Source: Nitrospirae bacterium JdFR-85 (GTDB lineage Bacteria > Nitrospirota > Thermodesulfovibrionia > Thermodesulfovibrionales > JdFR-85). Taken from it: DNA of 64,000 nucleotides. The notes under the pieces were generated by a model that was not told the origin of the DNA, made no database searches, and saw only the letters and a list, made by a program, of their open reading frames with translations. Positions within the stretch are counted from its first letter, which is position 1, and each line of letters starts with the position of its first letter. Shown piece after piece: positions 1-64,000 of the stretch. The position numbers and the translations under genes are program-made. The DNA is taken from positions 1 through 64,000 of the forward strand of contig MTOU01000027.1 in the NCBI GenBank assembly GCA_002011745.1, in the 5' to 3' direction.

Positions 1-369
1 TTGACAAGCAAAACTACCTCTGAAGGCACAACTACTTACAGATACTCCTCAAGGGGAGAGTTGCTTGAGGTTGTGTTGCCTGATGGAACAGTTGTCAGTT
101 ACGATTATGATCCAATGGGCAGAAGGATAGCCAAACGGATTAATGGGACAATTGTGGAAAAATACTTGTGGAGTGGCAGGATAAGGCTTCTTGCAGTGTA
201 TGACAGAAATGACAATCTTCTTATGAGATTCAACTATGCAGACGACAGAGTGCCGTATTCAATGGAATACATGGGTCAGACTTATTATCTGGTGTATGAC
301 CAGATAGGTTCATTGAGAGCAGTGGTTGATTCAAGTAGTATGCCAAAGGGAGAAGTCTCTTACAGATGA
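1..369 (+). pseudogene. RHS/YD-repeat protein fragment, 3' remnant
   Basis: The reading frame is open at the window edge, so the gene begins outside. About 120 residues show YD/RHS-repeat signatures: YDYDPMGRR, followed by the aromatic-rich core pattern ending YLVYDQIGSLRAVVD. RHS proteins are large secreted or surface proteins whose conserved core is normally followed by another YDxxG segment and a variable C-terminal toxin or cap. Here a TGA stops the frame right after GEVSYR, before the expected YDxFG step, and no continuation or immunity gene follows. I read this as a decayed 3' end. A genuinely short RHS fragment is the alternative. Confidence 0.6.
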
Positions 370-397
370 GCAAAACTCTAAAATAATTAAAGAAGTT

Positions 398-1513
398 TTA
401 ATTCTCAGATTCACTAATCCTGTTCAACCTCTCAATTCTGTATTCCATAAGTATTTCTATAAATTTCTCGTTCATGATAGGATTCTTCTTCATCCAGTAA
501 AGATGGCTTTCGCATCTACAGTCTGAGGTGCCGAATCCCTTTATTGAGTCATCTGCGGTCTCTCTGATAGCCTCTGAGATGAGACACTCAAGAGGCTCTA
601 ACATCCTTATAGGAAGGGCTTTAATATAATCAGCCTCTTTAACAAGATAATCAATATGCCAGCGGAGAGGCTTTTTCTTTCTAAGGTGTCTGTTTATTCT
701 TGTAGAAAGGGAACCCATGGCAGAACCTACATATAAATAATATCCTCTTCTGAAGTGTATAGACCCTATGGACCCTACACGAATTCTTTTTGAATTGTCT
801 ACTCTTATAAGTAGGATATAACTGCCCCTGTCCTCTGCCTCTTTTTCATATATATACCACGGAATCCTGAGAGGCTTTACCTTAGTATATGAAAGGCTTT
901 CACTCCATCTCAATGCAACAGCAGATATAAAGAGCTTGTGTCTGTTCTCATAGAGTGATTTTGAAAACTCTGGATCTGTATGAAACTCCGGTAGAAAGAA
1001 ATCCACCTCTGGTGAGTGGACAACAAATAGCACTCCACCACCTATGTTTGCAAGTGTTTCTATATGGCTTCTGCCCCTTTTGGTTACTGCATCAGGAAAC
1101 ATAGCAATACGACTTCCAAAGAGGGTACATGATTTTACCTCAAGGAAAACTCTTTTGCTCTTTCGGTTTTCAAGAAGAAAGTCAAACCTATGGTTGGCAT
1201 ATCTGGACTCTTTCTCTCTTATACTGAATTCCTCAAGACCAGGTATAAGCCGATTCAAGATGAGTTCTTCTGCCACAGTATTTGTATAATGGGTATGTAG
1301 CAGTACAGGATGGCCATTCTTCTCTACAGCCCAGACAGTGTAGGGAAGTAACCTGCTCTTTCCTGAACTCCTCTTTATAAACACCCTTCTGCCAGGAAGC
1401 AGAAGCTCCCAGAGTCTGCCAGGATTGGGAAGGTATGCCTTTATATAACGGTTGTCCTTTTTGCAGACTATGGTAAACCGGTTTGGTCTATCAATAAAGA
1501 GTGCCTTCTCCAT
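398..1513 (-). CDS. sfsA: SfsA-family nuclease-like protein fused to a C-terminal GIY-YIG (DUF123) domain
   Basis: Residues 1 to about 230 match the SfsA family (sugar fermentation stimulation protein), an OB-like N-terminus plus a nuclease-like fold: RPNRFTIVCKK, LPNPGRLWELL, and an RFDFLLENR..VFLEVKSCTL core resembling PD-(D/E)XK nucleases. Residues from about 235 to the end match DUF123, a GIY-YIG-like domain (GSYILLIRV..GYYLYVGSAMGSLSTRINRH, later RWHIDYL and a GFGTSDCRCESHL Cys/His patch). SfsA alone is about 230 residues, so at 371 residues this is a fusion. A nucleic-acid function is likely from both folds; the E. coli sugar-regulation role is not established here. It starts 2 bases downstream of the moaC stop, so the two are probably cotranscribed. 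Confidence 0.85.
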   Translation of the reverse strand: MEKALFIDRPNRFTIVCKKDNRYIKAYLPNPGRLWELLLPGRRVFIKRSSGKSRLLPYTVWAVEKNGHPVLLHTHYTNTVAEELILNRLIPGLEEFSIREKESRYANHRFDFLLENRKSKRVFLEVKSCTLFGSRIAMFPDAVTKRGRSHIETLANIGGGVLFVVHSPEVDFFLPEFHTDPEFSKSLYENRHKLFISAVALRWSESLSYTKVKPLRIPWYIYEKEAEDRGSYILLIRVDNSKRIRVGSIGSIHFRRGYYLYVGSAMGSLSTRINRHLRKKKPLRWHIDYLVKEADYIKALPIRMLEPLECLISEAIRETADDSIKGFGTSDCRCESHLYWMKKNPIMNEKFIEILMEYRIERLNRISESEN

Positions 1514-1515
1514 TA

Positions 1516-1995
1516 TTAGGTGATTCTTTTAAACTCACCGCTTTTACCACCTTTTTTTTCCATTAACATCACATCCACAATTGTCATTTCCTTGTCAACA
1601 GCCTTACACATATCGTAAACTGTCAGGGCAGCTATGGTAACGGCTGTAAGAGCCTCCATCTCTACTCCTGTCTGTGCTAAGGTCTTCACACGGGACCTAA
1701 TCTCTATGATGCTTTCTTCGTCTTTTAATTCAAAATCAAGTGCTACAGAGGTGACAGGAAGGGGATGACAGAGAGGAATGAGCTCTGAGGTCTTCTTTGC
1801 TCCCATTATTCCTGCCACTCTTGCTACTTGAAGGACATCGCCCTTTTCAATCCCTGCCTCTTTTATCAATTTCATTGTCTGGGGCTTCATTTTTATTCTT
1901 GCAATGGCAGCTGCCTCACGCTTGGTATGGGGCTTATGAGTCACATCCACCATTTTTGCCCTACCCTTTCTATCTATATGCGTCAGCTCACCCAT
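1516..1995 (-). CDS. moaC: Cyclic pyranopterin monophosphate synthase MoaC
   Basis: MoaC carries out the second half of the first step of molybdenum/tungsten cofactor biosynthesis, converting the MoaA product 3',8-cyclo-7,8-dihydro-GTP to cyclic pyranopterin monophosphate in the cytoplasm. The 159 residues match the full family length. Visible landmarks are the N-terminal [16 protein letters not shown], the active-site segment [14 protein letters not shown], and the [26 protein letters not shown] helix region. The ATG is preceded by GGAGG. A TATAAT-like box lies on the same strand at about 2041-2046. Other moa genes are not in the window; the presence of moaC implies molybdo- or tungsto-enzymes elsewhere. 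Confidence 0.95.
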
Positions 1996-2094
1996 TCAGC
2001 ACCTCCTTTTTTCAAGGTTATACAAGAGGATTCCACTCACATTATAACATACAATTGAAAGAAGTCTAATCCATGTAGTATTCTAAGTTACAGG

Positions 2095-2506
2095 ATGAGA
2101 GAGTATTTTAATCATAAAGAATTTCGTAGATGGTTTCAACAGGCTGAACATAATTTTCATTCCGCATGTAGAGATGCAGAAGAAGGAGACTTTGACTGGG
2201 CATGTTTTAAGGCACAACAAGCTGCAGAGCTTGCAATAAAATCCATTATTATAGCCTTTGGCAAGATATCGCGAACTCATTCAGTATATAACTATAGAAT
2301 CCTTAGGATTTAATATTGAACAGTCTCTTTATAGATGTGCAAGAAAATTAGACAAATTCTACATACCTACCAGATACCCTGATGCCATTGGTCTCGGAAG
2401 CCCTTTTGAGAGTTTTGATGAGGATGACTTTAAGATAGCAAGAGATTGTACTGCAAGGATAATTGATTTTGTCAGTTCGGCACTTAGAGATGTTAAAGAT
2501 AATTGA
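2095..2506 (+). pseudogene. HEPN-domain protein, frameshifted
   Basis: Two overlapping reading frames together spell one HEPN-domain protein. The first frame gives an N-terminal helix (FRRWFQQAEHNFHSACRDAEEGDFDWACFKAQQAAELAIKS, quoted in parts: FKAQQAAELAIKS is the family hallmark) through RTHSVYN. The second gives ITIESLGFNIEQSL...ARKLDKFYIPTRYPDAIG...DDFKIARDCTARIIDFV, the usual second half. The frame changes between about 2283 and 2302. HEPN proteins pair with minimal nucleotidyltransferases in toxin-antitoxin-like or tRNA/RNA-modifying modules. The downstream nucleotidyltransferase overlaps its 3' end. A sequencing error would restore the gene; otherwise it is a pseudogene. Confidence 0.75.
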
Positions 2507-2843
2507 ACAGAAACAGCAGCAACAGATAAGACGCTTTCAGGTTGCAAGAGAGTATGCATTAAAGTTGAGGTCTCTGTTTGGTAAAGTCGCGGTTGTTGTG
2601 TATGGTTCAACAGCAAGAGGAGACTTCAACGAGTGGAGCGATATAGATCTTGTGGTCATTTGTGAGGAACTTCCTGTTAAACCTCTTGAGAGGCTTGACC
2701 TACTTTATGAATATTCAGAAGGTATGATTGAACCAAAAGGCTATACTCTTAAGGAGTTTGAAATGATAAAAGAAACACCTTTTGGTAAATTACTCCAGGC
2801 AGAGGGTGTTGTTATAGTAGATGACTTCAGGATTTTTGAATAA
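2490..2843 (+). CDS. Minimal nucleotidyltransferase (MNT) domain protein, partner of HEPN
   Basis: A 117-residue nucleotidyltransferase of the polymerase-beta superfamily. The catalytic signature is intact: VYGSTARGDFNEWSDIDLVV, that is GSxARGDx(4)SDxDL with both metal-binding aspartates. I chose the ATG at 2490, which gives MLKIIEQKQ; it overlaps the end of the HEPN frame by 17 bases and suggests translational coupling. Related antitoxins AMPylate their HEPN partner (known for MntA/HepT); whether this one does is not shown. Since the HEPN partner is frameshifted, this gene may be an orphan. An extra in-frame start lies upstream at 2463 but would sit deeper in the HEPN gene. Confidence 0.85.
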   Translation: MLKIIEQKQQQQIRRFQVAREYALKLRSLFGKVAVVVYGSTARGDFNEWSDIDLVVICEELPVKPLERLDLLYEYSEGMIEPKGYTLKEFEMIKETPFGKLLQAEGVVIVDDFRIFE

Positions 2844-2858
2844 TTGCTCATTTTTTTC

Positions 2859-2888
2859 TTGACTTTCCAATCTACAAAAGGTTATAAC
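2859..2888 (+). promoter_or_regulatory. Sigma-70-like promoter of the cold-shock gene
   Basis: TTGACT at 2859-2864 and TATAAC at 2883-2888 are separated by 18 bases, upstream of the cold-shock gene. The short leader that follows contains CACCTG...CAGGTG at about 2896-2914, able to form a small hairpin, and an AAAGGAGG ribosome binding site. Cold-shock mRNAs often carry structured leaders, but this leader is short (about 45 bases). Confidence 0.6.
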
Positions 2889-2939
2889 AAAAGCACCTGG
2901 ACTTTTCAGGTGTAGCAACAGAAAGGAGGCATTTGTAGC

Positions 2940-3146
2940 ATGTCGTATCAAGGCAAAGTGAAATGGTTCAATGAGACGAAGGGTTATGGTTTCATCCAGA
3001 GGGATGATGGACAAGATTTCTTCGTGCACTACACAGCAATTCAGGGTAATGGATTCAGAACCCTAAGCGAGGGCCAGAGAGTTTCTTTTGATGTGGTTGA
3101 GAGTGAGAAGGGACCAAAGGCAACAAATGTGGTAAAACTTGACTAA
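2940..3146 (+). CDS. csp: Cold-shock protein (CspA family)
   Basis: A 68-residue OB-fold protein with both RNA-binding motifs intact: [15 protein letters not shown] (RNP1) and DFFVHYTAI (RNP2), and the usual C-terminus GPKATNVV. It binds single-stranded RNA/DNA and melts RNA secondary structure in the cytoplasm. It is a single-gene unit: its own promoter lies upstream and a strong terminator follows 11 bases after the stop. The start ATG is preceded by AAAGGAGG. CspA-like proteins are often stress- or growth-phase-responsive, so the subtype cannot be named from sequence alone. Confidence 0.95.
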
Positions 3147-3157
3147 GCACTCTGTAG

Positions 3158-3182
3158 GGGCCTGCTTCCGCAGGCCCTTTTT
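3158..3182 (+). terminator. Rho-independent terminator after the cold-shock gene
   Basis: GGGCCTGC (3158-3165), loop TTCC, GCAGGCCC (3170-3177), then five T residues. The 8-bp perfect GC-rich stem plus T-run is a textbook intrinsic terminator. Confidence 0.9.
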
Positions 3183-3303
3183 ATAAAACCACTCCAAACG
3201 CATTCCTTTCCTGAATAATGTTAATTAAGCCAAAACTTAAGATTAATTCCCTCGGCACAGATACCTTTGGATTGTGTTGTAAGCAAAATTACTCGTGTAG
3301 ATT

Positions 3304-3600
3304 TTATATCTTTCTGCGGGTTTCTTCAATTACAGTAGAGAGTTTCTCAATAAATTCCCTTGCCATATCAAGTGCTTCTTCTGCATCATTCTTTGAATAG
3401 TCGATGAAATCTTCATAATCAGCATCTTCTCTCAAGGCTTTTAAGATAGAGTATTTTTTAGCAAAATCCTCCTAGAATTGCTCTTGCTTCCCTTATTAAT
3501 TTTTTTGAAAGCATGGTCTTAACTCCTTCGTGAGTTGAGGTCCTGATGTCATAGAGAATGAGCACAGCTCTTGCCATTGCATGGACTGCAAAATGAAGTA
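3304..3600 (-). pseudogene. Degraded HEPN-domain gene on the minus strand
   Basis: Read on the minus strand, two frames give the recognisable second half of a HEPN protein. One reads FAVHAMARAVLIL then DIRTSTHEGVKTMLSKKLI, matching AARALLIL..THEGVITMLSLRFI of the intact HEPN at 3965-4378. The other reads ILKALREDADYEDFIDYSK, then AEEALDMAREFIEKL, matching LLSRRTDVDYGDFDTI..AEDTLTLAEETIKKM. The N-terminal helix and any start codon are missing and the frames are broken by a stop and a shift around 3466-3475. It fills most of the otherwise gene-free stretch 3183-3644. Confidence 0.65.
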
Positions 3601-3644
3601 CAAACATCTATTTGAAGAGACGACTATGTTATAATCCTTTTAAG

Positions 3645-3968
3645 ATGTTTTCATATATTAAAAATAGGCTTCAGAAAATAAGCCAGCAGTTGAAAGAAAG
3701 ATATCCTGATAGGATAGTGTTTATTTATGCCTTCGGTTCAAGGGCAAGGGGAGATTTCAGCGAATGGTCAGACATTGATATACTCATTGTAGTCAAAGAT
3801 AAAGACCCCCAGATAGAAAGAGAGATTATTGGCTTAATTGTTGAGGAAGAAATAACTGTGGGACTTTCTTTTTCTCCAGTTATAAAGGATTTAAAGGTAT
3901 TTGAGAAAGAAAGAGATTTTAAAACGCCCTTTTATGAGAACATCAAAAGGGAAGGAATTCTGTTATGA
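3645..3968 (+). CDS. Minimal nucleotidyltransferase (MNT) domain protein
   Basis: A 107-residue nucleotidyltransferase with an intact catalytic motif AFGSRARGDFSEWSDIDILIVV and the C-terminal PVIKDLKVFEKE..FKTPFYENIKREG tail shared with the protein at 17476-17841. ATG 3645 is preferred: a TATAAT box lies at 3630-3635, only 9 bases upstream, so the mRNA would be leaderless. The next gene (HEPN) overlaps its stop by 4 bases (ATGA), the standard arrangement of an MNT-HEPN pair. Family members act as antitoxins or as RNA/protein nucleotidyltransferases; the role here is not established. Confidence 0.88.
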   Translation: MFSYIKNRLQKISQQLKERYPDRIVFIYAFGSRARGDFSEWSDIDILIVVKDKDPQIEREIIGLIVEEEITVGLSFSPVIKDLKVFEKERDFKTPFYENIKREGILL

Positions 3969-4378
3969 GTCTTTCCAAGGAAGATAAAAAAACACTCAGC
4001 GAGTTAAGAATCAAAAAGGCATATGAATTTCTTGACGATGCAAGAGCAAACCTTAAAGAGGATAGATACAAAACTGCTGTAAACAGGGCCTATTATGCAG
4101 TCTTAAATGCTGCGAGGGCACTACTTATTCTTGAGGGTTCTAATCCTGAAACCCATGAGGGTGTAATAACGATGCTGAGTCTCCGATTTATAAAACCAGG
4201 ACTTTTACCCGTAGAGATCATTAAACATTACAAGAGTCTTCTTTCAAGAAGGACAGATGTAGATTATGGTGATTTTGATACAATAACACCAGAAGATGCA
4301 GAAGACACTCTTACATTGGCAGAAGAGACAATCAAAAAAATGGACAACTTACGAAGATATTTAATAGAGGAACTTTAA
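3965..4378 (+). CDS. HEPN-domain protein, partner of the MNT
   Basis: A 137-residue all-helical HEPN protein, the only intact HEPN of four in the window. Features seen: KKAYEFLDDARANLKEDRYKTAVNRAYYAVLNAARALLI (key residues NRAYYA), THEGVITMLSLRF, and LLSRRTDVDYGDF followed by an AEDTLTLAEE helix. The RX4-6H motif typical of HEPN ribonucleases such as HepT is not seen at the usual place (RRTDVDYGD has no His), so ribonuclease toxicity is doubtful. It is translationally coupled to the upstream nucleotidyltransferase through an ATGA overlap. Confidence 0.85.
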   Translation: MSLSKEDKKTLSELRIKKAYEFLDDARANLKEDRYKTAVNRAYYAVLNAARALLILEGSNPETHEGVITMLSLRFIKPGLLPVEIIKHYKSLLSRRTDVDYGDFDTITPEDAEDTLTLAEETIKKMDNLRRYLIEEL

Positions 4379-4453
4379 TCTTAATCCAGGATTCTCTGTA
4401 GCCTGCCACAGGGATGCAGAGTTATTGAGCTGAAGAATTCCTTCCGGAAGATA

Positions 4454-4459
4454 TATAAT
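4454..4459 (+). promoter_or_regulatory. -10 box of lipA with near-leaderless spacing
   Basis: TATAAT at 4454-4459 lies 10 bases before the lipA ATG and no Shine-Dalgarno sequence is seen. The -35 region (about 4431) is poor. The spacing predicts transcription starting at or very near the start codon. Confidence 0.45.
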
Positions 4460-4469
4460 ATACCTCATA

Positions 4470-5315
4470 ATGAAAAACAAGAGATTACCTGAGTGGATTA
4501 GGCAGTCCCATATAACAGGCAGACACAACACAAAAAGGATTCTGCGTAGTTACAGGCTCTCTACTGTCTGTGAAGAGGCAAGGTGTCCAAACAAGGGATA
4601 CTGCTTCTCAAAGCCTACTGCCACTTTTATGATACTCGGTGATATATGTACCAGAAACTGCCGTTTCTGTTCTGTGAGTTCTGGACAACCCTTGAGAGTT
4701 GACCCTGAGGAGCCTGAAAGGGTAGCACTTGCTGCAAAAAAGATGAAGCTCAGGTTTGTGGTAATAACCTCAGTAACAAGGGATGACCTTCCTGATGGTG
4801 GTGCAGAGCAGTTTGCCAGAACCATCAGAAAGGTGAGAGAATACCTGCCCAAGGCCAAGGTCGAGGTACTTACACCCGATTTTAAGGGCTCCTTTGATGC
4901 CCTGAAGAAAGTTCTTGATGCCGGCCCTGATGTATTTAACCATAACATAGAAACCATCCCAAGGCTTTACAAAAAAGTAAGACCCCAAGCAGACTACAGG
5001 AGGTCTCTACAGGTCTTAAGGATGGCCTCAGAGTACAATCCAATAATACCCACCAAATCAGGACTGATGGTAGGTCTCGGAGAGAGCTTTGATGAGGTCG
5101 TTTCTGTGATGGAAGACCTGAGAGAAGCAGGATGTACCATCCTCACCATTGGACAGTATCTACAGCCAGGGAGAGAGAATCTACCTGTTGTGGAATATGT
5201 AAGGCCTGAGGTCTTTGAGAGATACAGAGATATAGCATTTCAGCTCGGTTTCAGATATGTTGCCTCAGGTCCCCTTGTAAGAAGCTCAATGAATGCAGAA
5301 GAAATGTATGCCTAA
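4470..5315 (+). CDS. lipA: Lipoyl synthase LipA
   Basis: LipA is a radical SAM enzyme that inserts two sulfur atoms into protein-bound octanoyl groups to make lipoyl cofactors for GcvH and 2-oxoacid dehydrogenases. At 281 residues it has the standard length. The auxiliary cluster motif CEEARCPNKGYC (CX4CX5C) and the radical SAM motif CTRNCRFC (CX3CX2C) are both intact, as is the C-terminal RSSMNAEEMY with the conserved RSS. No Shine-Dalgarno is seen and the -10 box sits 10 bases upstream. LipB/LplA and the target proteins are not in the window. It converges with the neighbouring minus-strand cluster, overlapping its last gene by 4 bases. Confidence 0.97.
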   Translation: MKNKRLPEWIRQSHITGRHNTKRILRSYRLSTVCEEARCPNKGYCFSKPTATFMILGDICTRNCRFCSVSSGQPLRVDPEEPERVALAAKKMKLRFVVITSVTRDDLPDGGAEQFARTIRKVREYLPKAKVEVLTPDFKGSFDALKKVLDAGPDVFNHNIETIPRLYKKVRPQADYRRSLQVLRMASEYNPIIPTKSGLMVGLGESFDEVVSVMEDLREAGCTILTIGQYLQPGRENLPVVEYVRPEVFERYRDIAFQLGFRYVASGPLVRSSMNAEEMYA

Positions 5316-6439
5316 GAAGAGATGAATTTCTTTACCATCTCCTTTATCTCTCTCCCGCTCAGATCAACAGGTGGAAGAGGTTCATTACCTACCAAGGCAA
5401 TGATATGCACAAAGGCAGGACCCTTTCCGAGTCTCTTAAGAGTCTTTTTTAAATCTTCCTCAGTAGAGAGTGTCCTTACATTTTTAATACCAAATCCCTT
5501 TGCCACAACCGAGAGATTGCTCACTACAGAGGTATGTGTTGACTGACATCCTGTAGAACCATATACACCATTGTCAATTGCAAGAATTGTCAGATTCGGA
5601 GGTCTCATAAAGGCAACAGTGGCCAGTGTGCCAGGATTCATAAGTAAACTACCATCCCCATCAATCACTACCACCTCTTTATCAGAGCAGAGGGCTATTC
5701 CGAGTCCCAGAGGAGTAGCCATCCCCATGCTACCAAGCATGTAGAAGTTTGAGGGTTGATGAAATAGATGATAGAGCTCTTTTGAGGGAAACCCCAGATT
5801 ACATACCACCACCTTGTCCTTCAGATACCACCTGAGTGTCTTCAGTATCTCATACCGTCTCATACTCGGTCTCGGAAGCATCAGCATTCCTCTGTCAATA
5901 TCACCTGTTTTTGGTCTTTTGCTGACGGTGGATTCTGTGACCTCAAAAGAGTTCTTCCATATTGCAGGATTCAACAGGAAGAAATAGGGCCTCTCTTCTC
6001 TGTACACCATCTTGAGCTTCTCCGGAATCTTTATAAAGTCTCTTCTTGAGTTGACAATGGTGTACCCAAGTTGTGATGCCCTCAGTACAGAGGTGAGTTT
6101 CTTTCCCAAAGGTATCTGGGCCTTTATCTTTTCACCCCTCAGGCCCCTTCTGCTTACGAATACAGCCAGAGGCAGCCTGTAATACACAGTGAGTGAAAGT
6201 AGTGCATTCAGCATATTCCCCACACCTGAGCTCTGGATAAACATCGCAGGTCTTCTACCAGCAAGTGCAGCTCCAGCAGATATACCTACTCCTTCTTCTT
6301 CTCTCGTAACAGGTACATGGATATCAAACTCTCTCAGAAGACATATAAGTCCCTTAATCTTCTCACAGGGAAGAGAAGACACAAAATCCACACCTGCATC
6401 TTTAAGAATCTCTATGAGTTCTGTCTCTGGATACTGCAT
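5312..6439 (-). CDS. comDE: Sulfopyruvate decarboxylase, fused ComD-ComE (coenzyme M biosynthesis)
   Basis: A thiamine diphosphate enzyme of 375 residues with both halves on one chain. The N-terminal (ComD-like) half has TREEEGVGISAGAALAG with the cofactor-activating Glu at about 48, then SSGVGNMLNALLSL. The C-terminal (ComE-like) half has the ThDP/Mg motif VIDGDGSLLMNPG (residues 258-270), then DNGVYGSTGCQSTHT. The family reaction is sulfopyruvate to sulfoacetaldehyde plus CO2. In several archaea ComD and ComE are separate polypeptides. The gene overlaps the upstream cysteate synthase by 28 bases. Phosphonopyruvate decarboxylase is the nearest alternative; the neighbour argues for sulfopyruvate. 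Confidence 0.82.
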   Translation of the reverse strand: MQYPETELIEILKDAGVDFVSSLPCEKIKGLICLLREFDIHVPVTREEEGVGISAGAALAGRRPAMFIQSSGVGNMLNALLSLTVYYRLPLAVFVSRRGLRGEKIKAQIPLGKKLTSVLRASQLGYTIVNSRRDFIKIPEKLKMVYREERPYFFLLNPAIWKNSFEVTESTVSKRPKTGDIDRGMLMLPRPSMRRYEILKTLRWYLKDKVVVCNLGFPSKELYHLFHQPSNFYMLGSMGMATPLGLGIALCSDKEVVVIDGDGSLLMNPGTLATVAFMRPPNLTILAIDNGVYGSTGCQSTHTSVVSNLSVVAKGFGIKNVRTLSTEEDLKKTLKRLGKGPAFVHIIALVGNEPLPPVDLSGREIKEMVKKFISS

Positions 6440-7671
6440 AGCAGTTCTTCCACCTCCTCTGGTGATGCAGTTTTTGATACACAGATGGGAGTAACCTCGG
6501 ATACCTTGTGTTCTGAAGAGAGTCTCTTTTCTCCTCCGCCTGTTATATTCAGAAGCACAGTCTCTGTCTTTTTGATATGACCCTCCTTTGTAGCCTCCAT
6601 CAATGAGGCTACTGCCACTGCAGAGGCAGGTACAATATCCACCCCTTCTAAGGATTCAAAGAGCTCCATTGCCCTGTAGACTTGCTGATTTTCAATACCA
6701 TACATCCTCCCTCCAGTGGCTTTCAAGGCATCATATACTCCACCTATTACAGAGTAGGCAGGATAACGGTTAGAAAGCACTCTTGTGGTTATCCTCGGAA
6801 TGAGTGATGGGTCAAGGTCTTCCTTGGAGAGTTCTCTCTCTCTTCTCTGCCATGCCTTTGTCATTGGTGCAAAGGGTAGATTCTGGGAGAGGTGTAAGAC
6901 AGGAAGCTTTTTCCCGAAACGGCCATCTTTCAGAAGCCTTTCTGCCATCTCCCACACCCCTATTGCGCCTGTACCACTGCCCACGGCCTGAAAATAATGG
7001 TCAGGCATCCTGCCGATTCTCTCCACTGCCTCAAGCAGTACCACCCCAAGGCCATCCCTCTTTGCAATATTTTTTACTCCACCTTCAAAGGGATACCCAA
7101 GATGTACAGCTAGCTTTCTTGCAAACTCAATGCTGTCAGAATAATCGCCATCAGTAAGGGCAACTGTTGGTACTGCTGTAGAGGGTTCCAGATACCACAT
7201 ATCCATGAGACACATGGTAGGAACAACTATGATGACAGAAAAGGATGAAACCAGAGAGAGATGAGCCATCGCTCTTGCAGTGTTACCTGCAGAGGCAACT
7301 ACAAGACCCTCTACCCCATTCTCCCTCGCATTCTGTATTACTACTGCAGCCTCAAGCTCTTTGAAGGTGCAGGTCTTAAGAAGGGCTCCTCTGTCCTTCC
7401 AGTATCCGCTGAAGGCGATATAGAGCTCTTTCAGACCGAGGAAATCTGCCAGTATGCTGGACTTATAAACCACTGGTGAGGGTTGTGAAAAGGAGGCTTT
7501 GTGTACAGGAAGCCAATTAAACCTCCATATCTCTGTGCCACTGCCAGGAGAAAGTATTGGTTCTTCATACTCAGACACAAGAAGGGCTCCACTGCAGTGC
7601 TCACAGAAGGCACAGTATGTATTCTCAAGGACCTTGCCACATCTTCTGCATTTTATTCTAAAATGGCTCAT
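6412..7671 (-). CDS. Cysteate synthase (PLP enzyme, coenzyme M biosynthesis)
   Basis: Cysteate synthase makes L-cysteate from O-phosphoserine and sulfite, the entry to coenzyme M in Methanosarcina-type archaea, and derives from threonine synthase. The 419-residue protein has an N-terminal zinc-ribbon-like segment (Cys 8, 11, 20, 23, 26), the region SGYWKDRGALLKTCTFKELE with the candidate PLP lysine (Lys92, or Lys99), the phosphate loop ASAGNTARAMAH, and the block DHYFQAVGSGTGAIGVWE. From memory, this block, SQNLPFAPM and the YSVIGGVYDAL...LFESLEG region resemble archaeal cysteate synthases more than threonine synthase. It overlaps the hdrD-like gene by 14 bases and comDE by 28. The aspartate aminotransferase that would convert cysteate to sulfopyruvate is not in the window. 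Confidence 0.85.
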   Translation of the reverse strand: MSHFRIKCRRCGKVLENTYCAFCEHCSGALLVSEYEEPILSPGSGTEIWRFNWLPVHKASFSQPSPVVYKSSILADFLGLKELYIAFSGYWKDRGALLKTCTFKELEAAVVIQNARENGVEGLVVASAGNTARAMAHLSLVSSFSVIIVVPTMCLMDMWYLEPSTAVPTVALTDGDYSDSIEFARKLAVHLGYPFEGGVKNIAKRDGLGVVLLEAVERIGRMPDHYFQAVGSGTGAIGVWEMAERLLKDGRFGKKLPVLHLSQNLPFAPMTKAWQRRERELSKEDLDPSLIPRITTRVLSNRYPAYSVIGGVYDALKATGGRMYGIENQQVYRAMELFESLEGVDIVPASAVAVASLMEATKEGHIKKTETVLLNITGGGEKRLSSEHKVSEVTPICVSKTASPEEVEELLCSIQRQNS

Positions 7672-8956
7672 CTGCTCCTCCCCTGGAAGATGTTGTTACC
7701 ATCTCTGCAGCTGCTCCTGAGAGTGCTTCTGCCAGCAACTCCATTATGTCTACGATCTTTATCTTCCTCTCATATCCTTCCATCGCCTCATTCAACTTGG
7801 CATAACAGGCTGGACAGCTTAAAACAAGTCTGTCTGCCCCTTTTCTTACTGCCTCATCTATGGTGAGTCTCCCGATGGCTATTGCATTCTCGTGAAATAC
7901 TTTCCTTGCAGCCCCACCTGCTCCACAACATCGGGAGTTTTTTTCATGCCTGTCCAGTTCTATGAGTTCTACTCCCTCAATACTTCTGAGAACCTCTCTG
8001 GGAGCCCTTACAATCCCCATACCCCTGCTCAGATAACAGGGGTCATGGTATATAATCCTTCCAGAGAGTCTCCTTAGCCTTGTTCTGGCCTTTCTCAGTA
8101 TCGGAAGTATAAACTCTGTTATATGAAGTACTTTAAAAGGAAGCGGGCCTCCATAGAATACTGGCCAGTCTTTTGCCATCATATTAAGACAGCAGGGGCA
8201 GGAACAGACAAGGTACTGTACGCCTCTTCTCTGGTAGGAATCCACTAATCTCTTCACGATATCCTGGAGCATATCATGTTGCCCTGTAATAAAGAGGGGG
8301 AAACCACAACAGACCTCTTCCTCATTATTCAGCATCGTGAACTCCACCCCAAGAGATGCCAGTACCACCACATCTCCTCTTACCATCGGCTCTGCCTCAT
8401 AGGCACCTGTACAGCCAGCATAATAGGCAACAGGGGCGGTGTCCTTCAGGTTGACCCATTCTGGAAACCACCCCTTGAATCTCTCAGACATGGGTTTACC
8501 ATAGGGATTCCCTGTGTTCTCTATGTTATAAGGAATCTCCCTCTGAGAACCCAAGGGACCAAGCCCCCTCTTGACCATCTCTCTTCTTAGTGTAGGCCAT
8601 AGCCTCTGGGTATTGATACCTGAGGGGCAGAACTGTCCACATGCCCCACAGGTAGTACACTCATATATCGCCTTCGTGAATTCCTCAAGTAATCTCCTAT
8701 CTATCTCTTTTCTGCCAAAGAGTCTCGCCTTAAGACTGTCTGTAGCCTTTATAAATTCTCTGTACACCCTGAGCTTCTCTGGGGGCGAGATATCTGGATT
8801 CTTTGTCACCTCCTGGACAGGACAGTACCTCAAACACTCACCACACTGGGTGCATGCATCAATCTCTGCCACCTGCTCTGGAGAGAGTTCTTTTACAAAG
8901 GATTCTTTTGGCAATTCAATCTCCTTCTTCAGGGCCTCTATCCCTTGCCGAGGCAA
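7658..8956 (-). CDS. hdrD: Heterodisulfide reductase subunit D-like protein
   Basis: A 432-residue protein with the HdrD architecture: two ferredoxin-type [4Fe-4S] sites (Cys35/38/41/45 and Cys100/103/106/110) followed by two CCG domains (Cys182, 216/217, 251-256; then Cys307, 343/344, 381/384). In methanogens these CCG domains hold the noncubane cluster that reduces CoM-S-S-CoB. Relatives also serve glycolate, lactate and sulfur-compound oxidoreductases, so domain content alone does not fix the substrate. Its translation is coupled to an HdrE-like cytochrome b upstream and to cysteate synthase downstream, supporting a coenzyme M disulfide. No ATG is available near the N-terminus; the frame opens after a TAA and TTG at 8956 is the likely start. 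Confidence 0.8.
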   Translation of the reverse strand: MPRQGIEALKKEIELPKESFVKELSPEQVAEIDACTQCGECLRYCPVQEVTKNPDISPPEKLRVYREFIKATDSLKARLFGRKEIDRRLLEEFTKAIYECTTCGACGQFCPSGINTQRLWPTLRREMVKRGLGPLGSQREIPYNIENTGNPYGKPMSERFKGWFPEWVNLKDTAPVAYYAGCTGAYEAEPMVRGDVVVLASLGVEFTMLNNEEEVCCGFPLFITGQHDMLQDIVKRLVDSYQRRGVQYLVCSCPCCLNMMAKDWPVFYGGPLPFKVLHITEFILPILRKARTRLRRLSGRIIYHDPCYLSRGMGIVRAPREVLRSIEGVELIELDRHEKNSRCCGAGGAARKVFHENAIAIGRLTIDEAVRKGADRLVLSCPACYAKLNEAMEGYERKIKIVDIMELLAEALSGAAAEMVTTSSRGGADEPF

Positions 8957-9587
8957 AGGTTATCAGCACAGGTGCAGTAAACAGATGTGCGGGCAGAAGA
9001 AGCAGAAATAGGAGAAACCCACCATAATGGACCGAAAACAGTATATCAAGAGGAAACTCTTCTGGTCTGAAAGTCACAAGGCCCATGGTAAATACCTTCA
9101 CCTGAATGATATCGATCCTGTGAATATATCTCATTGCAAGACCACTTACTCCAAGAAGACCGATCAGACTGATGAGGAGAAGATTGTATCGGGACACATA
9201 CTCCACCTTTTTAAACAAGACCTTTATCACCATGATATAAACCAGTGAAGTAACCATCACAATACCTGTAAAGGAGCTGAAAGGGTAAAGACAGAACACT
9301 GCAGATGGAACAGGATAGGTAAAAAACCTGAGATGGATAAAGAGTACTATAAGCAGAGATACATGGAAGACCCACTCGCCAAACCATATTAAAGGGCTTG
9401 ACCTGAAGAGTCTGCCTAAGAAGACAACATCCAGCAACCCCTTGGGCAATGATATCAGAAGAGGCCGGTTCTTTTCATACAATGCCTTCCTTCCAGTGGC
9501 AGTCATAATAAGATAGGCCTTCCAGCATACCCTCGCAAGGGTTACTGTAAATACCAAGTATGAAACCAGATATATTAAAAGCTTCAT
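8916..9587 (-). CDS. hdrE: HdrE/NarI-like membrane cytochrome b subunit
   Basis: About 223 residues with five to six hydrophobic segments. Histidines suited to heme b ligation are seen at WVFHVSLLIVLFIHLRF (two His ten residues apart), MRYIHRID, SVHYGG and LLPAHLFT; the last two are 14 residues apart, like the paired ligands of NarI. I infer a membrane cytochrome b passing electrons between quinone and the HdrD-like partner, as HdrE does in Methanosarcina. ATG 9587 is chosen; an in-frame TTG at 9599 would overlap the preceding stop, and neither has a clear Shine-Dalgarno. The 3' end overlaps hdrD by 41 bases. Confidence 0.75.
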   Translation of the reverse strand: MKLLIYLVSYLVFTVTLARVCWKAYLIMTATGRKALYEKNRPLLISLPKGLLDVVFLGRLFRSSPLIWFGEWVFHVSLLIVLFIHLRFFTYPVPSAVFCLYPFSSFTGIVMVTSLVYIMVIKVLFKKVEYVSRYNLLLISLIGLLGVSGLAMRYIHRIDIIQVKVFTMGLVTFRPEEFPLDILFSVHYGGFLLFLLLLPAHLFTAPVLITFASARDRGPEEGD

Positions 9588-9588
9588 T

Positions 9589-9894
9589 TTATTTTTCAAA
9601 TTCGATCTTTACATCTCTTGGTACATTGAACCCTGCCTCAACCTCCAGTGCCTTAAGAATTGCTATGGGCAGTGGACAACTAATGTGCCTCAAACACTGA
9701 AATCCCTCTTTAAAGACCTGAGAGCGTTTGTTAGAGAGGTCCTCTGTACTGAGAACCCTCAGTCTTTCTGCAAGCCTCTGTACCATCTCACATTCAGACT
9801 CCAGCAGAAGCTCAAAAGAGCCATTGTTGCCTTTTCTTACCTCAACAGTACTCATAAAGCCACAGGCACCTGCATCCACTTTCAGCTTTGCCAT
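9589..9894 (-). CDS. Small Cys-containing conserved protein of the methyltransferase cluster
   Basis: A 101-residue soluble protein. Visible features are an N-terminal DAGACGFMSTVEV segment, an ESECEMVQRLAERL helix with one Cys, a CLRHISCPLPIAILKALE segment with two Cys, and a C-terminal FNVPRDVKIEFE. It starts 1 base after the RACE stop and its own stop overlaps the start region of the cytochrome b gene. I recall similar small proteins near corrinoid methyltransferase genes but cannot name a proven function. A cofactor-binding or Fe-S chaperone role is conceivable from the four cysteines; this is inference. Confidence 0.65.
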   Translation of the reverse strand: MAKLKVDAGACGFMSTVEVRKGNNGSFELLLESECEMVQRLAERLRVLSTEDLSNKRSQVFKEGFQCLRHISCPLPIAILKALEVEAGFNVPRDVKIEFEK

Positions 9895-9895
9895 A

Positions 9896-11869
9896 TTAAC
9901 CCCTGATACTTATATGAAGATTCTTTTTTTCAAAAAGCGATTTTAGATGGGGAAAGGAGTCCTTCATATGAGGTATATGCATTGCCTGCATAAATTCCCT
10001 TTCAAAGTCGGGCTCAACCGCAATCTCCATGAATTCCACCCATCTTGCCCTCTCAGATGCCTCTCTTCTTTTCTCCCTGTTCAGAAGGGCCATTCTCGCT
10101 CCATCACCTGCTGCATTGCCCACTGCATAGACCCTCTTAATATCACAATCAGGAAACATTCCCAATGTAAGTGCAGATTCTCTGTCAATATAACTGCCAA
10201 AGGCACCTGCAAGTATGACTCTATCCAACTTCTGTATCCCCATCTTCTTCATCATCAGTTTTGCACCTGCATAAAGAGCTGCTTTTGCCAACTGCAGCGC
10301 CCTCACATCTGCCTGTGTTATTGTAATATCAGTTCCGATTGATGTCTCCTCGGCCCAGGCCAGCACATACTCTGGTTTGCCATCAGAGTCGAGTCTGATC
10401 CTGGGGGTATCCAGTCCCTTAACAAACTTGCCTGTTTTATCAATTATTCCTGCCTTAAACATCTCTGCAACCGCATCAATGATGCCTGAACCACAGATAC
10501 CCTTTGCATTCACCTCCTGTAAATAAGTATGCCAGTCTGCCTTACCTATCACCTTGTAATAACATTCCTTAGTTTCAGGGTCAATCCTCACCTTCTCTAT
10601 GGCACCTGGTGCTGCCCGCATACCAAACTTAATCTGGGCTCCTTCAAAGGCCGGGCCTGTGGCACAGGAGGTGGAGCATATCCTCTGCCTGTTGCCAAGC
10701 AGGAGCTCCCCATTTGTCCCTATATCAATAATCAGTACGATTTCATCTTGATTATAAGGCTCCTCAGCTATAAGTACTCCCACATTGTCTGCACCAACAA
10801 ATCCTGCCTCAAGGGGAAGTACATGTAGATAAGCACCAGGGCTTATGTTTATCCCTATGTCCCTTGCCTTGAGATCAATACTGTGTTGAAGGGCAGGTAT
10901 AAATGGTGAACGTCCGATGTACTCAGGATTAAGCCCCAGAAATATGTGGTGCATTGCGGTGTTGAAAACCACTGTCATATCCACTATGGCAGTCCCTCCG
11001 TCTTTCCCATCAGTCCTCAGGTCTGCAGTCACATTCCTGATAATCTCATTCAGGCCTTCAATTATTGCAGACTGCATCTTCTGTAGCCCTTCAGGATTGG
11101 TCATTGCATAGGTTATGCGGGACATAACATCCTCTCCATAAGGTACCTGTGGATTCATCATTGATTCGGTATTAATAACCTTACCAGTGTTGAGGTCACA
11201 GAGATAACCTACCACTGTGGTGGTTCCTATATCCACGGCAATTCCATAGGAGTTTTCAACAAAACCAGGTTCTACCTTTATCACCTCTCTGTCCATCCAG
11301 ACTGATACAGTTGCCCTCCACTGTCCTTTCCTCAGGACATCTTGGAGTTCCTTCAGTGCATAATAGTCAAAGGAGAGCCCTTTAAGACCGTATTTTTCCT
11401 CAAGGAAATCCAGTACCCTCTCCATGTCACCAGTAGTCATCTCCTCTAAGGAGGGAGGTTTCAGTTCAATGTTGTATTTTTTTACTGCAGGGTCAAGGGT
11501 TATGGAGAGTTCCTTTGCCGCCTTTCTGACCACCTGTTTGCCTGCCCTTGATCTTTCAGGAACGAATATCTTTAAGTCTCCATGTATCTCTGCTGCACAG
11601 GCAAGCCTTATATTAGGTCCATCCTCTGGTTTGATATGTTTGAGTTCCTCCCCTGTAATGGGTGACAGGTGATGCATACCAGATTCAATATTATCCTTCT
11701 CAAAGAACCCTACCTCTACTCTCACCTTACACTTTCCACATACCTTCTTGCCTCCACAGAGCCCTTCAATATCCACACCGAGTACCTGGGCAGCCTCAAG
11801 AAGGGTCTTCCCTTCCTGTATCTCGCCTCTTCTTCCAGCAGGCTGGAAAATCACCCTGTGTCTCTTCAT
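9896..11869 (-). CDS. Reductive activator of corrinoid proteins (RACE; 2Fe-2S plus ASKHA domain)
   Basis: A 657-residue two-part protein. The N-terminal ferredoxin has a 2Fe-2S ligand set CGGKKVCGKC plus a later Cys (Cys38, 44, 47, 91). The rest is a DUF4445-type ASKHA ATPase: YGIAVDIGTTTVVGYL near residue 210, a second phosphate site LIIDIGTNGELLLG, and ILAGAFGSYIDRESALTLG near the C-terminus. RACE proteins use ATP to reduce inactive cob(II)alamin on corrinoid proteins to cob(I)alamin. The gene carries its own GGGAGGT site. It follows a strong hairpin that separates it from the methyltransferase genes upstream, so its expression may be partly uncoupled from theirs. Confidence 0.93.
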   Translation of the reverse strand: MKRHRVIFQPAGRRGEIQEGKTLLEAAQVLGVDIEGLCGGKKVCGKCKVRVEVGFFEKDNIESGMHHLSPITGEELKHIKPEDGPNIRLACAAEIHGDLKIFVPERSRAGKQVVRKAAKELSITLDPAVKKYNIELKPPSLEEMTTGDMERVLDFLEEKYGLKGLSFDYYALKELQDVLRKGQWRATVSVWMDREVIKVEPGFVENSYGIAVDIGTTTVVGYLCDLNTGKVINTESMMNPQVPYGEDVMSRITYAMTNPEGLQKMQSAIIEGLNEIIRNVTADLRTDGKDGGTAIVDMTVVFNTAMHHIFLGLNPEYIGRSPFIPALQHSIDLKARDIGINISPGAYLHVLPLEAGFVGADNVGVLIAEEPYNQDEIVLIIDIGTNGELLLGNRQRICSTSCATGPAFEGAQIKFGMRAAPGAIEKVRIDPETKECYYKVIGKADWHTYLQEVNAKGICGSGIIDAVAEMFKAGIIDKTGKFVKGLDTPRIRLDSDGKPEYVLAWAEETSIGTDITITQADVRALQLAKAALYAGAKLMMKKMGIQKLDRVILAGAFGSYIDRESALTLGMFPDCDIKRVYAVGNAAGDGARMALLNREKRREASERARWVEFMEIAVEPDFEREFMQAMHIPHMKDSFPHLKSLFEKKNLHISIRG

Positions 11870-11893
11870 CCAGAAACCTCCCTATATGTTATG

Positions 11894-11944
11894 AAAAAGC
11901 GGTGGGTCCCCTTTAGGAGGGGCGGAGGGGGCGCGGGACCCACC
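11894..11944 (-). terminator. Strong intercistronic hairpin with T-run (terminator or attenuator)
   Basis: On the minus strand a perfect 10-bp stem, GGTGGGTCCC (11944-11935) pairing with GGGACCCACC (11910-11901), encloses a GC-rich 24-base loop and is followed by GCTTTTT. It lies 25 bases before the RACE start codon. It would end most transcripts leaving the methyltransferase module. Confidence 0.7.
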
Positions 11945-11945
11945 T

Positions 11946-11966
11946 GTCCGTGGTAAGACCACGGAC
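11946..11966 (-). other. Perfect 9-bp hairpin with a 3-base loop, overlapping a stop codon
   Basis: GTCCGTGGT (11946-11954), a 3-base loop, ACCACGGAC (11958-11966). It overlaps the TAG of the QueG-like gene and is directly followed on the minus strand by the terminator-like hairpin. Tandem hairpins of this kind can protect the 3' end of the upstream message or modulate read-through. Confidence 0.65.
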
Positions 11967-12598
11967 TAAAGCTTCTGTCTTCCATAAGGACAGATATTGA
12001 TACAGACCCCACAGTTAGGCTTCTTCTCAAACCTCCTCCTAGTCTTCTTAAATTCATCACACTTTTTGTAGTCCACAAGCAGAGGAAAGGGTTCACTCCG
12101 TGACCATTCCACCCCACTTATTGCTCCGGAAGGACAGTACTTCACACAGAGATCACAGTCCTTACAGCCCGATACAACCACTGGTTCATCTGGTTCAAAG
12201 GGTGCATCTGTGAGCACTGTTGCCCAGGATAGTCTCGGGCCATACTCCCTGTTGATTAAGAGCCCGTTCTTACCTATCCATCCAAGTCCTGCACAGGTGG
12301 CAGCGGTTTTATGACAGAAGAGTCCATACAGTCTGCTTATAAACTTTCCATTCCTCCTGTCTGAATCAGGAGGGATGGAAAGAAACCTGTATCCCTTCTG
12401 TCTCAGATAACTCTCTGCCTTCTTCTGTAGCATGATCAACTGCTTCACTGTAACTGCATTCAGATTTCTCTTCACCCCGATTGATACAGCCCTCTTAAGA
12501 TGCATAATATCCCCTTTCAGCGCAGGTGATATATCCCCTACACCCACCACTGTAGCACCAGACTCAATCAGGATGCTTTTCAGTTCATCTGCCTTCAA
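11966..12598 (-). CDS. QueG-like double 4Fe-4S cluster protein (corrinoid-associated)
   Basis: A 210-residue protein of the epoxyqueuosine reductase-like group. Seen: CAGLGWIGKNGLLINREYGPRLSW (the B12/active-site region of QueG relatives, key GWIGKNGLL), then CKDCDLCVKYCP and a second set KKC...NCGVCINICPYG, enough ligands for two [4Fe-4S] clusters. QueG itself uses cobalamin in tRNA queuosine synthesis, but the C-terminal HEAT repeats are absent and the gene sits in a corrinoid methyltransferase operon. I infer a role in corrinoid reduction or activation. The start appears to be TTG at 12598, overlapping the corrinoid protein gene by 14 bases; the N-terminal LKADELKSILIESGA fits the family. 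Confidence 0.75.
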   Translation of the reverse strand: MKADELKSILIESGATVVGVGDISPALKGDIMHLKRAVSIGVKRNLNAVTVKQLIMLQKKAESYLRQKGYRFLSIPPDSDRRNGKFISRLYGLFCHKTAATCAGLGWIGKNGLLINREYGPRLSWATVLTDAPFEPDEPVVVSGCKDCDLCVKYCPSGAISGVEWSRSEPFPLLVDYKKCDEFKKTRRRFEKKPNCGVCINICPYGRQKL

Positions 12599-13283
12599 TC
12601 CTGTTTGCCTCTGCCTCCTGTCTCATCTTTCTGAGAGAGCTGATCATATTTATCGCCTCTTTAAGGGCATTATTTGCGTCAGGAGCATAACCATCAGCAC
12701 CCCATTTGTCTGCCAGTTCTTTTGAAACAGGTGCCCCACCAATCATGATCTTCACATCCGGATTCTTTTGTTTCAGTTTCTCTATCACCTTTTGCATTCC
12801 CACCATTGTGGTAGTCATCATTGCAGACAGACACACAAGATCAGAGTCTGTCCTAAGCTGCTCCTCTACAAATTTATCAAGGGGCACGTCTCTTCCCAGG
12901 TCATAGACAGTAAAGCCTGCAACATCAAACATCATCTTCACTATATTTTTGCCGATATCATGAACATCCCCCTCAACCGTTCCAATAACCACAGAACCCT
13001 TCACCCCAAGGTCCATCTTCTTCACATGGGGCTTCAGGATATCCAGACCTGCATAAAGTGCGTCTGCACACATCAGAAGCTCAGGAACAAAGTATTCCTG
13101 TTCTTCAAAAAGCCTACCCACCTCTTCCATTCCTGAGACAAGGCCCTCAAATATTGCTTCATTCGCATCCATTCCAAACTCAACCGCCTCCTGTGCAGCC
13201 TCCCTCACAGCATCCTCGTCATACTGAATAACCCCGTTCTTCAGTCTGTCAAGGATCTCCCTCTTCTTTTCTTCTGTCAACAT
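12585..13283 (-). CDS. Methyl-carrying corrinoid protein (MtaC/MtbC/MttC-like)
   Basis: A 232-residue B12 shuttle protein. The N-terminal helical cap (residues 1-90) reads EAVEFGMDANEAIFEGLVSGMEEVGRLFE and EYFVPELLMCADAL. The Rossmann B12 domain holds the base-off cobalamin signature GTVEGDVHDIGKNIV with the cobalt-ligating His108, then SAMMTTTM and IGGAPVS. Such proteins carry a methyl group on cobalt between a methyl donor methyltransferase and an acceptor methyltransferase. The neighbours on each side, an MtaA-like and an MtrH-like protein, are the likely partners. GGAGGT precedes the ATG. Confidence 0.93.
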   Translation of the reverse strand: MLTEEKKREILDRLKNGVIQYDEDAVREAAQEAVEFGMDANEAIFEGLVSGMEEVGRLFEEQEYFVPELLMCADALYAGLDILKPHVKKMDLGVKGSVVIGTVEGDVHDIGKNIVKMMFDVAGFTVYDLGRDVPLDKFVEEQLRTDSDLVCLSAMMTTTMVGMQKVIEKLKQKNPDVKIMIGGAPVSKELADKWGADGYAPDANNALKEAINMISSLRKMRQEAEANRIEGR

Positions 13284-13286
13284 AAT

Positions 13287-14321
13287 CTAACCTCCATAGT
13301 TTGTTATTTCATCCATCATCGCCTTCATGTTTTCGGGTGGTACAGTGGGCCAGATATCACAGCCCGGCCATACCGCAGAAACCCCTTCTTCAATACACCT
13401 TCCTATGGTGCTTCTGACCAGTTCAGTGTCTCCTCTGACCAGCACATTGTAGGGGTCATAGTTGCCGAATATAAGGGCATCCCTGCCAAGTTTCTTCCTT
13501 GTTTCTGAGATATCATTCTTCTGGTCAACACTTATCGCCTTTGTACCAGACTCCATCATAAAGCCCACTATATCATTGGTCTTACCACAGATATGGAGCA
13601 CAGTGTTCCCCTTCAGTTCTCTAAAGACCTTCTGTAAATAGGGCAATATAAGGGACTTAAACACTCTGGGGCTGAGGACATCTGAGGTCGCCCCCATCTC
13701 CCTGACAGTGATATAATCAACACCAGCACTCTCATACTCCTTCGCAACCATGACTATCACATCCGCAAGCAGGTCAAGGAGCCTCCCCACCTTGTCAGGT
13801 TTTTTGAATGAGAGTTTCAGAAGTTCATTCAGTTCCATGATCTGTCCTGCCAGGGTAAAAGGCCCCAGGACATAGGTACCCACTGCGTATTCTCCTCCTA
13901 TCTCCTCCTGTAGGAGTTTGATTGCCTCCTTCACAAGCTGAATCCTTCCCTTCTGCAAAAGGTCCTTGGAGATCTCTATCTCCATCTCCTCTTCATTATG
14001 GATTATCTTCTCCTTTATAGTAGGGTAGAGGATATCCTCTGAGTGTGCATAGACATTTATCTCACACCCCAGTGCCTCTGCTTCCACTGTGAGGTCAAAG
14101 GGTACAACAGCAGATTCAAAACCGAAGAATTTGGGAGTAGTGGCGGCGGATTCTGCCATCTTTTTTGCATCCAGATGCACAGTTGCAAATCTGTAACCGA
14201 GCTGGTTCAGACCCTCTGTGGTAATATTCCCCATCCCACTGAAACAGGGTACCCTGTCTATCTCTTCCCCTCTGAATAGTCGTAGAATCCGTTCCTTTGA
14301 ACTAATTGTTGAGACTGCCAT
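13287..14321 (-). CDS. MtaA/MtbA-like methylcobamide:coenzyme M methyltransferase, copy 2
   Basis: A 344-residue protein of the uroporphyrinogen decarboxylase-fold methyltransferase group (MtaA, MtbA, CmuA). It retains the zinc ligands expected of thiol-activating members: His243-x-Cys245 (LHICGKTND) and Cys321 (WPGCDIWP). In MtaA/MtbA this zinc binds coenzyme M thiolate, which accepts the methyl group from methyl-cobamide. True uroporphyrinogen decarboxylases lack this triad. ATG 14321 (MAVSTISSKERIL) is chosen because GGAGAGG lies just upstream; a longer start has no such site. Only 3 bases separate it from the corrinoid protein gene. Ether-type or other thiol acceptors remain possible. Confidence 0.85.
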   Translation of the reverse strand: MAVSTISSKERILRLFRGEEIDRVPCFSGMGNITTEGLNQLGYRFATVHLDAKKMAESAATTPKFFGFESAVVPFDLTVEAEALGCEINVYAHSEDILYPTIKEKIIHNEEEMEIEISKDLLQKGRIQLVKEAIKLLQEEIGGEYAVGTYVLGPFTLAGQIMELNELLKLSFKKPDKVGRLLDLLADVIVMVAKEYESAGVDYITVREMGATSDVLSPRVFKSLILPYLQKVFRELKGNTVLHICGKTNDIVGFMMESGTKAISVDQKNDISETRKKLGRDALIFGNYDPYNVLVRGDTELVRSTIGRCIEEGVSAVWPGCDIWPTVPPENMKAMMDEITNYGG

Positions 14322-14337
14322 ATCACCTCTCCTTTCC

Positions 14338-15303
14338 TTATTGTTTTTTGGCCTTCTTTCTGATTCCACCCTCTATAAGTTTTTCTATAAAATCTGAGAA
14401 GTATTTTCTGATTGGAAGTGAATTGTTCTCTGGTATCTCCTTTGTCTCCTCATATACCAGGGTTGAAAGGAGTATATGTGCTGTTGCCACTGCTGGGAAG
14501 ATCCTTGAGGCTGTTACAATGGGACCATAAAAGTTAAAGTCACTCCATAGGGCTGTGGACATAGCCTGTGCCACTGCATCCATTGCCCTGAATCCCTCAA
14601 GACCCCAGACCTCCTTAGCCTCCTTCCACATATGGGTTCCATTGGAGTATGCACCACCACAGGGAAGTCCCAGCTTCTCTTTTATCATCCTGTTTGCTAT
14701 CAATGAAAAAGAGGTTGCAGGCAGGTTCATTACAGAGGTATCCACTATTATGGTCTCAAAACCGTCAGCACCCTGTTCAAGCAGCCTCTCAAGGGACTTA
14801 ACCCTTCCGAAAGGAGTCTGATCCTGGTCATCAAAGACCTGTACAACCACATGTTTTATACCAAGGTCTTTCAGCCTCTGTACCTGTCCCTTTATGTCCT
14901 TGTCCCAGGGGGTTATACTGTTGTAGAGGAATCTCTCCTGCAAGCCCAGCTTTGCCACATACTCTGCAACCTTTGTCCTTTTGTCTGCCACCCACATATC
15001 AATCCCGAAAGGCATATCAGTTGTTTCAAGATAAAAATCTATATATACCTGAGCCTCCTCAGGCGTATTTGCCACCATTGCTACCATGGCAGGAATGCCT
15101 GTAGATTTACTCAGCTCTTCCTGCCGTTTGATCAATTCAGATGCCCTTTTACGATCAAATTCTGCCTTTTTTCTGTCAAAAAGAATCCTGTCCTTGTTAT
15201 GAAACATTGAGGCGATCAGCAGTGGAGGATTCTCTCCAGGCTGTCCACCCACTTTCAGGTCACCTATTCTGAAGACCTTTTGCTCTGTCTGAAATCTGAA
15301 CAT
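14338..15303 (-). CDS. MtrH-family methyl-tetrahydropterin:corrinoid methyltransferase
   Basis: A 321-residue protein that resembles MtrH, the subunit of the archaeal Na+-translocating Mtr complex that takes the methyl group from methyl-tetrahydromethanopterin. Recognisable MtrH blocks: MFRFQTEQKVFRIGDLKVGGQPGENP, ELIKRQEELSKSTGIP, VYIDFYLETTDMPFGIDMW and FLYNSITPW. The membrane subunits (MtrA-G) are absent. Bacterial MtrH-like enzymes such as MtgA use tetrahydrofolate, which is the likely pterin here. ATG 15303 with AGGGGA upstream is preferred over TTG 15309. With the adjacent corrinoid protein it would exchange methyl groups with methyl-tetrahydrofolate. Confidence 0.88.
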   Translation of the reverse strand: MFRFQTEQKVFRIGDLKVGGQPGENPPLLIASMFHNKDRILFDRKKAEFDRKRASELIKRQEELSKSTGIPAMVAMVANTPEEAQVYIDFYLETTDMPFGIDMWVADKRTKVAEYVAKLGLQERFLYNSITPWDKDIKGQVQRLKDLGIKHVVVQVFDDQDQTPFGRVKSLERLLEQGADGFETIIVDTSVMNLPATSFSLIANRMIKEKLGLPCGGAYSNGTHMWKEAKEVWGLEGFRAMDAVAQAMSTALWSDFNFYGPIVTASRIFPAVATAHILLSTLVYEETKEIPENNSLPIRKYFSDFIEKLIEGGIRKKAKKQ

Positions 15304-15405
15304 ATCCAATCCCCTTTTAATTAGTATTAGTTACTCTCAGATATTTTCTGCATAGCAGGGGTATGAAAAGCTTAAACCCCTGCTATGCTTCTGAGAGCTT
15401 TCTAT

Positions 15406-15921
15406 CTAATAGATTCCACGGTCAAACTTCGGTGGTGGCAGATACTCCCACTCCTCACCTTTCATTATCTTCTGGGCCAGTTCAACACACTTCACAGCAT
15501 ACTCAAAGGCATAGGGAATTCCAGGACCATTGGGAACAAAGCCAGCAAGAATACAACCGACTGCTGCTGCCTCAAATACCTCCTCCACAGTTGCCCCTGC
15601 CTTTACAGCAGGAAGGACATGGATTATACATCTGGGTGACATATAGGCGACTCCACCTGCCATAAATATAAGTTCCTTTACCTTCCTTGAAAGCGCCCCG
15701 TCCTTCCACAGGGAATTATAAAAGTCTGCAAAGGTCTTTCCTGCCTCAGGATTCAACTGGTTGATCACCTTGAACATCCTTGGTGTAAACAACATCTTCT
15801 CTTCCATGTACTTATTTGCTTCTTCAGGTGTTAATTTCTGCTCTTCTGACATGGTTTCCTCCCTTTCTGTGCTCTCCGGCCTCATGGCCAGAAATTTTTT
15901 GAAACTCTCCAATATCCCCAT
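15406..15921 (-). CDS. Carboxymuconolactone decarboxylase/AhpD-like protein
   Basis: A 171-residue helical protein of the CMD/AhpD fold. The core reads KTFADFYNSLWKDGALSRKVKELIFMAGGVAYMSPRCIIHVLPAVKAGATVEEVFEAAAVG (key elements: LSRKVKELI, CIIH, AGAT..E). AhpD-type members carry a redox CxxC before the His; here only the second Cys of the pair is kept (SPRCIIH), so a disulfide reductase role is unlikely. A Shine-Dalgarno GGGGAGG precedes ATG 15921; an inner ATG at about 15853 is possible. It lies between two methyltransferase genes and is presumably part of the same methyl-transfer pathway, role unknown. Confidence 0.78.
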   Translation of the reverse strand: MGILESFKKFLAMRPESTEREETMSEEQKLTPEEANKYMEEKMLFTPRMFKVINQLNPEAGKTFADFYNSLWKDGALSRKVKELIFMAGGVAYMSPRCIIHVLPAVKAGATVEEVFEAAAVGCILAGFVPNGPGIPYAFEYAVKCVELAQKIMKGEEWEYLPPPKFDRGIY

Positions 15922-15992
15922 AATTTACCTCCCCTTTAAAGTCCTCCAAAACCTTCTCTATCACCTCCCTGTCTTTGATAGAGACTCTCTGC

Positions 15993-17021
15993 TTAAAGCC
16001 TCCATTGCCGCGCCACCTGAATGAACATCTGGATATTCTCATAGGGAACATTCGGGGGTATGTCACATCCTGGCATCAGGACAAATGCTCCATTAGTACC
16101 TGCCTTCTCTATAATCCCCTTACAGGTCTCTTCCACTTTTGTGGTATCACCCTGGAGCATAACTGCTACAGGGTCAACATTACCTCCAAAACAGATCTTC
16201 CCATAGAGTACTTCCTTTGCCTTTGCTATGTCTGTCTTATGGTCAAGGCTTATGCAGCTTGCTCCTGTGTCAGGAAACATCTCAAGCCTATCAGTGGTAT
16301 TACCACATATATGAAGCAGTACATGGACATCCTTTGATCTTGCCCAGTCTGTGAATCTTCTGAGAGCAGGCAGAGCAAACTTCTGAAACTGCTTTTTTGA
16401 GATGAGGTCTCCTGATGCTGTGGGGTCTGCGAGACTTATCACCTCTAAGGTTCCGTCATCCACAAGGGGCTTATATAAATGGATCAGTAGTTCTGTGGCA
16501 AAATCAATCGCCTTTTCCACAAAATCGGGTTTTTTAAAAGTGGCCTTCATCATCTGCTCCTCACCCACTATTCGTGCAGCAAGAGTGAAAGGACCCCAGG
16601 CTGTCATGGTCACCACATAGGTGTTCCCAATTTTTTCTTTCGTTTTTCTCAATGCCTCTTTTATGGTGTTTATTGTCTCATCCTTATCAATATCCTCAAT
16701 CTTGAGCTTTGCAAGATCCTCTTCTGAGTCTACAAGGGGAGCCTCAAGATCTGGAGCACCCACTTCCCTGAATTTTATCTTGCCTCCAAGGGCAGCAGCA
16801 TGAAAGTTGTTGTACCCAGAGCCTGCATAGACAATATCACACTGCAGTTTATCACTCATCTCTATAAGCATCTGGGTCATCTTGTCAGGGTTTCTGGATA
16901 GCTCTTCAAAGGTGCTACCCCAGTTTGATATGCTCCACATTCCACCACCAAAAAGGGTGACAGGTACCCTTTCAGGCTTGCCCCCTTCAAAGGCTTTCAG
17001 AATAGTCTCTCTTGGTGTCAT
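15993..17021 (-). CDS. MtaA/MtbA-like methylcobamide:coenzyme M methyltransferase, copy 1
   Basis: A 342-residue uroporphyrinogen decarboxylase-fold methyltransferase, first gene of the cluster. The zinc triad is His237-x-Cys239 (LLHICGNTTD) and Cys319 (LMPGCDIPPN), spacing as in MtaA/MtbA. It is a diverged paralogue of the gene at 13287-14321 with the same layout (AWGPFTLAAR versus VLGPFTLAGQ). ATG 17021 follows AAAGGAGG; a longer upstream frame lacks a ribosome site and would extend into the leader. Two paralogues suggest either two corrinoid partners or a heteromer. The sigma-54 promoter lies about 165 bases upstream. Confidence 0.85.
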   Translation of the reverse strand: MTPRETILKAFEGGKPERVPVTLFGGGMWSISNWGSTFEELSRNPDKMTQMLIEMSDKLQCDIVYAGSGYNNFHAAALGGKIKFREVGAPDLEAPLVDSEEDLAKLKIEDIDKDETINTIKEALRKTKEKIGNTYVVTMTAWGPFTLAARIVGEEQMMKATFKKPDFVEKAIDFATELLIHLYKPLVDDGTLEVISLADPTASGDLISKKQFQKFALPALRRFTDWARSKDVHVLLHICGNTTDRLEMFPDTGASCISLDHKTDIAKAKEVLYGKICFGGNVDPVAVMLQGDTTKVEETCKGIIEKAGTNGAFVLMPGCDIPPNVPYENIQMFIQVARQWRL

Positions 17022-17475
17022 AAAGACCTCCTTTAATAATTGAAATAAGACATTTACACAAATAACCTCAGATTGTCGTTTGAGTTGGACACAAAAAACA
17101 TTGGAAGGCAGACCATCCTGCCTATAAACCACAATTTGGGGAAACAAGACATTTCTTGATATCTGTTCATTTTCTTAACGAAAAGCAACTTTGGTGCCAG
17201 AGGGCAAAGGAGAAACTGATCGCCCTGTAACCCCTTATAAACTAAGAGAATTGAGAGATTTAAAATAGTCCTGATAGTTGTTCTTCAGGATAACAAGAGG
17301 AAAATCTCCACACCTTTTTGGGGAATTTTTCCTCAAGTTTAAAAATAGAGAAAGTTAGTCTCCTCTCTTAATAAGGGAGGTATTATGATTATACTATAGG
17401 CTCAACAGGCTCTCTTATATTTTTGGTGAAGATGTGATGTCTTTAATTTTAGCTCTAAAATGCTATAATTATGTT
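17022..17475. other. Intergenic region holding the methyl/coenzyme M cluster promoter
   Basis: About 450 bases with no credible gene. It holds the minus-strand sigma-54 promoter (17184-17199), a leader of about 150 bases with a small GGCAG...CTGCC inverted repeat near 17117-17132, a minus-strand TATAAT at 17388-17393 without a good -35, and a plus-strand TATAAT at 17464-17469 for the nucleotidyltransferase. I looked for a cobalamin riboswitch B12 box and core and saw none. Confidence 0.6.
17184..17199 (-). promoter_or_regulatory. Sigma-54 (-24/-12) promoter of the methyltransferase cluster
   Basis: On the minus strand the sequence reads TGGCACCAAAGTTGCT, matching the sigma-54 consensus TGGCAC-N5-TTGCW, with the invariant GG and GC exactly 10 bases apart. 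It sits in the gene-free region about 165 bases upstream of the first methyltransferase start. Sigma-54 promoters require an enhancer-binding AAA+ activator; which one acts here is unknown. Confidence 0.8.
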
Positions 17476-17841
17476 ATGTTTAACCATGAGAGAAAGGCTC
17501 TTGAGAGGGTGGTTATGGAACTTAAGGAAGAGTTTGGAGACAGGCTGATGAAGATAGTGGCCTTTGGCTCAAGAGTAAGGGGTGACTTCCACGGAGATAG
17601 TGACCTTGATGTGCTTGTAGTAATTGACAGAGTTACTGTAGATGATGAGGGAAGGGTTGTTAGTGCCTTCGTCAGAGAAGAGTTGGTCAGTGGGGTGCTT
17701 TTTGAACCAGTTGTAAAGTCCTTAGAGTCATTTGAAAAGGAACGGAAACACAATACCACTTTTTATAGGAATATTAAAAGAGAAGGGGAAGTATTTTATG
17801 ACGCTGAGCAGAGAGGAAAAAAAGATACTCTCAGAGTATAG
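17476..17841 (+). CDS. Minimal nucleotidyltransferase (MNT) domain protein
   Basis: A 121-residue nucleotidyltransferase with the catalytic motif AFGSRVRGDFHGDSDLDVLVV and the same C-terminal VVKSLESFEKE..NTTFYRNIKREG as the pair at 3645. ATG 17476 is preferred over an upstream start at 17434: TATAAT at 17464-17469 lies 6 bases before it, again pointing to a leaderless message. Its 3' end overlaps the HEPN frame by 44 bases. The catalytic site is intact although the HEPN partner is frameshifted. Confidence 0.85.
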   Translation: MFNHERKALERVVMELKEEFGDRLMKIVAFGSRVRGDFHGDSDLDVLVVIDRVTVDDEGRVVSAFVREELVSGVLFEPVVKSLESFEKERKHNTTFYRNIKREGEVFYDAEQRGKKDTLRV

Positions 17842-18212
17842 GATGGAAAAGGCCCACAAGGCTCTGGAAGATGGTAAGTTTAACCTTAAACACGGAAAGT
17901 TTTCTGTAGCGGTAAACAGATTCTATTATGTAGCTCTGAATGCTGCAAGGGCACTTCTCATTCTTAAAGGGGTAGACCCAACAACACATTCAGGCATAAA
18001 GACCATGCTATCAATACACTTTGTAAGAGAGGGGTTGTTTGAGAAGGATACTGTAGAAGATTCTTAAGACCCTGCTTCTCAGAAGGACTGATGTGGATTA
18101 TGGAGACTTTGAAGAAGTGGATAAAGAGAAAGCCGAGGACTCTCTTCTGAGGGCAGAAAGATTTTTAAAAAAGGCGGTATCCTTACAGAAGAGTCTTATA
18201 GACCAACTCTGA
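17798..18212 (+). pseudogene. HEPN-domain protein, frameshifted near codon 87
   Basis: The first frame (from ATG 17798) gives LSREEKKILSEYRMEKAHKALEDGKF..VNRFYYVALNAARALLILKG..THSGIKTMLSIHFV and then hits TAA at about 18065. From about 18059 another frame continues with ILKTLLLRRTDVDYGDFEEVDKEKAEDSLLRAERFLKKAV to a TGA at 18210-18212, which is the normal second half of the protein (compare LLSRRTDVDYGDF at 3965-4378). A one-base shift around 18055-18062 (sequence GAAGATTCTTAAG) separates them. The restored protein would be about 138 residues, matching its intact relative. Sequencing error or true decay cannot be told apart here. Confidence 0.78.
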
Positions 18213-18319
18213 AACCCTCTATTTTTTACAATCTTTTTATCTTGTTTCATCATTCTTAGGGCTATTGATAGTGTTCAGCTGTAAAATTGACTATTAAAAT
18301 TTTTTAGGATTAAGATATA

Positions 18320-18531
18320 ATGAATAATAAGGTTTTTGAGGAGGGAAAGAAGCTGAGAAATTTTTTGTTCAAAATACCTTATTGGGAAATATTCTGCTCT
18401 GGATAGTATTTTTATTTTTTACAGGATGTAATGATAAGGAGGGATTCTCTGTTGACTATTCTGCTGCCTTTCATAAAGCAGTTATTGTCTATTTTGAGGA
18501 TCCAACGCAGTTTCACGACCCCATGGTTTAA
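18320..18531 (+). pseudogene. Lipoprotein gene 5' remnant
   Basis: In the stretch 18213-18644 without intact genes, one frame reads LLWIVFLFFTGCNDKEGF, a lipoprotein signal peptide with lipobox FTGC, then VDYSAAFHKAVIVYFEDPTQFHDPMV and a stop at 18529-18531. A possible ATG start (MNNKVFEEGKKLRNFLF) is in another frame, so a frameshift precedes the signal peptide. The rest of the gene is gone. It may be the 5' end of a lipase-type lipoprotein like its neighbour; that identity is a guess. Confidence 0.45.
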
Positions 18532-18644
18532 TGACACTGGGTCTGCTCAGGGAAGAAATTGTGGCCGAATGAGGCTTTGTCTCTGGAGTTAGATTAAACC
18601 TACTTAATTAAGCATGGGTAAAAATTTAAGAGAAGGAGGGAAAA

Positions 18645-19713
18645 ATGAAGCGTCTTTTAGTTTCATTAATCTTTTTAATCATCTTTATCTTAACCAGTTG
18701 TGGAGATGATGGAGGCAGAACCACAATAGACCTTTCTGGGAACTGGGAGGGAGTATCAACAGAGACACCAACAACACAACAGATAGCAGAAATATCAAAT
18801 GTTGGAAGCACCTTCTTCATGGATATAACCCAGACAGGAAATGAGTTTTTTTGGTGTAATTGCAAGGTATGAGTCCGATGGTAAATACTCTGACGATATT
18901 ACAGGAAGTATTTCAGACAGTAATATTACCTTTACTGCCACATTTTCGGATAAAGAGTTTTTCTTCTCCTACAACTGGTCATCTGAGGAAGATGGTTTAT
19001 CTTGTGACTGGAGCACTTCAGTACAGGAATATGGTATGAATGATAATGCTACAACATGGGACAGAATTTTGAGCAGGCTTCAGCAAACAGACTTTTACTC
19101 CAGACACGAAGTATGGGTCTATCAATATAACTGGATGCGACACATTAGAGACAATGGACAGGACCTTCTGAACAGAGTAAATACAAAAGGAATCAGAAAT
19201 CCCATCCTGATAAGCTACTCAATGGGTGGGCTGGTTGCACGTGCTTATGTTGCACTTGGTGGAGAATTCAGCAAACTGGTCACTTTGGGCACTCCTAATA
19301 CTGGTACTCCACTGGCAAACCTTGCTAATGTCACAGGTATTAGTTGGTTTGATGTTACAGGTGTTCAAGACCTAAGACCCGGCTCTGACTTTATGCATTG
19401 GATCAATTCAGCAGACAGTAGTATTAGATATAAATATGTCACTTTTGCTGGTAGAATGGATGGATATTGGGATATATGTGGTGGCATTATACCGTATGTA
19501 TGCTGGAAATGGTACGAAGACTATCCTGATTGGCTTAAACCGGTGTGGTGGTTGTTAAAGGCCTCTTCTGGAAATAATGATGGATTAGTCCCGGAAAGTT
19601 CTGCCCTTCTTGATGGAACTGATAAAAAAGATGTACAGAAATACAGGGACCACATGGATTTAGTAAATCCTAACAAGGCAATAAATGTTTTCAACTACAT
19701 TGCAGGACTCTGA
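18645..19713 (+). pseudogene. Lipoprotein with alpha/beta-hydrolase (lipase-like) domain, frameshifted
   Basis: The first frame starts with a lipoprotein signal peptide (LIFLIIFILTSCGDDGG, lipobox LTSC) and a beta-rich SGNWEGVS domain; it is shifted within a run of seven T at about 18847-18853, after which the second frame continues VIARYESDGKYSDDITGSIS. The C-terminal part is a lipase-like hydrolase: nucleophile elbow SYSMGGLVARAY, GTPNTGTPLANL, NNDGLVPESSA (candidate Asp) and YRDHMDLV (candidate His). The oxyanion HG motif expected upstream is not seen, so the domain junction may also be damaged. Repairing the shift would give about 355 residues. Confidence 0.65.
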
Positions 19714-19735
19714 AATAAACACCAGGGTTTAACAC

Positions 19736-19784
19736 GGGACAGAATATCTTATAATAATATATATATCTTTAAGCTATCTGTCCC
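19736..19784. promoter_or_regulatory. Long-spaced inverted repeat upstream of the octaheme cytochrome gene
   Basis: GGGACAG (19736-19742) and CTGTCCC (19778-19784) flank an AT-rich core containing TTATAATAATATATATAT. It could be a hairpin ending the preceding transcript or a paired operator around the promoter of the cytochrome gene. No T-run follows, so I favour an operator. Confidence 0.35.
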
Positions 19785-19823
19785 TTAGCCAAAAATTTTA
19801 AATTATATGTGAGGAGGTGTTTC

Positions 19824-21227
19824 ATGAAAAAGGTATATCTTTTAAGTGTATTTCTCTGGGTGGGAGGATTTTTATTTCCATCCACTCTGATTGCGAAAAG
19901 TGTTGAAATTGACCCATGCATTAAGTGTCATGACACTGTGACACCTGGTATTGTGAAGCAATGGCATGATAGCAAACATAGTAGTGCTGGAGTTGGGTGT
20001 TATGAATGTCATAAAGCAAAAGAGGGTGATCCTTCAGGATATGAACACAATGGTTTCAAGATTACAGTTATCCCCTCTCCAAAATATTGTGGAGGCTGTC
20101 ATCCCAAGGAAGTAGAAGAGAATATTAGGAGCAAACATGCATGGACTGCCTTTTTTGGACCACTAAAACCCTACTATAAGAAGGCAAAAGAGTTAGGTCT
20201 TGACCCTTTGAGTCAAGAGACAGCAAAAAAACTGAATCCCGAAGAGATTGCAAAACGGGCTTTGACACCACTTTATCCTGACAGTGGAGTACTGAAAAGA
20301 ATAGGGCTTCTTGACGACAAAAGTTATTCACATAATAATATTGTTCTTGGCTGTATTCAATGCCACGGCAGTTTTATTATCGCTGAACCAGGGGGCAGAT
20401 TGAAAGGATGGCCTAATGTTGGGATTGGAAGAGTCAATCCTGATGGCAGTCTCGGCTCATGTACATCCTGTCATACAAGACATAGATTCAGTATAGCAGA
20501 GGCAAGAAAACCAGAAACCTGTGGTCAGTGTCATCTCGGTCCTGATCATCCACAGATTGAGATATACGAAGAGTCAAAACATGGCAATATCTATGCTTCC
20601 TCTGGTGAAGAATGGAATTGGGATGTCCCAGCAGGCAAATGGGGACCAAAAGATATTGTAGCACCAACATGTGCTACATGTCACATGAGTGGTTTTGGTG
20701 GTGTGGTGGAGACTACACATAACGTTGGTTCAAGACTTTACTGGGAGCTCCAACCTAAAAAGTCTGTCCCTCAATGGAAAGGCCCAGATGAGGTTGATTT
20801 TGTTATAAAGAGGATACCAGACAAAAAGAAGGCAGAAGCTGGTAGAGCCAGAATGAAGAAGGTCTGTAATCAATGTCATTCCAGAAACTGGACAGATAAC
20901 TACTTTATTGAGTTTGACAAGGTTGTTGAAGATTACAATCGGATATGGGAATATACAGACAACCTACTGAAAAAAGCCTATAAGGAAGGGCTTATCAATA
21001 AGGATAATCCTCTTGATGAGACACCTGAGATAATGCACTATCTGATATGGCATCATGATGGAAGAAGATGGAGAATGGGAGCAAGCATGATGGGACCTGA
21101 CTGGACACATTGGAATGGGGCAGTTGATACTATCATGAATAAGCTCGGTACTATGCTCAATGATCTCGAGATGAGAAAGAAACTCAAGGCGATAGGGGTT
21201 GACTGGAAGGAAATAGAGGTTAAATAA
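19824..21227 (+). CDS. Octaheme c-type cytochrome, hydroxylamine oxidoreductase (HAO) family
   Basis: A 467-residue exported protein: signal peptide in the first 25 residues, then eight CxxCH heme sites (His at 36, 63, 93, 181, 217, 237, 287, 352). Spacing and the tail CNQCHSRNWTD..., TPEIMHYLIWHHDGRRWRMGASMMGPDWTHWNG match the HAO family. HAO proper has a Tyr that crosslinks to the active-site P460 heme; by eye the corresponding C-terminal position is Trp427 (GPDWTHW). That fits the reductive or non-crosslinked branch, proposed to reduce nitrite or hydroxylamine. ATG 19824 follows GAGGAGGTG; no cytochrome maturation or NapC-type partner gene is adjacent. Confidence 0.85.
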   Translation: MKKVYLLSVFLWVGGFLFPSTLIAKSVEIDPCIKCHDTVTPGIVKQWHDSKHSSAGVGCYECHKAKEGDPSGYEHNGFKITVIPSPKYCGGCHPKEVEENIRSKHAWTAFFGPLKPYYKKAKELGLDPLSQETAKKLNPEEIAKRALTPLYPDSGVLKRIGLLDDKSYSHNNIVLGCIQCHGSFIIAEPGGRLKGWPNVGIGRVNPDGSLGSCTSCHTRHRFSIAEARKPETCGQCHLGPDHPQIEIYEESKHGNIYASSGEEWNWDVPAGKWGPKDIVAPTCATCHMSGFGGVVETTHNVGSRLYWELQPKKSVPQWKGPDEVDFVIKRIPDKKKAEAGRARMKKVCNQCHSRNWTDNYFIEFDKVVEDYNRIWEYTDNLLKKAYKEGLINKDNPLDETPEIMHYLIWHHDGRRWRMGASMMGPDWTHWNGAVDTIMNKLGTMLNDLEMRKKLKAIGVDWKEIEVK

Positions 21228-21232
21228 AATTT

Positions 21233-21270
21233 AAAGAGAAAGAGGGATAGGTCCCCTCTTTCTCTTTTTT
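21233..21270. terminator. Terminator between the cytochrome gene and purD
   Basis: AAAGAGAAAGAGGG (21233-21246) pairs with CCCTCTTTCTCTTT (21254-21267), followed by more T on the plus strand; the complementary A-run on the other side lets it work for the convergent purD transcript too. Confidence 0.8.
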
Positions 21271-21280
21271 ATTTATAATT

Positions 21281-22549
21281 CTATTTAAGGGCGCGGTGGG
21301 CGATATCTCTTCTGTAGTGTATCCCTTCAAAGTATATCTTTTCTATAGCCTCATAAGCACGGTCTCTTGCCTCTTTTATATCTCTTCCAAGAGCGGTTAC
21401 TCCAAGCACTCTACCACCTGCAGTGATGAGTCTACCATTGTCATAGCTGGTGCCGGCATGAAAGACCACAACATCCTCCATCTTCTTAACTTCATCAAGT
21501 CCTTCAATTGGTTTCCCCTTCTCATACTTTCCAGGATATCCTCCAGAGGCAGCAACTACACATACTGAAGCATCAGGTCTCCATTGAAGAGAGGTCTTTG
21601 ATAGAGACTCTTCTGTTATGGCTAAAAAAACCTCCAACAGATCTGACTTCATTCTCATCATAATTGGCTGTGTTTCAGGATCACCAAAACGGCAGTTAAA
21701 TTCTAATACATAAGGCTCATTGTCTCTGATCATGAGCCCTGCATAAAGGATTCCCTTGTATTTCAATCCCTCCTTTCTCATACCTTTTATTGCAGGCTTC
21801 ATTATCTTCTCCATTATTTTTCTCTCCACCTCGGGGGTAACGACAGGTGCAGGACTGTAGGCTCCCATACCCCCAGTGTTAGGACCTTCATCATTGTCGA
21901 ACACACGCTTATGGTCTTGGGAACTTACCATAGGAAGTATATATTCTCCATCTGTAAACACAAGATAGGATGCCTCTTCACCTTCCAGTGCCTCCTCAAC
22001 CACCACTCTCTCTCCAGCCTTCCCAAAGACCTTTTCTTTCATTATCCTCCTCAATGCCTCAATAGCCTCATCCACTGTCTTTGCAACAACGACTCCCTTG
22101 CCTGCTGCGAGCCCGTCTGCCTTTATCACTATAGGGGCTCCTTTCATTCTTATATATTCTTCTGCATGTAGATATGAAGTGAAGACCCTGTACTCAGCAG
22201 TAGGTATTCCATACCTTTTCATAAAATCTTTAGCAAATACCTTGCTTGCTTCAATCTGTGCTGCATCTTTTGTGGGTCCCACTATTCTTAGACCTTCCCT
22301 TTCAAAGGCATCTACTATTCCATGGGCAAGGGGTTCTTCTGGTCCTACAACTGTGAGGTCTATCCACTCATATTTAACAAAGTTTACAAGCCCATTATGG
22401 TCCTTCGGAGATATATCAATGCATTCTGCAATCTCAGATATTCCTGCATTACCTGGGCAGCAGTATATCTTGTCTACTCGGGTACTCTGAGCAAGTTTCC
22501 AAACCAATGCATGTTCTCTTCCTCCTGAACCTATAACAAGAACCTTCAT
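21281..22549 (-). CDS. purD: Phosphoribosylamine-glycine ligase PurD
   Basis: ATP-grasp enzyme of purine biosynthesis joining phosphoribosylamine and glycine. The 422 residues give the standard length: N-terminal VLVIGSGGREHALVWKL, the KADGLAAGKGVVVA ATP-binding loop, DHKRVFDNDEGPNTGGMGAYSPAP, and EFNCRFGDPETQ with metal ligands. It heads a minus-strand run after purH-N and the protoglobin gene (9 bases downstream of the latter), so it is likely cotranscribed with the purH fragment and shares purine-regulated expression. Start ATG 22549. Confidence 0.97.
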   Translation of the reverse strand: MKVLVIGSGGREHALVWKLAQSTRVDKIYCCPGNAGISEIAECIDISPKDHNGLVNFVKYEWIDLTVVGPEEPLAHGIVDAFEREGLRIVGPTKDAAQIEASKVFAKDFMKRYGIPTAEYRVFTSYLHAEEYIRMKGAPIVIKADGLAAGKGVVVAKTVDEAIEALRRIMKEKVFGKAGERVVVEEALEGEEASYLVFTDGEYILPMVSSQDHKRVFDNDEGPNTGGMGAYSPAPVVTPEVERKIMEKIMKPAIKGMRKEGLKYKGILYAGLMIRDNEPYVLEFNCRFGDPETQPIMMRMKSDLLEVFLAITEESLSKTSLQWRPDASVCVVAASGGYPGKYEKGKPIEGLDEVKKMEDVVVFHAGTSYDNGRLITAGGRVLGVTALGRDIKEARDRAYEAIEKIYFEGIHYRRDIAHRALK

Positions 22550-22558
22550 TAAGACCTC

Positions 22559-23452
22559 CTATCTTCTCTGTTCTGTCTTTACTACAAGCCAATAAACTAT
22601 TCCAAGCACAAAAATTGCAGCAACCAGGTAATAAGATACCATTATCTTCTCATGTTTGAGAGTCATGATCATAAGGTCTCTTATAAAGGCCACAAGGGCA
22701 ACACCTATAAATACACTAATATTAAACCTGCCTCCTTTTAGATGCTCTATCTCTGTATTCATAAGCTCTATCAGTATCCAGAGAATAAGTAATGAACCCA
22801 AGGCAGAGATAATTCCATAACTGATATTGTTCTTGGCAAATATATTAATAACATCATAGAAGAACAGACCAGCCACTCCAAGGGTAATAAGGATAAGTGC
22901 TAATACAAGTACAAGGTTCATTGTACTTGAAAAGCTTTCAGCGAATCTAATAAGAAAGCTCTTTATTCTTAATGCAGTGGAGTACTGGATAAGTTCTTCT
23001 TCTATGTATGAACTTGTAATTATATCAAGATTAATATCCAGCATTTTATTCAGTGATTCCTTGAGCTGGGTTCTCTGGATCTTATCTTCGATCTCTTCTG
23101 AAAGAATATCCATCAAGATACTCCTTATAGTATTCATGGAGACACTTACAAAATGGGGTTCTATCTTTAAAGAAGCGTGTTTTTTACCTACTTTTATAAG
23201 ATACCAATAAAAGTCTTTATTGTAAGGTCCTGTGAAAAGCTTAATTAGCCATTCCTTATGGTGTTCTGAAAGGTCTGGATAGGCATCCAACTTCTCGATA
23301 ATATGCTGTTCTCGTGTATTTCTTATTCTTTCTTCAAGTGTCTGTACAATCCTGTTTAAACTGTCTTTAACTATAGGGTAGAGGCTTCTTACTTTTTCTT
23401 CATCCTGTGTGGTGAGATTATAATTCTTTTTAATTTTTCTGAAAGAAACCAT
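22559..23452 (-). CDS. Globin-coupled membrane protein: protoglobin-like sensor fused to PsiE-like membrane domain
   Basis: Residues 1 to about 165 are helical and resemble protoglobin/globin-coupled sensor domains: LYPIVKDSLNRIVQTLEERI, HHKEWLIKLFTGPYNKDFYWYLIKVGKKHASLKIEPHFVSVSMN. The His in VGKKHASLKI is placed like the proximal heme ligand, and KEWLIKLFTGPYNKDFY is the family's F-helix lead-in. Residues about 175-290 hold four hydrophobic segments resembling PsiE (phosphate-starvation-inducible membrane protein). Such a globin-to-PsiE pairing suggests oxygen, NO or CO sensing coupled to a membrane output. It lies between purH-N and purD, an unexpected place. Heme binding is inferred. Confidence 0.65.
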   Translation of the reverse strand: MVSFRKIKKNYNLTTQDEEKVRSLYPIVKDSLNRIVQTLEERIRNTREQHIIEKLDAYPDLSEHHKEWLIKLFTGPYNKDFYWYLIKVGKKHASLKIEPHFVSVSMNTIRSILMDILSEEIEDKIQRTQLKESLNKMLDINLDIITSSYIEEELIQYSTALRIKSFLIRFAESFSSTMNLVLVLALILITLGVAGLFFYDVINIFAKNNISYGIISALGSLLILWILIELMNTEIEHLKGGRFNISVFIGVALVAFIRDLMIMTLKHEKIMVSYYLVAAIFVLGIVYWLVVKTEQRR

Positions 23453-23453
23453 C

Positions 23454-24053
23454 CTATTCCTCTATTGTCTTCTTCAGATACTCTGCAATCATTGCATCAT
23501 ATTTAGAGGTTGTTGTAAATACCTTCTGGGCAAGCATTGCTCTGGTTTTATAACTTATCTGACCTCCCAGCCCCACCATCTCTTCCCTTATCCTCTCATA
23601 ATCAGCAGGGTCTATCACCACAGCTACAGAGACAAAATTCTTTGCAGCGGCTCTGAGCATGGTGGGACCTCCAATATCAATATTCTCAATCGCCTCCTGA
23701 AAGGTAACACCCTCCTTAGAGATTGTCTTCTCAAAGGGATATAGATTCACAACCACCATATCTATGGGTTCGATTCCATGCTCCTTGAGGGTCTGCATAT
23801 GTTCTTCATTATCTCTCAGCGCCAGCAGTCCTGCATGTATTTTGGGGTGAAGGGTTTTGACTCTCCCATCAAGTATCTCTGGAAAACCTGTATACTCTGA
23901 TACCTCAATAACAGGAATCCCTGCCTCTTTTAGTGTTTTTGCTGTACCACCAGTGGAGAGAATCTCCACCTCCATATCATGGAGCGCCTTTGCAAAGTCT
24001 ACAATTCCTGTCTTGTCAGAAACACTTATAATTGCTCTTTTTACCCTTGACAT
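23454..24053 (-). CDS. purH: IMP cyclohydrolase domain of PurH, stand-alone
   Basis: About 199 residues covering only the MGS-like IMP cyclohydrolase half of Pur[62 protein letters not shown] and [17 protein letters not shown]. The AICAR formyltransferase half (about 300 further residues) is absent, and the next gene begins at once, so this is either a natural split enzyme or a truncation. In a split system the formyltransferase (a separate PurH-C or PurP-like protein) would be elsewhere. ATG 24053 with GGAGG 5 bases upstream is preferred to TTG 24065. Confidence 0.9.
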
Positions 24054-24137
24054 AACTGCCTCCAATCTGCCTCATTTTATTGACTCAGTGATTTTATCAT
24101 CTTGCCTTCAAAGAGGTAAAGGCTTTAAGATTATACT

Positions 24138-25334
24138 ATGCCGGTTTTTGTTTATGAAGCTGTTGATAAAAGAGGCAAAAAGGTCTCGGCAAAAAGAGAA
24201 GCACCAGACAGGAATGCACTAAAGGAGGCATTAAAAAAAGAAGGCTGGATACCTCTGCATATCTCACTTTATAGACCTTCTAAGCTTGATGCCCTTATCC
24301 ATAGGATAACCACAAAGGATATTCTTATCTTCACACAGGAGCTGGCAGACCTGCTTGAGGCAGGACTACCCCTTGATAAGGCTATATTTATTCTTTCTCA
24401 GCATAGTGAAAAAGAACAATTCAGAGAGATACTTTCAGAGATTTACAGAGATATCCAGAGAGGACAGTCCCTTTCACAGGCTCTCAGTACTCATAAATGT
24501 TTTCCAAAACTATATGTAAATATGGTTAAGGCAGCAGAGACAGGAGGGATACTCGAGCCAGTTCTAAGAAGACTGGCTTTATTTATGGAAACCACCACCC
24601 AGTTCAAGGAAGACGTTATCTCTGCAATGGTATACCCACTACTGTTGACCTTTGTGGGCTCTCTTGCAGTTGGAGTACTGATGATATATGTGATACCAAG
24701 ATTTGCTAATATATTTAAAGAGATGGGAGAAGCTCTTCCTCTTCCCACCCTTCTACTTTTATATATAAGCTCGTTTATTTCAAAGGCCTGGTGGATAGTA
24801 CTTATTCTTCTGGTTATTGGTGTCTACTTTTTAAAAAAATATTCTCAGACGCCAGAGGGAAAGAAACTCTTAGATTCAGCCCGTCTTAAACTGCCTATTC
24901 TGAGCAGGCTTCAACTCAAGATATATATATCCCGTTTTTCAAGAACCATGGGGACTCTTCTTAAAAGTGGCGTCCCTGTGCTTTCTGCTATAAGGATAGC
25001 AAGAGAGGTAACAGGGAATGAGATAGTATCTGAAAAACTAAAGATTCTTGAAGAAGGGGTTAGGAAGGGGCAGGGAATAACGGTTCCATTGAGGGAATCA
25101 AAGGTTTTCCCTGAGGTGGTTCTTCAGATGGTAGCAGTAGGAGAGGAAGCAGGCAGGTTGGAGGAGACCTTTCTTCATATAGCTGAAAGATACGAGGCTG
25201 AAACACGCTCTATGATAAAAAGACTCGTCAGCTTTATAGAGCCTGCTATTATTCTTGTAATGGGTATTTTTGTAGGGTTTATTGTAATTTCAATGTTGCT
25301 TGCTATATTCAGTATAAATGAGATACCTCTTTAA
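24138..25334 (+). CDS. gspF: Type II secretion/type IV pilus inner-membrane protein GspF/PilC
   Basis: A 398-residue polytopic protein with two repeated GspF domains and three membrane segments: N-terminal cytoplasmic VFVYEAVDKRGKKVSAKREAPD, first domain FTQELADLLEAGLPLDKAI, membrane helix LLLTFVGSLAVGVLMIYVIPRF, second domain FSRTMGTLLKSGVPVLSAI and C-terminal helix FIEPAIILVMGIFVGFIVIS. It anchors the assembly ATPase to the membrane in T2SS or pilus machines. It is isolated here from gspE/gspD/gspG; the minor pseudopilin genes are 23 kb away. A TATACT box abuts the ATG at 24132-24137, so the true start could be slightly further in. It is divergent from purH-N. Confidence 0.92.
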   Translation: MPVFVYEAVDKRGKKVSAKREAPDRNALKEALKKEGWIPLHISLYRPSKLDALIHRITTKDILIFTQELADLLEAGLPLDKAIFILSQHSEKEQFREILSEIYRDIQRGQSLSQALSTHKCFPKLYVNMVKAAETGGILEPVLRRLALFMETTTQFKEDVISAMVYPLLLTFVGSLAVGVLMIYVIPRFANIFKEMGEALPLPTLLLLYISSFISKAWWIVLILLVIGVYFLKKYSQTPEGKKLLDSARLKLPILSRLQLKIYISRFSRTMGTLLKSGVPVLSAIRIAREVTGNEIVSEKLKILEEGVRKGQGITVPLRESKVFPEVVLQMVAVGEEAGRLEETFLHIAERYEAETRSMIKRLVSFIEPAIILVMGIFVGFIVISMLLAIFSINEIPL

Positions 25335-25355
25335 ACAGAATGTGTTTGAAGGTAT

Positions 25356-26699
25356 TCACAATATCCTATCAAGGAAATGTGTGGTATATCTACCTGAAAG
25401 AAACTCTTCAGAAGAGAGTATCCTTTTATGAAGTGGGATAGTAGTCTTAATCCCCTCAATTAAAAATTCATCCAGTGCCCTTTTCATCCTTTCAATAGCC
25501 TCCTGGCGGGTTCTACCTCTTACAATAACCTTCGCAATCAGTGAATCATAATTACTGGGTACCTTCCACCCACAATAGGCTGCAGTATCTACCCGCACAC
25601 CTGGACCACCTGGTATGAAAAAGAATGTTATCTTACCCGGAGATGGCATAAATGTTTCTGGGTCCTCAGCATTAATTCTGCATTCAATCGCATGTCCTGC
25701 AAATCTGACCCTGTTATAGGCCTTTCGATCAAGCTCCTTTCCTGCTGCAAGCAGTATCTGCTCCTTCACAATATCCACCCCTGTAACAGCCTCTGTAACA
25801 GGATGTTCCACCTGAATCCGGGTATTTATCTCCATGAAATATATATTCTCTTCAGGGTCTATTATGAACTCAATTGTACCTACATTTCTGTATCTTAATG
25901 CCTTTGCAGCCTTAACTGCATACTCACCCAGTCTCTTTCTCACTTTCTCACTCAACTCAGGCGCAGGAGCCTCTTCAATCAGCTTCTGATGTCTTCTCTG
26001 TACAGAGCAATCTCTCTCTCCGAGATGCACTACATTTCCTTTTGTATCAGCGAGGATCTGGACCTCTACATGTTTCATCTCTGGAATATACTTCTCAATA
26101 TAAACAGCACCTTTACCAAAGGCTGCAAGTGCCTCTCGCTGGGCAGTGGTAAAGGCCATCTCAAGCTCCTCTTCGTACCTCACAATCCTCATCCCTCTTC
26201 CACCACCACCTGCAGATGCCTTCAGAATTAAAGGATAACCTACCTTTTTGGAGACCTCTTTTGCTTGATCAATGTCCTTAACAATTCCATCACTTCCAGG
26301 TACAACGGGAATCCCCTTCCTTTTTAATATCTGTCTTGCCTTTGCCTTGTCTCCCGCAATCCTTATATTCTCAGGCCTTGGGCCTATAAAAACAATCCCG
26401 GACTTCACACATGCCTCAGCAAACTGAGGATTTTCTGAAAGAAAACCATAACCAGGATGAATCGCCTCTGAGTCAGTAATCTCTGCAGCACTGAGAATGG
26501 CTGGTGTATGGAGATAGCTCTGCTGGGGATCTGCAGGCCCAATACATATCGCCTCATCTGCAAGTCTTACGTGGATTGAGTCTCTGTCAGCCTCAGAGTA
26601 GACTGCTACTGTCCTGATGCCCAGTTCTCTGCAGGCACGGATTATTCTTACAGCAATCTCTCCCCGATTTGCTATAAGGACTTTTCTAAATAGATTCAT
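25356..26699 (-). CDS. accC: Biotin carboxylase, acetyl-CoA carboxylase AccC
   Basis: ATP-grasp enzyme that carboxylates biotin on AccB, the first half-reaction of fatty-acid synthesis. The 447 residues match full length. Seen: N-terminal [38 protein letters not shown] (ATP loop), [29 protein letters not shown] and [16 protein letters not shown]. Last gene of the trxB-to-accC operon, overlapping accB by 4 bases. AccA and AccD are not in the window. It converges on gspF with a 21-base gap. Confidence 0.97.
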
Positions 26700-27142
26700 T
26701 CTGCAGGCTCTATCAAAAAGAGGGGCTCCCCATATTCAACAGGTTGACCATTGTCAACAAAGATCTTTACAACAACACCGTCAACTTCACTCTCGATCTC
26801 ATTCATGAGTTTCATAGCCTCTATTATACAGAGAACCTGTCCTTTCTTAACTTCTGAACCCACTTCCACAAAAGGCTCTGCATCAGGAGAAGGAGCCCTA
26901 TAAAAAGTACCTACTATAGGAGACTTAACCACTACAAATCTGTCTTCCTCTGTTTTAACCTCATCTCTCTCTACAGTATCAGAAAAGGTGGCTTCAACCC
27001 TATTTGTAGAAGACTTCAGAGAGGTATCTCTCTTCAGTCTTATCCTTATACCTTCTTTGTCTATTTCGACTTCAGAAATATCCGTTCCTTTTAGTAGTTC
27101 AATAAGGGATTTGATCTCCCTTTTAATCTCTTCGAAATTCAT
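26696..27142 (-). CDS. accB: Biotin carboxyl carrier protein AccB
   Basis: A 148-residue carrier with an N-terminal region ([18 protein letters not shown]-like), a charged linker and a C-terminal biotinyl domain ending [26 protein letters not shown] then [13 protein letters not shown], where the Lys of EAMKLMN receives biotin, and GEPLFLIEP. Coupled to accC (4-base overlap) and efp (4-base overlap), the frequent bacterial efp-accB-accC order. Confidence 0.96.
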
Positions 27143-27702
27143 CCTTTTACCCTCTCAATATATTCACCTGTACGGGTATCTATCTTTATTATATCCCCTT
27201 TGTTGATATGTAGTGGCACTTTAACTGTTGCCCCAGTTTCGACCTTTGCAGGTTTACTGCCTCCAGAGGCTGTGTCACCTTTCACACCTGGCTCTGTATC
27301 TACTACTTCAAGTTCAACAAAATTCGGTAACTCTACAGCAATAGGCTCACCTTTATAATATAGTATCGAGACATTCATATTTTCTTTAAGATAGTATTTT
27401 TTGTCACCTAGCTGTTGCTCACTTAAAGGAGTCTGTTCATAGGTCTCATTATCCATGAAATAGTATAGATCGTCCTGGCTGTAGAGATACTGCATCTGTC
27501 TCTCTTCAAGGTCTGCCTTTGGAACCTTATCACCCGCATTAAAGGTCTCGTCAATAATCTTACCTGTAACCAGACTCTTCAGTTTGGTTCTCACAAAGGC
27601 TCCACCTCTGCCCATTTTTACATGCTGAAAATCTAAGACCTCATAAGGTTCACCTCTGTACTCTATCTTTACACCCCTTCTAAAATCATTTGTAGAAATC
27701 AT
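27139..27702 (-). CDS. efp: Translation elongation factor P
   Basis: A 187-residue EF-P that relieves ribosome stalling at polyproline stretches. The three-domain layout is complete, ending with [19 protein letters not shown]. In the loop that reaches the peptidyl transferase centre the sequence is [15 protein letters not shown], so the tip residue is Arg32 rather than the Lys modified by EpmA/B in E. coli. Arg-tipped EF-P is rhamnosylated by EarP in some bacteria and may be unmodified in others; no earP is in the window. The gene lies in the usual place between pepQ and accB. Confidence 0.96.
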
Positions 27703-27724
27703 TCTTACCTCCTCAACCCTGTAT

Positions 27725-28813
27725 CTATAAAATCTCCAGTCTCCTTCCCAGACGTGTAATTACTCTTGGTTTTCCTTTCTCTAAATATACCATATCCTCA
27801 ATCCTTACTCCTCCTGTACCTGGAAGATAAATACCAGGTTCAATAGTGAAAACCATACCATCTTCCAGGATATCTTTACCCAGAAATGATAAACGAGGAG
27901 ACTCATGTATATCAAGTCCAACTCCGTGTCCTGTACCATGACCAAAAAAGTCTCCATATCCTGAGTCTTTTATAAACTCTCTTGCTATAGAGTCAATATC
28001 CTTTGCCCTGAGACCAGGTTTTACAGCCTTGATAGCCATCCTGTTAGCCTCTAAAACGATTCTATAAATTTCTCTCTTCTTCTCTGTATTTTTGCCTCTC
28101 AACAGGAATGTCCTTGTTATGTCTGAAAAATAGCCATCAGCCTCAGCTCCCCAATCAATGATCAAAAGGTCTCCTGGCCTGAGTTTCCTGTCAGTGGGTC
28201 GAGCATGGGGAAGTGCTGAATTCTCACCTGAGGCAACAATAACATCAAAGGGTATCTGATAGGCACCCTCTCTTTTTATTGCCTCTTCAAGCCTAAGGGC
28301 TATTGTTCTCTCAGTTACCCCTACTCTTATGTGCTTTTTTACCTTAACAAAGGCATTCTCGGCCCTCTGTACAGCCTTTATTATTGATTTGATCTCTTCT
28401 TTATCTTTTTTCTGGCGGAGTTTTTCTACCACTGCATCAAGAGGCTTTAGTGTAAAATCCTTCCTTAGGGTATCATATATTCTGAAAGAGGCATCCTTTT
28501 CAAAGGCCAGTGTTTTAAATCTCATCTTCTTCAATAACATCTTTGTTGCAGTAAGCAGAGACCCCTTAGGTATAATGATACTACAGCCCTTAACCTCCCT
28601 CATACACTGTTCTTTGTACCTAAAGTCTGTAATAAAAAACAGCTCCCTATCTGTTACCAGAAGCAGTGCTGTAGAGCCTCGGAATCCAGTAAGATACCGG
28701 ATATTCTTTATCTCTGTAACAAGGAATGCCTTAATCCTTCTCCGAGAGAGTTCTAATCTCAGAAGGGACTGTCTCTGTTGGTAAAATTTATTTGGATCTT
28801 TACCTTTGTGCAT
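27725..28813 (-). CDS. pepQ: M24 family aminopeptidase (Xaa-Pro peptidase, PepQ/YpdF-like)
   Basis: A 362-residue metallopeptidase with a creatinase-like N-terminal domain (residues 1-130, [28 protein letters not shown]) and a pita-bread catalytic domain: [22 protein letters not shown] (Asp ligands), [21 protein letters not shown] (His) and [16 protein letters not shown] (Glu ligands). It cleaves the peptide bond before proline in short peptides, cytoplasmic. Overlaps tolC's end by 14 bases and is followed closely by efp, a common neighbour. PepP versus PepQ subtype is not resolved. Confidence 0.93.
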
Positions 28814-30263
28814 ATACCTCTCCTAAGTCAATCCCAAATTCTTCAAAAAGTCCTCCTTCTGCTCTCTTTAACTCTACGAATGCTGCTATATAGTCAAAAA
28901 CTGCCTTTTTCTCCTGAAGAAGAGCCTCTACGTACTCTTCTTGATATCTTAGCACATCATTCAAAGTGGCAAGTCCCTCTCTAAATCTCCCCTCCTCAGC
29001 TTCATATCTCTTCTGATAGGCGATCCTTATCTTTCTCCGAGATTCTATCTCCTTCTCTGCAAGTCTAAGTGCTCTCAACCTTTTTCTTATCTCAAATACC
29101 ACTTTCTTTTTTAACTCCCTGAGTCTGTCTTCTGCCTGGAGTCTTTCGTATCTTGCCCTATGGAATGCTGCCTTTGAAGTCCTGTTAAAAAGAGGTATCT
29201 GGAAGGTTATCCCTACTGTCCAGTTCTTGTCACCTCCTTCTGAGAGTCTATCAAAGGCATCAGAGTTACTGGAGGAGAGTCCACTCAATCCATAAGAGGC
29301 AAAGACCTCCAAATCTGGCAATATCTGGTTTTTGTAATACCTTTCAAGCACTTCTGCCTTTTGCAGTTGAAGTTCTGCTTCTTTAATATCTCCTCTTCTT
29401 GTAAGGGCTTTATCAATAAGTTCATCCAGCATAAAATCCCTTCTTTTGTACTCCTCAGGCAGTACCTTTATCTCTTGATACCAGGGGATATTAAGCAGCA
29501 CCCTGAGATGGTCTTCCGCATCCTTTAAACGGTTTTTTGCCTCCAACAGGACTGTCTCTCTTTTTGCCACCTCTGCCTCTGCCTTGTAGATCTCAACTGA
29601 AGGTAGCAGTCCTGTCTCTATTTTTGCTTTTACCTCCTTAAGAATATTCTCTCCGAGCCTTAGTGACAGTTCTGCTGCTCTGTACGTCTCCTCTGCAAGA
29701 CTGAGTGCAAGATATGCCTTTACCACCTTAACAATAAGCTCCTCTGTATATCTCCTAAGCCTCTCTTCTGATATGTCTCTGTCTTTTTCAGAGATGTAAA
29801 TCATGCTCTTCTGTATCTCCTTTCCAGCTCCCTTAAGTAGAGGCTGTGATACCGAAAGTGTTAATTCAGTGAGATGGTAAGGATTAATAGTTAAAAAAGC
29901 AGAGTCACCCCTGAACTTCTGATAGTTCCACCTTAGACTATATTGAGTCCCTGTGAAGAGCTTGCCTTCAAGAGAAAGAACTGCCTCAAGAGAGCTTTGT
30001 TCAGAACTGGCAACGATTGTGGGAGACTGAGACCTATCATAGGCCCTACTTAAGAAAAGGTTTACAGTGGGATCAAAGGCTCCCTTGTTTTTTAATATCT
30101 CCTGTTCTGCTTTCATAGGTTCATATCTACTTATCTTGAGTCCGAGATTCTTCTCAATAGCCATCCTGACAACTTCCTTTAGCGAGAGTCTAATAACCTC
30201 CCCTGCTGTGAGGGTTGTAAATGTTAAAAAAAGCATAATACAGATCCAGAGCAGCCTCTTCAT
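28800..30263 (-). CDS. TolC-family outer-membrane efflux protein
   Basis: A 487-residue outer-membrane factor with an N-terminal signal peptide (MKRLLWICIMLFLTFTTLTAG), then two repeats of long helices typical of the TolC tunnel (LKEVVRMAIEKNLGLKISRYEP, AKIETGLLPSVEIYKAEAEVAKRE, and later RYERLQAEDRLRELKKKVVFEIRKRL, REGLATLNDVLRYQEEYVEA). It would form the outer-membrane channel of an efflux or secretion system; the membrane-fusion and inner-membrane partners are not adjacent. ATGA overlap with the upstream EamA gene shows translational coupling. Confidence 0.9.
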   Translation of the reverse strand: MKRLLWICIMLFLTFTTLTAGEVIRLSLKEVVRMAIEKNLGLKISRYEPMKAEQEILKNKGAFDPTVNLFLSRAYDRSQSPTIVASSEQSSLEAVLSLEGKLFTGTQYSLRWNYQKFRGDSAFLTINPYHLTELTLSVSQPLLKGAGKEIQKSMIYISEKDRDISEERLRRYTEELIVKVVKAYLALSLAEETYRAAELSLRLGENILKEVKAKIETGLLPSVEIYKAEAEVAKRETVLLEAKNRLKDAEDHLRVLLNIPWYQEIKVLPEEYKRRDFMLDELIDKALTRRGDIKEAELQLQKAEVLERYYKNQILPDLEVFASYGLSGLSSSNSDAFDRLSEGGDKNWTVGITFQIPLFNRTSKAAFHRARYERLQAEDRLRELKKKVVFEIRKRLRALRLAEKEIESRRKIRIAYQKRYEAEEGRFREGLATLNDVLRYQEEYVEALLQEKKAVFDYIAAFVELKRAEGGLFEEFGIDLGEVYAQR

Positions 30264-31126
30264 TTTCTATTTTCAGTTAGGGTGATATATCCTGAAAGGA
30301 GCACAAGTAGTCCACCTATGTATGACCTGAGGCCTGGTATCTCCGCAAGAAAGAGCATACTGAAAATTATAGCACCAACAGGTTCGAGATATCCAAGTAT
30401 TGCTGCCCTTTGTGCTTGGACTCTGCTAAGCCCAAAATAATAGAGATAAGGAGCCAGAGTGGAGTGGAATATACCCATTATGAGGAGAATCAATATCTTT
30501 TCCATCGTTACTAAGGAGACAAAGGGTAGGAGAAAAAGAACAACAAACATATTCTGAAAAAAGACCAATACATAGGGGTTAAACTTCTGAGCAAAGACCC
30601 TTATCAGAATTATAAGCACCGCATAAAAGAGTCCTGAAGCAAGTCCTGAGGTTATCCCAATAAGGTCATCAGTGATACTGAATCCTTCTACAAATACTCC
30701 CCTTATACATTCTCCAATGGTTGCACCACCAAGCATGATCCATAACCCTACAGTAGCAATCACTATTGCAGCCACAACCCTGAAGGTCACTTTCTCTCCA
30801 AGAAACATAGCCCCAAGAAAGGCAACTAAAACAGGCGCTATATAATGGGTAAGTACTGCATTGGCTATGGTCGTCTTTTTATAGGCAAAGAGAAATGTGA
30901 ATGTGTTGAGTAGGAGACAGATACTCAGAAGTACTATAAATAAAAAGTCTCTGAGGGGTGGAACCTTATATTTAAGTTCTGAAGAAAGAATAATAACCCC
31001 CTGAATAGGTAAGGAGAAAAGAGTCGAATAAAAGAGTATATACTGGACCTCAAGGTCTAAGACTCTCACAAATACCCCAAGAGAACTCCAGATGAGGATC
31101 GCAATAACTATTAATAGGGAGGGCAT
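30260..31126 (-). CDS. EamA/DMT superfamily transporter
   Basis: A 288-residue membrane protein with about ten hydrophobic segments in two EamA repeats (LIVIAILIWSSLGVFVRVLD at the N-terminus; LTHYIAPVLVAFLGAMFLGEKVTFRVVAAIVIATVGLWIML, then the second repeat ILGYLEPVGAIIFSMLFLAEIPG). The APVLVAFLGAMFLGE pattern is diagnostic of the drug/metabolite transporter superfamily. Substrate cannot be read from the sequence. It overlaps tolC's start by 4 bases and shares its last base with pncB's stop region. Confidence 0.88.
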   Translation of the reverse strand: MPSLLIVIAILIWSSLGVFVRVLDLEVQYILFYSTLFSLPIQGVIILSSELKYKVPPLRDFLFIVLLSICLLLNTFTFLFAYKKTTIANAVLTHYIAPVLVAFLGAMFLGEKVTFRVVAAIVIATVGLWIMLGGATIGECIRGVFVEGFSITDDLIGITSGLASGLFYAVLIILIRVFAQKFNPYVLVFFQNMFVVLFLLPFVSLVTMEKILILLIMGIFHSTLAPYLYYFGLSRVQAQRAAILGYLEPVGAIIFSMLFLAEIPGLRSYIGGLLVLLSGYITLTENRK

Positions 31127-32286
31127 CAGTCTAAGGGTAAACCCTCTGTCTCTTTCAGAGCCCTCTTTCTTATCTCTGAAGGTGATTCTTTCTCAATCAG
31201 GAGTTTGCCGTCTTCAAGTACAGGTATAAGAAGGTCTTCAACTTCATTATCACAACTGCATTTATAATCTTTTTGAACATAGGGGATAATGCTTCTCTGC
31301 CCACATGTCTTGCATTTGACAACCCTTTTGCTGCCTGACCACTTACTTCTTTTAGCAATAGCCTTACCCTCCACCTCTACAATATCCATTGCGTAATCAA
31401 TAACAGGAGCATTGCTTATGGATGTCCCGATCCCATAGGCATCTACAAGTGGATTAAGCACTGGTATATCTTCCTCCTTTATCCCTCCGCTCACAAAGAT
31501 TTTAACATGTCTGTATCCCCTCAGGTCTAACTCCCATCTGACCTCTTCAATAATCCTGTAGAAGTTTCCACGTCTTGTAGAGGGGGTATCAAGCCTTACT
31601 GCAAATAGTTTATCACCAAGGGCCTCTGCCACATTTATTGCCTCAAACTTCTCATCAAGAAAGGTATCAATAAGGGCAACCCTTTTCACCTCAGGTGGTA
31701 ATACTCTGTCATAAGCCTTAAGGGCTTCTACTGTAGAGCCCATACATATTATAAGTGCATGAGGCATTGTCCCCATCGGATCTTCACCGATGATCTCTCC
31801 ACTTTTAACCACTGCTACACCGTCACATCCACCTATGAAGGCATTCCTCTCAATCATTGGAGCAAGAATAGGATGCATTCTCCTTGCTCCAAAACTCACC
31901 ACCAATCTACCCTCAGCAAGCTTTTTAAACCGTGCAGCCTTGGTAGCAATCCCTGATGCCTGACATATAAGACCAAGTATTGCTGTCTCATATATACAGA
32001 AATCCTGATAGCGTCCTTCAATCTCCATAACAGGTTCATAAGGATAAAAGACAGAACCCTCCCTCATTGCTCTCACCTTCACCGGCAGTCTGCTTAGTAG
32101 ATGGAGAACCTCTTCAAGTCCTGCAAAGACTGCCCATTTCCATCCTTGAGGAAGACTCTTTGCAATAAATTCTGCCTTGACAAGGGGATTTATACCTGTT
32201 GCCTTCAGGATTTTTAAGGTTCTGGAAAAATAAACATCTGTTATCTTACCCTCCAATATCTCTTCAGCAGTTGCAGTATGAAACAT
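31126..32286 (-). CDS. pncB: Nicotinate phosphoribosyltransferase, archaeal-like with C-terminal zinc ribbon
   Basis: A 386-residue phosphoribosyltransferase of the NAD salvage pathway (nicotinate plus PRPP to NaMN, ATP-coupled). Family blocks: VRAMREGSVFYPYEPVMEIEG, SFGARRMHPILAPMIERNAFIGGCDG (substrate-binding region), LIDTFLDEKFEAINVA, VRLDTPSTRRGNFYRIIEE, KIFVSGGIKEEDI. The C-terminus has a zinc ribbon (CKTCGQRSI...YKCSCD), as in archaeal and some thermophile enzymes. In a strain also carrying nadA for de novo NAD synthesis this gives both routes. Confidence 0.9.
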   Translation of the reverse strand: MFHTATAEEILEGKITDVYFSRTLKILKATGINPLVKAEFIAKSLPQGWKWAVFAGLEEVLHLLSRLPVKVRAMREGSVFYPYEPVMEIEGRYQDFCIYETAILGLICQASGIATKAARFKKLAEGRLVVSFGARRMHPILAPMIERNAFIGGCDGVAVVKSGEIIGEDPMGTMPHALIICMGSTVEALKAYDRVLPPEVKRVALIDTFLDEKFEAINVAEALGDKLFAVRLDTPSTRRGNFYRIIEEVRWELDLRGYRHVKIFVSGGIKEEDIPVLNPLVDAYGIGTSISNAPVIDYAMDIVEVEGKAIAKRSKWSGSKRVVKCKTCGQRSIIPYVQKDYKCSCDNEVEDLLIPVLEDGKLLIEKESPSEIRKRALKETEGLPLD

Positions 32287-32312
32287 TTGAGACCTCCTCT
32301 TAAAAATCAGTC

Positions 32313-33029
32313 TTATTTATTATAAATTATCCAGATCTGTCCCATATGTCCGTCCTGGCGAACCTTCACCAATCTGAGACGAATCAACTCAAGCAGTGCC
32401 AAAAATGTCACAATCAACTCCGTCCGGGAGACACCTCTATCAAAAATATCCTCAAACCTTAGTATCTCGTCCTTCTCACATCTCTGTAGTATATGATTCA
32501 TCTTCTCTCTTACTGTAAGTGTCTCTCTCGTTAATGAGACCACCTCTGGAGGGGCATTCTCAAGCACCTTCTTAAAAGCAGCCAACAGGTCAAATACATT
32601 GATGTCGAATAGATAAAGCTCCTCTGTCTCTGTCTCTTCAGAAGTGGCATCTTCTCTCCAGAAATAATTTGACCACCTCTGGCGTCTGTCTTCAAGATCC
32701 ATTGATGCAGACTTTATGGCTTGATACTCCAGCAGTCTTTCCACAAGCTCCATTCTGGGATCTTCCCTCTCTTCTGGTGGAATCTCCTCATCAATAGGAA
32801 GGAGCATTCTCGTTTTTATCTGGATCAGGGTTGCAGCCATAACGAGAAACTCTCCAGCTATTTCCAGATTCAACTCCTTCATGAGCTCAAGATACTCTAA
32901 ATACTGGCGGGTAATCTCTGCTATGGGTATATCGTAGATATCAATCTTATTCTGTTTTATCAGATGCAGCAGCAGTTCCAGAGGTCCCTCAAACAGGGGC
33001 AAGGTTATTTTGTACTCATCAGCAACCAT
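32313..33029 (-). CDS. scpA: Segregation and condensation protein ScpA
   Basis: ScpA is the kleisin that bridges SMC heads and pairs with ScpB in chromosome segregation. The 238-residue protein shows N-terminal FEGPLELLLHLIKQNKIDIYDIPIAEITRQYLEYL (key motif FEGPLDLLLHLI), the AATLIQIKTRMLLP patch, and a C-terminal winged-helix VTFLALLELIRLRLVKVRQ. ScpB is not adjacent. It is preceded closely by pncB and follows slt in the operon. Confidence 0.93.
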   Translation of the reverse strand: MVADEYKITLPLFEGPLELLLHLIKQNKIDIYDIPIAEITRQYLEYLELMKELNLEIAGEFLVMAATLIQIKTRMLLPIDEEIPPEEREDPRMELVERLLEYQAIKSASMDLEDRRQRWSNYFWREDATSEETETEELYLFDINVFDLLAAFKKVLENAPPEVVSLTRETLTVREKMNHILQRCEKDEILRFEDIFDRGVSRTELIVTFLALLELIRLRLVKVRQDGHMGQIWIIYNK

Positions 33030-33053
33030 GGGGATAATTATATCATCAAAAGG

Positions 33054-34928
33054 TTAAAATGGTGAATAGAGGGTTTTGTACTGAAAATAATTAAATATAA
33101 CCTTTTTTGTGTAGTTTCTTGTCTCTGTAAAGGGTATATCCTCTATAAACTCATCCATTGCTCTGTATTCGTATGAACTGAGCCATGTCTTCACTCTATG
33201 TTCACCAGCATTGTATGCTGCCAGTGCCACCGGAAGGGACTGAAATTCTTCAAGAAGTCTCTTCAAATAAGTAGCTCCTATCCGTATATTTATCTCAGGA
33301 TGAAAGAGTTCTCTATGGTTGTTCAACTGGATACCCTCTTTTTTAGCAACTATTTTTGCTGTAGTAGGCATAAGCTGCATCAATCCCATGGCACCAGCGA
33401 TAGAGACTGCATCTTTCTGGAACATGCTTTCCTGTCTTATCAGGGCAAGAAGCAGAAAAGGATCAAGCCCTGTATCTTTAGCAACATCTTTTATAATATC
33501 TCCATAGGCAAGGGGATAAATAAGGGGCAAAACTCTATTTTCCTCTGCACACCTTATAGCCCTTACCCAAGCCCCAAGTTCTTTAAGAATCATACACTGT
33601 TGTGGTCCTTCATAATCCATAGCCTCTCTGAGAGCATACTCCCTTAATCCTGCCTTCTTGAGTATCTGGATCCTTCTTGGAAGTCTATGTATTTCATCCT
33701 GTAATTGATAGTTTATGGAAGATACCTTAAGGGAAATTCTATCACCTTTGTTATAATGAAGAAGGATATTGTAGAAGGAATCTCTACTTAATTTACCAAC
33801 AAGGGGGTTTGGGTCTTTACCTAAATGTTCCAGCGCCCTTATAAGCCAGTACAGATACCGGTCGTTCTTGTGTCTCCTGTAAAGGGTTCTAAAATTATAA
33901 GAGGCACTTAAAAAATTGCCCTGAAGATACTCTGTCCAGGCTATAAACCAGAGGGAGGCCTCACGGCAGGGATATCCTCCTCTGTAAAGCTTTCTAAAAA
34001 TCCTCAATGCACCATCAAAATCCCCGCTTCTTCTCAGCGTCTGTCCTTTCAATATAAGCAATCTACAAGTCTTCTCATCCTTTACATTTCTTAGCTTTTT
34101 CAGAATCTTGTCAAATTCCTTCTGCCGGCCTGCCTTGTAGAATGCCCTTGCAGCCTCATATTCCATCACAGCCCTATAATAATAAAAGGCCGCCTTTCTA
34201 TAATTCCTTCTCTTATAATTCAAATCTGCAAGGAACCTATAAAGAGGAATAATATCTCTGCTCTTTTTTGAGACAATAAAAGACACCACAATCTCTTCTG
34301 CATGTTGGTATTGTCTCTGTTTTATGAGTCTGTTAACCAGAAGGAGTATCTCATCCTGAGAAAATTCTTCTGGACTAAAGACTTTCTTTAACCGGCTGAA
34401 GTATCTCTGACCTTTTAAATATATCCTTTTAAGAATATCAGTATTTTTTTTGTCTTCACCTTTCTTTTTTAGAACCTCTGCATAGAGAAAAAGGATTTCT
34501 TCATCATCAGGAAACAGTAATAGATAGTTCTCTACCTCTCCCAGAAAGGCTTCTCTAATTAAGAAATTCTTTTCAATTATAGCCTTAAGAAAGGTTTCTA
34601 TTCTTACTCTCAAGAGGTCATCTTTTAAATATGAGTCTGGATAGGCTGTAAAGAAGTTATCTGTCTTTTTAATACACTCCTGAACCCTCAGTTGTCTACA
34701 TACCTTTATGGAAGTGAAGAAGTCTATATAATCCTGCACCAAGGCATTGTCTTGTTCTGATAAGAGAATTTTAAGTATCCTCTCTGAGTCTTTGAAAGAA
34801 TAACTGGCTATGGCTGTTAAGGGACCAGAAACAATAAAGACAATCAGAAGTACTATCTTCAGTGATAGTTCCCTGTATCTATTTCTTCGTCTTCCAGTCG
34901 TATCTTCTTCTCTTTCGTCCATGTACAT
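33054..34928 (-). CDS. slt: Soluble lytic murein transglycosylase (Slt70-like)
   Basis: A 624-residue protein with an N-terminal membrane/signal segment (LKIVLLIVFIVSGPLTAIASY), a long superhelical region of TPR-like repeats (YYYRAVMEYEAARAFYKAGRQKEF, LKGQTLRRSGDFDGALRIFRKLY) and a C-terminal SLT domain: LDPFLLLALIRQESMFQKDAVSIAGAMGLMQLMPTTAKIV (catalytic Glu in RQES), PVALAAYNAGEHRVKTWL. It cleaves peptidoglycan in the periplasm with anhydromuropeptide release. Its 5' end overlaps trxB's 3' end by about 50 bases; an inner start at 34922 is possible. Confidence 0.9.
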   Translation of the reverse strand: MYMDEREEDTTGRRRNRYRELSLKIVLLIVFIVSGPLTAIASYSFKDSERILKILLSEQDNALVQDYIDFFTSIKVCRQLRVQECIKKTDNFFTAYPDSYLKDDLLRVRIETFLKAIIEKNFLIREAFLGEVENYLLLFPDDEEILFLYAEVLKKKGEDKKNTDILKRIYLKGQRYFSRLKKVFSPEEFSQDEILLLVNRLIKQRQYQHAEEIVVSFIVSKKSRDIIPLYRFLADLNYKRRNYRKAAFYYYRAVMEYEAARAFYKAGRQKEFDKILKKLRNVKDEKTCRLLILKGQTLRRSGDFDGALRIFRKLYRGGYPCREASLWFIAWTEYLQGNFLSASYNFRTLYRRHKNDRYLYWLIRALEHLGKDPNPLVGKLSRDSFYNILLHYNKGDRISLKVSSINYQLQDEIHRLPRRIQILKKAGLREYALREAMDYEGPQQCMILKELGAWVRAIRCAEENRVLPLIYPLAYGDIIKDVAKDTGLDPFLLLALIRQESMFQKDAVSIAGAMGLMQLMPTTAKIVAKKEGIQLNNHRELFHPEINIRIGATYLKRLLEEFQSLPVALAAYNAGEHRVKTWLSSYEYRAMDEFIEDIPFTETRNYTKKVIFNYFQYKTLYSPF

Positions 34929-35835
34929 ATTTGTCAGCAGAAAGGGCAGCGATGCAGCCTTTTGCTGCAGCTACCACCACCTGTCTTACCTCAACACAGG
35001 TCACATCACCCGCTGCAAACACTCCCGGTATATTTGTCTCCATCATATTGTTTGTTATAATGCACTCTTCATCGCTCAGATCCACCTCATAGTTGAGAAA
35101 GTCAACAATTGGTTTACTTCCATGGAGATACACAAACACCCCGTCCATTGGTATCTCCAAGGTTTCATTACTATCCAGTCTCTTCAGAATCACCTTTTCA
35201 ACCACCTCATCTCCTTCAATAGACTGAACAACAACGCCCTTAAGTATCCTGAAGCTGTCTGACTCTGGAGGAACCTGTTCTTCAGGCACCTTCAGTTTTT
35301 TGGAGGGACAGAGGAGATAAACCACTGAGGCAAATCTGGAAAGAAACTGTGCCTCTTTAATAGCCTCCTCAGAGTCTCCAATAACGGATACTGTTTTGTC
35401 TTTAAAGAATGCTGCATCACAGACAGCACAGTAACTTACGCCTCTGCCGAGAAACTCCTTCTCTCCCTTTATTGTGGGCTTCCTACCCATAGCACCTGTA
35501 GCAATAATCACAGCACGTGCCTTATAGGTCTTATCCATAGTATAGACCTCTTTTATCTCTTCCTTTAATTTAGCCCCTATAACTTGCACTTCCTTATACT
35601 CAGCACCAAACTTTATAGCCTGTTGTCTGAATATATTAAGTAACTCCTTACCAGAGATTGGTTCTACAAGCCCTGGATAATTCTCTATCTTGTCTGTAAA
35701 GGCGAGTGCACCAGCAGAGGATGATTTATCAAGTACCACTGTCTTCAGATTTGCCCTTGCTGCATACTGGGCTGCTGTAAGCCCTGCAGGTCCACCTCCT
35801 ATTATCACAACATCATAGATCTCTTCTGTGCTCAT
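34879..35835 (-). CDS. trxB: Thioredoxin reductase TrxB
   Basis: A 318-residue FAD/NADPH flavoprotein: N-terminal VVIIGGGPAGLTAAQYAARA, the redox pair in GVSYCAVCDAAFFK, second Rossmann SVIGDSEEAIKEAQFLSR and the C-terminal GVFAAGDVTCVEVRQVVVAAAKG. It recycles thioredoxin. The usual motif is CATC; here it is CAVC. GGAGG precedes ATG 35835 and a TTGACA/TATATT promoter lies just upstream, so trxB is the first gene of the long operon. Confidence 0.93.
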   Translation of the reverse strand: MSTEEIYDVVIIGGGPAGLTAAQYAARANLKTVVLDKSSSAGALAFTDKIENYPGLVEPISGKELLNIFRQQAIKFGAEYKEVQVIGAKLKEEIKEVYTMDKTYKARAVIIATGAMGRKPTIKGEKEFLGRGVSYCAVCDAAFFKDKTVSVIGDSEEAIKEAQFLSRFASVVYLLCPSKKLKVPEEQVPPESDSFRILKGVVVQSIEGDEVVEKVILKRLDSNETLEIPMDGVFVYLHGSKPIVDFLNYEVDLSDEECIITNNMMETNIPGVFAAGDVTCVEVRQVVVAAAKGCIAALSADKYVHGRKRRRYDWKTKK

Positions 35836-35868
35836 GCTCTGTCCTCCTTCTGTTTTCTTCTCTGTTTG

Positions 35869-35897
35869 AATATACCACAGAGATGTCTTTATGTCAA
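35869..35897 (-). promoter_or_regulatory. Sigma-70-like promoter of the trxB-to-accC operon
   Basis: On the minus strand TTGACA (35897-35892) and TATATT (35874-35869) are 17 bases apart, 33 bases upstream of the trxB start. The ten genes downstream (35835 to 25356) are tightly packed, most overlapping, so this promoter probably drives all of them. Confidence 0.75.
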
Positions 35898-36041
35898 ATT
35901 ATCATTTTTTTCAATTTTATTTTCTAAAATCTGCTTTTTTTGGGTTAAAATATTAACTAAGAGAGGGAAAGGTAGAATTTAAGACTGAAATTATGGACCT
36001 CCTTGAGGTCATCAAAGAAATCTTTACCGGAGGTTGTAGAG

Positions 36042-36782
36042 ATGGAAGAAATAACAAAGCCTGTAGAGATTGCGCCAGGGGTCTACTGGATAGGGTTCTA
36101 TGATCCTGAGGCAGGGTTTCATTGTAATCCTTATCTGTTGGTAGACAAGGATGAGGCAGTGCTGTTTGATGCAGGGACAAAGCCACATCTTTCTCATATT
36201 GTACGAAAAATCCTTGATGTGATTAATCCACAAAAGATTACTTATATTGTACTCCATCATCAGGACCCTGACCTTTGTGCAGCTGTGCCTGATTTAGAGC
36301 TTATATGTAATCCCCAAGTAAAGCTGGTCTGTGCCTGGAGGGCAGGGGTTCTAATTGCATATTATGGAACTAAATCAGAGTTCTATTATGTGGACAGAAA
36401 CAATTATAAACTTACCCTTCAGAGTGGAAGGACATTGAGATTCATTCCCACACCTTTCTGTCATGCTCCTGGCTCTATAGTAACCTTTGATGAGCAGACA
36501 GGAGTGTTATTCAGTAGTGACCTTTTTGGAGCCTTCTCCTATGACTGGTCATTGTATGCAGGTCCCTATTATATGGAGGCAATGAAGGCCTTTCATGAGC
36601 CCTATATGGCATCTCATGAAATCTTGAAGAGAAACATAGAGCGTATAGAGAAGTATCCTGTACGAATGATAGCTCCACAGCATGGTTCAATCCTTAAAGA
36701 TGATAAAGTACAGGAGGCTTTCGAGGTGTTGAAGAATCTGGAATGTGGAGATGTGTTCATACCTATACCTGAGGAGGTGTAG
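36042..36782 (+). CDS. Metallo-beta-lactamase-fold diiron oxygen-binding (ODP/FprA-like) protein
   Basis: A 246-residue protein of the ODP family: IAPGVYWIGFYDPEAGFHCNPYLLVDKDEAVLFDAGT, metal-binding HHQDPDLCAA, PTPFCHAPGSIVTFD, LFSSDLFGAF and IAPQHGSILKDD (diiron ligands His, Glu/Asp, His, His, Asp, His). There is no flavodoxin domain, so it is the stand-alone form seen in anaerobes, linked to oxygen or NO scavenging or sensing. The first ligand motif HxHxD appears as HHQDPD, a variant of HxExD. ATG 36042 with CCGGAGG upstream is preferred over TTG 36003. Followed by a gene 2 bases away. Confidence 0.85.
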   Translation: MEEITKPVEIAPGVYWIGFYDPEAGFHCNPYLLVDKDEAVLFDAGTKPHLSHIVRKILDVINPQKITYIVLHHQDPDLCAAVPDLELICNPQVKLVCAWRAGVLIAYYGTKSEFYYVDRNNYKLTLQSGRTLRFIPTPFCHAPGSIVTFDEQTGVLFSSDLFGAFSYDWSLYAGPYYMEAMKAFHEPYMASHEILKRNIERIEKYPVRMIAPQHGSILKDDKVQEAFEVLKNLECGDVFIPIPEEV

Positions 36783-36783
36783 T

Positions 36784-37065
36784 ATGGATGCCTACAGAGA
36801 GCTGATAGAGTTGCTTCTAAAGAGAGAACTTGGAATCCTTGGAAGAGAGAGAACCGAGAAACTCATTGAAGGACTGGATATAAAGTTTGACTTTGATACA
36901 CAGACTCTCATTAATTATACAGGGGATGGGAAGGCCCTTCTGGAGGTTCTTGGTCATAGAATCCAACAGGTTGGAGGAGAGATAGCCCTTATGGGAGCAA
37001 AGATAAGCCTGATTTTAAGGGCATGGAAGTTAAAACTGGAACTACCACCTATTTTTGCTTCATAA
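36784..37065 (+). CDS. Conserved hypothetical protein, coupled to the ODP gene
   Basis: A 93-residue protein I do not recognise. It is predicted mostly helical, with MDAYRELIELLLKRELGILGRERTEKLIEGLDIKFDFD followed by LEVLGHRIQQVGGEIALMGAKISLIL and no membrane segment or clear metal motif. It starts 1 base after the ODP stop, with GAGGAGGTG as ribosome site, so it is in the same message. Some ODP proteins are signalling proteins; a partner role for this protein is only a guess from linkage. Confidence 0.6.
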   Translation: MDAYRELIELLLKRELGILGRERTEKLIEGLDIKFDFDTQTLINYTGDGKALLEVLGHRIQQVGGEIALMGAKISLILRAWKLKLELPPIFAS

Positions 37066-37109
37066 AAACAAACTTGCAGTTAAGAGGCGGTGCTGTTTTA
37101 TAATTTCTT

Positions 37110-37520
37110 ATGGCTATTGATCAGAATACCATAGAGGGGCTCAACAGCCTTAAAAGGCATATATTCTCAGAGCTCCTAAACCTCACAGGAAGGGTCTTTA
37201 TAATAGTTAGATATCATGAGAATGTAAAAATCGGCAATCGAGGTTTCCTTCCTGAAGAGAAAGACAGAGGTATTGTGTTGGTCTTTAACAAAAGGATGAA
37301 TTTCAGATGGTATGAGTGGGGGATAGAGGCAAAATTGGTATTCGGTTCCACTGTTGAGGAATGCTTTATTCCTGTAGAGCATATAATCGGTATTTATTCC
37401 CCAGAGGCAAATACCCAGTTTCTGTGTCTTGCAGAAGCCTCTGCAGAGGAAACGGTTACTCAGAAGGAAGAAAACAGTAAAGTGGTCAAAATAGACTTCA
37501 GAAAAAAGAAAGGAGCTTAA
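37110..37520 (+). CDS. sspB: SspB-like ClpXP adaptor
   Basis: A 136-residue protein resembling SspB, which delivers ssrA-tagged proteins to ClpXP. Compared with SspB the core reads VRYHENVKIG..GFLPEEKDRGIVLVFNKRMNFRWYEWGIEAKLVFGSTVEECFIPVEHIIGIYSPEANTQF (key features: GIVLVFN, WGIEAKLVFG, CFIPVEHIIGIY). The disordered tail ends KVVKIDFRKKKGA, like the ClpX-binding tail. TATAAT at 37099-37104 lies 5 bases before the ATG and no Shine-Dalgarno is seen. SspB is well known in Proteobacteria; outside them it is less often noted. Confidence 0.75.
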   Translation: MAIDQNTIEGLNSLKRHIFSELLNLTGRVFIIVRYHENVKIGNRGFLPEEKDRGIVLVFNKRMNFRWYEWGIEAKLVFGSTVEECFIPVEHIIGIYSPEANTQFLCLAEASAEETVTQKEENSKVVKIDFRKKKGA

Positions 37521-37973
37521 TTAAAAGAGATACCTCTGTTTTGTTGTTCTTAAGATGAAGCTCCAGAGAGAATATTCCATTGATATCATCCCACATACAG
37601 GAATCTTATAATTGCCCACAATTCTGTAGAAGGCCTTTGCAGCCCTAGAATAAAACTTTATGTCCAGTAGCCTCCTTTTAAATGCCTCTGGGAAGAAACT
37701 CTGATAAAAAAGTATCTTATCTGCAGCCTTTCTGTAAGCATCTATATCTATCTCAACCCTTTCAACCTCTTCTTTAAGGACATCAATTATTCTTACAAGG
37801 TCGCCTGAATCATTAAAGTATTTATGAGGTTCTATAAAACCTGCTAACATTTTTGAGAGATACTCAATCTGGAGAAACCTCTTTGGCACATTAACCTCTG
37901 CCTCTTGGCAGGCTTTGACGATATAGTACTTAAAGAATCCCTCGGGTTTTCTGCCTTCAGTTACAGCCCTCAT
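37521..37973 (-). CDS. Conserved hypothetical protein (150 aa)
   Basis: I do not recognise a family. The protein appears soluble and helical with many aromatic residues: FFKYYIVKACQEAEVNVPKRFLQIEYLSKMLAGFIEP, YRKAADKILFYQSFFPEAFKRRLLDIKFYSRAAKAFYRIVGNYKIPV and a C-terminal SLWSFILRT. It lies on the minus strand directly abutting the sspB stop and next to the sensor-kinase-like gene. The bases 37974-38033 after it hold only its ribosome site (AGGAGG). A start at 37973 with an upstream AAGGAGG-like site fits. Confidence 0.6.
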   Translation of the reverse strand: MRAVTEGRKPEGFFKYYIVKACQEAEVNVPKRFLQIEYLSKMLAGFIEPHKYFNDSGDLVRIIDVLKEEVERVEIDIDAYRKAADKILFYQSFFPEAFKRRLLDIKFYSRAAKAFYRIVGNYKIPVCGMISMEYSLWSFILRTTKQRYLF

Positions 37974-38033
37974 TGATCCTCCTTCGATGCCTCCTTAATT
38001 TTATTTTATCATAAAAAGAGTGATTGTATTACA

Positions 38034-39314
38034 TCAGGCCTTATCATGGGAGGAACTCTTTATATCTAAAAGGGCTATATCTTCTGTATAGAGTTTTAAT
38101 CTGAATTTTGTTATCTTTGCTATATCCTCAATTATATTGTTCATTCTATAACAACCCTTCTCAATGATATTTAGATATTCTTTAATATGCTCAAGATTCT
38201 CTTGTCCACGCAAGTCTTCCAACAGTAGCTCTACTGCCCCAATTATGGCCTGCATGGGCTGTCTCAATTCATGGGCAGCTGCTCCTGCGAGCTTCAGGGC
38301 GGCATCCCTTTTAGTTTCAGTCACATCCCTGAAGACTATAACCTCCCATATCTCATCGCCCTTCTCAGATTCTACAAATGAAGAGGCTACAGATATATAA
38401 CGGTTACCAACCAACACCTCTCTGGGTCTTTCCAGAAAGCTCTTGACCTGTTTATATACCTCGCAGTCCTTACAATAAGGGGCCAGTTTGGGGGCATCAC
38501 GCCGAATTCTGCATAGCCAGCATCTACAGGACATTCTCTCCCTCTTTACACATTCTCCAGATACAGGACATCTATCCTTATGCAGTTCAAAACAACGTTT
38601 ACCTGTAAAACTCTCTTCTATCTTACAAATCACTTTTGTTAGAATGTGATTTGGAGGTAAATTAAAAACCTCTTTACCAATAATTTCATTCCCTATTCCA
38701 AACAACTTTTTTAGAGCCTTATTGTATAAATTCACCCTTCCATAATTGTCTATAAATAAAACACCTTCCTTTATGCTATTAAGAAGCACTTCAAGTTTGC
38801 CTGTCTTATATCTAATTGCAGCCTCCTTTTTAAGCCTTTCTGTTACATCCTGAAATATCTCCACACTACCCACAATGTTACCACTATCATCATACACAGG
38901 GGCTGTATATACCTCTACAGGAATTCTCCTGCCGTCTTTATGCCTTAAATATACAATCTGTGGTCCCACTATTGTACCTTCCTGCATTGCCATTACTAAG
39001 GGACACTTTGAATCACATAAGAGATTGCCTTCTTCATCCATATGAGCAAGTATATTGTCTTGACATCTCTTTCCTATTATCTCTTTTTCAGTGTATCCTG
39101 TAATTCTTTCCGCTGCCTTGTTCCAGAGAACAAACCTTCTCTCAGAGTCAGTAACATATATTCCTTCATTTGCTGAATCTATTATTGTCCGGAAGTAAGT
39201 CTTTTCTTGAAGTGCTTTTCTTAGGCGTGCCTCTCTTTTAAGGATTAAATATACCAAACCTGCAAAGGAGATAAACCAACAAATTAATAAAAAAACTATT
39301 AGTGCTTCTTTCAT
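38034..39314 (-). CDS. Membrane PAS-HisKA protein lacking the HATPase domain
   Basis: A 426-residue signalling protein: a single N-terminal membrane helix (ALIVFLLICWFISFAGLVYLIL), a PAS domain (residues about 40-160: FRTIIDSANEGIYVTDSERRFVLWNKAAERITGY), a second PAS (from about 175, LEVLLNSIKEGVLFIDNYGRVNLYNKALKKLFGI) that contains a dense Cys cluster (CFELHKDRCPVSGECVKRERMSCRCWLC, YCKDCEVY), and a HisKA helix with the phosphorylatable His in AAHELRQPMQAIIGAVELLL. The frame ends about 60 residues later, before any ATPase domain (no N, G1 or G2 boxes). It might act in trans with another kinase or be a truncation; no response regulator is adjacent. Confidence 0.78.
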   Translation of the reverse strand: MKEALIVFLLICWFISFAGLVYLILKREARLRKALQEKTYFRTIIDSANEGIYVTDSERRFVLWNKAAERITGYTEKEIIGKRCQDNILAHMDEEGNLLCDSKCPLVMAMQEGTIVGPQIVYLRHKDGRRIPVEVYTAPVYDDSGNIVGSVEIFQDVTERLKKEAAIRYKTGKLEVLLNSIKEGVLFIDNYGRVNLYNKALKKLFGIGNEIIGKEVFNLPPNHILTKVICKIEESFTGKRCFELHKDRCPVSGECVKRERMSCRCWLCRIRRDAPKLAPYCKDCEVYKQVKSFLERPREVLVGNRYISVASSFVESEKGDEIWEVIVFRDVTETKRDAALKLAGAAAHELRQPMQAIIGAVELLLEDLRGQENLEHIKEYLNIIEKGCYRMNNIIEDIAKITKFRLKLYTEDIALLDIKSSSHDKA

Positions 39315-39439
39315 AATACACCTTATTTTTTAAAATTATACCAAAAATTTTTTTATTATTGTTAAAAATCAATTCTTCCTCCCAGCAGGTCTTGATTTTT
39401 GGTGCCTTTATTTGGTTCCAGAAGAGATTTTAAAAGATC

Positions 39440-39516
39440 TGGTCGGGGCGACTGGATTTGAACCAGCGACTACACGGTCCCGAACCGTGTGCGCTACCAG
39501 GCTGCGCCACGCCCCG
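39440..39516 (-). tRNA. tRNA-Pro(CGG)
   Basis: A 77-base cloverleaf on the minus strand. The 7-bp acceptor stem is CGGGGCG/CGCCCCG, the discriminator base A, and CCA is encoded. The anticodon stem CACGG/CCGTG encloses loop TTCGGGA, giving anticodon CGG (codon CCG, proline). The T loop region reads GGTTCAAATCC. Confidence 0.95.
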
Positions 39517-39573
39517 ATCTAAAAATATATTAACATTTTGTTATTTTACGAATCCATTAAGTTGAAGAGTCTT

Positions 39574-39602
39574 TTGACTTTTATGTAAAATTTAAATATA
39601 CT
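39574..39602 (+). promoter_or_regulatory. Sigma-70-like promoter of the tusA-like gene
   Basis: TTGACT (39574-39579) and TATACT (39597-39602) are 17 bases apart, about 33 bases before the tusA-like ATG at 39636, which has a GGAGCAGAGG ribosome site. Confidence 0.7.
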
Positions 39603-39635
39603 TTAATTAATAATACTAAATTTAAGGAGCAGAGG

Positions 39636-39872
39636 ATGGAAGAATTTGTACCCGATCATATAGTGGATGTAAGGGGGCTTCAGTGTCCTTTGCCTGTGTT
39701 GAAGACGGAAAAAATGCTTGATTCATTAAGTTCTGGAGAGATAATGAAGATTATCACCACAGATCCTGCTACAAAGAGAGATATCCCTGCACTTCTGAAA
39801 AGATTGGGAGATGAACTTTTGAAGATAGAGGAGGATGAAGACATCATATCCTTTCTTATAAGAAAGAGGTAA
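39636..39872 (+). CDS. tusA: TusA-family sulfur carrier protein
   Basis: A 78-residue TusA/SirA-like protein with the signature VDVRGLQCPLPVLKTEKML (CPxP motif, the Cys carrying persulfide) and the TDPATKRDIPALLKRLG second half. Such proteins relay sulfur to tRNA 2-thiolation, molybdenum cofactor or dissimilatory sulfur pathways. The exact route is not shown, but sulfur-handling genes (a tRNA thiolase-like gene 4 kb away, moaC) are present. The lytic transglycosylase gene starts 2 bases after its stop. Confidence 0.9.
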   Translation: MEEFVPDHIVDVRGLQCPLPVLKTEKMLDSLSSGEIMKIITTDPATKRDIPALLKRLGDELLKIEEDEDIISFLIRKR

Positions 39873-39874
39873 GA

Positions 39875-40531
39875 ATGAAAATAATATTATGGAGTTTGCT
39901 GTTCTTATTTCTGTTGCCTTTAAAAGCCTATACTGCGATATATAAATACATAGACAGTGAAGGTGTTATTCACTTTACAGATGTCCCTCCTGATGGAAAA
40001 TACACTACTGTAAAGGTTCCTTCTACTTCATATAGTCCCTCTTATTACAATAAACATGATTATAGAGAAATTGCAGAAGAGACTGCAAAAAGATACTCTG
40101 TAGATCCTGAACTGGTGAAAAGGATAATCGAGGTAGAATCAGGGTGGAATCCCTATGCCATATCCCCTAAAGGTGCTATGGGGTTAATGCAGATTATGCC
40201 AGAAACAGCACGGGAGCTCGGACTGAAAAACCCTTATGATCCTGAAGAGAATATTGATGCAGGCGTAAGATATCTTAAGTATCTTATCAGAAGATTTGGA
40301 GACCTAAGGCTTGCACTGGCAGCATACAATGCAGGTCCCTCTGTAGTGGAACAATATGGAGGAGTCCCTCCTTATAGTGAGACAATAAGATATGTAAGGA
40401 ATATCCTTTCAGGATATGGTCTCGAAAGTTTCAATAAGAGAAAAGAAAAGATATATAAAATTGTGCTTAAGGATGGGACTATTCTTTTCACAAACTCACC
40501 TGTCTATACAGAGAGAATACAAGAGTTTTAG
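39875..40531 (+). CDS. Lytic transglycosylase with N-terminal DUF4124 domain
   Basis: A 218-residue exported protein: signal peptide (ILWSLLFLFLLPLKAYTA), a DUF4124 segment (IYKYIDSEGVIHFTDVPPDGKYTTV), then an SLT catalytic domain (DPELVKRIIEVESGWNPYAISPKGAMGLMQIMPETARELG, catalytic Glu in EVESGW; LALAAYNAGPSVV). The same DUF4124-like YKIVLKDGTILFTNSP recurs at the C-terminus. It acts on periplasmic peptidoglycan. It follows the tusA-like gene by 2 bases and may be cotranscribed. Confidence 0.9.
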   Translation: MKIILWSLLFLFLLPLKAYTAIYKYIDSEGVIHFTDVPPDGKYTTVKVPSTSYSPSYYNKHDYREIAEETAKRYSVDPELVKRIIEVESGWNPYAISPKGAMGLMQIMPETARELGLKNPYDPEENIDAGVRYLKYLIRRFGDLRLALAAYNAGPSVVEQYGGVPPYSETIRYVRNILSGYGLESFNKRKEKIYKIVLKDGTILFTNSPVYTERIQEF

Positions 40532-40598
40532 CCTCAGCCTGGTAGTTTAACTACCTCTGACAGAAGATTATTTTTAAAATAGGGAGGATGTTTCTGTA

Positions 40599-41579
40599 AT
40601 GGACAAGGAGAGGATGGTAGAGGAGATTTTAAAATTAAAGGAGCAGAGGAGGGCTATAATTCTTTCTCATAATTATCAGAGGGAGGAGATCCAAGATATT
40701 GCTGACTTTGTTGGTGATTCACTGGAGTTATCAAGACAGGCGGCAGGTGTAGACTGTGATGTTATTGTCTTCTGCGGTGTGAATTTTATGGCAGAAAGTG
40801 CCTCGATTCTATCACCTGAGAAGGTTGTCCTTCTGCCAGAGCTTGAAGCCAACTGTCCAATGGCGGATATGGTAAGGGTTTCAGGAGAAAGAAAGGTCTG
40901 GAAGAGTTTTCCAGGTTATGAGGAACAACCCACCTTTTCCTTTCCCCACAATTACACCCTTTTGGATATGAAAAAGGAACATCCAGATGTCCCTGTGGTA
41001 ACCTATGTGAATACAACAGCTGATGTTAAAGCAGAGAGCGATATATGCTGTACTTCTGCGAATGTAGTGAAGGTGATAGAGTCTCTGCCTCAGGACGAGA
41101 TTATATGTATTCCTGATAGAAATCTGAGTGCCTGGGCTGCCAAGAATACGAAAAAACGGATAATCTCATGGGATGGTTTCTGCCATGTACATGATAGAGT
41201 CACTGTAGCGGATGTGGAGAAGGCAAGAAAAGAGCATCCTAATGCATTGTTTATGGCACATCCTGAATGCAGACTCGAGGTGCTCGAGATGGCAGACCAT
41301 GTTACAAGTACATCCGGAATGCTCAGATTTGCAAAACAGTCTGATGCAAAGGAATTTATAGTGGGTACAGAAGTGGGACTGCTGTATAGACTCAGACAGG
41401 AGAACCCTGGGAAGGTCTTCTATCCATTAAGAAGAGATATGATATGTCCCAATATGAAAAAGACTCGTCTCAGCAGTGTCTTAAGGGCCCTCAAAGAGAT
41501 GAGATATGTTATAAAGGTGCCAGAAGAGATAAGAATTAATGCCAAAAAGGCGCTTGATAGAATGCTTGCTATCAGATAA
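40599..41579 (+). CDS. nadA: Quinolinate synthase NadA
   Basis: A 326-residue [4Fe-4S] enzyme that condenses iminoaspartate with dihydroxyacetone phosphate to quinolinate, the de novo NAD route. Three repeated domains are visible with cluster cysteines in ELEANCPMADM, AHPECRLEVLEMADH and DMICPNMKKTRLSS. Also FAKQSDAKEFIVGTEVGLLYRL. GGGAGG precedes ATG 40599. rimO follows after 3 bases. NadB and NadC are not in the window. Confidence 0.96.
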   Translation: MDKERMVEEILKLKEQRRAIILSHNYQREEIQDIADFVGDSLELSRQAAGVDCDVIVFCGVNFMAESASILSPEKVVLLPELEANCPMADMVRVSGERKVWKSFPGYEEQPTFSFPHNYTLLDMKKEHPDVPVVTYVNTTADVKAESDICCTSANVVKVIESLPQDEIICIPDRNLSAWAAKNTKKRIISWDGFCHVHDRVTVADVEKARKEHPNALFMAHPECRLEVLEMADHVTSTSGMLRFAKQSDAKEFIVGTEVGLLYRLRQENPGKVFYPLRRDMICPNMKKTRLSSVLRALKEMRYVIKVPEEIRINAKKALDRMLAIR

Positions 41580-41582
41580 TCT

Positions 41583-42848
41583 ATGAAGACCTTCTATATT
41601 CACACGCTTGGCTGTCCAAAGAATGTGGTTGATTCAGAGAGCCTATGTGTAACCCTTGAGAGAGCAGGCCTTAAACGTGTATATGAAATCAGCTCAGCAG
41701 ACCTGCTTCTTATTAATACATGTGGATTTATAAAAGAGGCAAAGGAGGAATCAATTGAGGAGATTCTTACAATAGCCTCTGAAAAGAAGAAACAACAGAA
41801 ACTGATTGTCCTTGGATGTCTTTCTGAAAGATACAGGGATATCCTCAGACAGGAGCTACCAGAGGTGGATGCATTCTTTGGGGTGGAAAGCGAGACAGAG
41901 ATACTCTCCTATCTCAACAAAAAGACCTCTTCTCAAAGAATTTTGGTCAAGCCAGATACATTCCCCTATGGCTATATCAAGGTGTCAGAAGGGTGTAACA
42001 GGAGCTGTAGCTTCTGCGCTATACCCTCTATAAGAGGCAAATACAGAAGCACACCACCTGAAGAAGTATTAAAAAGAGCAGAGGCACTTTTGAAGATGGG
42101 AATAAAGGAACTGATACTTGTGGCACAGGATATAACCTCCTATGGCATGGAATTTAAAGGTTACAGCTTGCCAGAACTCCTTCAAGACCTCTGCATGTTT
42201 GATAGAGATTATTGGGTCAGAATTCTTTATCTTTATCCCACTTCTATCAGTGATAGACTAATTAGAGTAATTGATGAAAACAAGAAGATCTGTAGATATC
42301 TGGATATACCGCTTCAACACTCTGTTGAGAGGATCCTTCATTTAATGCAGAGAAGAGGTTCCAGCCGTTATTATCTTGATCTCATCAAGAGACTGAGAAA
42401 GGAACTTCCAGGAGTAGTGTTAAGGACAAGCATAATTGTGGGTTTTCCTACAGAATCAGAAGAGGAATTTGAGAGTCTGCTGGATTTTGTAAGGGTAGCA
42501 GAATTTGAAAACCTTGGAACCTTTGTATATTCAAAAGAAGAAGGCACTGTGGCAGCAGGGATGAAGGGACAACTCCCTGAGAGTATTAAACGGGAGAGAT
42601 ACCATAGACTTATGAGTCTTCAGGCAGAGATCTCGGCGAGAAAAAATAGGGCATTAAAGGGTAGGATATTAGAGGTGTTGATTGATGAGATAGAAGAAGA
42701 CCTTGCAGTAGGTAGATACTATGGACAGGCACCAGAGATAGATGGCGTAGTAATAATTGAAAGGATTGATAGGTTGAAAAGAGGAGAATTCGTGAAGGTC
42801 CTGATCAAAGAGACGGATATCTATGACTTAAGAGGAGAGGTGGTATGA
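41583..42848 (+). CDS. rimO: Ribosomal protein S12 methylthiotransferase RimO
   Basis: A 421-residue radical SAM methylthiotransferase that modifies Asp89 of S12. The N-terminal UPF0004 domain has three Cys (THTLGCPKNVVDSES, NTCGFIKEAKEESIEEI, VLGCLSERY), the radical SAM core has SEGCNRSCSFCAIPSIRGKYRS, and a TRAM domain ends the protein. The SIRGKYRS wording favours RimO over MiaB. It overlaps the M50 protease gene by 4 bases. Confidence 0.95.
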   Translation: MKTFYIHTLGCPKNVVDSESLCVTLERAGLKRVYEISSADLLLINTCGFIKEAKEESIEEILTIASEKKKQQKLIVLGCLSERYRDILRQELPEVDAFFGVESETEILSYLNKKTSSQRILVKPDTFPYGYIKVSEGCNRSCSFCAIPSIRGKYRSTPPEEVLKRAEALLKMGIKELILVAQDITSYGMEFKGYSLPELLQDLCMFDRDYWVRILYLYPTSISDRLIRVIDENKKICRYLDIPLQHSVERILHLMQRRGSSRYYLDLIKRLRKELPGVVLRTSIIVGFPTESEEEFESLLDFVRVAEFENLGTFVYSKEEGTVAAGMKGQLPESIKRERYHRLMSLQAEISARKNRALKGRILEVLIDEIEEDLAVGRYYGQAPEIDGVVIIERIDRLKRGEFVKVLIKETDIYDLRGEVV

Positions 42849-43738
42849 GACAGTATATGCTCCATATTGTACTCTTTCTGCTTACCCTGCTTTCGACCCT
42901 CTTTGCAGGTGCATTGCAACATGGAGTGAATCCCTTTCTGGAACCAGGTAAGATATGGGTGGGTCTGCCCTTTTCTGTTTCTCTCATGGCAATTCTCCTA
43001 ACACATGAACTGTCTCACTATTTTGCCTCCAGAAAACACCATACAAAGGCTACCCTACCCTATTTTATACCAGCACCTTCCATCATAGGTACTTTTGGTG
43101 CCTTTATAAAGATGAAATCACCTATAGTAACGCGAAAAGCCCTTGTGGACATAGGAGCCTCGGGACCGATTGGGGGCTTTATAGTCGCCCTTGGTGTAAC
43201 CATCTATGGACTGATGCACTCTCAGGTGGTAGAACTTCCTCCAGGAGAAGGAGGCCTTATCCTGGGAGACTCCATAATCTTTTCCCTGCTCTCCAGAGTC
43301 ATTTTAGGTACCCCACCAGAGGGCAAGGATGTGCTTTTACATCCTGTCGCCTTTGCAGGCTGGATAGGAATGTTTGTAACCTCAATGAATCTGCTTCCAA
43401 TAGGGCAGCTCGATGGAGGGCATATTGCCTATGCCCTTTGGGGAACAAAAAACCACAGAAGACTCTCCTATACACTCGCCACTGTGCTGGCAGTGGCTGG
43501 TATAGCCAGGCTCTATCTTTATAGTGATTTTTTCAGCTCCCCATTCTTTGATTTCTTAAAAAGAAACCTCTGGGAAGGATGGACAATATGGGCATTTCTG
43601 CTCTTTATTCTCGGGCTTGACCATCCACCAATCATCTACTGGGAAGAACCCCTTTCAAGAGGCCGCAAACTAATAGGCTGGACTGCTTTATTTATCTTTA
43701 TTCTTACCTTCACACCTGTACCATTCAGAGTAATCTAA
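42845..43738 (+). CDS. M50-family site-2 (intramembrane) metalloprotease
   Basis: A 297-residue membrane protease with about six hydrophobic segments. The zinc motif is HELSHYFASRKH (HExxH in LLTHELSHYFA) and the third ligand region is LLPIGQLDGGHIAYAL (LDGGH). S2P proteases cleave membrane anchors such as anti-sigma factors within the bilayer. There is no PDZ domain insertion, so it belongs to the compact group. Coupled to rimO by ATGA. Its substrate is not predictable. Confidence 0.9.
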   Translation: MRQYMLHIVLFLLTLLSTLFAGALQHGVNPFLEPGKIWVGLPFSVSLMAILLTHELSHYFASRKHHTKATLPYFIPAPSIIGTFGAFIKMKSPIVTRKALVDIGASGPIGGFIVALGVTIYGLMHSQVVELPPGEGGLILGDSIIFSLLSRVILGTPPEGKDVLLHPVAFAGWIGMFVTSMNLLPIGQLDGGHIAYALWGTKNHRRLSYTLATVLAVAGIARLYLYSDFFSSPFFDFLKRNLWEGWTIWAFLLFILGLDHPPIIYWEEPLSRGRKLIGWTALFIFILTFTPVPFRVI

Positions 43739-43741
43739 GCC

Positions 43742-44818
43742 TCAGACAAGTACCTTTTCCTGGTCCTCAAATTTCTTTCTCTTTATTTTCTTTGAAGGTT
43801 CTTTTAGATATATTCTGTGCTGTTCAAGTAATGTCTCGGTTGCAGGGCTCACCAGCACTTCATATCCCTTCTTATTATCAATATTAAAGACTCTTACCTT
43901 TACAGATTCATTCCCCCGGGCATCAGAGTATCTTGAGGTAATGGAAGCAGCTATATTGATCTCCTTCTCACCAGCAGTGCCAGTGATGATTGTTACAGGA
44001 CTGCCTACACCAAGCACTCTCATGAGAATATCCTCTGAAGTTGCATAGCTAAGTATGGTCTCATTCTCCTGATGGTTTCTTCCAACCACAGCCTTACACA
44101 AAGGAGAAAGCCTGAAATGTCTACCCACTCTGAGAAGATTAAGTTCCTTTATAGAGGGATCAGGATTATGCAGAAGGAGTTCCCTAAGCCTGTAAGAATA
44201 AGTAGGCTCTGTAAGAAGACACCCACCTGCAGGAGAAGGATAATCTGTAAGCCCAAGCTCTTTTGCAAGTGCCATCTGGGGTTTACGCGTTCTGCCCTTG
44301 AAGTCATAAAGCCTCTGTCTGTCCACCAGTCCCTTCTGTTCAGGAATTGTGGGAGGTAAGAGTTTTGCACTAAGAGGTCTTAGTACAAGACCTTCAACCC
44401 CTGCCTCTTTATCAATCAGAGGAAAGCATTCCCTCCTCTGGCTCATAGGTCTCTGACCCAGGACTTCACCTGTTACCAGAAAATCTGCTCCAATCATTTC
44501 CATAAATGCCTTGGCCTCTTTCAGCATCAGTATACGACAGTCAATACAGGGATTCATATTCTTTCCGTGGCCAAACTTCGGATTCTTTACTATCTCAAGA
44601 AACTTCTCACCAAGATGACAAAGTTTGACCTCAAAGCCAAATTTCTCAGCTGCTGGAAATGGATTCTTGGAACATGAAGACTTATCTGTTATATCACACC
44701 CAAAATGTGTGAGAAAGGTGATGGCAGTAACATCTATACCCTGCTTCAGCAAGACAAGTATTGCCAGTGTGCTGTCAAGGCCACCTGAAAGTAATGCCAC
44801 TGCCCTTGGTCTTTTCAT
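43742..44818 (-). CDS. PP-loop tRNA thiolase-like protein with NFACT-R-like C-terminus
   Basis: A 358-residue protein. The N-terminal PP-loop (VALLSGGLDSTLAILVLLKQG) and the GHGKNMNPCIDCRILMLKEAK segment match ATP pyrophosphatases of the MnmA/ThiI-like thiolase group, with a candidate catalytic Cys pair (CIDC). The middle reads TGEVLGQRPMSQRRE. The C-terminal third (LRVGRHFRLSPLCKAVVGRNHQENE) resembles the NFACT-R/DUF814 RNA-binding fold. I infer a tRNA 2-thiouridine or 4-thiouridine enzyme; the position modified is not established. Overlaps hldA by 4 bases. Confidence 0.75.
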   Translation of the reverse strand: MKRPRAVALLSGGLDSTLAILVLLKQGIDVTAITFLTHFGCDITDKSSCSKNPFPAAEKFGFEVKLCHLGEKFLEIVKNPKFGHGKNMNPCIDCRILMLKEAKAFMEMIGADFLVTGEVLGQRPMSQRRECFPLIDKEAGVEGLVLRPLSAKLLPPTIPEQKGLVDRQRLYDFKGRTRKPQMALAKELGLTDYPSPAGGCLLTEPTYSYRLRELLLHNPDPSIKELNLLRVGRHFRLSPLCKAVVGRNHQENETILSYATSEDILMRVLGVGSPVTIITGTAGEKEINIAASITSRYSDARGNESVKVRVFNIDNKKGYEVLVSPATETLLEQHRIYLKEPSKKIKRKKFEDQEKVLV

Positions 44819-45789
44819 ACTCCATGAACCTCCATAAATTGTATTATCTCCTGTGGGGTGGCTGTAGCAGTGCCCAGTTTTCCCACCACCACCCCTGCTG
44901 CATAGTTTGCCACAATAGCAGCCTCCTTTGCAGAAGCTCCAGCCACATAAGAAGTGGTATAGACTGCTATCACAGTATCACCAGCCCCTGTTACATCATA
45001 AACACTCCTCGCAAAAGTGGGAATATGCACCACCTCCTCATTCCTGAAAAGACTCATTCCTTCCTCTCCACGGGTGATCAGCACTGTATCACACCTGAGC
45101 TTTTTGAGGAGTCTCCTGCCTGCATTTATAAGTGTTTTTTCATCCTTAATTCTGACACCTGCTCCATCAGAGGCCTCTTTAATATTTGGTGTTATAAGCG
45201 AGACATCCCTATACAGCCTGAAATGGCCAATCTTTGGGTCAACCGAAAGAAAGATGTCTCTTTTTTTAAAGTTTTCCACAAGAAATCTCATTAACTTTGA
45301 AGAGACTACACCTTTCTTATAATCAGAAACTATTATTCCATCCCATCTGTTCCGATTATCCCATATAAATTCCTTCAATTTCTCAAAGGTATTATTGCTC
45401 AGCCCTCTGGCATCCTCTCTATCAAATCTTACCACCTGCTGGTTATGGGCTATCACGCGTGTCTTTACTGTGGTGGGTCTTCTGCCCAGAAATACTCCTT
45501 CATTGTTAATACCTCTGTCCTTCAGTATCTTTAACATTGTCTCTCCGTGAATATCCTCTCCCACAACACCAACTACCGTCACCTTTGCCCCGAGAGATAC
45601 AATATTTGCCCCTACATTGGCAGCACCTCCAAGACTATATTCCTCCCTTTTCACCTCAACCACAGGCACAGGAGCCTCGGGTGAGATTCTGTCTACTACT
45701 CCCCAGATATACTGATCAAGGATAAGGTCTCCTACTACTACTATCTCCTTCTTTTTTGCCTCTTTAAAAAGTCTCTTCAGATTCATCAT
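44815..45789 (-). CDS. hldA: D-glycero-beta-D-manno-heptose-7-phosphate kinase (HldA/RfaE1)
   Basis: A 324-residue pfkB-family kinase of the ADP-heptose route to lipopolysaccharide core: VVVGDLILDQYIWGVVDRISPEAPVPVVEV, SLGGAANVGANIVSLGAKV, VDPKIGHFRLYRDVSLITPNIKEA and the DVTGAGDTV nucleotide/catalytic loop. The C-terminal adenylyltransferase of bifunctional HldE is absent; that step would come from a separate gene. It implies an LPS-type outer membrane. Only 14 bases separate its start from the divergent transporter gene. Confidence 0.9.
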   Translation of the reverse strand: MMNLKRLFKEAKKKEIVVVGDLILDQYIWGVVDRISPEAPVPVVEVKREEYSLGGAANVGANIVSLGAKVTVVGVVGEDIHGETMLKILKDRGINNEGVFLGRRPTTVKTRVIAHNQQVVRFDREDARGLSNNTFEKLKEFIWDNRNRWDGIIVSDYKKGVVSSKLMRFLVENFKKRDIFLSVDPKIGHFRLYRDVSLITPNIKEASDGAGVRIKDEKTLINAGRRLLKKLRCDTVLITRGEEGMSLFRNEEVVHIPTFARSVYDVTGAGDTVIAVYTTSYVAGASAKEAAIVANYAAGVVVGKLGTATATPQEIIQFMEVHGV

Positions 45790-45803
45790 AATATTTTACC
45801 ATT

Positions 45804-46679
45804 ATGTGGGTTATTTTATCCTTTTTATCGGCCTTCTTTCTTGCAAGCAGTGATACTGTAACCAAGTATACATTAAGGGATGAAAACGAGTATCTTATTA
45901 CATGGTTAAGATACATCTTCTCTCTACCTGTACTTTTTTTGCTTCTGCCTTTGATAAAAATACCAGAGCTGGACAGGATGTTCTGGCTTGCCACTGCGGT
46001 AGCACTGCCTCTTGAGATTCTGGCAATAGTGTTATATATAAAGGCGATAAAGGTATCTGACCTTAGTATTGTCCTGCCTTTTCTGTCTCTCACTCCTGTA
46101 TTTTTAATCTTTTTCTCATGGATAATCTTGGGAGAGAAGGTCTCAGCAGAAGGCACTATTGGTATAATTCTTGTGGCTACAGGTGGTTACACCCTTCAGG
46201 CATCATCAATCAAAAAAGGATTGCTTGAGCCTTTAAGGGTTCTTTTCAGAAACAGAGGTGTACTATATATGATTGCAGTTGCTTTTGTGTATAGCATCAC
46301 CTCATCACTTGGAAAACTGGCTATACTTCACTCATCAGCCCTCTTCTTTCCGATTCTTTACTTTACCCTTGTAACAGTATTCTTTTCCCCTCTTGTGTGC
46401 CTAAACTTAAAAGGAGATATTTACAGGAAGAACAATTTTAGAAGAGATATAAAAGGAGCAGTACTTGCAGGCACTCTCTATGGACTCATGATAATTACAC
46501 ATATGATAGCCATAAGCATATCAAATGTTGCCTATATGATTGCTATAAAACGTTCAAGTATGTTAATGGGTTCAATATATGGATTTGTGATTTTTAAAGA
46601 AAAAGGTGTAAAAGAGAGAATTTTCGGAGCCTCCCTGATGCTTGCTGGAATAGTACTGATAATCATGGGCTCTGATTAG
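45804..46679 (+). CDS. EamA/DMT superfamily transporter
   Basis: A 291-residue protein with about ten membrane segments in two EamA repeats. Recognisable: N-terminal WVILSFLSAFFLASSDTVTKY, LSIVLPFLSLTPVFLIFFSWIILGEKVS at the end of the first repeat and VAYMIAIKRSSMLMGSIYGFVIFKEK in the second. The substrate is unknown. It starts 14 bases from the divergent hldA, with the AT-rich AATATTTT between them. There is no credible Shine-Dalgarno. Confidence 0.85.
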   Translation: MWVILSFLSAFFLASSDTVTKYTLRDENEYLITWLRYIFSLPVLFLLLPLIKIPELDRMFWLATAVALPLEILAIVLYIKAIKVSDLSIVLPFLSLTPVFLIFFSWIILGEKVSAEGTIGIILVATGGYTLQASSIKKGLLEPLRVLFRNRGVLYMIAVAFVYSITSSLGKLAILHSSALFFPILYFTLVTVFFSPLVCLNLKGDIYRKNNFRRDIKGAVLAGTLYGLMIITHMIAISISNVAYMIAIKRSSMLMGSIYGFVIFKEKGVKERIFGASLMLAGIVLIIMGSD

Positions 46680-46691
46680 AAATAAAAAAAC

Positions 46692-46719
46692 TGGACATTT
46701 TGTAAAGTTATGTTATAAT
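46692..46719 (+). promoter_or_regulatory. Sigma-70-like promoter of the radical SAM gene
   Basis: TGGACA (46692-46697) and TATAAT (46714-46719) are 16 bases apart, upstream of ATG 46783, which has AGGAG. The leader is about 55 bases. Confidence 0.55.
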
Positions 46720-46782
46720 TATAGTAATAGCCTGCCTTGTAAAAAGATAGGGGGCTAAAGAAAATCTTGATTAGGAGTTAAT

Positions 46783-48192
46783 ATGAGAAGAATCTCTTTT
46801 ATTGAAGCGAGGTCCCCAGGTGCACATATATTCAGTAAATTTCCTATTCCACGTCTTGGTTCTGTTCTTCTTGCTACAATGCTTAAACAGAGAGGTTATG
46901 ATGTAAGGGTCTTTATTGAAGATATTGCAGAGCCTGACTGGTCTTATGTAGAGTCTTCTGATCTCGTATGTATCTCAACCATTACATCTACAGCAATAAG
47001 GGCATACCATATTGCAGATATGTTAAGGAAGAAGGGGATGCCTGTAATAATGGGAGGTGCCCATCCTACCTTTATGGCAGAAGAAGCTCTTGAGCATGCA
47101 GACTTTGTTGTAAGAGGAGAGGGAGATATCAGTCTGCCAAGTCTTGTTGAGTCTCTTTCAAAAGGGAAACCGGATATTACTCAGATTGAAGGTATCTCAT
47201 ACAGAGAGAAATCTGGACATATAAGACACAATCCTCCAGGAAAACTACTTGAAGATCTTGATATCCTACCTAATCCAGACTTCTCTCTGGTACATCAATG
47301 GACATCTAAAAATATCTATCCTATCTCTACCTCAAGGGGATGCCCTTATAACTGTAAGTTTTGTTCAGTCATACAGATATTTGGGAGGAAATACCGCTAC
47401 AGGTCTGTAGAAGCGACCCTAAAAGACCTTAAAGAAGCGTCTGTTTTAAATAATAGAACAAAATTTATCGTGGATGACAACTTTGCAGCAAACAAGACCC
47501 GAACAAAACAGATCCTCAGGGGTATGATTGAGGAAGGCATAAAGACATCCTGGTCAGCTCAGGTGAGAACAGAGGTGGCAAAGGATCCTGAACTGCTGCA
47601 ATTGATGGCAGACGCTGGCTGTGATACTCTCTATATAGGCTTTGAATCTATTAATCCTAAAACACTTGCTGCATACAACAAGAAACAGGATGTGAAGGGA
47701 ATCGTGGATTGTATCAGAAAGGTAAAAGAGCATGGGATACATATACATGGAATGTTTGTCTTAGGAGCAGACACGGACGATAAAACCACAATAAAGGAGA
47801 CAGCAGATTTTGCTATAAAATTAGGTATAGACACGGTTCAGTTCGTGATTTTAACCCCACTTCCAGGAACTCCCTTCTTTGAAGAGATGAAGAGAGATGG
47901 TAGGCTCTTACATACGGACTGGTCCAAGTATGATGCTCATCATGTAGTCTTCAAACCAAACCTGATTGATCCTGTAACATTACAGATTGAAACAATTAAG
48001 GCTATGGGTAAGTTTTACTCCTGGAAGTATATTCTAAAGCACCTCGTAAAATTTGAATTCTTCTATGCAGCCATAGGACTCTATGGGAAAAAATCGATCA
48101 AAAAGGGTTTAAAAGAGATAATGAATTATATAGAAAGCTTTGGTATTGACTCAATAATTCCTGAAAGAAAGAGTATATCCCTATCGAGATAA
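46783..48192 (+). CDS. B12-binding-domain radical SAM protein (BchE/P-methylase-like)
   Basis: A 469-residue protein with an N-terminal cobalamin-binding fold (residues 1-150: LGSVLLATMLKQRGYDVRVFIEDI, SDLVCISTITSTAIRAY, VIMGGAHPTFMAEEALEHADFVVRGEGD), followed by a radical SAM core (SRGCPYNCKFCSV, CxxxCxxC), then YIGFESINPKTLAAYNK and FVLTPLPGTPFFEE. Family members methylate or rearrange tetrapyrroles, lipids and cofactors. No neighbouring pathway gene fixes the substrate. Its end overlaps gspM convergently by 12 bases. Confidence 0.9.
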   Translation: MRRISFIEARSPGAHIFSKFPIPRLGSVLLATMLKQRGYDVRVFIEDIAEPDWSYVESSDLVCISTITSTAIRAYHIADMLRKKGMPVIMGGAHPTFMAEEALEHADFVVRGEGDISLPSLVESLSKGKPDITQIEGISYREKSGHIRHNPPGKLLEDLDILPNPDFSLVHQWTSKNIYPISTSRGCPYNCKFCSVIQIFGRKYRYRSVEATLKDLKEASVLNNRTKFIVDDNFAANKTRTKQILRGMIEEGIKTSWSAQVRTEVAKDPELLQLMADAGCDTLYIGFESINPKTLAAYNKKQDVKGIVDCIRKVKEHGIHIHGMFVLGADTDDKTTIKETADFAIKLGIDTVQFVILTPLPGTPFFEEMKRDGRLLHTDWSKYDAHHVVFKPNLIDPVTLQIETIKAMGKFYSWKYILKHLVKFEFFYAAIGLYGKKSIKKGLKEIMNYIESFGIDSIIPERKSISLSR

Positions 48193-48726
48193 TCCACTAA
48201 TCCTTAACCTAACAATAAGACTACCAGGATTACGATAGTTCCTAACCCTTATATTGAGTTCTCTTATCACCATAAATGGAGTGCCTGCTTCAATAGAGTA
48301 CAGAACATTTGAGAGAGATTCTATACTGTCAAACTCTGCATCCAGACTCACTGATATCTCTCTATAATGTCCATATTCCTTGGTCTTCCCCATTCTTTCA
48401 CTCCTTATCCTGCCTCCATTGCTTGTAATGAGTCTTTTTATCCGTTCCTGTAGATTGGCAGATGCGAGGGCAGGGGTCTCGCCTGGTATAAGTCGCAACT
48501 CCTCCTCCTGAAGGGCTTTCTTAAGTTCTGTAAGTTCTTCCTCAATTCCTTCTGAGCTGGCTAAGACATTTTTATATTTCTGGATAGTCCTGAGCTTTAG
48601 TTCCCTCTCCTCTTGGATTATCTCCATGTTGTTTCTGAGATAGGAATATCCATACTGATATATCACAATAAGGCTTAATATAAAAGCCATTACTATGCCT
48701 ATCAAAAGTCTTCTGTGCTGCCACAT
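48181..48726 (-). CDS. gspM: Type II secretion protein GspM-like
   Basis: A 181-residue bitopic protein: short cytoplasmic N-terminus, one membrane helix (LLIGIVMAFILSLIVIYQYGY), a coiled-coil (EIIQEERELKLRTIQKYKNVLASSEGIEEELTELKKAL) and a ferredoxin-like periplasmic domain. It is the last gene of the pseudopilin operon, following the GspL-like gene with 1-base overlap. Identity rests on operon order plus layout; sequence conservation of GspM is weak. Confidence 0.72.
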   Translation of the reverse strand: MWQHRRLLIGIVMAFILSLIVIYQYGYSYLRNNMEIIQEERELKLRTIQKYKNVLASSEGIEEELTELKKALQEEELRLIPGETPALASANLQERIKRLITSNGGRIRSERMGKTKEYGHYREISVSLDAEFDSIESLSNVLYSIEAGTPFMVIRELNIRVRNYRNPGSLIVRLRISGLSR

Positions 48727-50078
48727 TATTCTATCTCCGCCTTTATTCTAAATCTCTCCTTCTTCAACCTCCTGTCTTTAACAGTGGGAGAAGAAAAGCT
48801 TACATTCTTAAGAAGAGGAGACTTCTCCAGTATAGATATAAGGGCTGTGGAGTTATCTGAGAACCCTTCTAATCTTACTGTATTGTTATTTATTACAAAC
48901 GTTGTCAGCCATGTATCCTTGGGAAGCATTATTGAAATTTCCTTCAGAATGTCTACTGCAGTGTATGGAGGTTTAAATTTGCGAATTGTATTGATTCTCT
49001 CCATAATCCTCTCCTTCTCTTTCAACCTCTTTTCTACATCCATCACCTTTGGCTTCAATTCAGCAACCACTCTGGATAGGTATTCAACCTCTTTTTGGGT
49101 CTTTATAAAAGGGATTATCATCATTAAACAGAGAACACCCACAATAAGAAAAATTAGAAAAAAAGTGCCTCTGAAATCTACCCTTGTCTGGGGCCTAATG
49201 CCCATAGACAGTAAATCTAACCTCCTTCTGGTAGACAGAATATATGAGAAGGCTGTAGCCTCTGCTACTGCTTCTGGAAAATTCTCACTCATTCTGATGT
49301 TTCCATAAACTACATTACTTAGAGATAACTCTCTATCAATCCCTAATCTACACCCTATGGATACCACTGTCTCTGGTTCAAAATCCTCAATCCATTTAGG
49401 CTTAGACCAAAGGTCCTCTATGGTGCATGGTTCAGTAGACAGTAATAATGAATTATATACAACCACTTTCTTAAGAGACCCATTGTCATTTTTTACCAGA
49501 AGTAGATCTCTTTTGGCAGTAGCTTCTGAAAGAAATCCTGCAAGGGAGTCTCCATGAAAAGTAATAGCATTTAGTTTTATTCCTTCAGACTCGAATCTTC
49601 TCAGATAGGGTGAAAGGGTATCCCTTTTTACTATATACAAAGTTACCAACAATTCATTTTCATCTGTCCGAATAAGTGAATAATCAAAAAAGACCTCTTC
49701 CTGACTGAAAGGTGTAAACCTGTCCATCTCATAAGCCAGAACCTCACCTATGTTCTCTAATACTGTAACGGGCAGTCTCACGGGAATAATAAGTATCCAT
49801 TCATCAGGTATACAAAATACCACTTCTATGCCTTTGTCTCTTGTTTCTGCCAGTACAGATTTAACAGAGGAGACCACTTCAGCAGGCTCTGGAAATTTTT
49901 CAGGAAAGAGAAACATCTTTGAGAAACTAATCCCTGTTTTATTCATATCTTTCTTCAGATAGGCAAAAGACAGAGCCCCCTTATGAAGAGATACGGCAAG
50001 AATCCTTCTTTTCTTAAGATACTCTTCAAAAGGATTATAGAAAAGAATTTCTTTAACCTTGCTCAGACGTTCTCTCAT
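48726..50078 (-). CDS. gspL: GspL-like (PilM-PilN-like) type II secretion platform protein
   Basis: A 450-residue protein. The N-terminal actin-like/PilM-like part (residues 1-300: RRILAVSLHKGALSFAYLKKD, EVVFCIPDEWILIIPVRLP, YEMDRFTPFSQEEVFFDYSLI) is followed by a membrane helix (GTFFLIFLIVGVLCLMMIIPFI) and a PilN-like coiled-coil plus ferredoxin-like domain (LSRVVAELKPKVMDVEKRLKEKERI, PKDTWLTTFVINN). That composition is what GspL has. It lies between gspK and gspM. Confidence 0.75.
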   Translation of the reverse strand: MRERLSKVKEILFYNPFEEYLKKRRILAVSLHKGALSFAYLKKDMNKTGISFSKMFLFPEKFPEPAEVVSSVKSVLAETRDKGIEVVFCIPDEWILIIPVRLPVTVLENIGEVLAYEMDRFTPFSQEEVFFDYSLIRTDENELLVTLYIVKRDTLSPYLRRFESEGIKLNAITFHGDSLAGFLSEATAKRDLLLVKNDNGSLKKVVVYNSLLLSTEPCTIEDLWSKPKWIEDFEPETVVSIGCRLGIDRELSLSNVVYGNIRMSENFPEAVAEATAFSYILSTRRRLDLLSMGIRPQTRVDFRGTFFLIFLIVGVLCLMMIIPFIKTQKEVEYLSRVVAELKPKVMDVEKRLKEKERIMERINTIRKFKPPYTAVDILKEISIMLPKDTWLTTFVINNNTVRLEGFSDNSTALISILEKSPLLKNVSFSSPTVKDRRLKKERFRIKAEIE

Positions 50079-51024
50079 TATTTATCTCTTTGGTCTTAAT
50101 TCCTCTCTTCCAATATAGGATTTTAAAACCAGCACTATCTAATCTCACGACAGCCTCTAAGGAAGAGGTTCCTCTACCTGAAAATGCCTCTATCCTGAAG
50201 GTGCCTTCATCACCTACTGTCAAAAACCTTCCTACTGAAGCATAGGCACCTCCAATTAATGACTGTAGCTCAGCGGGGTTCCTTATAGGCTGTTCTTTCC
50301 TATACTGGATTACTGTTTCCACAAGTTCCTCACTGAAGCCAGGAATGGAAAGAAGCAGTTCTCTTGGGGCTGTGTTGATATTTAGCATGCCAGAAAGGGA
50401 ATAGACAGTTACGTAATCCCGAAGCCCTTTCTTATTTTCATTTCCATAGAATATATCCTCATCCATTCCTTTAATAAGTAGAAGTTCCTCTACTGCCTCA
50501 AGGTTACTGTTTTTACACCTGTATGGTCTTGGAAGACTGCTGTAGTATTCATCCTCAGCACCATTCAGTCTGTGCAGATTATCCTTGTCACGCCAGTCAA
50601 GCAATGAATCCACTATCACCTCAATCCTCTCTTTTTCAACACCTAAGTGCCTGAGTAAACCCTTTAATATTACATCAGCAGTATGGTTTAAATCCAGTCT
50701 TGTTGACTCTGGATATATCCTTACCCAGTACTCCTCTCCATCTATCGTTCCTCTGTTCAGTAAACCCCTTAGGTTCCAGATATCTTCCTCATCAGGATGC
50801 AGCTTCGCATACTGGATCTCCAGAATAGCTCTGTGTATCGCTCCTTCTAATATGAAATCATTCTTTATCTTATCAGCAAAGAAGACCTCTGAGTCTGTTT
50901 CTATCCTGGTCATATAGGTAAAGGACATCACCATAACCATCAAAAGCACAAGTACCCATAGTACCATTAAAAGGGCTATCCCTCTGATATTATTTAAGTG
51001 TTCTCCTAAGCACCTCAAGAACAT
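50053..51024 (-). CDS. gspK: Minor pseudopilin GspK
   Basis: A 323-residue minor pseudopilin. The N-terminus is prepilin-like with a leader then RGIALLMVLWVLVLLMVMVMSFTYMTRIE; the Glu at position 5 of classical pilins is absent, as usual in GspK. The bulk is a GspK domain: LLDWRDKDNLHRLNGAEDEYY, YTVYSLSGMLNINTAPRELLLSIPGFSEELVETVIQYR (helix-hairpin-helix). Caps the pseudopilus tip with GspI and GspJ. Overlaps gspL by 26 bases and gspJ by 35. Confidence 0.9.
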   Translation of the reverse strand: MFLRCLGEHLNNIRGIALLMVLWVLVLLMVMVMSFTYMTRIETDSEVFFADKIKNDFILEGAIHRAILEIQYAKLHPDEEDIWNLRGLLNRGTIDGEEYWVRIYPESTRLDLNHTADVILKGLLRHLGVEKERIEVIVDSLLDWRDKDNLHRLNGAEDEYYSSLPRPYRCKNSNLEAVEELLLIKGMDEDIFYGNENKKGLRDYVTVYSLSGMLNINTAPRELLLSIPGFSEELVETVIQYRKEQPIRNPAELQSLIGGAYASVGRFLTVGDEGTFRIEAFSGRGTSSLEAVVRLDSAGFKILYWKRGIKTKEINNERTSEQG

Positions 51025-51622
51025 CTACCTCCTCGATTTTGGAAGTACTGCCTCTGCTACCACTGTAAACAGGAAAGATCATCTCTCTTTCGATTTTTCC
51101 TTTCTTTATAACCAAAGCAACTGCACGGGGAAAGACCTTAGACTCTTTAAATTCTTCCTTCCATTCCATTTCCTGATTGAGGTATAAAAAGACCACTTTA
51201 TCTATGCTATCCATTAGGACAATACTCACACCCTCTTCCTCCCCTGGTAGTCTCTCTCTTTCGATCAACTGAAAACCTTTGTCAGTTTCCTCAATAGTAT
51301 AAGAAACCTCAACAAACGAGTCTCTGCTGCCCAACAATGAGGATGTGCTCAAAAACTGGAAACCACTTTTGTCTCCTTCAAACCATACAAATCTCTTGCC
51401 ATCCACCCATCTTGTTGATGAAATAAGGGAGGAGAGCTGTCTTTCTAAATTAAGATAGAGACCTCTTATTGCATCGAGCTCCTGTACCTTGGCCTCTGCC
51501 TTTTGTACAGACCGCACTCCCAGCCTTATTGCGCCAACTACTGCCACAGCTACTATACTCAACAGGAGGGTTGCAAGAAGTATTTCCAAAAGGGTGAATC
51601 CTCTTTTGTCATGGAGATTCAT
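50990..51622 (-). CDS. gspJ: Minor pseudopilin GspJ
   Basis: A 210-residue minor pseudopilin with prepilin cleavage motif KRGFTLLEILLATLLLSIVAVAVVGAI (G/F cleavage with Glu at +5). The remainder has RGLYLNLERQLSSLI and a beta-rich C-terminus, as in GspJ. Sits between gspI and gspK and overlaps both (14 bases with gspI, 35 with gspK). Confidence 0.88.
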   Translation of the reverse strand: MNLHDKRGFTLLEILLATLLLSIVAVAVVGAIRLGVRSVQKAEAKVQELDAIRGLYLNLERQLSSLISSTRWVDGKRFVWFEGDKSGFQFLSTSSLLGSRDSFVEVSYTIEETDKGFQLIERERLPGEEEGVSIVLMDSIDKVVFLYLNQEMEWKEEFKESKVFPRAVALVIKKGKIEREMIFPVYSGSRGSTSKIEEVDVLEVLRRTLK

Positions 51623-51986
51623 ACAGACTCCTATTCACCACCTTTTCTGTTTTTAATGTAAAGACCCTGTTTCCCTTTTTAATCTCTACCTTGATTAAAA
51701 ACATTTTAAAAGGAAGTGCTTCTGTTTTGTCAGTCTCAATCTCTGTTATACTCTTCCACAGTTCATACCCTTGTCTTTCAACCACCTCTGTGCCTTCTTC
51801 AAGGGTCTCTTTCAGTAGAAGACTTCTCATCTCTGCCGAAGCAACAAGGGCAAGGTCTAAATGGTCCTCTGTGGATGCTACACTCCGAAGCCCCCCTGAA
51901 AAGAGCATTATAATTGCTACAATCCCCATCGCAAGAATTGCTACTGCCACAAGGACTTCAATAAGAGTGAACCCCCTCTGTTTCAT
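51609..51986 (-). CDS. gspI: Minor pseudopilin GspI
   Basis: A 125-residue minor pseudopilin. Prepilin motif QRGFTLIEVLVAVAILAMGIVAIIMLF, then the GspI-like pattern LALVASAEMRSLLLKETLEEG. It starts the GspI-J-K tip complex. Overlaps gspH by 4 bases and gspJ by 14. Confidence 0.88.
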   Translation of the reverse strand: MKQRGFTLIEVLVAVAILAMGIVAIIMLFSGGLRSVASTEDHLDLALVASAEMRSLLLKETLEEGTEVVERQGYELWKSITEIETDKTEALPFKMFLIKVEIKKGNRVFTLKTEKVVNRSLYESP

Positions 51987-52438
51987 TCTATCTTCCTCAC
52001 ATGAGTACTACCTGTTAAGGGAGAGACCTTTATAGAGTAAACTATATTTTTTGCCTTCAACATCACTTCTCCTCCTGAACAACCATACCCTGGAAAAAAA
52101 ATAATTTTATATACCCCGTTGTTAATCCATCCCTGTTCTGGATCAAAAACAGATATCTCGATACTTTCAGGAATAGCCTTCTTTTTGTTAAATGCCTCAA
52201 TATATCTGTTGTCAAGATCAATCCTTACTACAACCTGTTCGGCCTTTGTCTGAGCCCTGTTCTTGGCATACCTTAGGGTAGAAACCACATCTCTCACTGT
52301 TGCCTTCAGTTTCTCCTTGGGAAGTCTCATTCCCAGATTCACTCCGACAATACCAACCATCAGACCTATAAGTGTCATAACAACTATCAACTCTAATAAT
52401 GTAAAACCCCGTTGAGAATGCCCTTTATTATTTTTCAT
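51983..52438 (-). CDS. gspH: Minor pseudopilin GspH
   Basis: A 151-residue pseudopilin with cleavage motif QRGFTLLELIVVMTLIGLMVGIVGVNLGM and a C-terminal beta domain (TLRYAKNRAQTKAEQVVVRIDLDNRYIEAF, the GspH/FimT pattern). ATG 52438 is chosen because AAGGAGAGGTG precedes it; a longer frame begins 11 codons earlier without a site. It is the first gene of the gspHIJKLM operon. gspG (major pseudopilin), gspC, D and E are not here. Confidence 0.85.
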   Translation of the reverse strand: MKNNKGHSQRGFTLLELIVVMTLIGLMVGIVGVNLGMRLPKEKLKATVRDVVSTLRYAKNRAQTKAEQVVVRIDLDNRYIEAFNKKKAIPESIEISVFDPEQGWINNGVYKIIFFPGYGCSGGEVMLKAKNIVYSIKVSPLTGSTHVRKIE

Positions 52439-52469
52439 TAAACACCTCTCCTTTACTGCTGAATAACCC

Positions 52470-52499
52470 AATATAACACTCTTTCATAAAGGATGACAA
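52470..52499 (-). promoter_or_regulatory. Sigma-70-like promoter of the gspHIJKLM operon
   Basis: On the minus strand TTGTCA (52499-52494) and TATATT (52475-52470) are 18 bases apart, 31 bases upstream of the gspH start. It explains expression of six overlapping genes down to 48181. Confidence 0.6.
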
Positions 52500-52543
52500 C
52501 CCAGAATATTTACAGGCATTGAATCTATAAAATCAAGAATAAA

Positions 52544-52573
52544 TTGAAATAGAAGACTTTATTAATGTATAAT
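52544..52573 (+). promoter_or_regulatory. Sigma-70-like promoter of the thrS operon
   Basis: TTGAAA (52544-52549) and TATAAT (52568-52573) are 18 bases apart, with a leader of about 57 bases to the thrS ATG. It is the best promoter upstream of thrS-infC-rpmI-rplT-pheS. Confidence 0.6.
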
Positions 52574-52636
52574 TTACAACGGGAACGAGTTATCGTCACT
52601 TTTTGAGAACAGGAGGAATGGAAAAACAGACAGAAG

Positions 52637-54544
52637 ATGATAAAAATCAGAATAGATGATAAAATTGAAGAAACCGACAAAGCTAATGCAAAACATAAAC
52701 TTATACAGCAGGGTGCCATAGCAATAAAGGTTAATGGAAAGGTTATAGATCTAAATGAAATTGATTCAATAGACGACAATGAAACCATAGAACCTGTAAG
52801 TATCAATACCTCTGAAGGCCTTGAGATCTACAGACATAGCACATCTCATGTAATGGCCCATGCTGTTAAGATTCTGTTTCCAGATGCAAAAGTTGCAATA
52901 GGTCCTGCAACTGATGACGGTTTCTATTATGATTTTGATATCGAGAGGGCCTTTACACCAGAAGATCTTGAGAAGATCGAAGAGAAGATGAGAGAGATTA
53001 TCTCGGAGAATAATGCCTTTGTCAAAAAGGTTATAAAAAGAGAAGATGCGATAAAGCTCTTTCAACAGAAAGGAGAAGACTATAAAGTGGAACTCCTTCA
53101 AGAGATTCAGGATGATGAGGTAACTGTATATGAGGAGGGTGATTTTGTTGACCTCTGCAGGGGGCCTCATCTACCTTCCACAGGATATATAAAGGCATTT
53201 AAACTCCTGAGTGTTGCAGGTGCCTATTGGAAGGGAGATGAGAGGAATAAGATGCTCCAGAGAATATATGGTACTGCCTTTGGTAATGAGAAAGAGCTTA
53301 AAAAGTATCTCCAGTTTCTGGAAGAGGTAAAAAAACGTGATCACAGAAGGCTGGGCAAAGAGCTTGATCTTTACAGTATAAATGAAGAGATCGGTCCTGG
53401 ATTAATATTATGGCATCCTAATGGTGCTATCATAAGAAAATGTATAGAAGACTTTTGGCGTGATGAACATTTAAGGGCAGGCTACAAACTCCTCTATACT
53501 CCCCATATAGCAAAGCTTTATCTTTGGCAGAAGAGCGGTCACTGGGATTTCTATAGAGAAAATATGTATTCACCTATGGAGATTGAAGGCATAAGCTATG
53601 AACTAAAGCCAATGAACTGTCCTTTCCATATTGCTATTTACAAAAGTTCTCTGCATAGTTACAGAGAATTTCCTATCAGATATGCAGAGTTAGGTACGGT
53701 GTACAGATATGAACGTTCCGGAGTGCTCCATGGGCTTCTCAGAGTAAGGGGATTTACCCAGGATGACGCCCATATATTCTGCCGTGAAGACCAGATTGAA
53801 GAGGAGATACTCCATGTACTTGATTTTACCCTTTTCATATTGAAAACCTTTGGCTTTGACAACTATGAAATATATCTCTCCACAAGGCCGGAGAAGTTCG
53901 TGGGTACAGAAGAAGACTGGGAAAGAGCCACTAATGCATTAAAACAGGCCCTTCAACACAAGGGACTGGATTTTGAGCTTGATCCAGGAGAAGGAGTCTT
54001 TTATGGTCCTAAGATTGATATAAAAGTAAAGGACTCCCTTGGTAGACCATGGCAATGTAGCACTATACAGGTGGACTTCAATAATCCAGAAAGGTTCGAT
54101 GTTACTTACCGGGGACAGGATGGAAAAGACCACAGACCAATAATGATTCATAGGGCCTTAATGGGTTCTCTCGAGAGATTCTTCGGAATACTGATTGAGC
54201 ATTATGCAGGGGCATTTCCTCTCTGGCTCTCACCCCAACAGATAGCAGTAATCACTGTTGCTGACAGACATGTGGAATATGCAGAGAAAATAATGGATAC
54301 TTTAAGGAGAGAAGACATAAGGGTGGAACCCTTTTTTGAGAATGAGAAGGTGGGGTATAAGGTTCGTCAGGCCACTATCAGAAAAATACCCTATTCGGTT
54401 ATAATAGGTGATAAAGAGATAGATTCAGGGCTTCTGACCGTGAGGAGGAGGACAGGACAGCAGTCTGGACCTTACAGGATTGAAGAACTTATAGAGAGGC
54501 TAAAAAGAGAGATAAATTCAAGGAGTCTTGAGTTGACTCTGTAA
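52637..54544 (+). CDS. thrS: Threonyl-tRNA synthetase
   Basis: A 635-residue class II synthetase. N-terminal TGS domain (residues 1-60), editing (SAD) domain including HSTSHVMAHAVKILFPDAKVAIGPATDDGFYYDFD, catalytic core with MNCPFHIAIYKS, REFPIRYAELGTVYRYERSGVLHGLLRVRGFTQDDAHIF (motif 2 region) and motif 3 HRALMGSLERFFGILIEHYAG, and the C-terminal anticodon domain (SPQQIAVITVADRHVEYAEKI). Zinc ligands Cys and His are in the expected MNCPFH and DAHIF blocks. It leads the ribosomal operon, a classic order with infC next. Confidence 0.97.
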   Translation: MIKIRIDDKIEETDKANAKHKLIQQGAIAIKVNGKVIDLNEIDSIDDNETIEPVSINTSEGLEIYRHSTSHVMAHAVKILFPDAKVAIGPATDDGFYYDFDIERAFTPEDLEKIEEKMREIISENNAFVKKVIKREDAIKLFQQKGEDYKVELLQEIQDDEVTVYEEGDFVDLCRGPHLPSTGYIKAFKLLSVAGAYWKGDERNKMLQRIYGTAFGNEKELKKYLQFLEEVKKRDHRRLGKELDLYSINEEIGPGLILWHPNGAIIRKCIEDFWRDEHLRAGYKLLYTPHIAKLYLWQKSGHWDFYRENMYSPMEIEGISYELKPMNCPFHIAIYKSSLHSYREFPIRYAELGTVYRYERSGVLHGLLRVRGFTQDDAHIFCREDQIEEEILHVLDFTLFILKTFGFDNYEIYLSTRPEKFVGTEEDWERATNALKQALQHKGLDFELDPGEGVFYGPKIDIKVKDSLGRPWQCSTIQVDFNNPERFDVTYRGQDGKDHRPIMIHRALMGSLERFFGILIEHYAGAFPLWLSPQQIAVITVADRHVEYAEKIMDTLRREDIRVEPFFENEKVGYKVRQATIRKIPYSVIIGDKEIDSGLLTVRRRTGQQSGPYRIEELIERLKREINSRSLELTL

Positions 54545-54566
54545 TTGATTATCAGGAGGTGAGGGT

Positions 54567-55070
54567 ATAACTCAGGAGTATAGAGTAAATGAGAGAATCA
54601 GGGCAAAGGATGTAAGACTTGTTGATTCTGATGGTAAGCAGTTGGGTATTGTACCACTACGAGAGGCTTTAAGGATCGCTGATGAAAGGGGTTTGGATTT
54701 GGTGGAGGTGGCGCCGAATGCGAATCCACCTGTGTGCAAAATAATGGATTATGGCAAATTCAAGTATCAGCAGAGCAAAAAACAGGCCCCCAAGAAGACG
54801 ATAGAAGTAAAAGAGATAAAAGTGAGACCCACTATTGATGATCATGATCTTGAACTTAAAATTAAAAACATATTAAGATTTCTTGAGGATGGCAACAAGG
54901 CAAGGGTTACAATGTTTTTCAGAGGTAGAGAGATCGTAAGACCAGAATTTGGACAGAGAGTTTTTGATAAGATTATAGAAAGGGTGCAGGACAAGTATAC
55001 CATAGAGAGCTTTCCTAAGCTGCAGGGGAAGAGTATGACAATGGTTATTTCACCGAAAAAGAAACAGTAG
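54567..55070 (+). CDS. infC: Translation initiation factor IF-3 (apparent AUA start)
   Basis: IF-3 prevents premature subunit joining and checks start-codon fidelity. From an ATG at 54642 only 142 residues result, lacking the N-terminal YRVNERI segment. In-frame upstream sequence encodes [27 protein letters not shown], the normal IF-3 N-terminus, reaching back to ATA at 54567, 6 bases after an AGGAGGTGA ribosome site. No ATG, GTG or TTG is available in that stretch. In E. coli infC begins with AUU, used for self-regulation; AUA here fits the same logic. With AUA the protein has 167 residues, standard length. Confidence 0.9.
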
Positions 55071-55080
55071 GGAGGTTGAG

Positions 55081-55278
55081 ATGCCAAAATTAAAGACTCA
55101 CAGAGGAGCTGCAAAACGGTTCAAAATTACAGGCAATGGAAAGATAAAGAGATGGAAGGCAAACAAAAGCCATCTTCTCACGGGTAAATCCTCAAGGAGA
55201 ACGAGAAGACTCAGAAGTTCAACATTGGTAGACAAGGCTGATGTAAAGAGAATAAAGACACTTTTACCTTACATGTAA
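55081..55278 (+). CDS. rpmI: 50S ribosomal protein L35
   Basis: A 65-residue basic protein matching L35: [44 protein letters not shown]. It sits between infC (11 bases) and rplT, the standard order, with GGGAGG as ribosome site. L35 and L20 are usually regulated together by L20 binding to its own mRNA leader; the structures are not traced here. Confidence 0.96.
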
Positions 55279-55310
55279 TTAAAGTCTTGCAGAGATGAGG
55301 AGGTTTTAAG

Positions 55311-55670
55311 ATGCCAAGGACAAAAGGTGGGCCTAAGACAAGGCGGAGAAGAAAGAAGATTCTCAAAATGGCGAAGGGTTTCTATGGTGCAAGAAGCCGA
55401 TGTTACAAAGTGGCCAAACAGGCAGTAGAACACGCCCTTCAGTATTCTTACAGAGACAGAAGGGCAAAAAAAAGAGAATTTCGTAGACTCTGGATTATAA
55501 GAATCAATGCTGCTGCCAGACAGTCAGGTTTGACTTACAGTCAGTTCATTAACGGTCTTAAGAAAGCTGGAATTGCAATTGATAGAAAGGTTCTGGCAGA
55601 CATCGCCTATCATGACCCCTCTGCCTTTAATGAACTGGCTTCTAAGGCCAAAGAAGCCCTTGCTGCATAA
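55311..55670 (+). CDS. rplT: 50S ribosomal protein L20
   Basis: A 119-residue protein with the L20 pattern: [95 protein letters not shown]. It binds 23S rRNA early in assembly and can repress the rpmI-rplT message. Standard position after rpmI and 2 bases before pheS. Confidence 0.97.
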
Positions 55671-55672
55671 TT

Positions 55673-56710
55673 ATGGAGGACCTTGAAAAAATAAGAGAAG
55701 ACTTTATAAGGGAGTCGGCCAGTATAGACTCCCTTATAAAATTTAACAATTTTAAAGCAAAATACCTTGGCAAAAAGGGGCTTATTACAGAAAAACTAAA
55801 AAGACTTTCAAGCCTGCCAAAATCTGAAAGACGTGATGCAGGCAGGGCAATCAATGAACTTAAGAGTTTTATTGAACAGGAGCTTGAAAGCCTCAAACAG
55901 AGAGTTACAGAGTTAGAAATTCAGAAAAAACTTGCAAAAGAGACACTTGATATAACTGTTCCTGGCAGATACATTCCACCTGGTCATATCCACCCTGTTA
56001 CTCAGGTACTTGAGGAGATTATAGAGGTTTTTGTATCCATGGGCTTTTCAGTAGAAGAGGGTCCTGAAGTTGAACTTGATTACTATAATTTTGAGGCTCT
56101 CAACATCCCTAAGGACCATCCTGCCAGAGATATGCAGGACACATTTTATGTAAAGGTATCTGGCTCTAATAAAATGGAAAGTGATGTGGTTTTAAGGACC
56201 CATACATCCCCTGTACAGATCAGGGGCATGTTAAAGAGAAAACCACCTCTTAAGTTTATTGCTCCAGGCAAGGTCTACCGCTGCGATGCAGATGTCTCTC
56301 ACACACCTATGTTTCATCAAGTGGAGGGTCTTATGGTGGGAGAAGATATTACCTTTTCACATCTTAAGGGTGTTCTTGAAAGGTTTATACATGCCCTTTT
56401 TGGTCCAGAGACTCCTGTTAGATTCAGACCAAGTTACTTCCCTTTTACAGAACCCTCTGCTGAGGTAGACATCGGATGTATACTCTGCAAAGGGCAAGGC
56501 TGCAGGGTCTGTAAAGAGACTGGCTGGCTTGAGGTTCTGGGGGCAGGAATGGTACACCCGAAGGTCTTTGAAGCAGTGGGATATGATATAGAGAGGTATA
56601 CAGGCTTTGCCTTTGGTATGGGTGTAGAAAGACTTACTATGCTCAAGTTTGGCATTGATGATATAAGACTCTTTTTCGAGAATGACCTCAGGTTTTTAAG
56701 GCAATTTTGA
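55673..56710 (+). CDS. pheS: Phenylalanyl-tRNA synthetase alpha subunit
   Basis: A 345-residue PheS. Coiled-coil N-terminus (KYLGKKGLITEKLKRLSSLPKSERRDAGRAINELK), motif 1 region with HPVTQVLEEIIEVFVSMGFSVEEGPEVE, motif 2 (GKVYRCDADVSHTPMFHQVEGL), DIGCILCKGQGCRVCKETGWLEVLGAGMVHP and motif 3 (GFAFGMGVERLTMLKFGIDDIR). An unusual Cys-rich insertion CILCKGQGCRVC sits before motif 3; it is known in several bacterial PheS. The beta subunit gene pheT, almost always next, is absent; a sensor kinase follows 24 bases on. Confidence 0.96.
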   Translation: MEDLEKIREDFIRESASIDSLIKFNNFKAKYLGKKGLITEKLKRLSSLPKSERRDAGRAINELKSFIEQELESLKQRVTELEIQKKLAKETLDITVPGRYIPPGHIHPVTQVLEEIIEVFVSMGFSVEEGPEVELDYYNFEALNIPKDHPARDMQDTFYVKVSGSNKMESDVVLRTHTSPVQIRGMLKRKPPLKFIAPGKVYRCDADVSHTPMFHQVEGLMVGEDITFSHLKGVLERFIHALFGPETPVRFRPSYFPFTEPSAEVDIGCILCKGQGCRVCKETGWLEVLGAGMVHPKVFEAVGYDIERYTGFAFGMGVERLTMLKFGIDDIRLFFENDLRFLRQF

Positions 56711-56734
56711 ATGCCAAAATCAGAATAGCTTAAA

Positions 56735-58687
56735 ATGAAGGCAATACGAGACCTCACTCTTACAACAAAATTTCTCTTTGGTGTTGGTATAATCATCATA
56801 CTATTCTGGTGTATATTTAGTATCTTTATATATGTCAACCTCAAGGATACAATTATAAAACAGACATATGAGAAGACCGATATCCTCTTTTCCCATATCC
56901 AAGCAACCAAGGAATACGCAAAAAAGGTCCTGAGACCCAAGCTATTTCATGTGCTAAAACCAGATACATTTATAAGGGAAGGAATGTCTGTATCTTTTAT
57001 AAATAAAAAAATAATGGCTGAATTCAAAAAATTCTTTCCTGACTTTCAATACAGAAGAGTATCTATAAATCCATTTAATCCTGAAAATACACCCAATAAG
57101 TTGGAACTGCAGTACATAATCAAATTCAAAAGGGATGGGGTTGACAAGATCAAAGAGATAGTCACAATAGATGGCAAAAAATACTATATCCAAGCAAGAC
57201 CTATAGTGGTGGAAAAGGGATGTCTTGCCTGTCACGGCAGACCGGAAGATGCTCCAGCCACCCTTATAAAGATTTATGGGACAAAAGGAGGGTTTAATAA
57301 AAGACTGGGTGAGATAATAGGAGTTGAATCAGTGGCCATACCCCTTGAGGGTACATTTAATGAAATAAGTCGGATTGTACTTTCTATCTTTCTTACAGGT
57401 GTGATAGGTGTCTTTTTCCTCTTTGTATCTCTCACATACTATATAAATAGAGTGGCTGTAAAACCTATAAAAAGCGTGAGTAATTTCTTTAAATCAGTTG
57501 TTGATGGTCAGATGGGTCTTAATGCAAGATTCAATGTAAAGAGTAAAGACGAGATAGGGGAACTGGCAGCATCCTTCAATCAGATGATGAAATACCTTAA
57601 AGAATCCCAAGACAAGTTAAGAGAGTCTGAGAAGAAATACAGACGTATATTCGAAGGCTCAAAAGATACAATCCTTGTGGCAGACTGCGATGGATTTATT
57701 CAGGATATTAACCCCTCTGGTCTGGAACTCTTTGGATGCAAAAGCAAACATAGATTGATCAATGAGAAAACCCTTTATGAACTCTTTGAAGACAAGAGGA
57801 ATTATGCCCAGTTTATAGAAAGCATGAAGACTAAGGGTTTCATAAAGGACTATGAAACCAGACTGAAAGGAGTGGATGGGAGAACTGTTGATGTACTTAT
57901 TACAGCAACAATACGTCTGGATGAAAAGAACCAGATATGTGGATATGAAGCAATAATAAAGGATATTACAGACTGGAAGAGGATTCAGGAGCAGATGAAA
58001 GAGGCAGACCGGCTTGCATCTGTAGGGCAGCTTGCTGCTGGCCTTGCCCATGAGATAAACAATCCTCTTGGGATAGTAATGGGCTATACCTCTATGCTTA
58101 TTAAGGAAAACAACCATAATCCTGAACTGAAGGATGATTTAGAGATAATCTACAGAAATGCTGAGGCCTGTAAGAAAATCGTAGAAGATCTATTGAAATT
58201 TTCACGAAAATCAGAGACCAAACCAGAACCTGCTGATATAAATCAGATAATTGAAGAAGTGGTTGAGATACTTTCCTACAAATTTGAAGAGAAGGCGCTT
58301 ACAGTAGGAAAAGAGTTTAACAATCTACCTCCTATAATGGTTGACAGGGAGAAGATTAGGCAGGTTTTTATAAACATTTTGATGAATGCATATCAAGCTG
58401 TTGATCTCTACGGTAGTATCAATATAAGGACATATAGTGTTGATCAAAAGATTATAATAGAAATAGAGGACAATGGTTGTGGGATTCCTGAAGAGGTTAA
58501 AGGCAGAATATTTGAACCTTTCTTTACAACTAAGGAACCTGGAGAAGGTACAGGTCTTGGTCTTTCTGTGAGTTATGGAATCGTCAAAGAACATGGAGGT
58601 GACATCCAGTTTAGTTCAACTGTAGGAAAAGGTACTGTCTTCAGAGTAATTCTACCTGAGCAGGGAGAGCATGACTCAGAAGGATAA
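56735..58687 (+). CDS. Sensor histidine kinase with c-type heme (Tll0287/DUF3365-like) sensor domain
   Basis: A 650-residue membrane kinase: membrane segment ([22 protein letters not shown]), periplasmic heme domain with [17 protein letters not shown] (CxxCH, heme c site Cys163/Cys166/His167), second membrane segment ([24 protein letters not shown]), HAMP ([35 protein letters not shown]), PAS ([35 protein letters not shown]), HisKA ([20 protein letters not shown]) and HATPase_c ([32 protein letters not shown]). The heme suggests redox or small-ligand sensing. It overlaps the response regulator gene by 17 bases. Confidence 0.92.
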
Positions 58688-60068
58688 GATTCTGATAATT
58701 GATGACAAGCCTGATATGCTCACATTCTTAGAGAGACTCATCTCTAAGGAATTAGGTGTAGATATCTTGACAGCCCAAAATAGCAGTGAGGCCCTTCCCT
58801 ATCTAAAAGACAATGATATTGATATTATTCTGCTGGACGTGAGGATGCCAGGCAAAGACGGCATCTCTCTTTTGAAAGAGATTAAATCCTTAGATTCAGA
58901 CATAATAGTAATAATGCTTACTGGTTATGGGACTGTGGATATGGCTGTAGAGGCCCTAAAGTTGGGAGCCTATGACTTCCTAACAAAGCCTGTAAACAAT
59001 GAAAGGCTGATCCATACCTTAAGAAGGGCTCTGCAGTTTAGAAAGGTACTTAAGGAAAAACAGAGATTAGAAGAAGAGATAAGAACACAAGTTGTGAGGA
59101 AGGAACTGATAGGTGAGAGTCCTGTAATGAAAGAGGTCTTAGAAACACTAAGGGCTGTAGCAGAAACAGATGAGACGGTTTTAATCCTGGGAGAGACAGG
59201 TACGGGGAAAGAGCTGGCTGCACGAACAATACACCGACTTAGTAGAAGGGCAGATGGACCATTTATCACTGTAAACTGTCCTGCTATACCTGAGTCAATT
59301 CTTGAGAGTGAGTTGTTTGGGTATCGAAAAGGCGCCTTTACCTCTGCAACGTCAGATAAAAAAGGACTCATTGAGACTGCTGATCATGGCACAATCTTTC
59401 TTGATGAGATTGGAGACATACCCCATTCTGTCCAGACAAAACTCCTGAGATTTCTTCAGGATAAAGAGTTCAAGCCTCTTGGGGATACAGAAAATATAAA
59501 GGTAGATGTGAGGGTCATAGCCTCTACAAATCAAGACTTGGAAAAAAAGATTCAAGAAGGACATTTTCGTGAGGACCTCTATTATAGATTAAATGTTATC
59601 ACCATCAGGATGCCTTCACTGAAAGAACGGAGTGAGGATATTCCGCTGCTTGCAGAACATTTCTTGCGTGAATACGCCCTTAAGTATGGCAAAGAAATAG
59701 AGGGATTTTCTGATGAGGCCATTGTATATCTAACCACCCGTCAATGGAAAGGTAATGTGAGAGAACTCCAGAATGTAATAAAAAGGGCGGTGATCTTCGC
59801 AAGGAATAATAAGATCGGAAGGAGAGACTTGGAGGATTTCTCCCATATAGAACCCTGTCCAGATATTCTAATGGATAGCCTTCTTAACCTGGATTACAGG
59901 AGTGCAAAATCAAAAGTACTGGAACACTTCACAGTAAATTATCTGAGACATCTACTGGAAAGTACCAAGGGTAATGTGACCCATGCCGCCAGAAAGGCTG
60001 GTATGGAACGACAGGCCCTTCAACAACTGATGAAGAGATATAGAATCACTTCTTCAGAATTCCGATAG
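58671..60068 (+). CDS. NtrC-type sigma-54 response regulator
   Basis: A 465-residue activator: receiver domain (ILIIDDKPDMLTFL, phosphoacceptor Asp in DIILLDVRMPGKDG, Lys in DFLTKPV), AAA+ domain (LILGETGTGKELAARTIH Walker A, GTIFLDEIGDIP Walker B, RVIASTNQDLE sensor I, VRELQNVIKRA) and a C-terminal Fis-type HTH (GNVTHAARKAGMERQALQQLMKRYRI). The sigma-54 contact loop is GAFTSA instead of the consensus GAFTGA. The regulator is cotranscribed with the heme kinase and sits just before a palindrome and sigma-54 promoter for the YeiH operon. Confidence 0.93.
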   Translation: MTQKDKILIIDDKPDMLTFLERLISKELGVDILTAQNSSEALPYLKDNDIDIILLDVRMPGKDGISLLKEIKSLDSDIIVIMLTGYGTVDMAVEALKLGAYDFLTKPVNNERLIHTLRRALQFRKVLKEKQRLEEEIRTQVVRKELIGESPVMKEVLETLRAVAETDETVLILGETGTGKELAARTIHRLSRRADGPFITVNCPAIPESILESELFGYRKGAFTSATSDKKGLIETADHGTIFLDEIGDIPHSVQTKLLRFLQDKEFKPLGDTENIKVDVRVIASTNQDLEKKIQEGHFREDLYYRLNVITIRMPSLKERSEDIPLLAEHFLREYALKYGKEIEGFSDEAIVYLTTRQWKGNVRELQNVIKRAVIFARNNKIGRRDLEDFSHIEPCPDILMDSLLNLDYRSAKSKVLEHFTVNYLRHLLESTKGNVTHAARKAGMERQALQQLMKRYRITSSEFR

Positions 60069-60106
60069 TGCAATATTTATATTGCACCTGCATATCCACA
60101 ATTGCA
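60067..60106. promoter_or_regulatory. Probable enhancer (UAS) for the NtrC-type regulator
   Basis: GTGCAATATTTATATTGCAC (60067-60086) is a 20-base near-perfect palindrome whose arms differ at one base. A further half-site TTGCAC at 60101-60106 follows. It lies about 95 bases upstream of the -24 element at 60181, the usual enhancer distance. Its first base falls on the regulator's stop codon. A related GGTGC-N4-GCACC palindrome lies near 60276-60289 in the leader. Confidence 0.6.
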
Positions 60107-60180
60107 CCCTTAATATTTTTCCCAAAATAAAAAACCTTTTCTTTTCAATAAGATATCTTACAATCCCCTCTCTTTTATCA

Positions 60181-60195
60181 GGCACATTAATTGCT
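60181..60195 (+). promoter_or_regulatory. Sigma-54 (-24/-12) promoter of the YeiH-type operon
   Basis: GGCACATTAATTGCT (60181-60195) has the invariant GG and GC 10 bases apart and matches TGGCAC-N5-TTGCW apart from the first T. Start would be near 60206, giving a leader of about 110 bases to the first ORF. Confidence 0.8.
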
Positions 60196-60317
60196 AAGTT
60201 TGAAGATACCAGTTTTAAAACTCAGAAGGTTTTGAGTTAGAAGGAAGGGGGTGAAAGTCAAGAAGTTAAAGAAAAAGGTGCTGTTGCACCTGAATTTTCC
60301 ATGAAAGGAGGTCAAAA

Positions 60318-60509
60318 ATGGCTGAAGAAAAGGGAACAGCAGTAGGAAGAGGTACCCTTACTGGTGAATCTCTTGAAGCAGAGGATGTACTTGCAGGTGC
60401 TGAAGAGTGGTCATCTACAGAGACATGGCTTGTGGTGGGTTCCTTTATAGCAGCGGTAATTGCACTTGTGATAGGACTACTTGTGGTACCAACCTCTGTA
60501 CTTCGATAA
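60318..60509 (+). CDS. Small single-pass membrane protein upstream of the YeiH-like transporter
   Basis: A 63-residue protein I cannot assign to a family. A polar N-terminus (AEEKGTAVGRGTLTGESLEAEDVLAGAEEW) is followed by one membrane helix (WLVVGSFIAAVIALVIGLLVV). GAAAGGAGG precedes the ATG. It is the first gene downstream of the sigma-54 promoter and 3 bases from the next gene. It may be a transporter accessory subunit, which is inference from linkage. Confidence 0.65.
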   Translation: MAEEKGTAVGRGTLTGESLEAEDVLAGAEEWSSTETWLVVGSFIAAVIALVIGLLVVPTSVLR

Positions 60510-60512
60510 AAG

Positions 60513-60764
60513 ATGAAGAAGATAAGACTTTCACTAAAACACGATGGAACCCACTGGGTGGCCACAGATGGAGAGCAGCTCTTTGCAGGTAAAAGCCTTG
60601 ATGAACTGGATAAGAAGATCGAAGATTTTCTAAGGAGTTCAGGGAGGCTTCAGGAAGGTGAGAGAGTAAAGGTATACATGTATTATGACAATTATTCAAT
60701 ACCTCAATGGATCCGCCAGTATTCACAACACTATTTTGACAGAATAGTAGAGATCATTCTATAA
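60513..60764 (+). CDS. Small conserved protein of the YeiH-type operon
   Basis: An 83-residue soluble protein: KIRLSLKHDGTHWVATDGEQLFAGKSLDELDKKIEDFL then RVKVYMYYDNYSIPQWIRQYSQHYFDRIVEIIL. I have seen similar short proteins next to putative sulfate exporter genes, but no function is known to me. It lies between the one-helix protein and the transporter (11-base gap), as part of one message. Confidence 0.65.
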   Translation: MKKIRLSLKHDGTHWVATDGEQLFAGKSLDELDKKIEDFLRSSGRLQEGERVKVYMYYDNYSIPQWIRQYSQHYFDRIVEIIL

Positions 60765-60775
60765 AGGAGGTGCAA

Positions 60776-62371
60776 ATGGCGCAATATCCAGAGAGAAAAT
60801 GGTATACAGGTATGCTGTCCACTGAGGACTGGTGGGCAGTATGGATTGCTGTATTTTTCTTTTTTGTCTCCCTCCTAAATATATGGGGTATAGATTTGGT
60901 AGGATGGATTACATATCCGACAAAGTGGGTATTCAGTCCACCTGAAGGTGGTAAGGGTGCCATAAGTCATGCCTTCTATGCCTTAGGTAAAAAATACAGT
61001 GTTACTGCTAAAGGTTTCTATAAGGGACTTGGTTGGTGGAGTATTATCTGGACATATGTGATATTCGGTACTGCTCTTACAATCGGTGCTGCCTTCATGA
61101 GATGGAATCTGAAGAGATATATAATAGGCTTCACGATTATCTACTTCCTCACAATAGCGTGCTGGTTTATCGGCCACCATGCCTTCATAGCTGCTACAAA
61201 GGTGAACAGGCACAAGTATGGGCTTGACTTCTCCTTATCTCTTGGTGGAGGCGGCTCTTTCATAATAGCGCTGATAGTAGGATTAATAATCGGAAACTTC
61301 TTCAAAGGCTTTGCAAGGTATCTGAGTGAGGCTGCAAAACCTGAATGGTACATAAAGACAGCAATTGTTACTCTTGGTGTAAAACTGGGGTATCTTCCTA
61401 TTAAGCTGTCAGCATTCTCCCAAAAGCTTGGAAAACAGGCTGCTGGACTCACCTTTGAACTATTTGTGGCAGGTGCTGCAGCCACAATTGTAGCCTACCT
61501 TATCTTCTGGCCAGGAGTGTATGTAATCTCAAGAAGGCTGTTCAAACTACCAAGGCAGACTGCTGCAACCTTGGCATCTGGTATCTCTATTTGTGGTGTC
61601 TCTGCAGCAGTAGCCACAGGTGCAGCAGTAAGGGCACGTCCTGTGGTGGCTATAATGGTATCTGCCTTGGTGGTCGTCTGGGCAGTGATCGAATTGATAA
61701 TTCTGCCAGGATTCTTCACCCATATCTGGCCTGGGACAAAGGACCCACTGGTGGCAGGTGCATCAATGGGAATGGCAGTTAAGACAGACGGCGCTGATGC
61801 AGCAGCAGGTGAGTTACTTGATGAATTTATGAGAACAAAGATAGAGATTGAGACAAACGGTGCTGTGAAATGGCCTGAAGGTATCATTACCGCAAGTGCT
61901 GTTATGACCAAGGTCTGGATTGATATGTTCATAGGTATCTGGGCATTCCTGCTTGCAGTGGTATGGGTATATAAATTTGAACGACGACCAGGAGAAAGGG
62001 TACCAGCCTCGGAGATATGGCATAGATTCCCGAAGTTTGTTATTGGTTACTTCTTCTGCTGGTTCTTCCTCCTCGCCCTGTATTTTGGTCCAGGACAGTC
62101 TGGTGCACCTGAGGCAATGCCTTTCCTGAAGAGTGTGAAGGCAGGTGCTGTACCTGTAGAGAAAGGGATGAGGAAACTCTTCTTCATGCTCACATTCTTG
62201 AGTCTGGGTATCATTACTGACTTCAAGAAACTCCGTGAGGCACAGTTCGGAAAGATGGTCTGGGTCTACTTCGTCTCCCTCTTTGGTTTCGTCATACCTG
62301 TTGCTATCCTAATAGGCTATCTGTTCCATCATGGAATGCAACTGCCCAATATTGCCCAGTATGTGAAGTAA
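60776..62371 (+). CDS. YeiH/PSE-family putative sulfate (or sulfonate) exporter, long form
   Basis: A 531-residue polytopic membrane protein with about 12 hydrophobic segments; the YeiH core is the second half (VKLGYLPIKLSAF, ATLASGISICGVSAAVATGAAVRARP, MVSALVVVWAVIELIILPGF, AGASMGMAVKTDGADAAAG, KVWIDMFIGIWAFLLAVVWVYKFE). Ordinary YeiH is about 350 residues, so this is the extended type. The N-terminal 150 residues add membrane helices and a GHHAFIAATKVNRHK loop. The family is proposed to export sulfate, sulfonates or related anions; this is not proven. ATG 60776 with AAAGGAGG is preferred to GTG 60770. Confidence 0.85.
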   Translation: MAQYPERKWYTGMLSTEDWWAVWIAVFFFFVSLLNIWGIDLVGWITYPTKWVFSPPEGGKGAISHAFYALGKKYSVTAKGFYKGLGWWSIIWTYVIFGTALTIGAAFMRWNLKRYIIGFTIIYFLTIACWFIGHHAFIAATKVNRHKYGLDFSLSLGGGGSFIIALIVGLIIGNFFKGFARYLSEAAKPEWYIKTAIVTLGVKLGYLPIKLSAFSQKLGKQAAGLTFELFVAGAAATIVAYLIFWPGVYVISRRLFKLPRQTAATLASGISICGVSAAVATGAAVRARPVVAIMVSALVVVWAVIELIILPGFFTHIWPGTKDPLVAGASMGMAVKTDGADAAAGELLDEFMRTKIEIETNGAVKWPEGIITASAVMTKVWIDMFIGIWAFLLAVVWVYKFERRPGERVPASEIWHRFPKFVIGYFFCWFFLLALYFGPGQSGAPEAMPFLKSVKAGAVPVEKGMRKLFFMLTFLSLGIITDFKKLREAQFGKMVWVYFVSLFGFVIPVAILIGYLFHHGMQLPNIAQYVK

Positions 62372-62376
62372 AATAC

Positions 62377-62416
62377 AAAGGGGTACAGAAGTCTCGAGAC
62401 TTCTGTACCCCTTTTT
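62377..62416. terminator. Bidirectional terminator after the YeiH-like gene
   Basis: GGGGTACAGAAGTCTC (62380-62395) is perfectly complementary to GAGACTTCTGTACCCC (62396-62411), with AAA before and TTTTT after. It can end both the YeiH operon and the convergent diguanylate cyclase gene. Confidence 0.92.
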
Positions 62417-62429
62417 CTATACTTCTTGC

Positions 62430-63554
62430 TTAGTATCTATAAATCTCTGAATTCAACTCTTCTCTGAAAGAACAGACCCTGTTACGACCAGTTCTTTTTG
62501 CAAAATAAAGTGCCTTGTCTGCCCTGTCAATGAGAAGCTCTCTTGTAGAGGCATCTTCAGGAAAAGTGGCCACTCCAATGCTTATTGTAACCCCAACAGA
62601 TCTCCCATCCAGAGACATCTTAAAAGCCTCAACCCTCTTTCTTATCCTCTCTGCTACAACCAATGCCCCCTCAAGATTAATCTCTGGCAGTATCACTGTG
62701 AACTCCTCGCCTCCATATCTTGCAGCAATGTCAATACTCCGAATACCCTTCTTTATAATATCTGCAATATTCTTTAACATTTCGTCTCCCACAAGGTGGC
62801 CGAAGGCATCATTGAAATTTTTAAATCTATCAATATCCATCATAAGAAGGGCCAAAGGATGTCCGAACCTTTTTGCTCTGTCTATCTCTTCCTTTAACCT
62901 CTCCTGAAATGTCCTATGATTAAAAAGACCTGTAAGACCATCAGTAGAAGCCTTCTTCATCACCTCTTCATAGAGATTCACCTTCTCAATCGCATAGGCT
63001 GCATGAAAGGCAAGATTTAAAAGGAGGTCTTCATCCTTATGGGTAAATCTGCCAGAGCTATTCTTTTTGTCTGCAGCAATCATAATCCCTATAGGCTCGC
63101 TTCTCAAAAGGATTGGCACTATTAAGACATTCTTTATTTCTGGATGTTGAGGAGGAAATCCATTAAAACCTTTCTCTTTACTGATATCATCACTTCTAAT
63201 TGTTGTCACCTCTTTTATCACCTTCTTTAGAGTTCCTCCCAGTTCAAATTTACACTCCCCTGTAGGTCCAAGAGATGTATAAAACTCTACCACCCTATCG
63301 TCATCAACCAGTATTATTGCTGACTTCTCTGCTTTCAGAAGCTCTTTAATCTTCTCAACAATGATATCAAAAACCTCTTCCTTGTTGAGAATGATATTAA
63401 GAGACGAGGCATATTCATTCAGTATATTTAGCTCTCTTATAGTCTGTAGATATTCAGTCTCCTTGATTTTATTCAATCTATATCTCTTTAAAATAAAAAA
63501 GAGTATTATCAATACAAGGACAAGTGTCAAAGGTATGACAATATCAACGATCAC
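62430..63554 (-). CDS. GAF-GGDEF diguanylate cyclase
   Basis: A 374-residue protein: N-terminal membrane helix (VIPLTLVLVLIILFFILKRY), a GAF domain (residues about 50-200: LNEYASSLNIILNKEEVFDIIVEKI, IVPILLRSEPIGIMIAADKKN) and a GGDEF domain (GLTGLFNHRTFQERL, LALLMMDIDRFKNFNDAFGH, AARYGGEEFTVILPEI). The catalytic signature is GGEEF with both metal-site aspartates, so cyclic di-GMP synthesis is expected. No clear RxxD inhibitory site is seen in the expected window before GGEEF. It overlaps the downstream hydrolase gene's stop by 4 bases. Confidence 0.92.
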   Translation of the reverse strand: MIVDIVIPLTLVLVLIILFFILKRYRLNKIKETEYLQTIRELNILNEYASSLNIILNKEEVFDIIVEKIKELLKAEKSAIILVDDDRVVEFYTSLGPTGECKFELGGTLKKVIKEVTTIRSDDISKEKGFNGFPPQHPEIKNVLIVPILLRSEPIGIMIAADKKNSSGRFTHKDEDLLLNLAFHAAYAIEKVNLYEEVMKKASTDGLTGLFNHRTFQERLKEEIDRAKRFGHPLALLMMDIDRFKNFNDAFGHLVGDEMLKNIADIIKKGIRSIDIAARYGGEEFTVILPEINLEGALVVAERIRKRVEAFKMSLDGRSVGVTISIGVATFPEDASTRELLIDRADKALYFAKRTGRNRVCSFREELNSEIYRY

Positions 63555-64000
63555 AATACTTCTCCCAAAAAATCCTTGATAGCCTCTCTTACTTCTCTAT
63601 GAAACACAAGAGAGGCATGATTAAAATGAAAGTTAAGATGTCTGTCAGCATAAGGTGCTTCAGCACTCTTAATACTCACAAGTGAGTCTCCCTTGCCCTT
63701 TATAATCTCCTCAGGCAAAATAGCCTCTGGAAGATGCTCTGTTAATATGTCAGGTATTCTGAACACCTCTTCATATTTTTTGCAATTCTTATGCCATTTA
63801 TATAAAGAGAAAAGGGTCGGGTTACTACCTCCGATTGACATAACCTTTATTCTTTTTAAAGCTTTGTCATTCAGAGAGTTCAAGAATGGGGAGCCTGGTG
63901 TCAACTCTTTAATCGCTTTACTATGAAGCAGATCAACTACATTTTTTACTGTCTTTGACACTACCAGCTTCTGATTTTTGCTTTGAAGAAAGGGATTGAG
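63551..64000 (-). CDS. Alpha/beta-hydrolase (lipase-like) protein, C-terminal part, partial at the window edge
   Basis: The frame stays open to the last base of the window, so this is the 3' portion of a longer gene. It resembles the C-terminal half of lipase-like hydrolases: IKELTPGSPFLNSLND (the PGS..L segment), VMSIGGSNPT, GDSLVSIKSAEAP (candidate acid residue) and LNFHFNHASLVFHREVREAIKDFL (candidate catalytic His). The nucleophile is outside the window. It is translationally coupled to the diguanylate cyclase through a 4-base overlap. Confidence 0.65.
   Translation of the reverse strand, partial: LNPFLQSKNQKLVVSKTVKNVVDLLHSKAIKELTPGSPFLNSLNDKALKRIKVMSIGGSNPTLFSLYKWHKNCKKYEEVFRIPDILTEHLPEAILPEEIIKGKGDSLVSIKSAEAPYADRHLNFHFNHASLVFHREVREAIKDFLGEVL

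Follow-up and report, generated by a model that had tools for sequence, protein, structure and literature searches.

A conserved gene cluster for a probable corrinoid-dependent tetrahydrofolate/coenzyme M methyl exchange in Thermodesulfovibrionales

The window analyzed here, the 64,000 nucleotides that open contig 4 in the genome of Nitrospirae bacterium JdFR-85 (2.33 Mb, 100% complete), carries a cluster of 12 genes that probably encodes an inducible, soluble and corrinoid-dependent exchange of methyl groups between tetrahydrofolate (THF) and coenzyme M (CoM), together with its own CoM synthesis and an HdrDE-like link between CoM and quinone. All genes lie on the minus strand between 5312 and 17021, and neighbours overlap or are less than 100 bp apart (Table 1, listed in gene order). 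The initial annotation had described a block at 12585–17021 with an MtrH-like protein, a corrinoid protein and two MtaA homologues, and all four were confirmed by profile matches. This block comprises the first five of the 12 genes; the CoM biosynthesis genes and the HdrDE-like pair had been overlooked, and the cluster reaches down to 5312. No conserved genes were evident downstream of ComDE in the stretches inspected in relatives.

Table 1. Features of the cluster and its promoter region, with positions in the window.
Feature	Position	Strand	Evidence or remark
Perfect sigma-54 -24/-12 site TGGCACCAAAGTTGCT	17184..17199	-	~165 bp upstream of first gene (MtaAa)
MtaAa, UroD-family corrinoid methyltransferase, own lineage	15993..17021	-	PF01208 E 5e-67
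AhpD/CMD-family protein, between MtaAa and MtrH genes	15406..15921	-	PF02627
MtrH-family methyl-pterin:corrinoid protein methyltransferase	14338..15309	-	PF02007 E 1e-54; NF002142
MtaAb, candidate MtaA-like coenzyme M methyltransferase	13287..14321	-	PF01208 E 1e-72; PRK06252, TIGR01463
Corrinoid (methyl-carrier) protein	12585..13283	-	PF02607 + PF02310
Two-[4Fe-4S] protein, QueG/RDH-like C-terminus	11966..12598	-	PF13484; NCBIfam partial matches; invariant Cys
RACo/AcsV-type corrinoid reductive activase	9896..11869	-	PF14574, PF17651, PF17650, Fer2
DUF6951, small Cys3-His protein	9589..9894	-	PF22263
HdrE/DsrM-like membrane cytochrome b	8916..9599	-	DsrM partial match E 2e-17
HdrD-like protein, two 4Fe-4S motifs + two complete CCG sites	7658..8956	-	PF02754, Fer4
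Cysteate synthase, type-2 coenzyme M route of archaea	6412..7671	-	TIGR03844
Fused sulfopyruvate decarboxylase ComDE	5312..6439	-	TIGR03845, TIGR03846

The closest named relatives of the window are MAGs of Thermodesulfovibrionales/Nitrospirota; Thermodesulfovibrionales are an uncultured lineage, mostly from the subsurface. Dozens of MAGs of this order, with relatives from at least 8 families among them, share the gene order, and because the identical arrangement recurs so often, the cluster is far from a chance assembly. Most enzymes are 57–97% identical across relatives, with values of about 30–65% for DUF6951, HdrE and ComDE. Scanning ~85,000 species genomes for MtaAa yielded 80 loci, nearly all from Nitrospirota MAGs, with MtrH in 67, MtaAb in 62 and the corrinoid protein in 60 of them, counts that are limited by contig ends. 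Among 61 genomes, cysteate synthase was found in all 24 that carry MtrH (in G004 in a broken frame) and in one of the 37 without it (G013, a 75%-complete MAG), an association with a Fisher p of 4e-16, uncorrected for shared ancestry.

CoM is known from methanogens and their relatives. Bacteria are known to use it in alkene metabolism, and they make it by a route that differs from the type-2 route via cysteate synthase and ComDE known from methanogens (PMC12068725). Based on profile searches, the cluster is predicted to encode both signature enzymes of the type-2 route. Cysteate synthase reached 464 bits with TIGR03844 (cut-off 325), and the next matches in the genome were other PALP-family genes, probably threonine synthases, with at most 65 bits. 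ComDE scored 174 bits with the ComD model TIGR03845 (cut-off 148) and 210 bits with the ComE model TIGR03846 (cut-off 221.5); its 203 bits with the phosphonopyruvate decarboxylase model are far below the cut-off of 312. The type-2 pathway of Methanosarcina likewise comprises both enzymes with a fused ComDE (PMC12068725), whereas the pathway described here is bacterial, forms one operon with methyltransferases and comes without ComF/MMP16. This enzyme of the last CoM step (HcyBio, PF01837) had no match in the genome, in which positive controls were detected. The last step may be done by something other than ComF/MMP16; alternatively, as this enzyme is absent, the sulfonate product of the cluster might be other than CoM.

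In four loci (L091, L093, L109, L110), the module includes a gene for an SsuA-type sulfonate transporter, which passes TIGR01728 in all three loci that were scored. In G061, two fragments of cysteate synthase are left, an N-terminal stub and a C-terminal remnant, next to a ComDE that is intact, in sequence free of Ns; neither cysteate synthase nor ComDE was found in the MAG G062, and G063 has both importer and cysteate synthase. Judging from these few loci in MAGs, sulfonate import may replace sulfonate synthesis in loci of the G061/G062 type. In at least one further MAG (G067), methyltransferase genes are present and no CoM genes were seen.

The MtrH-family protein matched NF002142 with 356 bits (cut-off 287), and its relatives in the PDB are MtrH subunits and a methylcorrinoid:THF methyltransferase. 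In the corrinoid protein, a GDxHDxG motif is present and His108 is invariant. Both MtaA homologues had been proposed to act on CoM, and this holds better for one of them than for the other. MtaAb scored above the cut-offs of PRK06252 (280 bits vs 244) and TIGR01463 (254 vs 235), is 30% identical to Methanosarcina mazei MtaA and shares a clade with it (96/96, in a tree with few references). MtaAa remained below both cut-offs (178 bits with PRK06252, 193 with TIGR01463) and forms a separate clade (100/100) apart from methanogen MtaA; this tree is small and contains no named Mlp, MtsA, MtvB or MtoB reference sequences. Of the two, MtaAb alone belongs to the methanogen CoM methyltransferase clade, and it is the candidate CoM methyltransferase of the cluster. 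In the relatives compared, the zinc ligands are invariant in both MtaAa (H237/C239/C319) and MtaAb (H243/C245/C321). A His-Cys-Cys zinc site is a mark of S/Se-methyltransferases in the superfamily, in which O-demethylases replace Cys (PMC10418091), and on this basis MtaAa is predicted to act on a methyl-thiol or methyl-selenol and not on a methoxy compound. The only UroD proteins of the genome are HemE (on contig C1), MtaAa and MtaAb.

In line with the initial annotation, which had seen no substrate-specific methyltransferase and no methyl-coenzyme M reductase (MCR), whole-genome profile searches returned no match for MttB (PF06253), MtaB (PF12176) or MCR alpha (PF02249), for the last of which positive controls were detected; MttB and MtaB were the substrate-specific families covered. 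Methane formation or use via MCR and the entry of methanol or methylamine via MtaB or MttB were rejected on these absences. MtaAa, a lineage of its own, could be the seemingly missing substrate methyltransferase. A nitrogenase-like partner (methylthio-alkane reductase, F430-type) was also rejected, as the PF00148 matches, typically four in one cluster per genome, resemble ordinary Nif sets by their position and are absent from several module-bearing genomes. A link to the Wood-Ljungdahl pathway is uninformative as the reason for the module, since ACS beta occurs in 57/61 genomes whether the module is present or not.

Genes around the module point to folate-linked C1 metabolism under inducible control. 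Several relatives encode FolD between DUF6951 and HdrE, and 11 loci carry, upstream and in the same orientation, a gene for a distinct second type of MetF; in the genome of the window, FolD and the second-type MetF are located outside the cluster. In 35 loci, the upstream region encodes NtrC-type regulators, frequently accompanied by a GAF/PAS kinase, as in a sigma-54 two-component system. The site TGGCACCAAAGTTGCT is one of two exact sigma-54 matches in the window, and an exact TGGCAYN5TTGC within 600 bp upstream of MtaAa was detected in 47/63 loci compared to 1/1710 control stretches. Taken together, FolD, MetF, the regulators and the sigma-54 sites suggest an inducible module of THF-linked C1 metabolism. 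The pterin had been left as methyl-THF or methyl-H4MPT; given the FolD/MetF context, THF is likely and H4MPT is not.

The remaining proteins are predicted to serve redox and accessory functions. The HdrD-like protein contains the motifs CX33CCX35CX2C and CX35CCX36CX2C, whose Cys are all invariant, and HdrB is among its relatives in the PDB, while the HdrE/DsrM-like cytochrome b has four invariant His. By sequence, the pair therefore combines what characterizes an HdrDE-type complex, an HdrD with two complete CCG sites and a cytochrome b. The activase scored 484 bits with the AcsV model, below the cut-off, and the two-[4Fe-4S] protein is a possible electron donor to it. The highly conserved AhpD/CMD-family protein, whose gene adjoins MtaAa in 72/80 loci, keeps the Glu-Cys-His set and is missing the first Cys of the AhpD CxxC. 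In DUF6951, C10, C34, H69 and C72 are invariant; its AF2 model (pLDDT 89) shows a weak likeness to IscU/SufE sulfur carriers, tied with unrelated proteins (Foldseek E 0.14 or worse; VIA Z 5.9), which offers a lead only to a candidate sulfur donor.

Comparing the cluster to known systems, we found partial likeness to several of them. It shares with methanogen Mtr (MtrA-H) an MtrH-family subunit and a chain from methyl-pterin via corrinoid to CoM, but has a soluble MtaC-type corrinoid protein in place of MtrA, an MtaA-type protein in place of MtrE and a THF context. Of the Mtr subunits, MtrH was the one searched across the genome; membrane MtrCDE and the MtrA corrinoid subunit are absent from the cluster, and because there is no membrane MtrCDE, no Na+ pump is visible. 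Methanosarcina MtaA/MtbA resemble it in the UroD fold family, the His-Cys-Cys zinc site and the placement of MtaAb in the MtaA clade; in contrast, the cluster is bacterial, has MtrH as partner instead of MtaB/MttB and occurs in a genome without MCR. The cmu chloromethane pathway also has a UroD-type methyltransferase near folD (folD and purU by cmuA on pCMU01), which there serves the oxidation of methyl groups via THF, but CmuA is a fusion protein from a different branch and the pathway has no CoM genes.

Two such likenesses could be taken as identity. Type 1 mlp clusters (Kountz & Balskus, PMC10418091), in whose description Nitrospirota are unmentioned, have two MtaA-like proteins of the Mlp type, a corrinoid protein, an activase and His-Cys-Cys sites, and the best outside matches of MtaAa are Acetoanaerobium Mlp-like proteins (29% identity). 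That the cluster is a system of this kind with Mlp-type methyltransferases nevertheless appears quite unlikely, since type 1 mlp clusters are defined as having no THF methylase within 20 kb, whereas the MtrH pterin methyltransferase is core here, and CoM biosynthesis and HdrDE come in addition. The layout of a methyltransferase MT1, a corrinoid protein, an MtrH-like MT2 and an activase also recalls the O-demethylases MtoABCD/MtvABC (PMC8630106), so that the MtaA-like proteins might take methyl groups from aryl methyl ethers and MtrH pass them to THF. Both proteins, however, keep the His-Cys-Cys site in which O-demethylases replace Cys (PMC10418091), MtaAb groups with MtaA, and CoM genes would be superfluous for such a system. 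We set aside an O-demethylase identity of the MtaA-like proteins by zinc site and clade and regard a methoxyaromatic system as extremely unlikely.

Other readings concern the role of the sulfonate. Cysteate synthase and ComDE could make sulfoacetaldehyde for a sulfonate other than CoM, with the methyltransferases using a different thiol. The missing ComF/MMP16 and the weakness of the fold lead to DUF6951 as sulfur donor speak for this, but the genes are closely linked to that of an MtaA-clade protein, whose characterized relatives use CoM, and a sulfonate importer appears where cysteate synthase is lost, which makes this reading very unlikely. Equally unlikely is that CoM acts above all as a thiol redox buffer, together with HdrDE and the CMD protein, and that the methyltransferases salvage methylated CoM. 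While the HdrDE-like pair and the AhpD-like protein would fit, and overexpressed CoM genes protect methanogens from oxidative stress (PMC12713407), a few modules in MAGs (L078, L120) are without HdrDE and still keep the methyltransferases, and the linked MetF and FolD point to C1 flux.

We consequently favour the THF/CoM methyl exchange. The initial annotation had read the block as soluble methyl transfer between methyl-THF and CoM; this is strengthened by cysteate synthase and ComDE, by FolD and MetF in relatives and by the co-occurrence of MtrH with cysteate synthase, and overall it is supported in part. From gene content, motifs, conservation and co-occurrence, we infer the reactions, the redox role and the direction as follows. 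MtrH would handle methyl-THF, the corrinoid protein would carry the methyl group, and MtaAb would handle CoM at its His-Cys-Cys zinc site. Oxidized cobalt would be repaired by the RACo-type activase, probably with the help of the Fe-S protein. For MtaAa, a second substrate of the methyl-thiol (or methyl-selenol) kind is most likely. Sulfoacetaldehyde for CoM would come from cysteate synthase and ComDE, and the HdrDE-like pair most likely links the CoM thiol/disulfide to the quinone pool.

For the direction, we lean slightly, and hold this weakly, towards an oxidation through THF of methyl groups that are supplied by methyl-thiols or methyl-CoM, because of the FolD/MetF linkage, the inducible control and the precedent of cmu. 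Passing a methyl group from methyl-THF on to a thiol releases ~30 kJ/mol, and the opposite step, from a methyl thioether to THF, costs roughly as much, so the former direction would be easier. A bolder reading, which we consider unlikely, sees methyl-CoM as a genuine intermediate in a respiratory C1 pathway of bacteria, where an enzyme other than MCR would form or use it. Such a pathway would consist of FolD, MetF, MtrH/corrinoid/MtaA, HdrDE and self-made CoM, that is, the scheme of methanogens in folate currency.

We found no description of this operon in the literature searched, which was mostly without subscription papers and preprints. In this operon of a widespread bacterial order, archaeal type-2 CoM genes stand together with an HdrDE-like pair and a corrinoid methyltransferase linked to THF, which suggests that part of a methanogen-like pathway operates in these bacteria. 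The proposed soluble chain between methyl-THF and CoM is open to reconstitution. If true, it would be a new bacterial role for CoM, and the reading of CoM-pathway genes in metagenomes could be affected.

The DUF6951 protein encoded in the module keeps three cysteines and one histidine, whose placement is much like that of the IscU active site, and its predicted model yielded coherent but weak matches to the IscU/SufE fold.

Additional genes were found within the modules of relatives. A second HdrD/TfrB-like Fe-S protein is encoded between DUF6951 and HdrE in L104 as well as in the loci L105, L113 and L119. Furthermore, L055 and L041 encode a small protein with a receiver domain, about 121 aa long, in the stretch that separates the sigma-54 site from MtaAa; the window lacks this protein. 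In the genome G061, the cysteate synthase gene has lost a large internal part and persists as a broken remnant between intact HdrD and ComDE genes; the module of this same genome contains a sulfonate ABC transporter.

A more distant version of the module was detected in G071 (Nitrospinota; loci L128 and L166), with MtaAa and MtaAb matching at about 50%. Elsewhere in this genome are ComDE, an SsuA-like gene and a CysS gene whose reading frame is broken. L095 and L096 are matching stretches, in which MtaAa is present at 61% and the rest of the module is absent; the MAGs that carry them are named Desulfobacteraceae UBA2156 and Nitrospina, and for one of these MAGs the binning or naming is doubtful.

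Location of features in the window and in loci of relatives
Feature	Location	Remarks
SfsA and DUF123 domains, single fused protein	window 398-1513	
DUF6951	window 9589-9894	
Multihaem cytochrome c, PF13447 family	window 19809-21227	strand opposite to operon; just upstream of operon
Protoglobin domain and PsiE membrane domain, single fused protein	window 22559-23452	
Second HdrD/TfrB-like Fe-S protein	L104:18325-19752	
Receiver-domain protein	L055, upstream of 3402	
Receiver-domain protein	L041:12051-12416	
Cysteate synthase remnant	L164:8835-9082	G061
Second, four-gene cluster	L032:1337-6515	G008

The genome of a relative, G008, carries a second cluster, which differs from the module and comprises four genes encoding a corrinoid protein, a UroD protein, MtrH and an activase. 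Its UroD protein groups with CmuA (93/90). This cluster represents a candidate system for halomethane or another methyl source.

Follow-up and report, generated by a model that had tools for sequence, protein, structure and literature searches.

The analysed window is a stretch of 64,000 nucleotides from Nitrospirae bacterium JdFR-85, and its reverse strand carries an operon of three genes, purH (N-terminal half), a globin-PsiE gene and purD; its neighbours are a pilC/gspF gene that diverges from it and a cytochrome gene that converges on it. The genes, domains and key codons are as follows.

23454..24065, reverse strand: N-terminal half of purH (IMP cyclohydrolase), 203 aa, first gene of the operon, separated by 1 bp from the globin gene; named by Pfam and NCBIfam.
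22559..23452, reverse strand: protoglobin-PsiE membrane protein gene, 297 aa; open reading frame with ATG start, Pfam matches and full-length relatives.
22994..23443, reverse strand: globin domain, about residues 4-153; Pfam Protoglobin and overlay of the AlphaFold2 model on 2w31.
23258..23260, reverse strand: codon of His65, site E11, the predicted sixth haem ligand; aligned with His66 of 2w31.
23177..23179, reverse strand: codon of His92, the putative proximal haem ligand F8; aligned with His93 of 2w31 and conserved.
22571..22918, reverse strand: PsiE-type four-helix membrane domain, residues 179-294; Pfam PsiE, hydrophobicity and AlphaFold2.
21281..22549, reverse strand: purD, last gene of the operon, after a gap of 9 bp; NCBIfam TIGR00877 over cut-off.

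The sequence-only reading had described a globin-like N-terminus ahead of a PsiE-type membrane domain, and both halves are borne out by the profile searches and the structure prediction that it proposed as checks. The window protein matches Protoglobin (PF11563, residues 4-153, 70.5 bits, E 2.1e-19) and PsiE (PF06146, residues 179-294, 82.2 bits, E 4.5e-23), far over the curated Pfam cut-offs of 25 and 23.9 bits, respectively, and all 29 members of alignment A1 contain both domains, with PsiE as the non-globin C-terminal domain fused to the globin. A frame-shift or contig artefact is rejected for this gene, as the frame is open in dozens of relatives. No HK, GGDEF or MCP domain in the window protein matches above cut-off in Pfam or NCBIfam, NCBIfam has no model for the globin-PsiE protein, and the PsiE domain would be the output. 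The AlphaFold2 model of the whole protein, built from a 29-row alignment, reaches a mean pLDDT of 79, most of the globin scoring close to 90. Within the limits of prediction, this excludes the lack of a globin fold that would have told against the earlier reading. The top structural match of the globin by Foldseek and VIA-align is 2w31, the globin of GsGCS, the globin-coupled sensor of Geobacter sulfurreducens (Z 23.5, rmsd 1.2 Å over 149 residues), with AfGcHK, HemAT, DosC, BpeGReg and protoglobins ranked under it, and 2w31 is also the best sequence match among solved structures by phmmer (E 1e-24), with AfGcHK next.

The PsiE part of the protein shows four hydrophobic peaks, and in the AlphaFold2 model the last globin helix (residues 124-157) is continuous but for one residue with a helix of 48 residues (159-206), and four helices in all, starting with this one, make up the membrane part. 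Residues 156-297 modelled alone from 60 sequences again give four helices with a mean pLDDT of 85, and the PsiE domain alone has no significant Foldseek match in the PDB (best E 4.4), which does not by itself make the fold a new one. By the positive-inside rule, the Lys/Arg-bearing loop HLKGGRF and the C-terminus KTEQRR suggest that both ends of the protein are cytosolic.

The proximal histidine that had been placed in the motif VGKKHASLKI is confirmed by alignment, as His92 corresponds to HisF8 (His93) of 2w31 and recurs in all but one of 94 relatives. The lone exception is a Deferribacterales copy (L114), in which Gln replaces the proximal His; an in-frame TAA lies within the match (10001-10894), and this copy is possibly decaying or haem-free. 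On the distal side, passages of PMC4476040 and PMC3287990, citing Pesce et al. 2009, give His66 (E11) as an unusual sixth haem ligand in 2w31. The window copy has His at both E11 and F8, and a bis-His haem is predicted for it because His65 occupies the E11 site that provides the sixth ligand in 2w31. Its B10 residue is Glu, where AfGcHK and GsGCS have Tyr. Across the 94 proteins, the E11 site is occupied by L, Q, H, V, I, R or F and the B10 site by Y, S, N, H, E, D, F or others, and with such wide variation a single shared gas ligand is therefore unlikely; ligand chemistry probably differs among lineages that share the globin-PsiE architecture. An association of aliphatic E11 with Tyr B10, with which 81 of the 94 proteins agree, was dropped as an established co-variation because the tree holds only three independent pairs. 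The earlier proposal of a gas-responsive protein stays conditional, as a pocket without the usual O2-binding Tyr B10 and with a predicted bis-His haem makes redox or NO as likely as O2. Judged from its residues, the window copy is more likely a hexacoordinate globin of the redox/NO/CO type than an O2 sensor.

By the tested features of sequence and fold the window protein is a globin-coupled sensor, and its best match and ligand positions place it in the Geobacter type. GsGCS shares the aligned HisF8 and HisE11 and is the best match by both sequence and structure, although the two globins are only about 30% identical and Tyr at B10 of GsGCS is replaced by Glu in the window protein. AfGcHK, HemAT, DosC and BpeGReg have the same globin-coupled-sensor fold, likewise at the N-terminus of a larger protein. 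AfGcHK is a globin-coupled kinase, HemAT a chemotaxis transducer, and DosC and BpeGReg are diguanylate cyclases, whereas the output side of the window protein consists of a four-helix membrane domain alone. This domain resembles the PsiE family (e.g., E. coli PsiE) in its score over the Pfam cut-off and in its four predicted membrane helices; the classic PsiE is a small stand-alone protein. The fusion that the sequence-only reading contrasted with the usual sensor outputs is real, but the pairing is not unusual among relatives and probably not new, the window protein belonging to the little-studied Geobacter-type membrane globin-coupled sensors. The architecture is seen in the GsGCS homologue L134, the one member of the GsGCS-like set tested with Pfam, which has Protoglobin and PsiE and a globin 61% identical to that of GsGCS; full-length GsGCS itself lies outside the searched genomes. 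What looks new is the lineage-specific pocket together with the conserved purH-purD seat of a Geobacter-type membrane globin sensor. A literature search found no paper on the globin-PsiE fusion and no experiment on any full-length member, and most subscription papers lay outside its coverage, so that novelty is not proven.

The PsiE half is the better conserved part of the protein, with a mean pairwise identity of 0.55 vs 0.41 for the globin, and all 94 sequences share Trp225, Glu229, Glu234 and Arg258 without exception. An inert anchor is not expected for this reason, and a role of the PsiE part as a mere anchor was judged unlikely; invariant charges within the membrane or close to it point to an active domain. 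The leading interpretation, to which an even chance is assigned, is a Geobacter-type membrane-anchored globin-coupled sensor of haem redox state or gas in which the PsiE domain is the working output. The cytosolic globin would bind b-type haem via His92, with His65 probably filling the sixth site in the ferric state of the window copy. Reduction followed by NO or CO, or less surely O2, would need to displace His65, and loss of the His65-Fe bond would shift the globin. The last globin helix, nearly continuous with the first long membrane helix, could then relay the change to the PsiE domain and so alter the activity of that domain or its partner binding. With its invariant Glu229, Glu234 and Arg258, the PsiE domain may serve as a gate for a solute or as a docking site for a partner. 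We infer haem binding, the ligand, the direction of signalling and any effect on purine supply, and the sole link to purine supply is the operon shared with purH and purD.

Relatives of the gene are found in 61 of 101 related genomes, in more than 30 of these 61 across the full length. PsiE-only matches in the 101 genomes are short frames of about 140-220 aa, and no other PsiE fusions are seen among the matches there. The host genome has one stand-alone PsiE of 146 aa (L002 1426-1866, contig C11), a paralogue of the membrane domain that is 25% identical to the PsiE part of the window protein and overlaps the end of a CobB-like gene by 4 bp. A scan of named genomes with an alignment query yielded 67 loci, mainly in Nitrospirota (Thermodesulfovibrionales and others) with some in 'Deltaproteobacteria' and one in Deferribacterales, while a single-sequence query yielded none. 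The GWC2_42_11 class ('Deltaproteobacteria') has a match in 57 of 63 genomes, nearly all of full length, and five genomes from the same phylum as this class have globins 56-64% identical to GsGCS in open frames of 307-380 aa. No relative was found in viral contigs.

In the Nitrospirota, 31 of 66 loci (the window plus 65 named ones) have the globin-PsiE gene immediately between purH on its upstream side and purD on its downstream side, most commonly with 1 bp behind purH and a 4-bp overlap into purD; a cultured Thermodesulfovibrio, strain N1 (L099), is among the carriers of this operon. The outer neighbours of the trio vary: upstream lies carB, radC or pilC, and downstream purE, smpB, a DUF89-like gene or GGDEF. 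Several of the gene names here come from reading the sequences. Because the trio stays while its outer neighbours change and its junctions are often 1 bp and -4 bp, the three genes very likely share one transcript. The earlier placement inside a purine gene run holds in a narrow form, with a purH half-gene and purD at the two sides of the gene, but there is no longer purine cluster. In 14 relatives without the gene, purH and purD are directly adjacent, which marks the gene as a separate and dispensable insertion into the purH-purD operon, one retained despite large sequence divergence. Purine synthesis can do without it, since the gene also occurs outside purine operons and relatives cleanly lack it. 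The purH gene is split in the host, with the AICAR transformylase half apart (G000 C1:168292-169101, 440-aa frame), and half-length purH genes are also present in the operons of L052-L057, L059, L068, L070 and L075.

Elsewhere the gene has other companions. In 18 of 20 loci of the GWC2_42_11 class it comes after ndk, commonly with rlmN beyond it and mtnP further on, and in one Nitrospirota clade it lies beside CBS and HPP genes instead. A NorCB-like pair, named from a sequence motif and Pfam COX1 with all curated NorB models under cut-off, adjoins the gene in three loci (L067, L071, L094). In the window, a multihaem cytochrome with weak likeness to hydrazine dehydrogenase/HAO (19809-21227, forward strand) is convergent with purD, and three loci of another class (L146, L150, L152) have homologues 35-38% identical to it at no more than about 4 kb from the globin-PsiE gene. 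A general tie to nitrogen-oxide genes was rejected, as the neighbour listing shows a minority pattern only. The earlier tie to nucleotide synthesis is stronger than the window alone could show, with the purH-gene-purD order kept across many families and the ndk group besides, although strong synteny does not prove a function; the accompanying idea of phosphate stress comes from the family name PsiE alone.

The position of the gene may owe nothing to its function. The sensor could be real and its purH-purD seat inherited from a Nitrospirota ancestor and kept since operon order changes slowly, an account that falls just short of an even chance and can hold together with the sensor reading. Purine context follows the protein tree, with 6 changes vs 21.8 in shuffles, purH and purD adjoin in relatives that lack the gene, and in other clades it has a different location, all of which fits simple inheritance; that the trio stayed together while its outer neighbours reshuffled does not, nor does the second, distant group in which the gene follows another nucleotide gene, ndk.

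It is unlikely that the protein is instead a membrane-tethered haem enzyme or electron carrier, with the bis-His globin serving as a b-type cytochrome or an NO- or nitrite-detoxifying globin and PsiE tethering it near respiratory proteins. The predicted bis-His pocket without Tyr B10 in the window copy would suit such a role, as would the NorCB-like genes by some relatives and the HAO-like multihaem cytochromes found no more than 5 kb away, both in the window and at L146, L150 and L152. Nitrogen-oxide neighbours, however, occur in a minority of loci and mostly in one clade, a reductase partner is neither fused nor regularly adjacent, and the stronger conservation of PsiE than of the globin would be odd for an anchor.

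Direct control of purine synthesis or nucleotide traffic by O2, NO or redox state, for example through PsiE recruiting PurD or PurH to the membrane by binding or transporting a purine-related solute, is quite improbable, for although conserved operons with purH and purD in Nitrospirota and with ndk, often with mtnP further on, in another class speak for it, many family members lie elsewhere, ndk-rlmN is a common gene pair in general, and the case is one of guilt by association only. To our knowledge, no interaction of a globin-PsiE protein with purine enzymes and no output partner for it have been described. That the haem globin couples the cytoplasmic redox or NO/O2 state directly to purine nucleotide supply via the membrane output domain is very doubtful; if true, it would be an undescribed layer of control on purine synthesis and the first known job for the PsiE family.

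The family unites two puzzles in about 100 genomes: the long-standing PsiE family has no function assigned to it, and for the Geobacter-type membrane globin sensors the globin structure is solved while the papers searched describe no output. The invariant in-membrane Glu/Arg set, the natural variants at the haem-ligand sites and the tight purH-X-purD operon with its known enzymes offer handles, which makes it possible to test what PsiE does and whether haem sensing is linked to the supply of nucleotides. The Geobacter-like loci, unlike the window gene, lie outside purH-purD and have other neighbours, e.g., HypF/HypD-like genes, as named from reading the sequences. In three of these loci (L175, L176, L178) a RidA-like gene is located just upstream of the globin-PsiE gene; RidA touches the chemistry of phosphoribosylamine, which is the substrate of PurD.
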